From Halothermothrix sp. DTU029 (lineage in GTDB: Bacteria; Bacillota; Halanaerobiia; Halanaerobiales; DTU029), in assembly GCA_001512435.1 (NCBI GenBank), contig LFRS01000026.1, positions 258 to 40,146 on the forward strand: 39,889 nt of DNA, read 5' to 3'. Both the position numbers and the translations under genes were made by a program. Positions 1-39,889 of this stretch are shown one piece after another. How positions within the stretch are numbered: the stretch's first letter is position 1; every line of letters starts with the position of its first letter. The notes beneath the pieces are model-generated. The model ran no database searches and was not told the origin of the DNA. It saw only the letters and a list, made by a program, of their open reading frames with translations.

Positions 1-240
1 CAATACTCTGGTTCTGCTACCCTGAATACACTCAATAATGTCAGCAGTAATCAATTTAGCAACCAGTCTCCTGGTCAGTATAATCAGCAAAACCAATATA
101 GTCAGCAAAATTTCCAGACCAATATGGCCTCCCAGTATGGACAGAACTATTCTGCCCAACAGAATGCTGTAAATCAATACGGTGCTCAATACGCCTCAGG
201 AATTCAGGATGAAGATATAAGTAAATCATATTATAAGTAA
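1..240 (+). CDS. C-terminal fragment of a Q/N/S/Y-rich low-complexity protein (possibly spore-coat, CotF-like); 5' end outside window
   Basis: Frame 1 is open from base 1 to TAA at 238-240: QYSGSATLNTLNNVSSNQFSNQSPGQYNQQNQYSQQNFQTNMASQYGQNYSAQQNAVNQYGAQYASGIQDEDISKSYYK*. Followed by a terminator hairpin. Confidence 0.6.
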   Translation, partial: QYSGSATLNTLNNVSSNQFSNQSPGQYNQQNQYSQQNFQTNMASQYGQNYSAQQNAVNQYGAQYASGIQDEDISKSYYK

Positions 241-269
241 TCTTCAGAATGAAAATATTCCAATAGGAA

Positions 270-301
270 AAAGGGATAGGTAAAAAAATACCTATCCCTT
301 T
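270..301. terminator. Bidirectional intrinsic terminator between convergent genes
   Basis: Perfect 13-bp stem AAAGGGATAGGTA (270-282) / TACCTATCCCTTT (289-301) with a 6-nt A loop; T-rich on the + side; lies between the + strand tail and the 3' end of the ABC-F gene. Confidence 0.85.
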
Positions 302-317
302 CTTTTTGCTCTTCTTC

Positions 318-2240
318 CTATAACATTAACTCTTCCCATTGGAGATATAAGTCATTCAATTCTTCCTGGAGTTTTTCATAGTCATTCTTCATTTCATTTA
401 ATAATTCAATATTATCCAGGTTTTCTGGATCAATCATGGCCATTTCCAGGTCCTTTATTTTTCTTTCTTTTTCCTCAATACTCTCCTCAAGGGCTGCAAT
501 CCTATTCTGTCTTTTCCTCTCCTGACGGGCTTCTTCCTTTAACCTGTGGTAATCTGACTGGTATTCCTTTTCTTTGCTATCCTTTGCCTCTAATTCTTTA
601 TCCTGGAGGAATTCTTCTTTCTTTGACCTGTAGTAATCATAATTTCCATAGTATTTTATTAATTTGCCCTCTTCCAGTTCATAGATATAGTCAACTACTT
701 TATTTAAGAAATACCTATCATGGGAAACCAGCAAAACTGTACCTGGATATACCTTTAATACCTCCTCCAGGATCTCCCTGGAAGGTAAATCAAGGTGGTT
801 GGTGGGCTCATCCAGGATCAGGAAATTATAATCACCATTCATCAACTGGAGCAGCCGCAGGCGGCTCTTTTCACCACCACTTAGGGAGCCTACTTTTTTA
901 AAAACCTCATCATCAGTAAACAAAAAGGCTGCCAGGGCATTTCTGGCTTCATCTACGCTCATATTGGCTTCCCTTCTTAAGGCTGTAACCAGATCATCAT
1001 CAGGATTAAAACCCTCAAATTCCTGACTATAATAAGCAATTTTTACATTAGCCCCAAGCCTTAATGTCCCCTGGTCGGCCTTTAACTGGTCAAGAATAAT
1101 TTTCAGGAGAGTAGTTTTGCCGGTACCATTTCTGCCAATCAGGGCTACTTTATCCTGCCAGTATATATCCATGGCCAGGTTTTGCAGTAGCTCTAGGTCT
1201 CCAAATTTTTTATGGAGATTCTCTATATGGAGGACTTCTCTCCCACTTCTTTCATTCACTGTCAAATCCAATTGCATCTGCTTGCCATCTAATTCAGGCC
1301 TCTCAAGGCGTTCTATCCTCTCCAGGGATTTTTGCATGCTTTTTGCTCTCTTAAAAAGTTTTTCATTATTGGACTGGTGTCCCCATTGATAAAGTCGTTT
1401 TATTGCTTCTTCCATCTGCTTAATTTTCTTCTGTTGATTTTCATAAGCATTCTTTAATTGTTCATAACGTTTTAATCTTTCTTCTAAATAATAGGAATAA
1501 TTACCATGATAGATTTCATCACTGCCATTTTTTATTTCCACAATCCGGTTAATTACATGATCAAGAAAATAACGGTCATGGGAGATAATGATTATAGTCC
1601 CAGCATAATTCTTCAAATAGTCTTCCAACCATTGTATAGAAGGCAAATCCAGGTGGTTGGTCGGCTCATCCAGTAAAAGCAAATCAGGTTCAGTCAGAAG
1701 TAACTTTACCAGGCCCAGCCGGGTTTTCTCACCACCACTTAAATTATCTACAATCTTATTCTGCAATTCTTCTTCCCTGAACCCCATACCATAGGCAATC
1801 TGCCTGATCCTGGCTTCATACTGGTAACCACCGCTAAGTTCAAAGCGGTGCTGTAAATCACTATATTCCTCCATTAATCTATCCAGACCTGAACCACCCT
1901 TGTTACTGGCCTCACTAATACTTATCTCCAATTGGCGCAGACGCTTTTCAATAGTGGTCAGATTCTCATAAATTGTTTTTAATTCCTCAAAAAGGGTAAA
2001 ACCCTGGTTAAAATCAGGCATCTGGCTCAAATAGCCTAACTTTATCCCTTTTTTTATATAAAGAGAGCCTTCCTCAAAAGGCTCCATTCCGGCAATAATC
2101 TTAAAAACTGTTGTTTTGCCACAACCATTTGGGCCAATTAAGCCAACCCTTTCTCCCTCATTTACAAAAAGGGAAAAATCCTGCAAAACTTCTGTAATTC
2201 CATAGTTTTTTCTGATCCTATTCAGGCTAATTACCGACAT
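318..2240 (-). CDS. ABC-F family ATP-binding protein (two ABC domains, no TM)
   Basis: Two Walker A motifs (GPNGCGKTT, GRNGTGKTT), LSGGEK(T/S)R signatures, LLLDEPTNHLDLPS, C-terminal coiled coil. Start refined from TTG 2249 to ATG 2240 with AGGAG upstream. Confidence 0.93.
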   Translation of the reverse strand: MSVISLNRIRKNYGITEVLQDFSLFVNEGERVGLIGPNGCGKTTVFKIIAGMEPFEEGSLYIKKGIKLGYLSQMPDFNQGFTLFEELKTIYENLTTIEKRLRQLEISISEASNKGGSGLDRLMEEYSDLQHRFELSGGYQYEARIRQIAYGMGFREEELQNKIVDNLSGGEKTRLGLVKLLLTEPDLLLLDEPTNHLDLPSIQWLEDYLKNYAGTIIIISHDRYFLDHVINRIVEIKNGSDEIYHGNYSYYLEERLKRYEQLKNAYENQQKKIKQMEEAIKRLYQWGHQSNNEKLFKRAKSMQKSLERIERLERPELDGKQMQLDLTVNERSGREVLHIENLHKKFGDLELLQNLAMDIYWQDKVALIGRNGTGKTTLLKIILDQLKADQGTLRLGANVKIAYYSQEFEGFNPDDDLVTALRREANMSVDEARNALAAFLFTDDEVFKKVGSLSGGEKSRLRLLQLMNGDYNFLILDEPTNHLDLPSREILEEVLKVYPGTVLLVSHDRYFLNKVVDYIYELEEGKLIKYYGNYDYYRSKKEEFLQDKELEAKDSKEKEYQSDYHRLKEEARQERKRQNRIAALEESIEEKERKIKDLEMAMIDPENLDNIELLNEMKNDYEKLQEELNDLYLQWEELML

Positions 2241-2252
2241 CCCAAACAACTC

Positions 2253-2546
2253 CTACTGAGGTAATATATAAATAGGCTTTTCTTTATTCCTGCGATAGAG
2301 GATGAAAACATTACCGATGACCTGAACAACTTCTGCCTCACAGCTTGTGGCTAATTTTTCTGCTACATCCCTTACTTCTTCCAGTGAATTCTTCAACACT
2401 TTTCCCTTTACCAATTCATGGGCCGCTAAAGCCTCATCCATTTGATCTATAAGAGCCTGGTCCAGGCCACCCTTCCCTACATGGATAATAGGATTTAATT
2501 TATTGGCCTGTCCCTTTAGATAACTCCTTTGTTTTCCCCTTAACAT
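2253..2546 (-). CDS. yhbY: YhbY-type RNA-binding (CRM domain) protein
   Basis: MLRGKQRSYLKGQANKLNPIIHVGKGGL... is typical of the CRM/YhbY family; directly downstream of obgE; ATG 2546 preceded by AAAGGTGGTGA. Confidence 0.9.
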   Translation of the reverse strand: MLRGKQRSYLKGQANKLNPIIHVGKGGLDQALIDQMDEALAAHELVKGKVLKNSLEEVRDVAEKLATSCEAEVVQVIGNVFILYRRNKEKPIYILPQ

Positions 2547-2568
2547 TAAACTCACCACCTTTTATCTA

Positions 2569-3906
<1,338 letters not shown>

Positions 3907-4004
3907 TTATCAACTAAAGATAATTAAAAAGCTAGGTTCAAGGTTTTTATATTTTTCAGAAATACCTTTATCAGCAAAGGATAAGGAAATATAAACTGAT
4001 AGTA

Positions 4005-4035
4005 AATAAAAACCCCCAGTTTAAGGACTGAGGGT
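4005..4035 (-). terminator. Intrinsic terminator downstream of rpmA
   Basis: Minus strand ACCCTCAGT-CCTTAA-ACTGGGGGT (one mismatch in a 9-bp stem) followed by TTTTTATTTA. Confidence 0.85.
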
Positions 4036-4044
4036 AGATTATTT

Positions 4045-4323
4045 CTAATTAGCTAAACTTTCATATTGCTCTTCGCTATATACACTTATCTGGCGAGAAG
4101 ACTTACCCTTTCTTTCAAATGCAACATAACCGTCTATCTTTGAGAAGAGGGTGTCATCAGAACCTCTGCCAACATTTAAGCCTGGATGAAATTTAGTGCC
4201 TCTTTGTCTTACCAGAATACTTCCGGCTGTAACAAATTGTCCATCAAATCTTTTCACACCAAGTCGTTTAGAGTGACTATCGCGGCCATTTCTTGAACTA
4301 CCGCCACCTTTTTTCCTGGCCAT
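4045..4323 (-). CDS. rpmA: 50S ribosomal protein L27
   Basis: [51 protein letters not shown] 4323 with GGGGGGTGG upstream; track start is TTG 4329. Confidence 0.97.
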
Positions 4324-4375
4324 AATCAATCCACCCCCCTGTAATTATTTTTATAATAAATACATGTAATTTTCT

Positions 4376-4687
4376 TTAGGCCTCTATCTTTTCAATTAAA
4401 ACCTTTGTATAAGGCTGGCGATGACCAGTCTTTTTGCGATAACGTTTTTTCCTGCGGTATTTGAAAACAATAACCTTTTTGTTTTTGCCCTGTTCCAGGA
4501 CTTTACCAATTACTTTGGCTCCTTCCAATACAGGATTGCCAAATCTGGCTCCATTATCATCCACTACGGATAAAACCTGATCAAACTCTACAGTTTCACC
4601 AGCTTCTACAGGAAGTTTCTCTACCTTGATAATCATTTCTTCTTCCACTCTGTATTGTTTTCCACCGGTTTTAATAATTGCATACAT
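4376..4687 (-). CDS. rplU: 50S ribosomal protein L21
   Basis: [39 protein letters not shown]..., typical L21. Confidence 0.97.
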
Positions 4688-4691
4688 ACAG

Positions 4692-4797
4692 CTGCACCTC
4701 CCTTACCTCAAGACTCGCCGAAAGCAGGCAGCCTCTCTCTAATTGAGTTAGAGACATTTTATCTTCAGCCTGTCCCGTGCGGTTTTGGCAATACAAC
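4692..4797 (-). ncRNA. L21 ribosomal protein leader (candidate cis-regulatory RNA)
   Basis: About 110-nt leader between the sigma-A-like promoter and rplU; minus strand contains GCACGGGACAGGCTGAAG, a perfect 7-bp hairpin TCTCTAA-CTCAA-TTAGAGA (4736-4754) and GGCGAGTCTTGAGG near the SD. Resembles the known Firmicutes L21 leader; not confirmed by covariance model. Confidence 0.6.
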
Positions 4798-4803
4798 GTA
4801 ATT

Positions 4804-4832
4804 ATTTTAGCATATTGCAGCTAAGCAGTCAA
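4804..4832 (-). promoter_or_regulatory. Sigma-A-type promoter for rplU
   Basis: Minus strand TTGACT (4832-4827) - 17 nt - TAAAAT (4809-4804). Confidence 0.8.
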
Positions 4833-4896
4833 GTTTTAACTCACATAATTTTATCTTCCTGCATCTTTAACCAGTTTTCACTTTTTAAAATAGGAT

Positions 4897-5628
4897 CTAA
4901 TCTACAATTAAAGAAGCAGCTGCCTGATCCAGAATCAAGGTAACATCAGGGTGTAGCTGTAAAAATGAAGATGGTACCTGTGTAGTAACCTGGCCACAGA
5001 CGGTATCCCTGATAGCCTTTGCTTTTTTCTCACCACTGGCCAATAATATAATTCGCCTGGCTTTCAAGATCGTCCCCATGCCTACTGTTAAAGCCTTCTG
5101 TGGCACCTCTTCCATTGAGGAAAAAAATCTACTATTTACTTTAATGGTTTCTTCTGTTAAATTGACAAGGCCGGTATAGACATTTAAGCTTTCAGCTGGT
5201 TCATTAAAACCGATATGTCCGTTTTCTCCAATTCCCAGTACCTGAAGATCAATGCCCCCACTGGCTTCTATAGCCTTTTCATATTGCATACATTCCTCTT
5301 CAATGTCAGCAGCCATGCCATCAGGTAGATGGATATTTTCAGCTCTAATATTGATATGCTTAAAGAAATTTTCCTGCATGAAATAGTGATAACTCTGCAA
5401 ATCATCAGGGGGCAAGAGATAGTATTCATCCAGATTAAAGGTTTTTACTGCCGAAAAATCTACCTCACCCTCTTGATACATCCTTACTAATTCCTTATAC
5501 ATACCCAATGGGGTACTACCTGTTGCCAGTCCCAGTACAGTATCAGCTTTAAGTAAAACCTGACCGGCTACCAGTAAGGCTGCCTTTTTACTCATTGATT
5601 GATAATCTTCCTCAACAATTATACGCAT
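4897..5628 (-). CDS. nagB: Glucosamine-6-phosphate deaminase
   Basis: [34 protein letters not shown] motifs; ATG 5628 preferred over the track start (5640). Confidence 0.95.
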
Positions 5629-5671
5629 AAGCTTCACCATCTTTTTTTAATATATAGTAAACCCTAAAAAA

Positions 5672-5700
5672 ATTATAATCCTTTTTTCCAGATACTGCAA
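5672..5700 (-). promoter_or_regulatory. Sigma-A-type promoter upstream of nagB
   Basis: Minus strand TTGCAG (5700-5695) - 17 nt - TATAAT (5677-5672). Confidence 0.75.
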
Positions 5701-5795
5701 ATCATTTTTTCTTTACTGCTTATATTCTATACTGGCCATTATAATATATAAATAGGTAAATATCCTTAAATAAATATGTAATTAAAGCACATTAA

Positions 5796-6944
5796 CTAAT
5801 AAATTCTCAAACCATCCTTAAAAACACTTTTCACCTTAAGCCCCTTATCCAGTAACACAAAATCAGCCCTATTGCCTGCTCTAATCCACCCCAGCTCATC
5901 ATCTAGACCCAGAAGGCGGGCTGGATTATAAGTTACCATATTTATAATTTTATATAAGGGAAGACTACTAATCCTGCTGATATTACGCACTGCCTGGTCC
6001 AGTGTTAACCTGCTTCCTGCCAGACTGCCATCGGCCAGGCGGGCTATCCCCTCTTTTACTATTACCGGCTGGCCACCAAACTCATATTCCCCATCTTCCA
6101 GAGTGCCAGCCCGCATCTGGTCAGTAACCAGAATAATCTGATTCAGGTCTTTTGCCTGCAAAACCAGCTGCAAAACTGCTGGATGAATATGAATAAGATC
6201 AGCTATTAGCTCTATACTGATATCTGTAGTTAAGGCAGTACCAATAATGCCTGGGTCGCGATGATGGAGGCCTGGCATGGCATTAAATAGATGTGTTATA
6301 TGACTAATACCTGACCTTAGGGCTTTAAGCATCTCTTCATAAGTGGCCCCACTATGGCCTGCAGAGCAAATAATCCCTTTTGCTCTAAGAAAGCTGATCA
6401 ATTCCTCTGCACCTTCAATCTCCGGGGCTAAAGTAACTATTTTAATAATATCAATAAAATTTTTTATCAATTCCAGATCCGGTAAGATAATATTTTCCTC
6501 TGCATGAGCACCTTTATATTTTTTGTTAATAAAAGGCCCTTCCAGGTGGCAGCCCAAAATTCTGGCACCAGTAGAACCAGTCCTCTCTTTCCTCATAGCA
6601 ATTCTAATAGCCTCTAAGGACCTGATAAGATCTTCAATAGGCATGGAGATAGTTGTTGGTAAAAAGGATGTTACTCCAGATTCTGGCAGGCTTTCTCTGA
6701 TGTGTAGCAGGGCTTCCTGACTGGCATCCATAGTATCAAAGCCAGCCACACCGTGAAAATGAATATCGATAAATCCTGGAGACAGATAATATCCGCCCCC
6801 ATCGATAATGTCCAGAGAAGAGCCTTTTTCCTGGCAAACATCCTTTTCCTTTATTATTATTTTTTCGATCCTATCCGAAAAGATTATTGAGCCCTTTTCA
6901 ATTTTATCCGGAAATATTATCTTTATATTTTTAAGGACCTTCAT
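5796..6944 (-). CDS. nagA: N-acetylglucosamine-6-phosphate deacetylase
   Basis: PGFIDIHFHGVAGFDTMDA, GCHLEGPFI, SAGHSGATYEE, THLFNAM, LVTDQM motifs. ATG 6944 preferred; track start 6956. Confidence 0.94.
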   Translation of the reverse strand: MKVLKNIKIIFPDKIEKGSIIFSDRIEKIIIKEKDVCQEKGSSLDIIDGGGYYLSPGFIDIHFHGVAGFDTMDASQEALLHIRESLPESGVTSFLPTTISMPIEDLIRSLEAIRIAMRKERTGSTGARILGCHLEGPFINKKYKGAHAEENIILPDLELIKNFIDIIKIVTLAPEIEGAEELISFLRAKGIICSAGHSGATYEEMLKALRSGISHITHLFNAMPGLHHRDPGIIGTALTTDISIELIADLIHIHPAVLQLVLQAKDLNQIILVTDQMRAGTLEDGEYEFGGQPVIVKEGIARLADGSLAGSRLTLDQAVRNISRISSLPLYKIINMVTYNPARLLGLDDELGWIRAGNRADFVLLDKGLKVKSVFKDGLRIY

Positions 6945-6958
6945 TACAAACAACACCT

Positions 6959-8644
6959 TTAGACCAGTTCTGCCCTGGCAAAGGTCCGATAAACATCCCT
7001 GATTATTATCTTGACTTCCTGCTCAACCAGGCTGCCAGCCTCTTCTACAATAATTATATAACCACTGATTCTGGCTATTCCTGCACTGGTATTATTGATC
7101 TGTTTTTCCTCTATTAAAACTATGTATTCTTCCCCCTCCTGGACAGGCAGGGCTAATCTGGCCAGTTCCTTTTTACTACCCTTATTGATAATATTATATG
7201 TTTCCAGATGTAATTCATCATTTCCTGAAATATATATGTCCAGGCCCGTTCTCTCTTCCAATTCTTTCAACTTCTCTCCCCCTGTACCGATCAATACTGC
7301 AGCCACTTTGGGGTGGACTTCAAGGAGGATGGCAGAGAAGTTCTCTTTGACAGCCAGGTCTGATATTTCCCGGATGATCTTTAAGGCCATACCGCTTTCT
7401 GATATAACCATACCACTTCCCTGGCAATAAGGGCATTCTCTCTGGATTAATTCCCCAAAACCTTCCCTGACCTTTTTCCTGGTCATCTCCACCAGGCCTA
7501 GCTTTGTTAAGCCCAAAAGGGCTGTTTTGGTCTTATCTTTTTTTAACTCTTCCTGCAAGACCTCCAGGACCTTTTCCTGGTGTTCTTTCAAGGCCATATC
7601 AATAAAATCGATAATTATAATACCGCCTATATCCCTGATCCGGAGTTGGCGGGCAATCTCTTTAGCAGCTTCCAGATTAGTCCTGAAAACTGTCTCCTGT
7701 AAATTCTTTTTCCCGGTATATTTGCCGGTATTTACATCAATACTGACCAGGGCTTCTGTTTTATCAATAATAATATAACCACCGGAGTTTAGCCAGACTT
7801 TTCGGTTTAAGGCCCGGGCTAACTCCTTCTCGATATTATAATTGACAAAAATGGGGATCTCTCTTTCATAGAGGAAAATACGGCTTTTTAAGTCAGGTGC
7901 CACCCTCTCCAGGAGATTTATAATATATTCATAATCTTTTTCACTATCAACAACCAGTTTTTCCAGATCAAGGGACACATAATCCCTGACCAGTTGCATG
8001 ATTAAATCAGCATGTGTATATATTAAGGCTGGTGCTTTACTGGCCTGATAATCCTCCTGGATAGTATCCCAGATATGAATTAAATAGTCCAGGTCTTTTT
8101 TCAGCTCTCCACTACCCCTGTCCATAGCATTGGTTCTGATAATTACACCATATTTGTCTCCAAGAAGGTCCCGGCTGATCTTTTTCAGGCGGTCGCGTTC
8201 TTCTGTTGCCAGGATTTTGCGGGAAATATTGATTTTGTTATCATAAGGTAGTAAGACAAAATACCGGCCGGGTATAGAAATTTTGCAACTGGCCTTTGGC
8301 CCTTTGGAACCAATGGATTCTTTAATTATCTGGACCATGATTTCCTGGCCAGGCCTGATAATTTCCTGTACACTGAGCCTGTTTTCCTGCCAGAGTTTTT
8401 CTTGCTCCTTATCCAGGAGTGGATATAGATCATTAATATGCAAAAAGGCATTCCGTTCAAGACCAATATCAACAAAGGCTGCCTGCATTCCCGGTAAAAC
8501 ATCCTTTACCTTGCCCCGGTAAACATTACCGGCTATCTGTTCATGAATATCCTGTTCCAGTAAGAGATCCTCTAAATGACCATCTCGCAGGATAGCAGCC
8601 CTTTTTTCCCTTATACCGGAATTAATAATAATCTGTATACTCAT
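6959..8644 (-). CDS. rng: Ribonuclease E/G family protein
   Basis: S1-like N-terminus (GNVYRGKVKDVLPGMQAAFVDIGLERNAFLH), catalytic region (IDVNTGKYTGKKN), Zn-link CPYCQGSG. Confidence 0.94.
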   Translation of the reverse strand: MSIQIIINSGIREKRAAILRDGHLEDLLLEQDIHEQIAGNVYRGKVKDVLPGMQAAFVDIGLERNAFLHINDLYPLLDKEQEKLWQENRLSVQEIIRPGQEIMVQIIKESIGSKGPKASCKISIPGRYFVLLPYDNKINISRKILATEERDRLKKISRDLLGDKYGVIIRTNAMDRGSGELKKDLDYLIHIWDTIQEDYQASKAPALIYTHADLIMQLVRDYVSLDLEKLVVDSEKDYEYIINLLERVAPDLKSRIFLYEREIPIFVNYNIEKELARALNRKVWLNSGGYIIIDKTEALVSIDVNTGKYTGKKNLQETVFRTNLEAAKEIARQLRIRDIGGIIIIDFIDMALKEHQEKVLEVLQEELKKDKTKTALLGLTKLGLVEMTRKKVREGFGELIQRECPYCQGSGMVISESGMALKIIREISDLAVKENFSAILLEVHPKVAAVLIGTGGEKLKELEERTGLDIYISGNDELHLETYNIINKGSKKELARLALPVQEGEEYIVLIEEKQINNTSAGIARISGYIIIVEEAGSLVEQEVKIIIRDVYRTFARAELV

Positions 8645-8648
8645 CCCT

Positions 8649-9344
8649 TCATCTCCCTACTATCTTTTCATCAAGGGGGCTATAAAGCTCTTCTTTTACC
8701 TTCACATACAGGCCTTCACGCACGATATTGACAATTGGAACATAGGCCACATCTGGAGAAAAATCTGCCAGAGCCCTGCTGATTTCTTCAGGCCTGAGAT
8801 TTCTTTCACTTCCACTCTCTACCTGAAAAAGCCATTTTCCTGGTCCAATTATTTGGGCCCTCTGTATCATAGGCCTGATATTAATCTCTATATCTCCCTT
8901 TTTCACCCTTTCCCGCCTAACCCTTATCTCTTCTTCAGCCAGAAATCTATTTAACAGGTCTTCCTCAGCTATATTTTCTTGCTTAAAAACCATGGAAAAG
9001 ATGTATCTGGCTGTATTGATGGTAGCCATTAAGGCTTTACTATCTTCAGCTATAGAAACGGCTTTATTAATCTTGAGGCCAGGAGGTAGTTCTTGATTAA
9101 CCAGGCTAATAAAGTCCTTTATCTCCATTTCCTGATTTAATTGCAGATCAAAATATTCCTTCCAGCCAACCATACCTACCTTCAGAGGCTGGGCTAAGGC
9201 CAATTGGATATGAGGATTAAATCCTTTTGAATAAGCCAGGGGTAATTTAGCCCTCCTGAAAGCCCGGCGAAAGGTAGTCATCAATTCCAGATGTGAGATA
9301 TATTTAATTTCTTCTAATTTCTCAAACTCTGCCCTAATTAACAT
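8649..9344 (-). CDS. TIGR03936-like (DUF2344) radical-SAM-associated protein
   Basis: MLIRAEFEKLEEIKYISHLELMTTFRRAFRRAKLPLAYSKGFNPHIQLALAQPL; adjacent to its usual radical-SAM partner. ATG 9344 with GTGGTGAT upstream; track start 9398 overlaps the preceding gene by 65 nt. Confidence 0.88.
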   Translation of the reverse strand: MLIRAEFEKLEEIKYISHLELMTTFRRAFRRAKLPLAYSKGFNPHIQLALAQPLKVGMVGWKEYFDLQLNQEMEIKDFISLVNQELPPGLKINKAVSIAEDSKALMATINTARYIFSMVFKQENIAEEDLLNRFLAEEEIRVRRERVKKGDIEINIRPMIQRAQIIGPGKWLFQVESGSERNLRPEEISRALADFSPDVAYVPIVNIVREGLYVKVKEELYSPLDEKIVGR

Positions 9345-11208
9345 TGCTATCACCACGGTATAATTCCAGTTTTGTTTCCAGTTCAAAGCAGATTGCACAA
9401 CCAGTACAGCCTGCCTGGCGGCAATCCTCTGTCAACCTCCCAGCCAGGGCTGCCTTATATTCCTCTTTTAAAAACTTTTTGCTGACACCCATATTGATAT
9501 GGTCCCAGGGCAGAATTTCCTCTAAATCCCTGGCCCGATGATAAGCAGCCATCTCCAGCTGATTCTCCCTGAAAGCAGCTTCCCAGATATCTATAGCAAA
9601 GGACTCACCCCAGCCATCAAACCTGGCCCCCTTCCGCCAGGCACTTTCCAGTACCCGGGCCAGACGACGGTCACCACGGGCAAAAACTCCTTCCAACAAA
9701 CTCAAATCCGGGTCATTCCAGCTAAAGGACAGGCCCTTGCCTCTTAGCTTATCTTTCAAATATTCCTGTTTTTCCTCTATTTCTTCTTTACTGCACATTT
9801 CTACCCACTGAAAGGGGGTAAAAGGCTTTGGCTTAAAGGTAGAAACACTTATATTTACCTGAATTTTTTTCCTGGACCTGGCGGATTTTTTCCGTACTTC
9901 TTCACCTATCTCCAGGACCTTTTTAGCCAGTTCAACAATACCGGCTATATCCTCCTGGTTTTCTGTAGGTAAACCGATCATGAAATAGAGTTTTATTGTA
10001 GACCAACCTTCTTCAAAGGCGGCCCTTACAGCATCATAGAGGTCTTCATCCTGTACACCCTTATTAATTACATCCCTTAATCTCTGGCTACCGGCTTCAG
10101 GAGCAAAGGTCAGGCCTGTTTTTCTGACCCTCTGGACCTCTCTGGCCAGGTTTACCGAAAAGCGATCCACCCGTAAGGAAGGTAAAGAAATACTGATTCT
10201 ATCCTCTTCATAACGCCTGGCCATGGTTTTGACCAGGTCAGCCACAGCACTATAATCCATAGTGCTTAAGGAGGTAAGAGACACTTCATCATAACCGGTA
10301 TTCTCCAAAATCTCATCAGCCAGTCTAATGATAGTCTCTTTACTACGCTCCCTGACCGGCCGGTAAGATATACCGGCAGCACAGAAACGACAACCCCTGG
10401 TACAACCCCGGGCAATCTCTATTACCGCCCGGTCATGAACTGTGTCCATATAGGGCATTATCATCTTTGTTGGGTAATAAGCCTGGTCCAGGTTTGATAC
10501 CACTTGCCGGCTTATCTTCTTTTTTACACCAGGATATTTTGGATTTATTGATTTTATCCGGCCCTCTTCATCATAGACAGGCTCATATAGTCCTGGTACA
10601 TATACTCCGGGAGTCTGGTTTAATTCCAGTAAAATCTCATCCTTTTTAAATTTCCTATCCTTTAATTCCTGATATTTTTTTACCAGGTCTACTATACCGT
10701 TTTCTGCTTCACCTATATAAAAAAGATCAAAAAAAGGTGCAATTGGTTCCGGGTTAAAAACAATAGACCCCCCACCTATAACCAGGGGATAAGTTTCATC
10801 CCTGTCCTTACTATAGAGGGGTAAGCCAGCCAGATCCAACATATTTATAATATTGGTATAGCTCATTTCATACTGGAGAGTAAAACCAAAAACATCAAAC
10901 TCAGTGATAGCTTTTTTGTTTTCCAGAGAAAATAAAGGAATACCTTCCTCCCGCAGCAAGGCTTCCATATCCAGCCAGGGAGCATAGGTTCTTTCACAGA
11001 TGATATCCTCTTCTTCATTCAAGAGATGGTACAGTAATTTTAAGCCCAGGTGAGACATCCCAATCTCATATAGATCAGGGAAGGCCAGGGCCACCTTAAT
11101 CTTATCTTCAGCCCATTCCTTTTTCACCATATTCCACTCATTACCTATATATCTAACCGGGTTTTTCACCTTATATAAAAGCTTATCTAACTTATCAGTT
11201 ACTTTCAT
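9334..11208 (-). CDS. TIGR03960-like B12-binding-domain radical SAM protein
   Basis: Radical SAM motif GCTRGCRFC, N-terminal B12-binding-like region, C-terminal CRQAGCTGCAIC cluster. Confidence 0.9.
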   Translation of the reverse strand: MKVTDKLDKLLYKVKNPVRYIGNEWNMVKKEWAEDKIKVALAFPDLYEIGMSHLGLKLLYHLLNEEEDIICERTYAPWLDMEALLREEGIPLFSLENKKAITEFDVFGFTLQYEMSYTNIINMLDLAGLPLYSKDRDETYPLVIGGGSIVFNPEPIAPFFDLFYIGEAENGIVDLVKKYQELKDRKFKKDEILLELNQTPGVYVPGLYEPVYDEEGRIKSINPKYPGVKKKISRQVVSNLDQAYYPTKMIMPYMDTVHDRAVIEIARGCTRGCRFCAAGISYRPVRERSKETIIRLADEILENTGYDEVSLTSLSTMDYSAVADLVKTMARRYEEDRISISLPSLRVDRFSVNLAREVQRVRKTGLTFAPEAGSQRLRDVINKGVQDEDLYDAVRAAFEEGWSTIKLYFMIGLPTENQEDIAGIVELAKKVLEIGEEVRKKSARSRKKIQVNISVSTFKPKPFTPFQWVEMCSKEEIEEKQEYLKDKLRGKGLSFSWNDPDLSLLEGVFARGDRRLARVLESAWRKGARFDGWGESFAIDIWEAAFRENQLEMAAYHRARDLEEILPWDHINMGVSKKFLKEEYKAALAGRLTEDCRQAGCTGCAICFELETKLELYRGDSNVN

Positions 11209-11231
11209 CTTTTCACCTCATATATTTCTAC

Positions 11232-12098
11232 CTATATTATATCCTTCATCAACAACTCCTTATCCTTCTGGCCAAAATAGGAGCTTAACAAACGTGATTC
11301 ACTTATAATTCCTATTATATTTGAATTTAAATCCAGAATATAAAAGAGACTATATTTGACCGGATTAAGATAATAAATAGCTTCTTTTACCGGGAGAGAA
11401 CCATCAACAACCTGGCCGGATAATTCTCTGATTTTCAGCCCCCTATTAAAGTCTTCCCTCCTGGATAGGTACTGTAGGATATAATAAAGTAATTGTTTTT
11501 CTTCTTTATTTATCATACCATAGATAAAGAAGAAAAAAAACAAAAACCAGAGATTAGCCTTGCCTAAAGACAAAACTATAATTCCCACTAAAATACCGCT
11601 AATGGCAAAATATTTTGATATTTTTATAGCCAGTTCATTACCCCTTTTTATACCTCTACTTCTTACCAGAAAAGCCCGGAGAACCCTTCCCCCATCCAGT
11701 GGTAAAGCCGGGATTAAATTCCCAGTACCAATTAGCAGATTATATTGCAATAGCAGCAATAAATAATGATTTGTTTTCAGTAAACCAGAATAAAGAAAAA
11801 GATAAAGCAAAAGGGCAAAAAAGAGATTGAAAACTGGCCCAGCCAGGGCAACCCTTATCTCCTGCCAGGGCTCCATTTCCAGTAAACCACTATATTCTGC
11901 CATACCACCAAAGGGAAAGATTTCAATCCTGCCCACCTTATAACCTGCAGAATAGGCCATAATTAGATGGGCAAATTCATGAATTATTACCAGCCCAAAG
12001 GCAACCAGGGCTTCAGCCATCATATCCAGTAAAAAGAAGAGGAAAAAAACTAATAAAAAAAGGGGGTTAACCTTGATTGTCAATCCCCAGAATTTCAT
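11232..12098 (-). CDS. Site-2 protease, M50 / SpoIVFB-like
   Basis: HEFAH zinc motif, ALPLDGGR second motif, multiple TM segments, C-terminal CBS-like region. Confidence 0.88.
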   Translation of the reverse strand: MKFWGLTIKVNPLFLLVFFLFFLLDMMAEALVAFGLVIIHEFAHLIMAYSAGYKVGRIEIFPFGGMAEYSGLLEMEPWQEIRVALAGPVFNLFFALLLYLFLYSGLLKTNHYLLLLLQYNLLIGTGNLIPALPLDGGRVLRAFLVRSRGIKRGNELAIKISKYFAISGILVGIIVLSLGKANLWFLFFFFFIYGMINKEEKQLLYYILQYLSRREDFNRGLKIRELSGQVVDGSLPVKEAIYYLNPVKYSLFYILDLNSNIIGIISESRLLSSYFGQKDKELLMKDII

Positions 12099-12150
12099 TT
12101 AACCCCTCCCCCTTATTAAAATATATTCCCAGGAGAGAGGCTTTTATACT

Positions 12151-13290
12151 TTAGAAAACTATTTTCTTTCGTCGGATATTAACATTAAGCACTAAACCTA
12201 TGGCAATTAAAGAGGTTATCATGGAACTGCCACCATAGCTAATAAAGGGTAAGGGTAGGCCGGTAATAGGCATCAGGCCCATGGTCATACCGATATTCTC
12301 CAGGATATGAAAGAAAAACATGGCAGCTATACCGGTAGCAAGGAGACGGCCATAATTATCCTTGGCCTCCCTGGCAACATTGATTATCTGCCAGAGTAAA
12401 ATAAAATATAGGATTATAACAATTAAAACACCAATAAAGCCAAACTCCTCGCCTATAACTGAAAAAATAAAATCCGTATGTTTTTCTGGCAAAAACCTTA
12501 ACTGATTCTGTGTACCGGCAAAGAGTCCTTTCCCAAATAGCCTGCCAGACCCAAGAGCAATTTTGGACTGAATAATATTATAGCCAATCCCGGTAGGGTC
12601 TATCCCTGGATTAATAAAAACAATCAGCCGGTTCAATTGATATTTCTTAAAAAATATCAAGGGTGTATCAAATAGGAGGTGGGAGGCAATTAGTAATACA
12701 ACTAAGGAAAACCCACCACCAAAAATAAGGGTCATAAAGCGGACATTGGCCCCACCAACAAATAACATGCCAATAAAGATAGTGATCATTACCAGGGAGG
12801 TTCCCAGGTCATTCTGCAGTATAATCAAAAGGGTCGGAACCAGGACATATAAAAAGGGTTTTATAAAACCTGTCAAGTATTTCAATTCCTCCCTTTTGCT
12901 GTCAATAACCTCTGCCAGGACCAGAATCATGGTTACCTTGGCCAGTTCAGAAGGTTGGAAATTAAAGCCACCCAGACTTATCCAGCCCGTTCTTCCTTTA
13001 GCTGTAGTACCTATAATCAGTATCATGCCCAGGACAGCGACAGTTGCAATATAGATAATCGTTGAATAATATTGAAAGATCCGATAATCAAAAAACTGGA
13101 TAATAGCAATTAGAATTATACCCAAAACAACCGATATCAGCTGTTTTTTTACTAATCTAATGCCTGTGGCACTCTCCTTATTCAATTCACCGGCACTACA
13201 AATAGATAGAATGCCTATTGCAATCAGCAATAAGGTCACTATAGGTATATACCAGTTTACATTTTTAATTAGTTTCCTGTTTAAGAACAT
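12151..13290 (-). CDS. rodA: Rod-shape SEDS glycosyltransferase RodA (FtsW/RodA/SpoVE)
   Basis: SEDS motifs (GGFNFQPSELAK, LPEKHTDFIFSVIGEEFGFIG, PLPFISYGGSSM); ATG 13290 preferred over TTG 13296. Confidence 0.93.
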   Translation of the reverse strand: MFLNRKLIKNVNWYIPIVTLLLIAIGILSICSAGELNKESATGIRLVKKQLISVVLGIILIAIIQFFDYRIFQYYSTIIYIATVAVLGMILIIGTTAKGRTGWISLGGFNFQPSELAKVTMILVLAEVIDSKREELKYLTGFIKPFLYVLVPTLLIILQNDLGTSLVMITIFIGMLFVGGANVRFMTLIFGGGFSLVVLLIASHLLFDTPLIFFKKYQLNRLIVFINPGIDPTGIGYNIIQSKIALGSGRLFGKGLFAGTQNQLRFLPEKHTDFIFSVIGEEFGFIGVLIVIILYFILLWQIINVAREAKDNYGRLLATGIAAMFFFHILENIGMTMGLMPITGLPLPFISYGGSSMITSLIAIGLVLNVNIRRKKIVF

Positions 13291-13300
13291 AATCAAAATC

Positions 13301-13534
13301 CTATTCAGAACGTTTTATGGGAAAATTAGCAACCAATGCAGTAATACCTTCACTTCTATTTACTGCCATCTTAATTTTACGGTCATCAACCTTTACATAC
13401 TTTGATAACACTTCCAGCATCTCTTGTTTTAATGAATCCATCTCTTCCGGGGATAGCTTGATCCGGTCATGGATCAGGATAAACTGTAAACGTTCCTTGG
13501 CAATATCCTTGCTAGATCCGGAATCACTTCTCAT
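13301..13534 (-). CDS. minE: Cell division topological specificity factor MinE (true start probably upstream, see findings)
   Basis: SSKDIAKERLQFILIHDRIKLSPEEMDSLKQEMLEVLSKYV is typical MinE; directly after minD. Confidence 0.92.
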   Translation of the reverse strand: MRSDSGSSKDIAKERLQFILIHDRIKLSPEEMDSLKQEMLEVLSKYVKVDDRKIKMAVNRSEGITALVANFPIKRSE

Positions 13535-13569
13535 AAATGATTTCAGGAAGTCGATCTTAATCCCCTCCT

Positions 13570-14367
13570 TCAGGATAATCCTACTATTCTTTTAAACTTC
13601 TTTAACAGGGTTTCTTTTTCCAGGTTCATTAAAGGTAATTCTTCTCCATTAATCCTTCTGGCAATATTTAAAAATGCTGTTCCAGCACGACTATTCCCAT
13701 TTCTAAGGACAACAGGTTCACCCCTATTAGTGGAAATAACGATATTCTCATCTTCTGGTACCACACCCAGTAAATTAATTGCCAGAATTTCAATCATATC
13801 ACTGATATCCATCATATCGCCTTTTTCAACCATATCCGGACGCAGCCTGTTTATAACCACCTCTGGATTTTTCAAGCCTTCTGTCTCCAACAAACCGATA
13901 ACCCGGTCCGCATCACGGACAGCAGATACCTCCGGGGTTGTAACAATAATTGCTAAATCAGCACCTGCAATGGCATTTTTAAAACCCTGTTCTATACCGG
14001 CAGGTGAATCTACCAGTACATAATCCATCTCTTCTTTTAAACGGTCAGTTAATTCCTTCATTTGATAAGGTGTAACTGCATTTTTGTCTCTGGTCTGTGC
14101 TGCAGGAAGTAAAAAGAGATTATGTTGTCTTTTATCCCTGATTAGAGCCTGCTCCAGACGACAATTTCCTTCTACAACATCAACTAAATCATATACTATT
14201 CTATTTTCCAGCCCCATAACCACATCTAAATTCCGTAGTCCTATATCAGCATCTATCAAACATACTCTTTTATCCATCATGGCCAGGGCTGTACCTATAT
14301 TTGCTGTTGTTGTAGTTTTTCCTACACCACCTTTACCAGAAGTGACAACAATAACCTTACCTGCCAT
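13570..14367 (-). CDS. minD: Septum site-determining protein MinD
   Basis: Deviant Walker A GKGGVGKTTTTANIG; C-terminal amphipathic helix LLKKFKRIVGLS. Confidence 0.97.
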   Translation of the reverse strand: MAGKVIVVTSGKGGVGKTTTTANIGTALAMMDKRVCLIDADIGLRNLDVVMGLENRIVYDLVDVVEGNCRLEQALIRDKRQHNLFLLPAAQTRDKNAVTPYQMKELTDRLKEEMDYVLVDSPAGIEQGFKNAIAGADLAIIVTTPEVSAVRDADRVIGLLETEGLKNPEVVINRLRPDMVEKGDMMDISDMIEILAINLLGVVPEDENIVISTNRGEPVVLRNGNSRAGTAFLNIARRINGEELPLMNLEKETLLKKFKRIVGLS

Positions 14368-14408
14368 ATAAGTTCCCCCTTTTATGTATAAAAAAATGTA
14401 TTACTAAA

Positions 14409-15011
14409 TCACCATAATTTCAAGGCTTCTACTATAATCATTCCGTCTTTTACATAAGCCCTTTCAGGAATTGATGCTCCTTCAGTATTTTTCTCATCCG
14501 GTGAACGGGAGATATAATTGCCGATTCTTAACTGGGTTGCCTGTAAACTTAGGGCAATAACCTGGGACTCATTGGAACCTGATGCACCGGCATGAACCAC
14601 ACCTCTAAGCTTCCCAACCACCAATATATCTCCTCCTGCTATAACCTCAGCTCCCGGATTAACATCTCCAATAATTACTATATTAGCAGGATATTTTATT
14701 CTCTGGCCAGACCTGATAGTCCTGTTTATTAAAATCGTATCCATGGTTCTGGGCCTGCTTTTTCTTTCCTGGCTGAGGAAATATAGTTGGCCAATATTTT
14801 TATAGCGAGATAAAATCTCAATAAGCTCCTTGATTTCATCAGCAGAAAGAATACGACCATTAGGGTTTATATACAGATCAACACCAGTAAAAAAATTATT
14901 AGCTTCAGCTGTATGTTTAATAAGGGCCTTTTTGATATTATCATAATCAATTTCTGGATTAAGATTAAGATAAACACCTTTACTTGTAACTCGAAACGAA
15001 ATAGCCTCCAT
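14409..15011 (-). CDS. minC: Septum site-determining protein MinC
   Basis: C-terminal beta-helix RSGQRIKYPANIVIIGDVNPGAEVIAGGDILVVGKLRGVVHAGA. Confidence 0.93.
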   Translation of the reverse strand: MEAISFRVTSKGVYLNLNPEIDYDNIKKALIKHTAEANNFFTGVDLYINPNGRILSADEIKELIEILSRYKNIGQLYFLSQERKSRPRTMDTILINRTIRSGQRIKYPANIVIIGDVNPGAEVIAGGDILVVGKLRGVVHAGASGSNESQVIALSLQATQLRIGNYISRSPDEKNTEGASIPERAYVKDGMIIVEALKLW

Positions 15012-15133
15012 ATAACTTCTCCTTTATCCCGAAGACATTTCTCCCACAAATACCTTCCCCTTAGCTTGCTTCAGACCAATTAAATCAAGAGAATACAAGT
15101 ATACTATTCGCTAGAAATACATAAAATCCTTCT

Positions 15134-16966
15134 TTATTCACTTCCCCCATCCCCTTGTAGGGAAAAATACTTTTCTATTACTCTGGCAGCAATCGGCAAG
15201 GTATAAGAGCTGGAATTACCTTCTTCCAGGAAAACCACTATGGCAATTTCTGGTTTATCTACAGGAGCAAAACCAGCAAACCAACCATGATTTGCCCCGG
15301 CTCCCGTCTGGGCTGTACCAGTTTTGCCAGCCACCTTAACTGGTAAATCCACAAAATGGCGGGAGGCTGTCCCATAGGAAGCATTAGTAGCTGCTACCAT
15401 TCCCTCCCTGAGTATTTCATAAGTGTTTTTTTTGAAAGGAACCTTATTAATAACTTCAGGTTTAAAATCTATAACTACTTCTCCATTGGCATCAATTATT
15501 TTATCTACCAGATGGGGCCTATACAAGGTACCCCCATTAGCAATAACAGAAACAAAATTTATCAACTGGATTGGTGTAACAGTGATTTTCTGGCCTATGG
15601 CTAAATGTACAGCATCACCGGGATACCAGATCTCACCCTGGGTTTTCAATTTCCATTCATTATCTGGAACCAGGCCTGCTTTTTCTCCTGGCAAATCAAT
15701 CCCTGTTAAACTGCCAAAACCATATTGCCTGGCTGTCCAGGCCATTTTCTCTCCCCTGTCTAATTTATATAATTCATGGCCCAGTTGATAGAAAACCACA
15801 TTATTGGAACGGGCAAAGGCCCTGATAAAATCTATCTCTCCCTCTCCCCAGCTTAACCAGTTACGGTACTCCCATTCACCAATGGTATATTTGCCATTTT
15901 TATCATAAAATTTGGTATCAGCTTTCACGCCAAGATTTTCTATGGCAGCAGTACCTGTCACCAACTTAAAGACAGAACCAGGATTCACCTGACTCATAAT
16001 TGGGCGATTAAACATTGGATTCAATGGATCATTATTTAAGGCAGCATACTCTTCATAAGTAATTCCACTGACAAACTTATTGGGGTCAAACTTGGGAACA
16101 CTGACCATAGCCAGGATCTTGCCATTATTGGGGTTCATAACTATACCCGCAGCCCCAGTGGGAGGAAATAATTCCGGTTCATCGGCAGCAATCTCCCGTA
16201 ATCTATAAAACTCTTCTTCCAGTATCTCCTCAAAATATTGCTGTAGTTCAAGATCAATATTAAGGATTAAATTATTACCGGCAATGGGTGGTTTAATGCT
16301 TAAGGTTTTTACCATCTGTCCACGACTATTAACTTCTATCTGTTCTATTCCATCATGGCCCCGCAAATACTGCTCATATTCCCTTTCCAGGCCTACTTTG
16401 CCTACAATATCACCACCACGATAATTATAGCCCTGTTCACTATAAGCCCTTAATTCACTTAAACTGATTTCCCCTACATAACCAAGGGTATGGGGGGCCA
16501 GATTTCCATAAACATAATCTCTTAAAGATGAACTTTCAACATAAACACCAGGTAGTTCATCTTTGTTTTCCCGTATAGCCACCATCATTTCCCTGGAAAT
16601 ATTTCTCCGCAGAAGAACAGCAGAAGAACTGTGGCCTTTGTTTTCATAATTGTTTTCTAATAGTTCCAGGTCCAGCCCGGTAATATTGGCCAGGCTTAAT
16701 AATAAATCCCCTACACTAATTTCTGGTGATACTTCATTTGGTAATAAATAAAGGTCATAGGCCTCCTTATTGGATACCAAAATATTTTCATTCCGATCCA
16801 GGATCTTCCCCCTGGGAGCACTGATAGGACGCTCTGAAAGGCGGTTTCCTTCAGACAATTCATAAAAATAATCACCCATGATTAATTGTAGTTGTCCTGC
16901 CCTTGCTGCCAGGATTAGAAGGGCCAGAGTAATAAGGATTTTAAAGACCTTTAAGCGCTCATTCAT
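15134..16966 (-). CDS. mrdA: Penicillin-binding protein 2 (class B transpeptidase)
   Basis: SVFK (SxxK), SNN, KTGTAQTG motifs, N-terminal TM; adjacent to mreBCD. Confidence 0.93.
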   Translation of the reverse strand: MNERLKVFKILITLALLILAARAGQLQLIMGDYFYELSEGNRLSERPISAPRGKILDRNENILVSNKEAYDLYLLPNEVSPEISVGDLLLSLANITGLDLELLENNYENKGHSSSAVLLRRNISREMMVAIRENKDELPGVYVESSSLRDYVYGNLAPHTLGYVGEISLSELRAYSEQGYNYRGGDIVGKVGLEREYEQYLRGHDGIEQIEVNSRGQMVKTLSIKPPIAGNNLILNIDLELQQYFEEILEEEFYRLREIAADEPELFPPTGAAGIVMNPNNGKILAMVSVPKFDPNKFVSGITYEEYAALNNDPLNPMFNRPIMSQVNPGSVFKLVTGTAAIENLGVKADTKFYDKNGKYTIGEWEYRNWLSWGEGEIDFIRAFARSNNVVFYQLGHELYKLDRGEKMAWTARQYGFGSLTGIDLPGEKAGLVPDNEWKLKTQGEIWYPGDAVHLAIGQKITVTPIQLINFVSVIANGGTLYRPHLVDKIIDANGEVVIDFKPEVINKVPFKKNTYEILREGMVAATNASYGTASRHFVDLPVKVAGKTGTAQTGAGANHGWFAGFAPVDKPEIAIVVFLEEGNSSSYTLPIAARVIEKYFSLQGDGGSE

Positions 16967-17459
16967 AAATATCTCCCCTGACCTGCCAGTATCTGTGGTA
17001 GAGATAATAGAGGAGTAAACTAATCAGGGCATTTAAGATAGCTGTAGGTAAGATTATTAGCTTCAGGGCCTGGAAATAATTCAGGCTAAATAACATGGTT
17101 TCCGACAAGAGAATAACCAGACTATCATGCAAAAAGGTCAGGAGAAAAATAATTACAGGTGGGAAAAAATATCTTTCTTTAAAATAGAGCCTCTCCAGAT
17201 AACCAGCTATACCACCTGATAGGGTCTTTACTACAATATATATCAGGGAACTACTACCCAGGAAAACCCCCTGAAATAATCCTGCCAAAAAGGCATAGGT
17301 CATTCCCTCATATACACCCCAATAGAGGCCAATAATTACAGCAGTAATCAGCAAAAAATCAGGCTTTACTCCTGCAAAAACCTGCTTAGCAGGAGGGAGC
17401 AGGATCTGAAGTATTAGAGCCAGAAGAAGTAAAACCAGGTTTACTATAAACTTTTTCAT
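16959..17459 (-). CDS. mreD: Rod shape-determining protein MreD
   Basis: Small polytopic protein between mreC and PBP2; ATG 17459 with AAGGAGG upstream; track start is TTG 17498. Confidence 0.88.
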   Translation of the reverse strand: MKKFIVNLVLLLLALILQILLPPAKQVFAGVKPDFLLITAVIIGLYWGVYEGMTYAFLAGLFQGVFLGSSSLIYIVVKTLSGGIAGYLERLYFKERYFFPPVIIFLLTFLHDSLVILLSETMLFSLNYFQALKLIILPTAILNALISLLLYYLYHRYWQVRGDIYE

Positions 17460-17494
17460 AATCTTTCCCTCCTTGACCAAAAAGCCTGATTCTC

Positions 17495-18340
17495 TCAAAA
17501 ACCAGTAATGACCAAAACCTCTTCAATTGTTTTCCTATTCATAAATAACTTTATTTCAGCCTTTTGAGAAAGGCCATAATTGTCAGTTTCTACACTGATT
17601 ACCTCACCAATAGGTATACCCCGGGGATAACTATCAGACAGGCCTGAAGTAACAATAAGGTCACCAACCTTGATATCCCCTTCCTCACTATGGGTATTCC
17701 AGGAAATGTTCTCCATCAGGTTTACCTCCGGTTTATTGACCTGGCCCTTAAGTAGGCCAATAGCTCTGGATTCCGGCCTGTCTACAATACCTCCCACTAT
17801 AAACTCAGGATCATTGCAGAGCAGAACCTGGGCTGTAGTAGCCCCAACATATTCTATCCTCCCAACCAGAGCACCATCATAAGTAATTACAGGCATACGC
17901 TCCTCAATACCATCCCGTGAACCGAGATTAATTAGCAAGCGATTATCCCAATTAGAGAGGTTATAGCCAATTACATGAGCCCCCAGGCTTTCAAAGGCTG
18001 CCTGTTCTTTAAAGGATAATAATTCCCGGAGACGGCGATTCTCCCTTTTATAATAATCATTCAGTAATAATTGAATCCTGTATTGGGAAACTTCTTTCCT
18101 TAATTGCTCATTAGCTTCAATAAGGTCATCAATATTCATGATCCCATTCCAGTAAGCCTTTACATAATTAAAAAAGTTACTAAGACTTTCTATTACAGGA
18201 GTAACAAGATTATAAAAACCCTTTTTCAACCAGGTAAAAAAGGATATTTCCCGATCTGTAAAACGGCTTAAACCAAGTTCTGCTAATATAATCAGGACCA
18301 GAATAATGATAATTATAGTTTTATGATCTATCCTCCTCAA
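17495..18340 (-). CDS. mreC: Rod shape-determining protein MreC
   Basis: N-terminal TM, coiled coil, beta domain (VIGYNLSNWDNRLLINLGSRDGI..., VTSGLSDSYPRGIPIGEV). Confidence 0.93.
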   Translation of the reverse strand: MRRIDHKTIIIIILVLIILAELGLSRFTDREISFFTWLKKGFYNLVTPVIESLSNFFNYVKAYWNGIMNIDDLIEANEQLRKEVSQYRIQLLLNDYYKRENRRLRELLSFKEQAAFESLGAHVIGYNLSNWDNRLLINLGSRDGIEERMPVITYDGALVGRIEYVGATTAQVLLCNDPEFIVGGIVDRPESRAIGLLKGQVNKPEVNLMENISWNTHSEEGDIKVGDLIVTSGLSDSYPRGIPIGEVISVETDNYGLSQKAEIKLFMNRKTIEEVLVITGF

Positions 18341-18369
18341 AACATCACCACCTGAGCAAATTTCATAAA

Positions 18370-19437
<1,068 letters not shown>

Positions 19438-19502
19438 CTAAAACTATTATTTTAACTGGCATCAACTAAACCCGGTATAATTTTTTGTTTTTAGCTCCTT
19501 TT

Positions 19503-20198
19503 TCAGATCAATCCTCTCTCTCTCATGCTGACATAAATACCATCACCAATAATCACATGATCCAGGACATCTATCCCCATTACTTCCCCTGCTTCCAATA
19601 GTTTTTTGGTTATATTAATATCTTCACGACTGGGTTCAGGAATGCCACTGGGATGATTATGTACCAGGATCATGGCTGCGGCACTGCGTTTGATCGCTTC
19701 CTTAAATACTTCCCGGGGATGAACAATGGAACTGGATAGGCCCCCTTTACTAATAAGGGGTATAGCTATAACCTGATTTTTTATGTCCAGAAGGACTACT
19801 TTAAATACCTCCTGGGTCAGGTAGCGTAACTCTGGCATTAAAAGCTGAACAACATCCCCTGGAGTGCGAATCAAATCCCTTTCTTCCCTTTCCAGAGATG
19901 CCAATCTTTTACCCAATTCCACTACTGCTTTAATCTGGGCTGCCTTTGTATCTCCAATTCCTTTTAGCTCTTTTAGTTCATTAATGGATAAATAATTTAG
20001 AGCCTTTAAACCGCCAAATTTGTTGATAAGGTCCTGTGACAATTCTACGGCAGTTCTCCTGTCATTACCTACTCTGATTATTAAAGCCAGTAATTCTGCA
20101 TCAGTTAACCTTTCTGCTCCATATTTGATAAGCTTTTCACGGGGGCGTTCATCTGCAGGCATCTCTTTGATAGTAAACCTATAATCAACAGAGCCCAT
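19503..20198 (-). CDS. radC: RadC/JAB-domain DNA repair-family protein
   Basis: MPADERPREKLIKYGAERLTDAELLALIIRVG... HNHPSGIPEPSREDINITKKL (JAMM motif). Confidence 0.95.
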   Translation of the reverse strand: MGSVDYRFTIKEMPADERPREKLIKYGAERLTDAELLALIIRVGNDRRTAVELSQDLINKFGGLKALNYLSINELKELKGIGDTKAAQIKAVVELGKRLASLEREERDLIRTPGDVVQLLMPELRYLTQEVFKVVLLDIKNQVIAIPLISKGGLSSSIVHPREVFKEAIKRSAAAMILVHNHPSGIPEPSREDINITKKLLEAGEVMGIDVLDHVIIGDGIYVSMRERGLI

Positions 20199-20247
20199 AA
20201 ACTATCTCCCCACTTTTCTTTATAGAGCATATTTATATGAAAACTTT

Positions 20248-20823
20248 TTAAAAAATTGATATACCAAATTCCTTTAACATCTTTACCAAAAGATGAATAG
20301 GTAAACCTACAACAGTATAATAAGAACCCCTTATTGACTCCACAAAGGCACCACCTATGCCCTGTATACCATATCCACCTGCCTTATCCAGGGGCTCCCC
20401 TGTCCTGACATAATTTCTAATATCATCATCTGAAATTGGACCCATAGAAACCTCTGTCCTGTCATAATCTACCAATATTCTGCCTGAATTTGTTTCATAA
20501 AGAGCCAGACCAGTAAGAACAGTATGGTCTTTATTCCGGAGATTCTTCAACATCAAGATTGCCTCCTCCGGGTTCCTTGGCTTGCCCAGGATCTCTCCTT
20601 CCAGCATAACAATAGTATCTGAACCTATGACCAGGGCATTCTCTACTAAAGTGCCAACTCCTTCTGCCTTGGCCTTTGAGAGTTCCTTCACCATCTCTTC
20701 AGGTGGCAGAGCAGCAAAATCCTTTTCTTCGATTTTACTTGGAATGACAGTAAAATCCAGGCCCAACATCTGCAATAAGTCCTGCCGGCGTGGAGAGTTG
20801 GAAGCCAGTACAAGTTTAGCCAT
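20248..20823 (-). CDS. maf: Maf-like nucleotide pyrophosphatase
   Basis: LVLASNSPRRQDLLQMLGLDF, GSDTIV, DKAGGYGIQGIGG. Confidence 0.95.
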   Translation of the reverse strand: MAKLVLASNSPRRQDLLQMLGLDFTVIPSKIEEKDFAALPPEEMVKELSKAKAEGVGTLVENALVIGSDTIVMLEGEILGKPRNPEEAILMLKNLRNKDHTVLTGLALYETNSGRILVDYDRTEVSMGPISDDDIRNYVRTGEPLDKAGGYGIQGIGGAFVESIRGSYYTVVGLPIHLLVKMLKEFGISIF

Positions 20824-21343
20824 CTCCAGCCCCTCCCCCCTCTACTACTGGCAAATATCTGCTTGTAAAATAAGTAATCAGGCCTACACCTATTCCAGTA
20901 GGGATAGCCAGTAAGGTTAAATAAGGTAAGTAATAAAAGATTCCTGGATTTTTGATAATAAAATAGGCAATTAACAACTGGCCCAGGTTATGAAATACTG
21001 CTCCAATTATACTAACACCAATTAAGCTAAATTTATCCTGGAATAGATAATATACTAAAGCCATAAAGAGATAACCTGTCAGACCCCCTCCTAAGCTAAG
21101 ATAGAAATTTATACTTAGAAAAGTTCCTGCATATAGTGAACCTATTAATACCCTTAAAAAGAAGATGGTTAATCCTCCCCTGAAACCAATTAAGACCAGG
21201 GCAATCAGGTTTACTATATTGGCAAGACCCAATTTAGCCCCAGGAACCAGGATAGGCATGGGGATCATGGCCTCAACAAAGTGTAATATCAATCCCAGGG
21301 AAACCAATAAACCTATCAGAACAACTTTTCTTGTATTACGCAT
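20816..21343 (-). CDS. Gx transporter / heptaprenyl diphosphate synthase component I-like membrane protein
   Basis: Polytopic protein with LVSLGLILHFVEAMIPMPILVPGAKLGLANIVNLIAL; overlaps maf start. Confidence 0.8.
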   Translation of the reverse strand: MRNTRKVVLIGLLVSLGLILHFVEAMIPMPILVPGAKLGLANIVNLIALVLIGFRGGLTIFFLRVLIGSLYAGTFLSINFYLSLGGGLTGYLFMALVYYLFQDKFSLIGVSIIGAVFHNLGQLLIAYFIIKNPGIFYYLPYLTLLAIPTGIGVGLITYFTSRYLPVVEGGGAGDG

Positions 21344-21453
21344 ATAATAACCTTTCCTGTTTATACTCTTTAAACCTACTTAATTAAATTCAATAAGTGC
21401 CTGGTATAATCCTTTATCAAACCGGGAAAATTATCAGGTAAATACAGGGATAT

Positions 21454-21870
21454 TTACCAGCTAACACCATCCAGGCCTGTCTCCTCAGCCTCAATCCAGA
21501 TAGAAATCTGGTTCGGTATACAGATAATCATGGGACCAGGATTCTCAATCCAACCTGTCTTTACACAGGTCTTTTCCAGATCATCAGGAGGGGCTTCTTT
21601 CATCCTGACCTTACCATTAGAAGCTTCAATTATACTGATACCTATTGGACCTTCTACCTCAATATAGAGAGGCTCTCCATAGGTACTCTCCAGGCCAAAC
21701 CTTATCTCTTCCTGATTTCCTTTCTGAATTACAAGAAACATTTCTGTACCCTCTCCTGTTTTCCCCTGAAAAGGATTGAAGGGAAATAAAATCCCACTCA
21801 GGCTTAAGACTAATAAGAAGAGGATCAATATCTTGTCATTTCTCGTTAGATAGTGCCACAAATCTTTCAT
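21454..21870 (-). CDS. NusG domain II-containing membrane-anchored protein
   Basis: Single N-terminal TM, then VEGPIGISIIEASNGKVRMKEAPPDDLEKTCVKTGWIENPGPMIICIPNQISIWIE. Confidence 0.8.
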   Translation of the reverse strand: MKDLWHYLTRNDKILILFLLVLSLSGILFPFNPFQGKTGEGTEMFLVIQKGNQEEIRFGLESTYGEPLYIEVEGPIGISIIEASNGKVRMKEAPPDDLEKTCVKTGWIENPGPMIICIPNQISIWIEAEETGLDGVSW

Positions 21871-21918
21871 AGCAATTACACCGGTCCCTATCTTAATATT
21901 AAAGTTAATCCATTAAAT

Positions 21919-21950
21919 TATTGTAACATTTTTTTACAATAAAGTCTAGA
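21919..21950 (-). promoter_or_regulatory. Promoter with embedded inverted repeat upstream of NusG-II/Gx/maf genes
   Basis: Minus strand TAGACT-17 nt-TACAAT overlapping perfect 8-bp inverted repeat TATTGTAA-N7-TTACAATA (21919-21941). Confidence 0.5.
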
Positions 21951-21960
21951 TTTTATAGAA

Positions 21961-22003
21961 GAAAACAAAAAATCAGGAATTGGACTGAAACCATTCCTGA
22001 TTT
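21961..22003 (-). terminator. Intrinsic terminator at the end of the sugar-transporter operon
   Basis: Minus strand AAATCAGGAAT / ATTCCTGATTT (11 bp) then TTTTTGTTTTC. Confidence 0.88.
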
Positions 22004-22031
22004 ATTATTTTACTTATTTTTTCTGCAAGTA

Positions 22032-22901
22032 TTAATCCAGGCCACTGGTGCTCATTGTCTCAACAACCCTTGCTTGATTAATTACAAAAATAACTATTGG
22101 AACTATCATCAAGACCAGGCCAACAGCAGCTCCTACCCCTGCCCTGGCAATTCCACCCCAGATAACTTGGGTTAAGGCATAGGGCAAGGTCTTGAGTTCC
22201 TCACTATATATAAAACGGCTTCCTGTCTCCCGCCATAATTGTTGGACCGAAAGAATCATCAAGGTTAACCAGGCAGGCTTCACAATAGGCATCACTATCC
22301 GCCAGAAAATAGTTAATTCACTGGCCCCATCAACCCTGGCTGCCTCAATCAACTCATCTGGAACCATTGCTACCATAAACTGCCTCATTAAAAAGAGCCC
22401 TAAACTCATTCCCCAGGCCGGAACAATTAAAGCTGCATAAGTATCAACCCAGCCTATCTTGGCCATAATTAAATAATTAGGAATAGCTGTTACCTGATAG
22501 GTAAACATCAAAGATAAAACTACAGTCTGAAATAAAAAGGGCTTAAAGAGAAAATCATGTTTGGCCAGAGGATAGGCAGCCATTGAAGCCAGGATGATAT
22601 GTCCCCCTGTCCCTACTACCACCAATAATAAGGTATTAAAAAAATACCTGGACATAGGCACCCAGGACTCGCCCATAAGAACAAATAGATCCACAAAATT
22701 CTTAAAGGTCGGGTTCCGGACAAAAAACTGTGGAGGATATAACCACAATTCATTTAATGGTTTAAAGGCCTGACTGATCAGAAAAACCAGAGGTATGGCG
22801 GTAAAAACAGCACCAATTCCCAGAAAAGTAAAGAGAAAGACATCGCCACCAAGAGAGCGATTTAATCTCTTCCGCCTGATCCTGAACTTTGCTTTCATCA
22901 T
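22032..22901 (-). CDS. Carbohydrate ABC transporter permease (MalG-like)
   Basis: Six-TM binding-protein-dependent permease; EAA-type loop ELIEAARVDGASELTIFWRIVMPIVKPAW. Confidence 0.92.
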   Translation of the reverse strand: MMKAKFRIRRKRLNRSLGGDVFLFTFLGIGAVFTAIPLVFLISQAFKPLNELWLYPPQFFVRNPTFKNFVDLFVLMGESWVPMSRYFFNTLLLVVVGTGGHIILASMAAYPLAKHDFLFKPFLFQTVVLSLMFTYQVTAIPNYLIMAKIGWVDTYAALIVPAWGMSLGLFLMRQFMVAMVPDELIEAARVDGASELTIFWRIVMPIVKPAWLTLMILSVQQLWRETGSRFIYSEELKTLPYALTQVIWGGIARAGVGAAVGLVLMIVPIVIFVINQARVVETMSTSGLD

Positions 22902-22910
22902 TTATCCCCC

Positions 22911-23870
22911 TTAATCCCTTAATTTAGCCAAATACTTCTGCACAAGCCTCTGGGTAATAACCATAAAAGCAAAAAGGATAACTGCTATAGCCGAAGCATA
23001 ACCCATTTCAAAACGAATATTGCCATAATCCATCAAATGGCTGACTATAGTCCTTGCAGCATAATCAGTACTGGGAAAACCAACCAGGGCAATCAGCTGG
23101 TCAGCAGCTGCAAAGGATTGAGTTATGGTCATAATTGCGCCAAACATCATATGTGGTACTATCTGGGGCAAAGTAATATACCATAATTCCTGCCACCTAT
23201 TGCGGATACCATCTACAGCCCCAGCTTCGTAGAGGCTGGTATCTATACCCTGCAAACCACCGATAAAGGAAAGAAAACTTGTACCCAGACTGGACCAGAG
23301 AACACATAGTATTGATACAGGCATTATATAGGCTGGATCCTGAAAAAACTGAATTGGCTCTGTAATAATACCCCAGTAAAGAAGGATACCATTAACATAT
23401 CCATAAGCACTTCCATCAAACATTATCTTCCAGATAAAATATACCTGGCCAGTTAAAGCTGGAGCATAAAATAATAGGGTTAGGAAAGCCCTGATTTTAG
23501 GTTGTAATTCATTAATCATCCAGGCCAGTATTAAACAGGCAAAAAAGCTAATTGGTCCTGTCACCAGTGCAAAAACAAAGGTATTCTTGATGGCAATTAA
23601 GAAGACATCATCATCAAGAAAGAGCCGTAAATAATTATGCAATCCTTCCCATTGTGGTGGTTCCAACATATTATAATAAGTAAAACTTAAAGCTATGGCG
23701 ATAATCACTGGCAGTATTGTGAAAACAAAGAAGATAGTCCAATAGGGCATCACCAGAAGATAAGAAACCTTATTCTCTTTTAGATCACTGATTACATAAG
23801 TGGATATTCTTTTTATCTTTCCACCAATCCCCCTAATCAAACCCTTATTACTTTCTAGAACAGGTTGCAT
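22911..23870 (-). CDS. Sugar ABC transporter permease (MalF-like)
   Basis: EAA-type loop SLYEAGAVDGIRNRWQELWYITLPQIVPHM; polytopic. Confidence 0.92.
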   Translation of the reverse strand: MQPVLESNKGLIRGIGGKIKRISTYVISDLKENKVSYLLVMPYWTIFFVFTILPVIIAIALSFTYYNMLEPPQWEGLHNYLRLFLDDDVFLIAIKNTFVFALVTGPISFFACLILAWMINELQPKIRAFLTLLFYAPALTGQVYFIWKIMFDGSAYGYVNGILLYWGIITEPIQFFQDPAYIMPVSILCVLWSSLGTSFLSFIGGLQGIDTSLYEAGAVDGIRNRWQELWYITLPQIVPHMMFGAIMTITQSFAAADQLIALVGFPSTDYAARTIVSHLMDYGNIRFEMGYASAIAVILFAFMVITQRLVQKYLAKLRD

Positions 23871-23914
23871 AAAATAACCTCCACTCTTTAATCTAAGCTT
23901 TTCCTGCTCCGACT

Positions 23915-26878
23915 TTAATCTGCTTCTTCAATCCAGTACATTTTCTGATATTCTGCCGGTAGTTTTTCCAGTTCTGTCTCCAGGCCGAACTCTCTTCTTT
24001 TGTTGCTAATCTCCTTATTTATTTTCCGATTATACTCCAGTAAAGTCTCTCTTGGCGGTTCGTGGGAATAAATCACTTTCCGGAAAGCGTTATCTAAATG
24101 ACGCCCCACCATATAACCTCCTGGAACCTCCGGTAAACCTTTAACCCATTCCCATTGTTCCAACAATACTTCCAGCTCCTCTACCCTCCAGGGTAAAAGT
24201 TGAAGAGCTTCTATATTGGCTGTGGGGTATCTGGCTGCTGTACCCATAATACTTTCCAGTTCCCGTCCAAACCTTACCTGGGTTTCTGTACTGGTCCACC
24301 ATTTCAAAAATTCCCAGGCTGCCTCTTTATCTCTGGCATTCTTCATAATAATGGCTCCTGGCCCCTGGTTTGCTGTACCATAACCAAGAGCCGGGCTTGT
24401 TCTATCTATACTCCCGTCTTCCCGAAGAGTACCAGGAAGCAAGGTAAAACCCCATTTACCCCTCAGCTCTGGTGCAAAGACCTCCAGGTGATTTCGGAAG
24501 GTATAGCCGGTTATCAACAAAGGCATCTCTCCCATCCTGAAATAATTGGCATAATCATAATAAAGGGGCAAATTGTAGAGTTCATATAATTCTGTCCATC
24601 TAGTAAAAGCATCAATGGCCAGTTCTGAATCAAGATTGGTTTCAATACCATCTACCTTATATAATTCACCACCACTCTGGTAGAGGAGCATTAACATGGT
24701 GGAAACACCGGCATGGGCTACTATGCTCCCGGCTCCAGATGTTGCTTCACCAATACCACCTACTGCAATCTGTTCAATATTGGAATAGGGTAGGCCAAAA
24801 TCCATATTATTTTTCTGTAATTCTGCAATAACATGGAGGACATCATCCCAGGTCTGGGGCAGGTCAACGCCCATTTCCTGTAAGATATCAGTCCGGTAAA
24901 AGAGTACAGGGAAGATTTGCTGTTCAGGTAAGGCAAAAACACTATCCCTATATTTAAAAGGCACTAAAGAACTATATTTAAACCTGGTTGCAACCTCAGG
25001 AAAATCCTCAAACTCTGTCAGGTCTACAATAGCCTTACGGATAAAAAAGTTTATAGGAACTGCCTGGGAAACAGATAAGGCTACATCTGGCCCTTTATCC
25101 GCCAGGGTTGCTGGTAATATAACCCCTTCCTGGATTAGCTCCAGATTAACCTGAATCCCCGTCACCGGAGTAAAAGAATCTTCGATCATGGTTTTCAGGG
25201 TCTGGGCCTGATCCCGGCCTCCCCCAATCCAGACCTTGATGCTTTTGCCTTCATCATAGACATTTCCTATCTGATTATAATCATGGGTAAATGAAGCAAT
25301 AAAAGATTTAAGCTCATGAACCAACACCTGCCAGACTGATGGACTGGCTACAGGCATTTTTTCATCTGGACCAGCAATAACCAGATAATCCATTTGTAAG
25401 GGTTGTTCAGTTGTCATTAAGATCCAGCTACCAAGAGATGCCAGGTTGTCCCTTAACTCTGCCAGGCTTCTTGGTATTCTATCATCTGGCCTTTCTGCCA
25501 ATAAATCCAGCTGATGAGCCAGGCTATTTAAAAGAGAGACATGGTCTCCTTTTTCTCCAGTATATTCCTCCAGTTCAAAGGCCAATCTTCTTAAGGTCTT
25601 ACTCTGTTTCTGTAATCTATCTACCAGTGAAGGAATCTTATTCTCCAGTTGATAAGTCCGCATTGGGTCAGGATTACGGGAGGTAATCATAATAATCTGC
25701 CGATAAATAGTGGATAGTTCATAGAGGACTGAATTTGTATTAGCTATCATATCAGCAAAATCCCCCAGAACAACCTCCAGTTTAATTATATTTTCCCCTT
25801 TATCCAGGTAAATTAGATAGGGGTCTTCTGCTGATTTACCCGGGACAACCATCTGGTAATAATTAGAGTAATTAAAACGGATTGCCTCTGCTTCCTTAAA
25901 AGGAACCTGTCCATTAATGTATAATTTCCGTACTGTAAAGGAACCACTTCTGACATTTTGCTTGGCTTTTATCCCAATTTTATAAAGACCTGCTTCTGGA
26001 ACATCTACTTTCCAGGCTATCCACTGGCCTGCTTTGTTCCAGCTTTGCCCCCCAATGGTATTCAGGCGTATCTGGGCAGGATGGTATGGCTCTACTGTAG
26101 GATCCGCTTTATCATAGACAGGATAAAGGGTTTTACTGGAACGGTAAAGAGCATCTTCAGCCTGGACTATACAGATAAAATCATCAACTTTTTTATAACC
26201 CTTTTCCCTATATTCTTTTACTACTTCTTCGTAAGCTAAAGGACTGGCATACTGGAAAAGCTTCAGATAAGCTATAGCCATAGGCTCCCTTCTGGATACC
26301 AATCTTACTTTATTGCTTCCTTGATTGAAATAAAATAGATAAGGTTCAGAACTATAACCCATGGAATCCTCCAGTAGTTTGGTCTGCCAGATAAACACTT
26401 CTTTCTGGGGGGATCTAATATGGTTTCCCTGATTATCTATCCAATATCCATACTCATCTGTCCAGACCCGGGGAAATTCCAGAAACCTGGCTCCATCAAA
26501 GGGCATTTCACCATTAATAACTAAAGCTCTCTCAATATCCCCCCCTCTTCCTTCCAGGGGAAAATATTTTATCTCTATATTATAAAGGCCACTTTCAGGG
26601 ATCTCCACCTCCCATTCAACATAGCCACTTTCACTGGTAGCCAGGGCTTTTATGCCGGCCAGATTATCTATTACCTGGATATTATCCATATCTGTATCTA
26701 CATAATCCCAGGCTGGAATTATTAACTCCAAATCAGGCCTGTCGGCCTTTCCAGCCTTGCTCAGGTATTCCATATAATCCATATCTATTACTTCCAGGAC
26801 CCGGGCTTTTATGGGAGTTCTTATTAACATCATAAATATAAGTACAGTAATAATTATAAATATATCCCTCTTCTTCAT
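23915..26878 (-). CDS. Large extracellular solute-binding protein with two N-terminal carbohydrate-binding-like beta-sandwich modules
   Basis: Signal peptide from MKKRDIFIIITVLIF; two modules with GLYNIEIKYFPLEGR.../GLYKIGIKAKQNVRSG... and VINGEMPF/YINGQVPF motifs; helical linker; C-terminal family-1 SBP (KVWIGGGRDQAQTLKTMIEDSFTPVTGIQVNLELI...). ATG 26878 with GGAGGAGGGGGGTAGAAAGG upstream; track start 26995. Confidence 0.85.
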   Translation of the reverse strand: MKKRDIFIIITVLIFMMLIRTPIKARVLEVIDMDYMEYLSKAGKADRPDLELIIPAWDYVDTDMDNIQVIDNLAGIKALATSESGYVEWEVEIPESGLYNIEIKYFPLEGRGGDIERALVINGEMPFDGARFLEFPRVWTDEYGYWIDNQGNHIRSPQKEVFIWQTKLLEDSMGYSSEPYLFYFNQGSNKVRLVSRREPMAIAYLKLFQYASPLAYEEVVKEYREKGYKKVDDFICIVQAEDALYRSSKTLYPVYDKADPTVEPYHPAQIRLNTIGGQSWNKAGQWIAWKVDVPEAGLYKIGIKAKQNVRSGSFTVRKLYINGQVPFKEAEAIRFNYSNYYQMVVPGKSAEDPYLIYLDKGENIIKLEVVLGDFADMIANTNSVLYELSTIYRQIIMITSRNPDPMRTYQLENKIPSLVDRLQKQSKTLRRLAFELEEYTGEKGDHVSLLNSLAHQLDLLAERPDDRIPRSLAELRDNLASLGSWILMTTEQPLQMDYLVIAGPDEKMPVASPSVWQVLVHELKSFIASFTHDYNQIGNVYDEGKSIKVWIGGGRDQAQTLKTMIEDSFTPVTGIQVNLELIQEGVILPATLADKGPDVALSVSQAVPINFFIRKAIVDLTEFEDFPEVATRFKYSSLVPFKYRDSVFALPEQQIFPVLFYRTDILQEMGVDLPQTWDDVLHVIAELQKNNMDFGLPYSNIEQIAVGGIGEATSGAGSIVAHAGVSTMLMLLYQSGGELYKVDGIETNLDSELAIDAFTRWTELYELYNLPLYYDYANYFRMGEMPLLITGYTFRNHLEVFAPELRGKWGFTLLPGTLREDGSIDRTSPALGYGTANQGPGAIIMKNARDKEAAWEFLKWWTSTETQVRFGRELESIMGTAARYPTANIEALQLLPWRVEELEVLLEQWEWVKGLPEVPGGYMVGRHLDNAFRKVIYSHEPPRETLLEYNRKINKEISNKRREFGLETELEKLPAEYQKMYWIEEAD

Positions 26879-27036
26879 CCTTTCTACCCCCCTCCTCCTA
26901 TCTAAAACTCCTGCAGAGAATTTAAGAAAACCTTTATTATGAAAATAACTTTTTATAGTTTTTATTATGAATATAAAAGATAAAGGAATAAGCATTTTAA
27001 TTTCATCTACTTATAAATAAGGAATAAAGCCAGAAG

Positions 27037-27065
27037 TCCTGTGTCCCTAAACAAGGGACACAGGA
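27037..27065 (-). other. Strong intergenic hairpin 3' of the solute-binding protein gene (not a canonical terminator)
   Basis: Perfect 12-bp stem TCCTGTGTCCCT / AGGGACACAGGA, 5-nt loop; no U-tract follows on the minus strand (CTTCTGGC). Confidence 0.8.
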
Positions 27066-27080
27066 TTATAATATACTTGC

Positions 27081-28391
27081 CTAGTCATTAAATTCTTTGT
27101 CCAGAACCTGCTGAATTACTGGTGCCACCGCTTCCATAGCAGAAGCAGGACTCTGTCCTTCATAAAGGGCCTTACCAATAGCTCCACCCAGTGGATAACT
27201 GGTATCCCAGGTTGGGCCAAGGATACCTTCCATAATATACATCTCTCCGGACCATTCTTCTGCAGCCCTTACCAATACTTCATAGGAAATCTCATCCAGT
27301 GCTGCTTCGATCAACATTTCTTCTATGCCTTCTTCTTCCTCATCTGCCCTGAAAAGGAACCTGTGCAGGGCAACTAAACCCATGGGGTATTTAGAATTAA
27401 CAGGCAGATAAAAGGAATCAGCCTGCCTGGCCGGGAATTGGTAATCATCTACATGAGGTCCTTTTGGTAATGGTACTATACCATATTCAAATTCAACAAC
27501 ATCTGTAAAGCTGGGATCAATGATATTCCATAAGGGGAAGGAGGCCATAGCTACCTGGCCAGCCAGGAATTCTTTCTGTTGCCAGTCCCCTTTGGAAATA
27601 TTCATCAGCTGGGACCACTGTCTCAATTTTCCTAAATAATAAGTAGCTGCTTCACTATCATAGGCAAAAACATGCCTGCCATTTTCGTCTATTATAGTAG
27701 GATTAGCACCATTGGAAAAACCCCAGACCGCAATATCTTGCTGCCCAATACCCCATTGATCCAGTTCACCATCACCATCAGTATCCCGGGTTGCCCTGAT
27801 GGCAATTTCCTCCATAGCATCATAAGTCCATTCACCACTTAGATAAAGTTCATCCAGGGCTGGTAATCCATCCCGGGCAAATATTTCTTTATTCCAGACA
27901 AGGAATTCTATAACACCAATCGGACTTTTACCTGCTCCCAGGGAATACTTTTCTCCTCTCTTGACAAAGGTATCTGTTACAACCCTCTGGGAAAAGAGGA
28001 GATCATCATAATAGGAGGCAGGCACTATTTCACTAATTGGGTATAAGGCATTTTTAGCAATCATACCCATAACTGCATTACTGGGCAGCATCCAGATGTC
28101 ATAACCTGACTCATCACTTAAAAGGCGGTTCATCATATTTTCAGCTATTCCATCCCAGGGAAGTCCCAGGTAGCGGATTTCTCCTATATTAAACTTCTCC
28201 ATAGCCTCTGCCAGCCGGCCAGGATAATCCCCACCTTCCATAAAACTTTCTCTGGGATCATAAAAGCCAACATAGGTTACAGTAGCTCCGCCAAAGTCAA
28301 TATTACCGACATCAAAAGGCAGTTCATAGGCAAATAAGCAAGCAGAGAACAATAAGCCAAGAGCTAAGGTCATTAAAAACAACTTTCTCAC
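27081..28391 (-). CDS. Extracellular sugar-binding protein (ABC transporter)
   Basis: N-terminal signal sequence, family-1 SBP-like sequence (EYLV.. LVWNKEIFARDGLPALDELYLSGEWTYDAMEEIAIRATRDTDGDGELDQWG); GTG start with AAAGGGGGA upstream. Confidence 0.87.
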   Translation of the reverse strand: MRKLFLMTLALGLLFSACLFAYELPFDVGNIDFGGATVTYVGFYDPRESFMEGGDYPGRLAEAMEKFNIGEIRYLGLPWDGIAENMMNRLLSDESGYDIWMLPSNAVMGMIAKNALYPISEIVPASYYDDLLFSQRVVTDTFVKRGEKYSLGAGKSPIGVIEFLVWNKEIFARDGLPALDELYLSGEWTYDAMEEIAIRATRDTDGDGELDQWGIGQQDIAVWGFSNGANPTIIDENGRHVFAYDSEAATYYLGKLRQWSQLMNISKGDWQQKEFLAGQVAMASFPLWNIIDPSFTDVVEFEYGIVPLPKGPHVDDYQFPARQADSFYLPVNSKYPMGLVALHRFLFRADEEEEGIEEMLIEAALDEISYEVLVRAAEEWSGEMYIMEGILGPTWDTSYPLGGAIGKALYEGQSPASAMEAVAPVIQQVLDKEFND

Positions 28392-28482
28392 TACACAATC
28401 CCCCTTTTTTTATTTTGTAATGAACCCTTAACAATCTCTTTATCTATCTACCATTAATCCCCCCTTGTATAAATGTATTTTT

Positions 28483-28511
28483 TAAATTCCTGTATAGATG
28501 ACAGGAATTTA
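28483..28511 (-). other. Intergenic hairpin immediately 3' of a permease gene
   Basis: Perfect 11-bp stem TAAATTCCTGT / ACAGGAATTTA, 7-nt loop, abutting the TAA at 28512; A-rich rather than U-rich 3' side on the minus strand. Confidence 0.75.
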
Positions 28512-29537
28512 TTAGCCTACAATACCGGTTCTCTGGATACTTTCAATAAAATACCGCTGCATAAAAGCATAGAGGACCAGCAAGGGAGCTATATAGAGAA
28601 TCATTCCAGTATGCCTAATGATGGAAGCATACTGACTCTTCAATTTATTATGATCACCATCAAGGGCCTTCAAGGCTGCCCCCTGTAAAGCCTGTAAGAG
28701 AAAATTCCCCTGTCCACTTAAAAAGATAGTATTATAGAAATAGTCATTCCACTGCCAGACAAAAGAGAAGAGAAAAATTACTACTAAACCAGGAATAGCA
28801 CCAGGCAACATAATCCTGTAGAAGGTTTTAAAAACACCTGCTCCATCAACATAAGCCGCTTCCTCCAGATCCCTTGGCATCCCCTTAAAAAATTGTCTCA
28901 TCACATAGATAAACAAACCATTCCTCAAACCAACTGCTGTCGCAGAGATTAAAATAAAAGGCCAATAACTGTTTAATAAGCTGATCCCTGGTTCAGGCAA
29001 CAAACCAAAGAAGGTAAAATACTTAAAATTAAGAGAAAGAGGTACAGTAATCATGGTAGGTGGTACTACCAGAGTAAATACTGCCAGGGAAAAAATGAAT
29101 TTATTACCAGGAAATTTAAAGCGGCCAATTCCATAGGCTACAGCAGTACAGGATATTAATTGCAGTATACTTACTGTCAGGGTCAATAGTAATGTATTAA
29201 AAAAACTTACAGGATAATTCATGGCCTTCCAGGTAACCCTGTAATTATCCAGAGTAAAATTTCGTGGAATCCACCGGACAGTCTGGTCAAAAATGTCTGC
29301 TTCAGTCATAAAGGAGGTAACCAGTTTTTCCAATAAGGGCATCAGGATAATATAAGAAACTCCGATCAAAAATAAGGCCCTGATTATGCTTATTGAAATT
29401 CCTTTAATTTTCTTATTGAATCTACTGGCCCGGTTCCGGTCTTTTTCCCGGTTAATCTGATCCAGGATATCTGCTGCCTGGAGCCCGGCTGTTCTGACAA
29501 ACCTGACCTTTACACCTGTATCAGTATTTGTTTCCAT
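28512..29537 (-). CDS. Carbohydrate ABC transporter permease (MalG-like) with about 50-aa N-terminal cytoplasmic extension
   Basis: EAA-type loop DLEEAAYVDGAGVFKTFYRIMLPGAIPGL; polytopic. Confidence 0.92.
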   Translation of the reverse strand: METNTDTGVKVRFVRTAGLQAADILDQINREKDRNRASRFNKKIKGISISIIRALFLIGVSYIILMPLLEKLVTSFMTEADIFDQTVRWIPRNFTLDNYRVTWKAMNYPVSFFNTLLLTLTVSILQLISCTAVAYGIGRFKFPGNKFIFSLAVFTLVVPPTMITVPLSLNFKYFTFFGLLPEPGISLLNSYWPFILISATAVGLRNGLFIYVMRQFFKGMPRDLEEAAYVDGAGVFKTFYRIMLPGAIPGLVVIFLFSFVWQWNDYFYNTIFLSGQGNFLLQALQGAALKALDGDHNKLKSQYASIIRHTGMILYIAPLLVLYAFMQRYFIESIQRTGIVG

Positions 29538-29549
29538 AATTATCCTCCC

Positions 29550-30440
29550 CTATTCCTGATAAAATACCCATCTGGAAGAAACTTTTATAGTAATACCCAG
29601 GATTATAAGAATCATCACAAAATACAAAACAGCCATTGCCATACTGACACCATATCCTGCTCCCATTATGGCTTCATCTCTCACTAACATCACCACTTCA
29701 TTAGTGGTTGTTAAGAAGGTATCAATAATTGTATAAACTGCATTTGTCAGGATAATTGGACTCATCATCGGGAAGGTTATCAACCAGAATGATTCCCAAC
29801 CTGTAGCTCCTTCCACATCTGCCGCCTCATAAATAGAAGGTGGGATAGACTGTAGTCCAGCCAGAAAGATTAAAATCTGAATTCCGGAAGCCCTGATAAT
29901 ATCAGGTATTCTGTCTACAGCCCCAAGAATAAACTCTATAAAACCCTCAGGCAGCTTGGTATTCATCAATAAATTCCTCAAGCCAACACCGGTAAAAATT
30001 AATTCTGCATTCCTGGCCCCATGGAGGAGCTGTGTAACCATATCATCGATATCCATCTGAATAATTATCCCTGCACTCAGGATAACCGGTAAAAAGAAGA
30101 TTGTTCTGGCCAGAAACCGGCCTTTAAACCTCTGATTTAAAACAAGGGCTGCAAAAAAACTAAAGGCTAAAACCAGGGGTACATTGGTTATGGTATCTAA
30201 AATAGTTTCCACAAATATTCTCAAAAAATCAGGATGAACATTTAAAATATAGCCGTAATTATCGAAACCTTTAAAGTTTAAAACAAAGCCCTCCCTGCTT
30301 ATTACCAGCTCATTAAAACTGAAAATAAAGGCCTGAATAAAAGGATAGAAAAAAAAGAGAGTAAAGCCCAGCAAAAAAGGCAGGGAAAATAAATAGCCAG
30401 CCAGTATCCTTCTTTGTTTAAAAGATAACCTCTTTTTCAT
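29550..30440 (-). CDS. Sugar ABC transporter permease (MalF-like)
   Basis: EAA-type loop SIYEAADVEGATGWESFWLITFPMMSPIIL; polytopic. Confidence 0.92.
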   Translation of the reverse strand: MKKRLSFKQRRILAGYLFSLPFLLGFTLFFFYPFIQAFIFSFNELVISREGFVLNFKGFDNYGYILNVHPDFLRIFVETILDTITNVPLVLAFSFFAALVLNQRFKGRFLARTIFFLPVILSAGIIIQMDIDDMVTQLLHGARNAELIFTGVGLRNLLMNTKLPEGFIEFILGAVDRIPDIIRASGIQILIFLAGLQSIPPSIYEAADVEGATGWESFWLITFPMMSPIILTNAVYTIIDTFLTTTNEVVMLVRDEAIMGAGYGVSMAMAVLYFVMILIILGITIKVSSRWVFYQE

Positions 30441-33163
30441 TGCAAATCCTCCTGTATAACTTTAAAATCTTCCCCCTTTACCTCTACCCCTTCTACCATT
30501 ACTGCCTCTTGATTATAATTAACTATAACAGCTTTACCATTTGCATAAACTGTTTTAAAGACATTATCTGCTAATTCCATATGGTCGATTATTCTCTGAT
30601 TATAGGTTTCTTTTAAAAGTTCATTTAAAGCCTGGTACAGTTCAGCTGCCTCTGGCAACCATTGCCGATAATTCAGGGCATACTCGTTCTCAAAGACTGT
30701 TCTTTTAACTGCTGATGATTCACTATAAATACCCCGGTAATAGGGGATAGCTCCTGTCTCCATAGATTTTAGTAGGGAGTATTGATTATATAACATATTC
30801 AGGGGCTGGCCAGAATAATCTATATAGCCATGTAAGACAATTGGTAAAAAAGGTATGCCTTTATCAATAATATTGGCTCCAGTACTGTAAAGAGGCGTTT
30901 TTACTACCTGGTCTACATAGGGTAAAGTATAGGCATTTCCTCCTTCTACCAGCAATTTCACTTCCTGTTCTTCTTTTAACTTCTTCAATACATTGACTAC
31001 ATTATTCAAGGACTGTTGCCGGTCAATATTCTTAGCAGGATTAGTTCTATAATCAGAGTTTAATTGTTGCCCCAGGTGTCTTAAAGAAAGGGCGCCTATA
31101 TTATATTTACTGTATTCTTTAAGAAAATTATCTACAAAAGATGAAAGAAACTTGCTGGATAATAGCAATCTTCCTCCCTTAAATTTTTCCTGTTTAGTAG
31201 CCAGATTATAATCAGGGATACTGGCTATCTTTCTATTTAAAAAACGGGCTGCATATCTCCTATTTAAAAAATCATTCCAGAGATTAGTTTTATATATATT
31301 ATAAAAACTCAAATCCGGATATACTTCTATACCTTTGGCCTCCAGAAAAGTTAAGAGGTCTTTAAAATCTTTTTCAGTACCGGCTGTTTTTTCCAGTCTT
31401 AGTTTCCTGGGTAAATAATGGTGTTCTCCACCGGCCAACCAGCCTGTTAAACGTAATTTTAGATCCTTAATCCCCTCTTTATCTAATTCTTCGATGATTT
31501 CTTTAACCTGCTGAAAATTTGTCACTGCTTTTGTCAGCCTTCTGGGTATACCCAGGACAGGCTTTGTCTCATGAATAGAAGTAAGCAGTTCCAGCATAAA
31601 GGGGATATTTTCCCTTTCTTCCAGGGGGCTTAATTTATATTTTCCTACCAGATACTCCTGATATCTATGGGCCATGCCAACATAATTGGCCTTTTCTCCA
31701 TTTAAGAAACTATATCTTATCTGGATATTTCCTTCAGGTAGGCGGGATTGAAAGAGGCTCATCTTTGTTTCTTCCCATTCATAGCCAAAGACAAGTTCTG
31801 TTCTTTGCATGGTAATAAAACTGGCCTGGACTGTATTATAGGAAGAGGTTCGCCCGGCTATATCTGCTTTAATATTAGCAAAGGCATCTCCCTCCTCTAT
31901 AATGGCCAGAAAGGCTTTATCTCCATTTTTTAAGCCATAAACCGGAATATGTAATTGTTCAGTTATTTCAGGAATTCTCTCTCTCGGCTGCAGGGCATAA
32001 TCCAGCCCATAAAGGTTTTTCCCATAGGGTTTTGCATCCAGGCGGCCATTATTTAAATAAATCAGGGCACCAGACCCATCAGGAACAAAGATATATCCTT
32101 CGGCATCACTTCCTGCAGCACCAAAGTAGGGTAATATATCCAGTGAATAAAGGGGATAAGTCTCCATAGAACTCTTACCTGCTACCAGGACTTTTTCAGG
32201 ATAGGTAACCTTATCTAAGGGCACCCTGACCAGAAAATCCTTCCCATCCAGCAAATAGTCGATAGTAACATGAAAAACACGTTGATTAGGTACTGGAGGC
32301 TCCAGATTGAGTTCTTGATAATCTTTTGCCAGCTCCTCGGGACTATAACCACTATTCTGGAAAGCCAGGAAAATATTATCCCGGTCCCAGGCCCGGATAG
32401 TCCTCTTCTGTACATAGACCTGCTTATCTTTTAGATAATTTAAATCTTCTGCCTTGAGGTCAGCTATACTGGCCAGATCATTTCTGTTGTTAACATAAAT
32501 ACCCAAAAAGTGCAGGACCAACCTTTCAAAATCCCTTTCCCTCATCTCCTCTAAAGGAGTGGTAAAGGCATAGTTCCCTAAGACTCCATCTTCATCAAAG
32601 TTGTAGATATCAAGTTTCCTCCCCTCTGGGCCCAGGGGCTCCAGACCAAAGAGGTGATATTGGGAGAGCAAAAACTCCTGTTCCTCAACAGGCAAATTCT
32701 TCAAGACCTTCTCTTCCATACTTTTTTGTTCAATAATTAGAGGAATTAAGTCTTCTTTTTTCCACTCCTGGCCAACTACATAATCAATACTGACTCCATT
32801 TTCTATTAAATTAATCTCATATTGGTTAAAAAGGATACTATCGGAGTAATTATTCATAAACATTTGTCTATTACCAGGTAGATAATATGATAGGGAAAAC
32901 TGGGCATTTAAGACATCTTTATCTGAACCCCTGGCCACCTTCTCTTCCTTATCCCGTCCAGGAGGATTGGAATACCAGATAATCCCACTATCTTTTTCCT
33001 GAACAGCCACTTCTGTTGTGTCATAATTAAGATAAAGGATTAAATGTTCATTTTCTGCCACCAGACTATAGGCATCTAAGTCAGCTGCCCTTAGGTCTAC
33101 TGCAAAAAGGCCAGAAATTATATAGAAAGCAAGTAATATGGCCCAGAATCCTTTTCTTCTCAT
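30437..33163 (-). CDS. DUF5696-like secreted/periplasmic protein, putative glycoside-hydrolase fold
   Basis: Signal peptide MRRKGFWAILLAFYIISGLFAVDLRA; N-terminal beta-rich region, C-terminal barrel-like half (LRLTGWLAGGEHHYLPRKLRLEKTAGTEKDFKDLLTFLEAKGIEVYPDLSFYNIY...). Start refined from 33229 (which overlaps the upstream gene) to ATG 33163. Confidence 0.75.
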   Translation of the reverse strand: MRRKGFWAILLAFYIISGLFAVDLRAADLDAYSLVAENEHLILYLNYDTTEVAVQEKDSGIIWYSNPPGRDKEEKVARGSDKDVLNAQFSLSYYLPGNRQMFMNNYSDSILFNQYEINLIENGVSIDYVVGQEWKKEDLIPLIIEQKSMEEKVLKNLPVEEQEFLLSQYHLFGLEPLGPEGRKLDIYNFDEDGVLGNYAFTTPLEEMRERDFERLVLHFLGIYVNNRNDLASIADLKAEDLNYLKDKQVYVQKRTIRAWDRDNIFLAFQNSGYSPEELAKDYQELNLEPPVPNQRVFHVTIDYLLDGKDFLVRVPLDKVTYPEKVLVAGKSSMETYPLYSLDILPYFGAAGSDAEGYIFVPDGSGALIYLNNGRLDAKPYGKNLYGLDYALQPRERIPEITEQLHIPVYGLKNGDKAFLAIIEEGDAFANIKADIAGRTSSYNTVQASFITMQRTELVFGYEWEETKMSLFQSRLPEGNIQIRYSFLNGEKANYVGMAHRYQEYLVGKYKLSPLEERENIPFMLELLTSIHETKPVLGIPRRLTKAVTNFQQVKEIIEELDKEGIKDLKLRLTGWLAGGEHHYLPRKLRLEKTAGTEKDFKDLLTFLEAKGIEVYPDLSFYNIYKTNLWNDFLNRRYAARFLNRKIASIPDYNLATKQEKFKGGRLLLSSKFLSSFVDNFLKEYSKYNIGALSLRHLGQQLNSDYRTNPAKNIDRQQSLNNVVNVLKKLKEEQEVKLLVEGGNAYTLPYVDQVVKTPLYSTGANIIDKGIPFLPIVLHGYIDYSGQPLNMLYNQYSLLKSMETGAIPYYRGIYSESSAVKRTVFENEYALNYRQWLPEAAELYQALNELLKETYNQRIIDHMELADNVFKTVYANGKAVIVNYNQEAVMVEGVEVKGEDFKVIQEDLQ

Positions 33164-33188
33164 ATACCACCATCCACCTTCCTCCTGT

Positions 33189-35414
33189 TTATAATCGCAG
33201 GAAAATTTCATTATATATTTCAGAAACAAACCGCATTACATGTTCTCCCAGATTGAAAAATAAGACCCCGATAAACATAGTGAAGGCGATTCCGAAAATA
33301 ACCAGAATAGTGACCAGAATATTCTTGCTACTATCATACTGATGAATAGTCATGGTCCCAAAAAAGAGTAAGAACAATGACCAGAGTAGGGAAATTACTA
33401 TAAATGAACCTATTAATACCCCTTCCTCTTCAAGGAGGAAATTACTGATGATTGTTACCGGTATATTGATAATAATAACCGGGGTAAAGGCATAGGCAGT
33501 AGCTATATAGATATCACTAAAGGTCCCTTTTCCCTCCATTAAGGTTGTTAAGGACCAATTGACTATGACCCAGAGCATAAAGGGGATCAAGACACTGCTA
33601 AATTCAAATAATATGTTCAGATTGGCCAGATCATTAGTGTTAAAAATAAAGCCCATATACTGTCTCTGGAATACATAAGTAAGTGAAAGGAAAATTAAGA
33701 GGACTGTGGCTGCAGGGAGATTCCCCCTTTTTTCATGTTTTAAATCCCAGAAGCCATCAAAGGGATGAAAAATTACATATCTGGCAAAGGATAATCCATC
33801 AATTGTCTTCACCAGATATAAATATAATATTCCCAGTTTTCCTTTTATAAAACTGGCCAGTGTCCATTGCTCAGCTTTGATATAATTCATGGCCGCAAGC
33901 TCCGAACTGGCAATACCCTTCAGGACCAGAGGTCTTAGCCCCTCTCCTATTTTTCTATAAATTTTTTTCCTAATAGATAGGAGCAAAATTAACAATACTG
34001 CAACAAAAATATAGGTATTTATATTGGCTTCAATTACCTCTTTACGATAGAGTTCAAAGGCCTTGGAGTAATTACTTCTATCCTGGCCAAGTTTGAAATT
34101 TACCATAGCCTCCAGAAAATTATCTGCCTGCAAATGGGCTTTACCAATCCCGGTGTAGGCAAGGTCATAATTGGCATTAATATCTTTTAACTGACTCCAT
34201 ACCTGGGCAGATTCCCGATATAAGCCCCGGTTATAAAGGTCGAGGGCGGTATGAATTAACTTCTGATAATAAGTTGGAGTAAAAACAGTAATACTATTCA
34301 ATTGCTCATCCAGAACCAATATATAATCATCTAAAACGGTTAAGGCCACAGGTGAAAGAAAATTACCCCTGTTATTTCCCTTTTCCCCAAAGACATATAA
34401 GAGGTCACCATAGTAGTCATATGTAAATACCCTTCCTCTTTCCTTATCGAGGACACTATATATTCCATTTTCCCTTGACCAGATGTCCACAAAACTTGAA
34501 CCTGGCAAAATATACTCTCCCTGGGCATTTCGCAGGGATGAACCGTGATCACCAATAGGAGGGGTAAAACCTTCTCTCTTCAGGACATCAGCACCAGCAG
34601 GGTTTAGTCTCCTGACAGCTTCTTCCTGCCGGATCTGGCCTGAAGCTACTGTAGTATAGATAAAACCTTTCTCATCAACATGAAGATTACTATACTCGGT
34701 AGGAAGAATCAGGGATAACCTTTCCTGCCTGGCCCTGGAAGAAAATCTTCTCCAGAGATAATCAATAATATTGGGATTAACCCTCGGTGCCCCAATAAAA
34801 CCTCTAAATTTTCCATCCAGATCAAATTCCATAATTCCTTCATAGACTTTATCAGCGATTACATAAGTTCTCCCCACATTATCAACTGATATTTTTATCG
34901 GAAAATAATTGAAATTCTGATTAAATAAATCCTCATTTCCCGGGACCGGTGAACTAATTATACGAAGCAGTTCACCGGAACTATCCAATACCACGATACG
35001 GTTATTATTGCGATCTGCTATATAGAGGACTCCCTCTTCACTAACATGAATCCCATATGGCTGATTAAAGGTATCTTCCTGGCCATTGTTATTAAATGAA
35101 GAGATAACCTTAACCAGATTCCAATCTTTATCTATAACTACAATGCGGTTATTACCAGTATCCGCTACATAGACCAGGGAATTATTCCAGGCAAAAATAT
35201 CCTGGGGTTTTCTAAAATTATCTATTTCCAGTTCCTTGCCACCTATTACCTTTAATGGTTGATAGGCCTGTGGTGCTGCTACCGGTTCAGACCAGAAGTC
35301 ATAGGTATAACTATGGTAGGGAACTGAATAGGTAGAATGACCTGCCCCAACCAGGCAGGAAGATATCAGCAGGAGAACAATAATTAAGGCTAGAAGCCGC
35401 CCTGTCCTTAGCAA
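33189..35414 (-). CDS. NHL-repeat + TPR + YIP1-like multi-domain membrane protein
   Basis: ISSC lipobox-like site; repeated VYVADTGNNRIVVID / LYIADRNNNRIVVLD blades; TPR-like LYNRGLYRESAQVW...AYTGIGKAHLQADNFLEAMVNFKLG; C-terminal multi-TM YIP1-like region (FHPFDGFWDLKHEKRG...). TTG start with GGAGGGG upstream. Confidence 0.82.
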   Translation of the reverse strand: MLRTGRLLALIIVLLLISSCLVGAGHSTYSVPYHSYTYDFWSEPVAAPQAYQPLKVIGGKELEIDNFRKPQDIFAWNNSLVYVADTGNNRIVVIDKDWNLVKVISSFNNNGQEDTFNQPYGIHVSEEGVLYIADRNNNRIVVLDSSGELLRIISSPVPGNEDLFNQNFNYFPIKISVDNVGRTYVIADKVYEGIMEFDLDGKFRGFIGAPRVNPNIIDYLWRRFSSRARQERLSLILPTEYSNLHVDEKGFIYTTVASGQIRQEEAVRRLNPAGADVLKREGFTPPIGDHGSSLRNAQGEYILPGSSFVDIWSRENGIYSVLDKERGRVFTYDYYGDLLYVFGEKGNNRGNFLSPVALTVLDDYILVLDEQLNSITVFTPTYYQKLIHTALDLYNRGLYRESAQVWSQLKDINANYDLAYTGIGKAHLQADNFLEAMVNFKLGQDRSNYSKAFELYRKEVIEANINTYIFVAVLLILLLSIRKKIYRKIGEGLRPLVLKGIASSELAAMNYIKAEQWTLASFIKGKLGILYLYLVKTIDGLSFARYVIFHPFDGFWDLKHEKRGNLPAATVLLIFLSLTYVFQRQYMGFIFNTNDLANLNILFEFSSVLIPFMLWVIVNWSLTTLMEGKGTFSDIYIATAYAFTPVIIINIPVTIISNFLLEEEGVLIGSFIVISLLWSLFLLFFGTMTIHQYDSSKNILVTILVIFGIAFTMFIGVLFFNLGEHVMRFVSEIYNEIFLRL

Positions 35415-35444
35415 AAGCCTCCCCTCCTTTGCCAGATTATCTTA

Positions 35445-35473
35445 ATATTAAAAGCAAATATATCATCTTTCAA
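35445..35473 (-). promoter_or_regulatory. Candidate sigma-A promoter for the NHL/DUF5696/transporter operon
   Basis: Minus strand TTGAAA (35473-35468) - 17 nt - TAATAT (35450-35445), upstream of TTG 35414. Confidence 0.5.
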
Positions 35474-35572
35474 AGAGCCTTTTTCTCAATTAATTAAATA
35501 TTCACTTAATTATAAATACAACGAAGGAAATAAAATTCCTTCTTTTGCTATAAAATATTGAGAGCTTTACTC

Positions 35573-36931
35573 TCAGGCATAAAGGGCCTCCCCCTTTGTC
35601 TCGATGACTTTTTTGTACCAGTAAGCAGAATCCTTAATAATCCTCTCCCCTGTTTCAAAATCTACATAGATTAAACCAAAGCGCTCCAGATAGCCCTGGG
35701 CCCATTCAAAATTGTCCATCAAGGACCAGTGGAAATAACCCTGAATATCAACACCATCTTCTCCAGCCTTTTGCAATTCCCTTAAATACCTGTTAGTAAA
35801 ATCTATTCTCTGGGGATCATGTACCTTACCATCCACTGCCACCCAATCTACATTGGACATACCGTTCTCTGTTATTATGACAGGTTTTTTGTACCTTTCA
35901 TAATAAAATCTTGGTCCCCAGTAGAGGGCTTCAGGAGTAATAGGCCAGTAATAAGCATTTCTTGCATAACCTACTTTTCTCTCTGCAGGCACAGCCTGAC
36001 CTTTATCATCCAACTTTACACAAACACCCTGATAGATATTTACACCAAAGAAATCAATTGGTTCTGAAATAATTTTAAAATCATCGGTTTTAATTTCTGG
36101 CAGATATTCCTCAAATATCTTTAAACCCTCTTCTGGATATCTACCCAGAATTACAGGATCCATCCACCAGTTTATAGCCCAGAGCCCTTTATCTTCCACA
36201 GAAAAACTTGCTCTTCTGGCAACCTGAATATTCTCTTCACTCTTTGTTGCAGGAAAAACAGGAGAATCTGAAGGAGCCAAACCAATACGGCAATCCTGTA
36301 CAGAGGTCTCTCTAATTACCCGGGCCCCTTTTCCATGAGCCAGGAGTACATTATGGCTTATCTGTAATAAATCTTCCATACCCAATTTTAAACCTGGAGC
36401 ATGAACTCCATCCTTATGGCCCAGATTTACAAAAACCTGAGGTTCATTAATAGTTATCCAGTTCTTAACCCGGTCTGACAGCTTCTGGACAACAACTTCT
36501 GTGTATTCGGCAAACCAATCTGGACTATCTGGATTCAGCCAACCACCTTTTTTGTATAATTCATAGGGATAATCCCAATGAAAAAGGGTAATATATGGCT
36601 CAATACCATTTTCCAGTAGTTCATCTATTAATTTATCATAAAAATCCAGGCCTTTCTGATTTACTTTGCCTGTGCCATTAGCTAAAATCCTTGGCCAGGA
36701 TAGAGATAGACGATAAGCCTGAAGGCCAAGCTCCTTCATCAGTTGAACATCTTCCTTATACCTGTGATAGTGGTTACAGGCAATATCCCCGTTGTCTCCA
36801 TTTTCAATAGCTCCTTTTTGGCGGGTAAAAATATCCCAGACTGATAATCCTTTTCCATCTTCATAGGCGGCACCTTCGATTTGGTATGAAGCTGCTGCTG
36901 CACCCCAGACAAAGTTTTCCGGAAATTTCAT
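35573..36931 (-). CDS. Glycoside hydrolase family 1 beta-glucosidase
   Basis: FPENFVWGAAAASYQIEGA, acid/base TINEP, nucleophile ITENG; no signal peptide (cytoplasmic). ATG 36931 with AAAGGAGGG upstream; track start 36961. Confidence 0.95.
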   Translation of the reverse strand: MKFPENFVWGAAAASYQIEGAAYEDGKGLSVWDIFTRQKGAIENGDNGDIACNHYHRYKEDVQLMKELGLQAYRLSLSWPRILANGTGKVNQKGLDFYDKLIDELLENGIEPYITLFHWDYPYELYKKGGWLNPDSPDWFAEYTEVVVQKLSDRVKNWITINEPQVFVNLGHKDGVHAPGLKLGMEDLLQISHNVLLAHGKGARVIRETSVQDCRIGLAPSDSPVFPATKSEENIQVARRASFSVEDKGLWAINWWMDPVILGRYPEEGLKIFEEYLPEIKTDDFKIISEPIDFFGVNIYQGVCVKLDDKGQAVPAERKVGYARNAYYWPITPEALYWGPRFYYERYKKPVIITENGMSNVDWVAVDGKVHDPQRIDFTNRYLRELQKAGEDGVDIQGYFHWSLMDNFEWAQGYLERFGLIYVDFETGERIIKDSAYWYKKVIETKGEALYA

Positions 36932-36989
36932 GAGAAGCCCTCCTTTATTATGTTTATTCATTTGTATCTTGTTATATTTTAGTAATGAT

Positions 36990-37619
36990 TTACCATTCCA
37001 CTCCCTTTATAATTAATTTTGCCATCATTTCCTCTTTCAACACTTCCAGAGTATGGCCAGGAGTTAAACAATACACCTTTCCTTGTCCATATTGATGAGC
37101 CCAGCCAGCTATAGCATTGCCGTATTCCTCACTTTCTGCTTGCAAAAAGACTGTAGTATCTTCTAGATCTACATCAACAATATATAGTTCATCAACAATC
37201 TTAAATTCTTCTATTTCCTCTACAGGAAACAAATCATTCTTCACAGGACTGACTAAAATTTCTGGATGTTCTTCCGGGTGTTCAAGAAAATGGCCCTTGA
37301 CAACTTGCCGTAAAATTCCCTCTGTCGAAAAATCAGCCAATCCACAATGTAATACCAGTAATTTGCCACCACTGGAAACATAATTATCGATAAACTCTTC
37401 TTCTTCAGTGGTGATCCAGATTTCATCATTTGGGTTTAATTTCCCAGAGCAAGCCAGGATAAAAACATCATATTCCTCCAGTTCCTGCCAGGGAATCTCC
37501 CGGTAATTATCTTTAATATCTAAGGAATACTTATCTCTCAAAATACCTTCTAGCCCTTCCCTTAAATAGTCTGCCCCATGGTAAAAATCACCTGCTAAAG
37601 CCAGTATTTTCTGCATCAT
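36990..37619 (-). CDS. ThuA-like (trehalose utilisation family) protein
   Basis: Class I glutamine-amidotransferase-like fold pattern (FVDNYVSSGGKLLVLHCGLADF..., YGQGKVYCLTPGHT). Confidence 0.8.
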   Translation of the reverse strand: MMQKILALAGDFYHGADYLREGLEGILRDKYSLDIKDNYREIPWQELEEYDVFILACSGKLNPNDEIWITTEEEEFIDNYVSSGGKLLVLHCGLADFSTEGILRQVVKGHFLEHPEEHPEILVSPVKNDLFPVEEIEEFKIVDELYIVDVDLEDTTVFLQAESEEYGNAIAGWAHQYGQGKVYCLTPGHTLEVLKEEMMAKLIIKGVEW

Positions 37620-37655
37620 CTTTTCTTCCTTTCTAAAATTATCTTATGTAAAAAT

Positions 37656-37682
37656 AGAGGTACCAGAAAATATAGTACCTCT
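37656..37682 (-). terminator. Probable intrinsic terminator after rnfB
   Basis: Minus strand AGAGGTAC / GTACCTCT 8-bp stem followed by ATTTTTACAT. Confidence 0.7.
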
Positions 37683-37722
37683 CTAATGATATTTCAATAA
37701 TAAGTCTTTTTGCCTTCATCCT

Positions 37723-38541
37723 TTAAACTGCTTCAATTACTTCAGCATAAAACTCTATGGTTTTTGTAGGGCACTTTTCTGCACATAAACCACAATTGGT
37801 ACATTTCCCATAATCCATAATAGCCAGATTATTTTCCATCCTTATAGCATTATCAGGACAGACCTTAGCACAGATCCCACAACCTATACAGCCTACTGAG
37901 CAGATCTGGCGCACAACCTTCCCATGATCATGGGAAGAACACCTGATATAGGTTCTCATACTGATTGGAGCCAGTGTTATTATACTCCTGGGACAGGCCC
38001 TGACACATTCCCCACATCCTGTACATTTATCAGGGTCTATTTCCGGTAAACCATTATCATTCATTATAATAGCATCAAAAGGACAGACAACAGCACAATC
38101 ACCTAAGCCCAGACAGCCATACTGACAGGCTTTAGTCCCTCCAGGAACCATATTGGCTGCCTTACAGGTCTGTATGCCCTGGTATTCAGCCCTGGCAAGG
38201 GTTTCCTTTAAACCACCTTTACATAATACCTGGGCTATTTCTCTCTCTCCTACAGTAGCAGTAGTCCCCATTATTTCCGCTATGGCCTGAGCTGTTGCAC
38301 TGCCTCCAACAGGACAACCTTCTACCGGTGCCTCTCCAGAGACAATTGCTTCAGCCAGGGCAGCACATCCTACATAACCACAGGCACCACAATTTACCCC
38401 CGGGAGTGCTTCTTCCACCTGGCTGACACGTTCATCGACCTCTACTTTAAAAGCTTTAGCAGCAAAGCTTAGTCCTACAGCCAGGAGTGCTCCCAGCCCC
38501 CCCATACTGATCAGAGAGGCTATATATATATTATTCATCAT
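37723..38541 (-). CDS. rnfB: Electron transport complex subunit RnfB (multi-Fe-S ferredoxin-like)
   Basis: VNCGACGYVGCAALAEAI... plus several CxxCxxCxxxCP clusters; start refined to ATG 38541 (or 38538) after GGAGGTGAA. Confidence 0.94.
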   Translation of the reverse strand: MMNNIYIASLISMGGLGALLAVGLSFAAKAFKVEVDERVSQVEEALPGVNCGACGYVGCAALAEAIVSGEAPVEGCPVGGSATAQAIAEIMGTTATVGEREIAQVLCKGGLKETLARAEYQGIQTCKAANMVPGGTKACQYGCLGLGDCAVVCPFDAIIMNDNGLPEIDPDKCTGCGECVRACPRSIITLAPISMRTYIRCSSHDHGKVVRQICSVGCIGCGICAKVCPDNAIRMENNLAIMDYGKCTNCGLCAEKCPTKTIEFYAEVIEAV

Positions 38542-38636
38542 TTCACCTCCAGGATTACTTAGAAAAAGTTGGTTTCTATCTATCCACATCCATAGATACG
38601 ATATTTACTATAAGTTCTATATAATTCCAGATAAAT

Positions 38637-39227
38637 TTACATGGAAATTAAACCAGAGAAGCCCATAAAGGCCATAGCCATGATTCCGGCTATAATAAGG
38701 GTAATGGGAACACCCTTTAATACTCCGGGTACATCGGCAAACTCCAGATTCTCTCTTAGGCCGGCCATCAAAACAATTGCCAGGGTAAAACCAACACCGG
38801 CAGCAAAAGCAAATATAACACTTTCAATAAAATTATATCCTTCTGATGGTATCAATAAAGCCAGACCCAATATAGCACAGTTAGTAGTAATCAGAGGCAG
38901 GAAAATTCCCAGTGCCCTGTATAAAGCCGGACTGGTCTTTTTAATAAACATCTCTACAAACTGGACCAGGGCAGCTATTACAATTATAAAAATCACAGTT
39001 TGGAGAAATTGTAAATTAAATACCTCCAGTATATAGGTATTAATCAACCAGGAAGCCATACCGGTTAAAGTCATAACAAAGGTTGTGGCCATACCCATAC
39101 TGAAAGCTGTTCCTATCTGATTGGAAACACCCAGAAATGGACAAATTCCCAGGAATCTTACCAGAATAAAATTATTTACCAGTATAGTACTTGCAAATAA
39201 GAGCAAAATATGGGTAAACTGTTCCAT
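38637..39227 (-). CDS. rnfA: Electron transport complex subunit RnfA
   Basis: [36 protein letters not shown], polytopic. Confidence 0.95.
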
Positions 39228-39824
39228 TTACTTCACCCCTTTGCTTGAAATATAATTCATCAAGGCCAGCAAAATACCCAGTGAAATAAAGGCACCTGCC
39301 GGTAACAGCATTATAGCCATCTGTGGATACCAACCGCCCAGAATTTGCACACCAAAGATAGAACCACTACCCAATAATTCGCGGATTATACTCAAAAGCA
39401 AGAGGGCCCAGGTAAAACCTAAACCCATACCTAAAGCATCGGCAATTGAATCCAGGACACTATTTTTAGAGGCAAAGGCCTCAGCCCTACCAAGGATAAT
39501 ACAATTAACTACGATTAAAGGTATAAAAAGGCTTAAAGCACTTGCTACACCGGGCAGAAAAGCCTTGAGAATATAATCAACCAGGGTAACAAAGGTGGCA
39601 ATAATTAGTATATAACTGGGTATACGGACATTTTCCGGTATCAGCTTTTTAACCAGGGAAATAATTATCTCAGATGCCAACAGGACAAAAGCTGTAGCCA
39701 GACCCATAACCAGGCCATTTACAGCTGCATTGGTAACAGCAAGAGTCGGACACATCCCGATAACAATTCTAAAGGTTGGATTCTCATCCCATAAACCATT
39801 TTTCAGGATTTTCAGGAATTTCAT
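39228..39824 (-). CDS. rnfE: Electron transport complex subunit RnfE
   Basis: NPTFRIVIGMCPTLAVTNAAVNGLVMGLATAFVL, polytopic; immediately upstream of rnfA. Confidence 0.95.
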   Translation of the reverse strand: MKFLKILKNGLWDENPTFRIVIGMCPTLAVTNAAVNGLVMGLATAFVLLASEIIISLVKKLIPENVRIPSYILIIATFVTLVDYILKAFLPGVASALSLFIPLIVVNCIILGRAEAFASKNSVLDSIADALGMGLGFTWALLLLSIIRELLGSGSIFGVQILGGWYPQMAIMLLPAGAFISLGILLALMNYISSKGVK

Positions 39825-39889
39825 TAGTACTCACCTCCGCCAAGACTGGTAGCCCCTGTTGTGACTGTTGCTCCGGTAGTAATTGTAGC
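39824..39889 (-). CDS. rnfG: C-terminal 21 residues of a probable RnfG (partial; runs off window end)
   Basis: Minus frame ending in TAA that overlaps the rnfE ATG: ...ATITTGATVTTGATSLGGGEY*; TGAT flavinylation-type motif and position before rnfE. Confidence 0.75.
   Translation of the reverse strand, partial: ATITTGATVTTGATSLGGGEY

Follow-up and report, generated by a model that had tools for sequence, protein, structure and literature searches.

The window analysed here is a 39,889-nucleotide stretch of DNA from Halothermothrix sp. DTU029. Positions 22032-35414 of it carry eight open reading frames, all on the minus strand, and the ORF list and Pfam agree with the gene content and order that an earlier note had read from the letters. 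In the downstream direction the genes are NHL/TPR/Yip1, DUF5696, MalF2, MalG2, SBP2, giant SBP1, MalF1 and MalG1, and the Pfam tally across the cluster is four BPD_transp_1 (the permeases), two SBP_bac_1, DUF5696, and NHL plus Yip1. The features, including two genes further upstream, are:

36990-37619, minus strand: ThuA-like protein, upstream of GH1 (link with the cassette uncertain)
35573-36961, minus strand: GH1 beta-glucosidase (TIGR03356, 536.8 bits; cut-off 478.5)
33189-35414, minus strand: NHL/TPR/Yip1 membrane protein, 741 aa (Pfam, profile matches, hydropathy)
30437-33163, minus strand: DUF5696 protein, 908 aa from the likely ATG (Pfam, AlphaFold2, Foldseek, profile matches)
29550-30440, minus strand: MalF2-type permease (BPD_transp_1, EAA-type loop)
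28512-29537, minus strand: MalG2-type permease (BPD_transp_1, EAA-type loop)
27081-28391, minus strand: SBP2 solute-binding protein (SBP_bac_1)
27037-27065, minus strand: 12-bp hairpin without a T run, in the SBP2-SBP1 gap (-23 kcal/mol, z -4.6)
23915-26878, minus strand: SBP1, giant binding protein, 987 aa from the likely ATG (Pfam, profile, structure)
22911-23870, minus strand: MalF1-type permease (BPD_transp_1, EAA-type loop)
22032-22901, minus strand: MalG1-type permease (BPD_transp_1, EAA-type loop)
21961-22003, minus strand: intrinsic terminator (minimum free energy -15.8 kcal/mol, z -5.1, then a T run)

The folding energy, z-score and T run bear out the terminator that had been proposed, and the claim of overlapping or very tight junctions holds in part. 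The DUF5696/MalF2 junction is a genuine 4-nt overlap. However, the 41-nt overlap between NHL and DUF5696 requires a TTG start of DUF5696, and the ATG at 33163 is the likelier start, which leaves a gap of approximately 25 nt. The longest SBP1 ORF starts at 26995, but the likely start is the ATG at 26878, giving an SBP2-SBP1 gap of approximately 200 nt in which the hairpin may adjust read-through between the two genes. From the gene layout, the eight genes likely form one operon. GH1 and ThuA lie upstream on the same strand, and the 158-nt gap between GH1 and the cassette contains two hairpins. The window also adjoins cell-shape and division genes (MreBCD, PBP, RodA/FtsW and MinCD).

The NHL/TPR/Yip1 protein begins with a signal/lipobox-like segment, followed by an NHL beta-propeller (residues ~64-380), TPR (~387-452), a TM segment (~459-483) and a Yip1 domain (546-714), as placed by Pfam, profile and hydropathy. 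Pfam scores are 64.6 bits for Yip1 (cut-off 28.6; E 1.4e-17) and 37.4 bits for NHL (cut-off 20), and a profile search matches NHL propeller and consensus TPR structures. Paenibacillus-type genomes divide this protein between two adjacent genes. Both permease pairs have the CUT1 combination of BPD_transp_1 and an EAA-type loop (4/4 permeases), and both SBP1 and SBP2 are extracellular SBP_bac_1/8 binding proteins of the kind that CUT1 importers use. The two had been taken as unrelated, but they are divergent members of one Pfam family (SBP_bac_1). SBP1 consists of an N-terminal anchor, two CBM35/CBM6-type sandwiches (~50-210 and ~235-370), a helical region (374-490) and the SBP_bac_1 domain. Its description as a CBM-fused binding protein agrees with both sequence (profile match to 5x7g, E 4e-5) and structure (N-terminal model pLDDT 93.6; matches to 2w1w, 2cdp, 5fui and others). 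Aromatic positions are conserved in these CBM35/CBM6-type beta-sandwich modules, which are putative carbohydrate binders. The cluster itself contains no ATPase gene; the source genome has one OB_MalK match (C76), a MalK/MsmK-type ATPase with a full ABC ATPase sequence.

We surveyed 110 distinct DUF5696 loci in Bacillota, counting a locus as testable where its contig extends far enough. NHL/TPR/Yip1 adjoined DUF5696 in 100/100 testable loci and MalF2 and MalG2 were each found in 100/100, typically with a 4-nt DUF5696-MalF2 overlap. NHL/TPR/Yip1, DUF5696, MalF2 and MalG2 are an inseparable four-gene core, and the NHL-Yip1 and DUF5696 proteins do belong with the transporters, as first proposed. 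Giant CBM-SBP1, MalF1 and MalG1 are an all-or-none second importer module (54 loci with all three, 14 with none, 1 ambiguous). Because 14 well-flanked DUF5696 loci have no SBP1 module nearby, the two permease pairs need not always form one complex. The SBP1-MalF1-MalG1 and YIP-DUF5696-MalF2-MalG2 units also swap order (63 upstream, 6 downstream). SBP2 is the most divergent cassette component, has 1-6 paralogues per cassette elsewhere, and reads from its sequences as a variable, interchangeable receptor.

Among 300 genomes of the phylum, DUF5696 and NHL-Yip1 occurred in the identical 26 genomes, with one extra fragment. These near-identical presence patterns are the opposite of rare co-occurrence, the outcome named beforehand as counting against the grouping. 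SBP1 was present in 26/26 DUF5696 genomes, and the two genomes with SBP1 but without DUF5696 (G104 and G155) are probably truncations, with approximately 670 bases to the contig end on the side of the missing genes. Divergence is correlated between cassette components, at r 0.80-0.93, although such mirror-tree values partly reflect species ancestry. The source genome carries a second full set of the eight genes on contig C185, and this set together with the 100/100 linkage excludes a chance operon.

Occurrence is patchy (26/300 genomes in the phylum and 7/38 in the order), and some genomes carry 10 to approximately 20 copies with DUF5696:YIP near 1:1. Cassette-bearing taxa include Halanaerobiaceae, Caldicoprobacter, Mahella, Paenibacillus, Cohnella, Lederbergia, Thermobacillus and Butyrivibrio; the spread from Halanaerobiaceae to Butyrivibrio excludes restriction to a single lineage. 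Plasmid copies are limited to two records, from Butyrivibrio and Paenibacillus; on the Paenibacillus plasmid the cassette is headed by a ugpC ATPase gene. No cassette relative was found in the viral contigs searched and, with just these two plasmid records, viral spread was rejected as an explanation.

We consider it probable that the cluster encodes one copy of a modular ABC importer of CUT1 type that takes up complex oligosaccharides, whose physical complex, topology and substrate we infer. The linkage of NHL-Yip1, DUF5696 and permeases supports the integrated glycan capture and import system envisaged earlier. It is unlikely, in our judgement, that two ordinary, independent CUT1 importers merely share an operon, with NHL-Yip1 and DUF5696 as accessory regulators or sensors outside the transport complex. 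The clean separation of the two units (54 all, 14 none) and their exchangeable order (63 and 6) fit such an arrangement, and NHL and TPR domains frequently have protein-binding or sensing roles. However, independence is difficult to reconcile with a YIP, DUF5696, MalF2 and MalG2 set that stays together at every testable locus and with the typical 4-nt overlap, and ordinary regulators (LacI, AraC and two-component) are already found close to the cassettes.

The enzymes near cassettes vary and include GH10/GH3, GH26, GH43, GH85, PL14 and sulfatase. The C185 paralogue neighbours GH3 and three GH10 genes, and paralogues of this type retain GH3/GH10 in three further genomes of the same GTDB family, which ties the cassettes to glycans. 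The wide variation among neighbouring enzymes, in turn, indicates that the cassette itself is generic. A single-substrate system is excluded by these enzyme sets (beta-xylan, mannan, N-glycan, uronan and sulfated glycans), and the initial idea of one unusual glycan gives way to a cassette that recurs with many different enzymes. The window GH1, in which no signal peptide was seen, is a probable cytoplasmic partner. The nearest relative in the same order (L174) has PL14 instead of GH1, which makes the assignment of a substrate to the window copy uncertain. A different role outside the cytoplasm, for example in making, recycling or sensing the cell's own envelope glycan, with CAZyme co-location secondary, would suit the cell-shape and division genes beside the window, some Paenibacillus copies with few large same-strand neighbours, and one Paenibacillus plasmid copy flanked by flavin monooxygenases and not by glycosidases. 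Nevertheless, we regard it as highly improbable, given that up to 10-20 copies occur with varied degradative enzymes, that GH3/GH10 partners are kept in family members, and that the patchiness in phylum and order is unlike a housekeeping envelope function.

The DUF5696 protein matches its Pfam family, which is listed as of unknown function, at E 9e-190. The AlphaFold2 model (pLDDT 92.3) has an N-terminal beta-sandwich, a (beta/alpha)8-type barrel (~520-830) and a C-terminal beta domain. Foldseek returns GH129 first (E 3e-33) and GH101 next, and together with profile matches this gives the GH129 fold of beta-sandwich, TIM barrel and C-terminal beta domain. Glyco_hydro_129 (PF11308) is not matched, given that Pfam at E <= 0.001 returns only DUF5696; a genome search for PF11308 gave zero matches, as did its controls, and is uninformative. 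The barrel's second half has diverged beyond the reach of sequence matching, and catalytic positions were therefore set by strand position in the model, guided by GH129. A C-terminal-barrel sub-profile matched no GH structure, nor did a 662-aa intermediate protein used as a bridge. The reference residues in ZgGH129 are Asp486 and Glu517, and ZgGH129 has just one of the two catalytic residues of NagBb in common (PMC5698469). Acids occupy both inferred positions (strand 4 and strand 5) in 10/61 DUF5696 members. The inferred catalytic Asp site (NagBb Asp435/ZgGH129 Asp486), placed by strand position only, is Asp/Glu in 40/61 and His in the window copy; at strand 4 the two source-genome copies have His and Tyr. 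Because the inferred positions are not conserved, DUF5696 is probably a non-catalytic binding or scaffold subunit, and of the capture, processing and import first suggested for the glycan, capture and import are supported and processing by DUF5696 is doubtful.

That DUF5696 is an active exo- or endo-glycosidase, anchored in the membrane and belonging to a new GH family distantly related to GH129, which trims oligosaccharides at the mouth of MalF2-MalG2 with catalytic residues moved, seems to us rather unlikely. The complete GH129 architecture and confident fold speak for it, as do the residue swaps known from ZgGH129 and the strongly conserved polar residues of the barrel region (H582 56/61, D704 56/61, N743 59/61, R715 61/61 and E802 60/61), among which Asp704 or Glu802 could possibly be a displaced catalytic residue. 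Yet acids at both positions are rare, His and Tyr occupy strand 4 in the source genome, and the range of bonds addressed by the enzyme partners is a poor fit with one conserved specificity.

With DUF5696 as a binding subunit, uptake might proceed as follows. Extracellular enzymes would free oligosaccharides, and the two SBP1 CBM modules would retain polymer or long oligomers at the membrane, where DUF5696 could bind or orient chains without cutting. The NHL/TPR region, predicted to lie outside, may scaffold the receptors and DUF5696 above the MalF2-MalG2 channel, with the Yip1 domain as putative membrane anchor. SBP1 and SBP2 would load MalF1-MalG1 and MalF2-MalG2, one MsmK-type ATPase would power both pairs, and cytoplasmic enzymes, here probably GH1, would complete degradation.

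Glycan import in Bacillota is usually pictured with a single permease pair served by a single binding protein. The obligate core of four genes, two of which encode large extracytoplasmic proteins, reaches approximately 20 copies per genome in some lineages and would be a general component so far missing from the account of how fibre and biomass are broken down; an element of sugar uptake common to cassette-bearing bacteria may have gone unnoticed. DUF5696 and a bacterial Yip1 family would gain a first testable function, in unannotated Bacillota the cassette could flag polysaccharide utilisation loci, and its paralogues could be matched to substrates via adjoining enzymes. Our literature search found no paper mentioning DUF5696 and no description of the component combinations searched for, and two transport papers on Butyrivibrio and Ruminiclostridium did not name the cassette proteins under the terms used. 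The cassette is conserved widely yet is apparently an undescribed bacterial system for capture and import of complex sugars from plants and other sources.

Among known systems, Athe_2052-2054 of Anaerocellum bescii (PMC12710961) and XuaABC of Ruminiclostridium cellulolyticum (PMC9675976) are each described with one SBP and one permease pair. The cassette resembles CUT1/MsmK-MsmX importers in its SBP with two permeases, the lack of an ATPase gene in the cluster, adjoining glycosidases and the predicted import of large oligosaccharides. It differs in that it has a second permease pair, its giant SBP carries CBM modules, and DUF5696 and NHL/TPR/Yip1 are obligate parts. DUF5696 shares its whole-protein fold and a partial sequence match with GH129 (NagBb 5wzn; ZgGH129 5opq/8rzk) and GH101; in contrast to these, its inferred catalytic acids are unconserved, and it is permease-linked with an N-terminal membrane anchor/signal. 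The two N-terminal SBP1 sandwiches resemble CBM35/CBM6 modules (2w1w, 5x7g) but are fused to an ABC solute-binding domain and not to an enzyme. In Bacteroidota, SusC/SusD loci carry a constant import module many times per genome, with changing enzyme sets and dedicated glycan-holding proteins. The likeness of the cassette to these is one of analogy (a repeated constant module, varying enzymes and glycan-holding proteins): no cassette protein has a Pfam match to the TonB-dependent SusC/SusD families, and the cassette uses cytoplasmic-membrane ABC permeases and occurs in monoderm genera and Halanaerobiaceae. As a tentative extension, which we hold possible but not probable, both permease pairs, CBM-SBP1, SBP2, pseudo-glycosidase DUF5696 and NHL/TPR/Yip1 might act as one machine for glycan capture and translocation, a functional SusCD counterpart in Bacillota with receptors swapped per polysaccharide.

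The eight-gene cassette is a conserved unit. An earlier note had read eight minus-strand genes at positions 22032-35414 of the window (G000:C168:258-40146, in a 1.95 Mb draft genome), and ORF and domain annotation confirmed the genes and their order.

Genes of the cassette in downstream order, with upstream neighbours
Upstream, same strand: GH1 and ThuA genes
First, minus strand: NHL/TPR/Yip1 membrane protein (YIP), 741 aa
Second, minus strand: DUF5696 protein, likely start 33163, 908 aa
Third, minus strand: permease MalF2, 296 aa
Fourth, minus strand: permease MalG2, 341 aa
Fifth, minus strand: smaller solute-binding protein SBP2, 436 aa
Sixth, minus strand: giant CBM-fused solute-binding protein SBP1, likely start 26878, 987 aa
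Seventh, minus strand: permease MalF1, 319 aa
Eighth, minus strand: permease MalG1, 289 aa

The terminator proposed at 21961-22003 was borne out by folding (-15.8 kcal/mol, z -5.1); of the overlapping junctions, DUF5696-MalF2 stood (4 nt) and NHL/DUF5696 disappeared with the likelier ATG. Between SBP2 and SBP1 lies a 12-bp hairpin, not followed by a T run, that possibly modulates read-through, and the 158-nt gap between GH1 and the cassette holds two hairpins. We place the cassette between core gene blocks, because one flank consists of common housekeeping genes (Obg, L21, RNase G, MreBCD, PBP, RodA/FtsW, MinCD, RadC and Maf; 2253-21870) and the other carries Rnf genes (37723-39824). The closest named relative in the named genome scan is a Halanaerobiaceae metagenome assembly (DUF5696 81% identical).

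A second full set lies on contig C185 of the same genome (L003 1-20000: GH3, SBP2, YIP, DUF5696, MalF2, MalG2, SBP1, MalF1, MalG1, three GH10); its SBP2 is incomplete, running into a masked stretch. Searching 300 genomes of the phylum with PF18952 gave 26 strong DUF5696 positives; NHL-Yip1 was found in the same 26/300 plus one partial match, and SBP1 in 26/26. Loci from this survey and the named genome scan (110 after removal of duplicates) were annotated with profiles made from the window and C185 proteins. The expected company of NHL-Yip1 and DUF5696 with these transporters was found throughout, with YIP, MalF2 and MalG2 each present in 100/100 loci with enough flank. Among 69 well-flanked loci, SBP2 occurs in 64 and the complete eight-gene set in 49. 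The genes are closely packed: median gaps, from a tally with some duplicate loci, are 13 nt (YIP-DUF5696), -4 (DUF5696-MalF2) and 17 (MalF2-MalG2) in the core, and 13 (SBP1-MalF1) and 3 (MalF1-MalG1) in the SBP1 module. The same gene order is seen in annotated plasmids of Butyrivibrio fibrisolvens and Paenibacillus cellulosilyticus, the latter cassette headed by a ugpC ATPase gene (L165, NZ_CP054609.1), and Paenibacillus-type genomes often split the NHL and Yip1 parts into adjacent genes.

The separability of the SBP1 module speaks for a less likely rival reading, two independent importers with accessory sensors: SBP1, MalF1 and MalG1 are all present in 54/69 well-flanked loci, all absent in 14 and ambiguous in 1, and the module lies usually upstream (63 loci) and downstream in 6, the window copy being of the latter type. 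In several metagenome genomes DUF5696 is present in 8 to about 20 copies, YIP in comparable numbers and the SBP1 module in smaller ones.

DUF5696/YIP/SBP1 matches, fragments counted
G062: 11/10/4
G166: 8/8/4
G040: 11/13/6
G082: about 20/19/11

The multi-copy genomes (these four, G136 and G325) are about 2-3 Mb, so the expansion is strong for their size. Up to six SBP2 paralogues stand in tandem behind one cassette (L035, L039; L138 also has an array), an arrangement in which many receptors might feed a single channel. In the 57 complete loci compared, conservation, taken as mean identity, is lowest for SBP2 (27%) and highest for MalF1 and MalG1 (about 60%); component distance matrices correlate at 0.80-0.93, species ancestry contributing, with DUF5696 and YIP the top pair. 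The pattern points to a core that stays constant, a receptor that changes fast and a second importer that changes slowly. Stand-alone SBPs of ~430-510 aa in one family (G007, G054, G093, G128, G158; f13) match the SBP1 C-terminal part only and are without CBM modules.

The DUF5696 profile matches GH129 structures (5opq, E 1.6e-8; 5wzn, E 2e-5), and the best Foldseek match of its AlphaFold2 model (pLDDT 92.3) is GH129 (8rzk, E 3e-33, TM 0.69 by target), followed by GH101. In ZgGH129 the catalytic residues are Asp486, equivalent to NagBb Asp435, and Glu517 (PMC5698469). Only 10/61 DUF5696 members have acids at both inferred catalytic positions, at the ends of barrel strands 4 and 5, and in the window protein the first of them is His; GH129-type hydrolase activity is improbable for the family. 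The placement of these positions rests on strand order, because the barrel half with strands 4-5 has no detectable sequence match to any GH structure. A displaced active site is possible, and DUF5696 would on that rival reading be an active enzyme; most likely it would serve as a non-hydrolytic glycan-holding subunit. A 662-aa protein in a genome without the cassette (L030:580-2568) weakly matches the DUF5696 barrel, and no solved GH relative of it was found by sequence.

Clostridial loci neighbour GH43, GH10, GH2, GH5, GH95, GH115, GH78-type rhamnosidase, apiosidase and GH4 genes, and bacilli loci GH26, GH38, GH113, GH18 and alpha-L-fucosidase; LacI and AraC regulators also occur. These degradative neighbours speak against an unlikely rival reading, in which the cassette has an envelope function. 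The GH3/GH10 paralogue keeps its partners in three other genomes of the window's GTDB family (DUF5696 identity 49-79%); other copies adjoin GH2 with a pectate-lyase-like protein, GH85, PL14 or a sulfatase. Such varied neighbours make the cassette generic, its substrate probably set by neighbouring genes and SBP2. A sulfatase (L179:10635-12056) and a GH85 endo-beta-N-acetylglucosaminidase (L171:1387-4086) suggest use of sulfated glycan and N-glycan, respectively. GH1 points to beta-glucosides for the window copy, but weakly, because in L174, the nearest same-order relative (50% identical), a PL14 stands in its place. Several LLM-class flavin-dependent oxidoreductases replace glycosidases on the P. 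cellulosilyticus plasmid, a hint that the substrate there may be sulfonated or unusual in some other way.

The N-terminal 521 residues of SBP1 (model pLDDT 93.6) match CBM35 and CBM6 structures; the SBP1 profile also aligns with a Paenibacillus enzyme (5x7g) in its CBM35 part. Profile comparison relates YIP to NHL propellers and to TPR proteins; hydropathy, together with the basic stretch that follows the TM near residue 470, would put both these regions outside. Most likely, SBP1 would tether glycans via its CBMs, the NHL/TPR region would organise parts above MalF2-MalG2, perhaps as a complex, and oligosaccharides would be imported by two permease pairs, with one ATPase powering both.

In the openly available literature searched, we found no mention of DUF5696 and, in work on Yip1/NHL with transporters, no description of the system; public plasmid records annotate individual cassette genes without naming a system. 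The cassette belongs with CUT1 glycan importers as a variant, with an open chance that it is a distinct machine. One MalK/MsmK-type ATPase gene (C76) was found in the source genome, a situation comparable to that of A. bescii, whose CUT1 importers are served by MsmK (PMC12710961).
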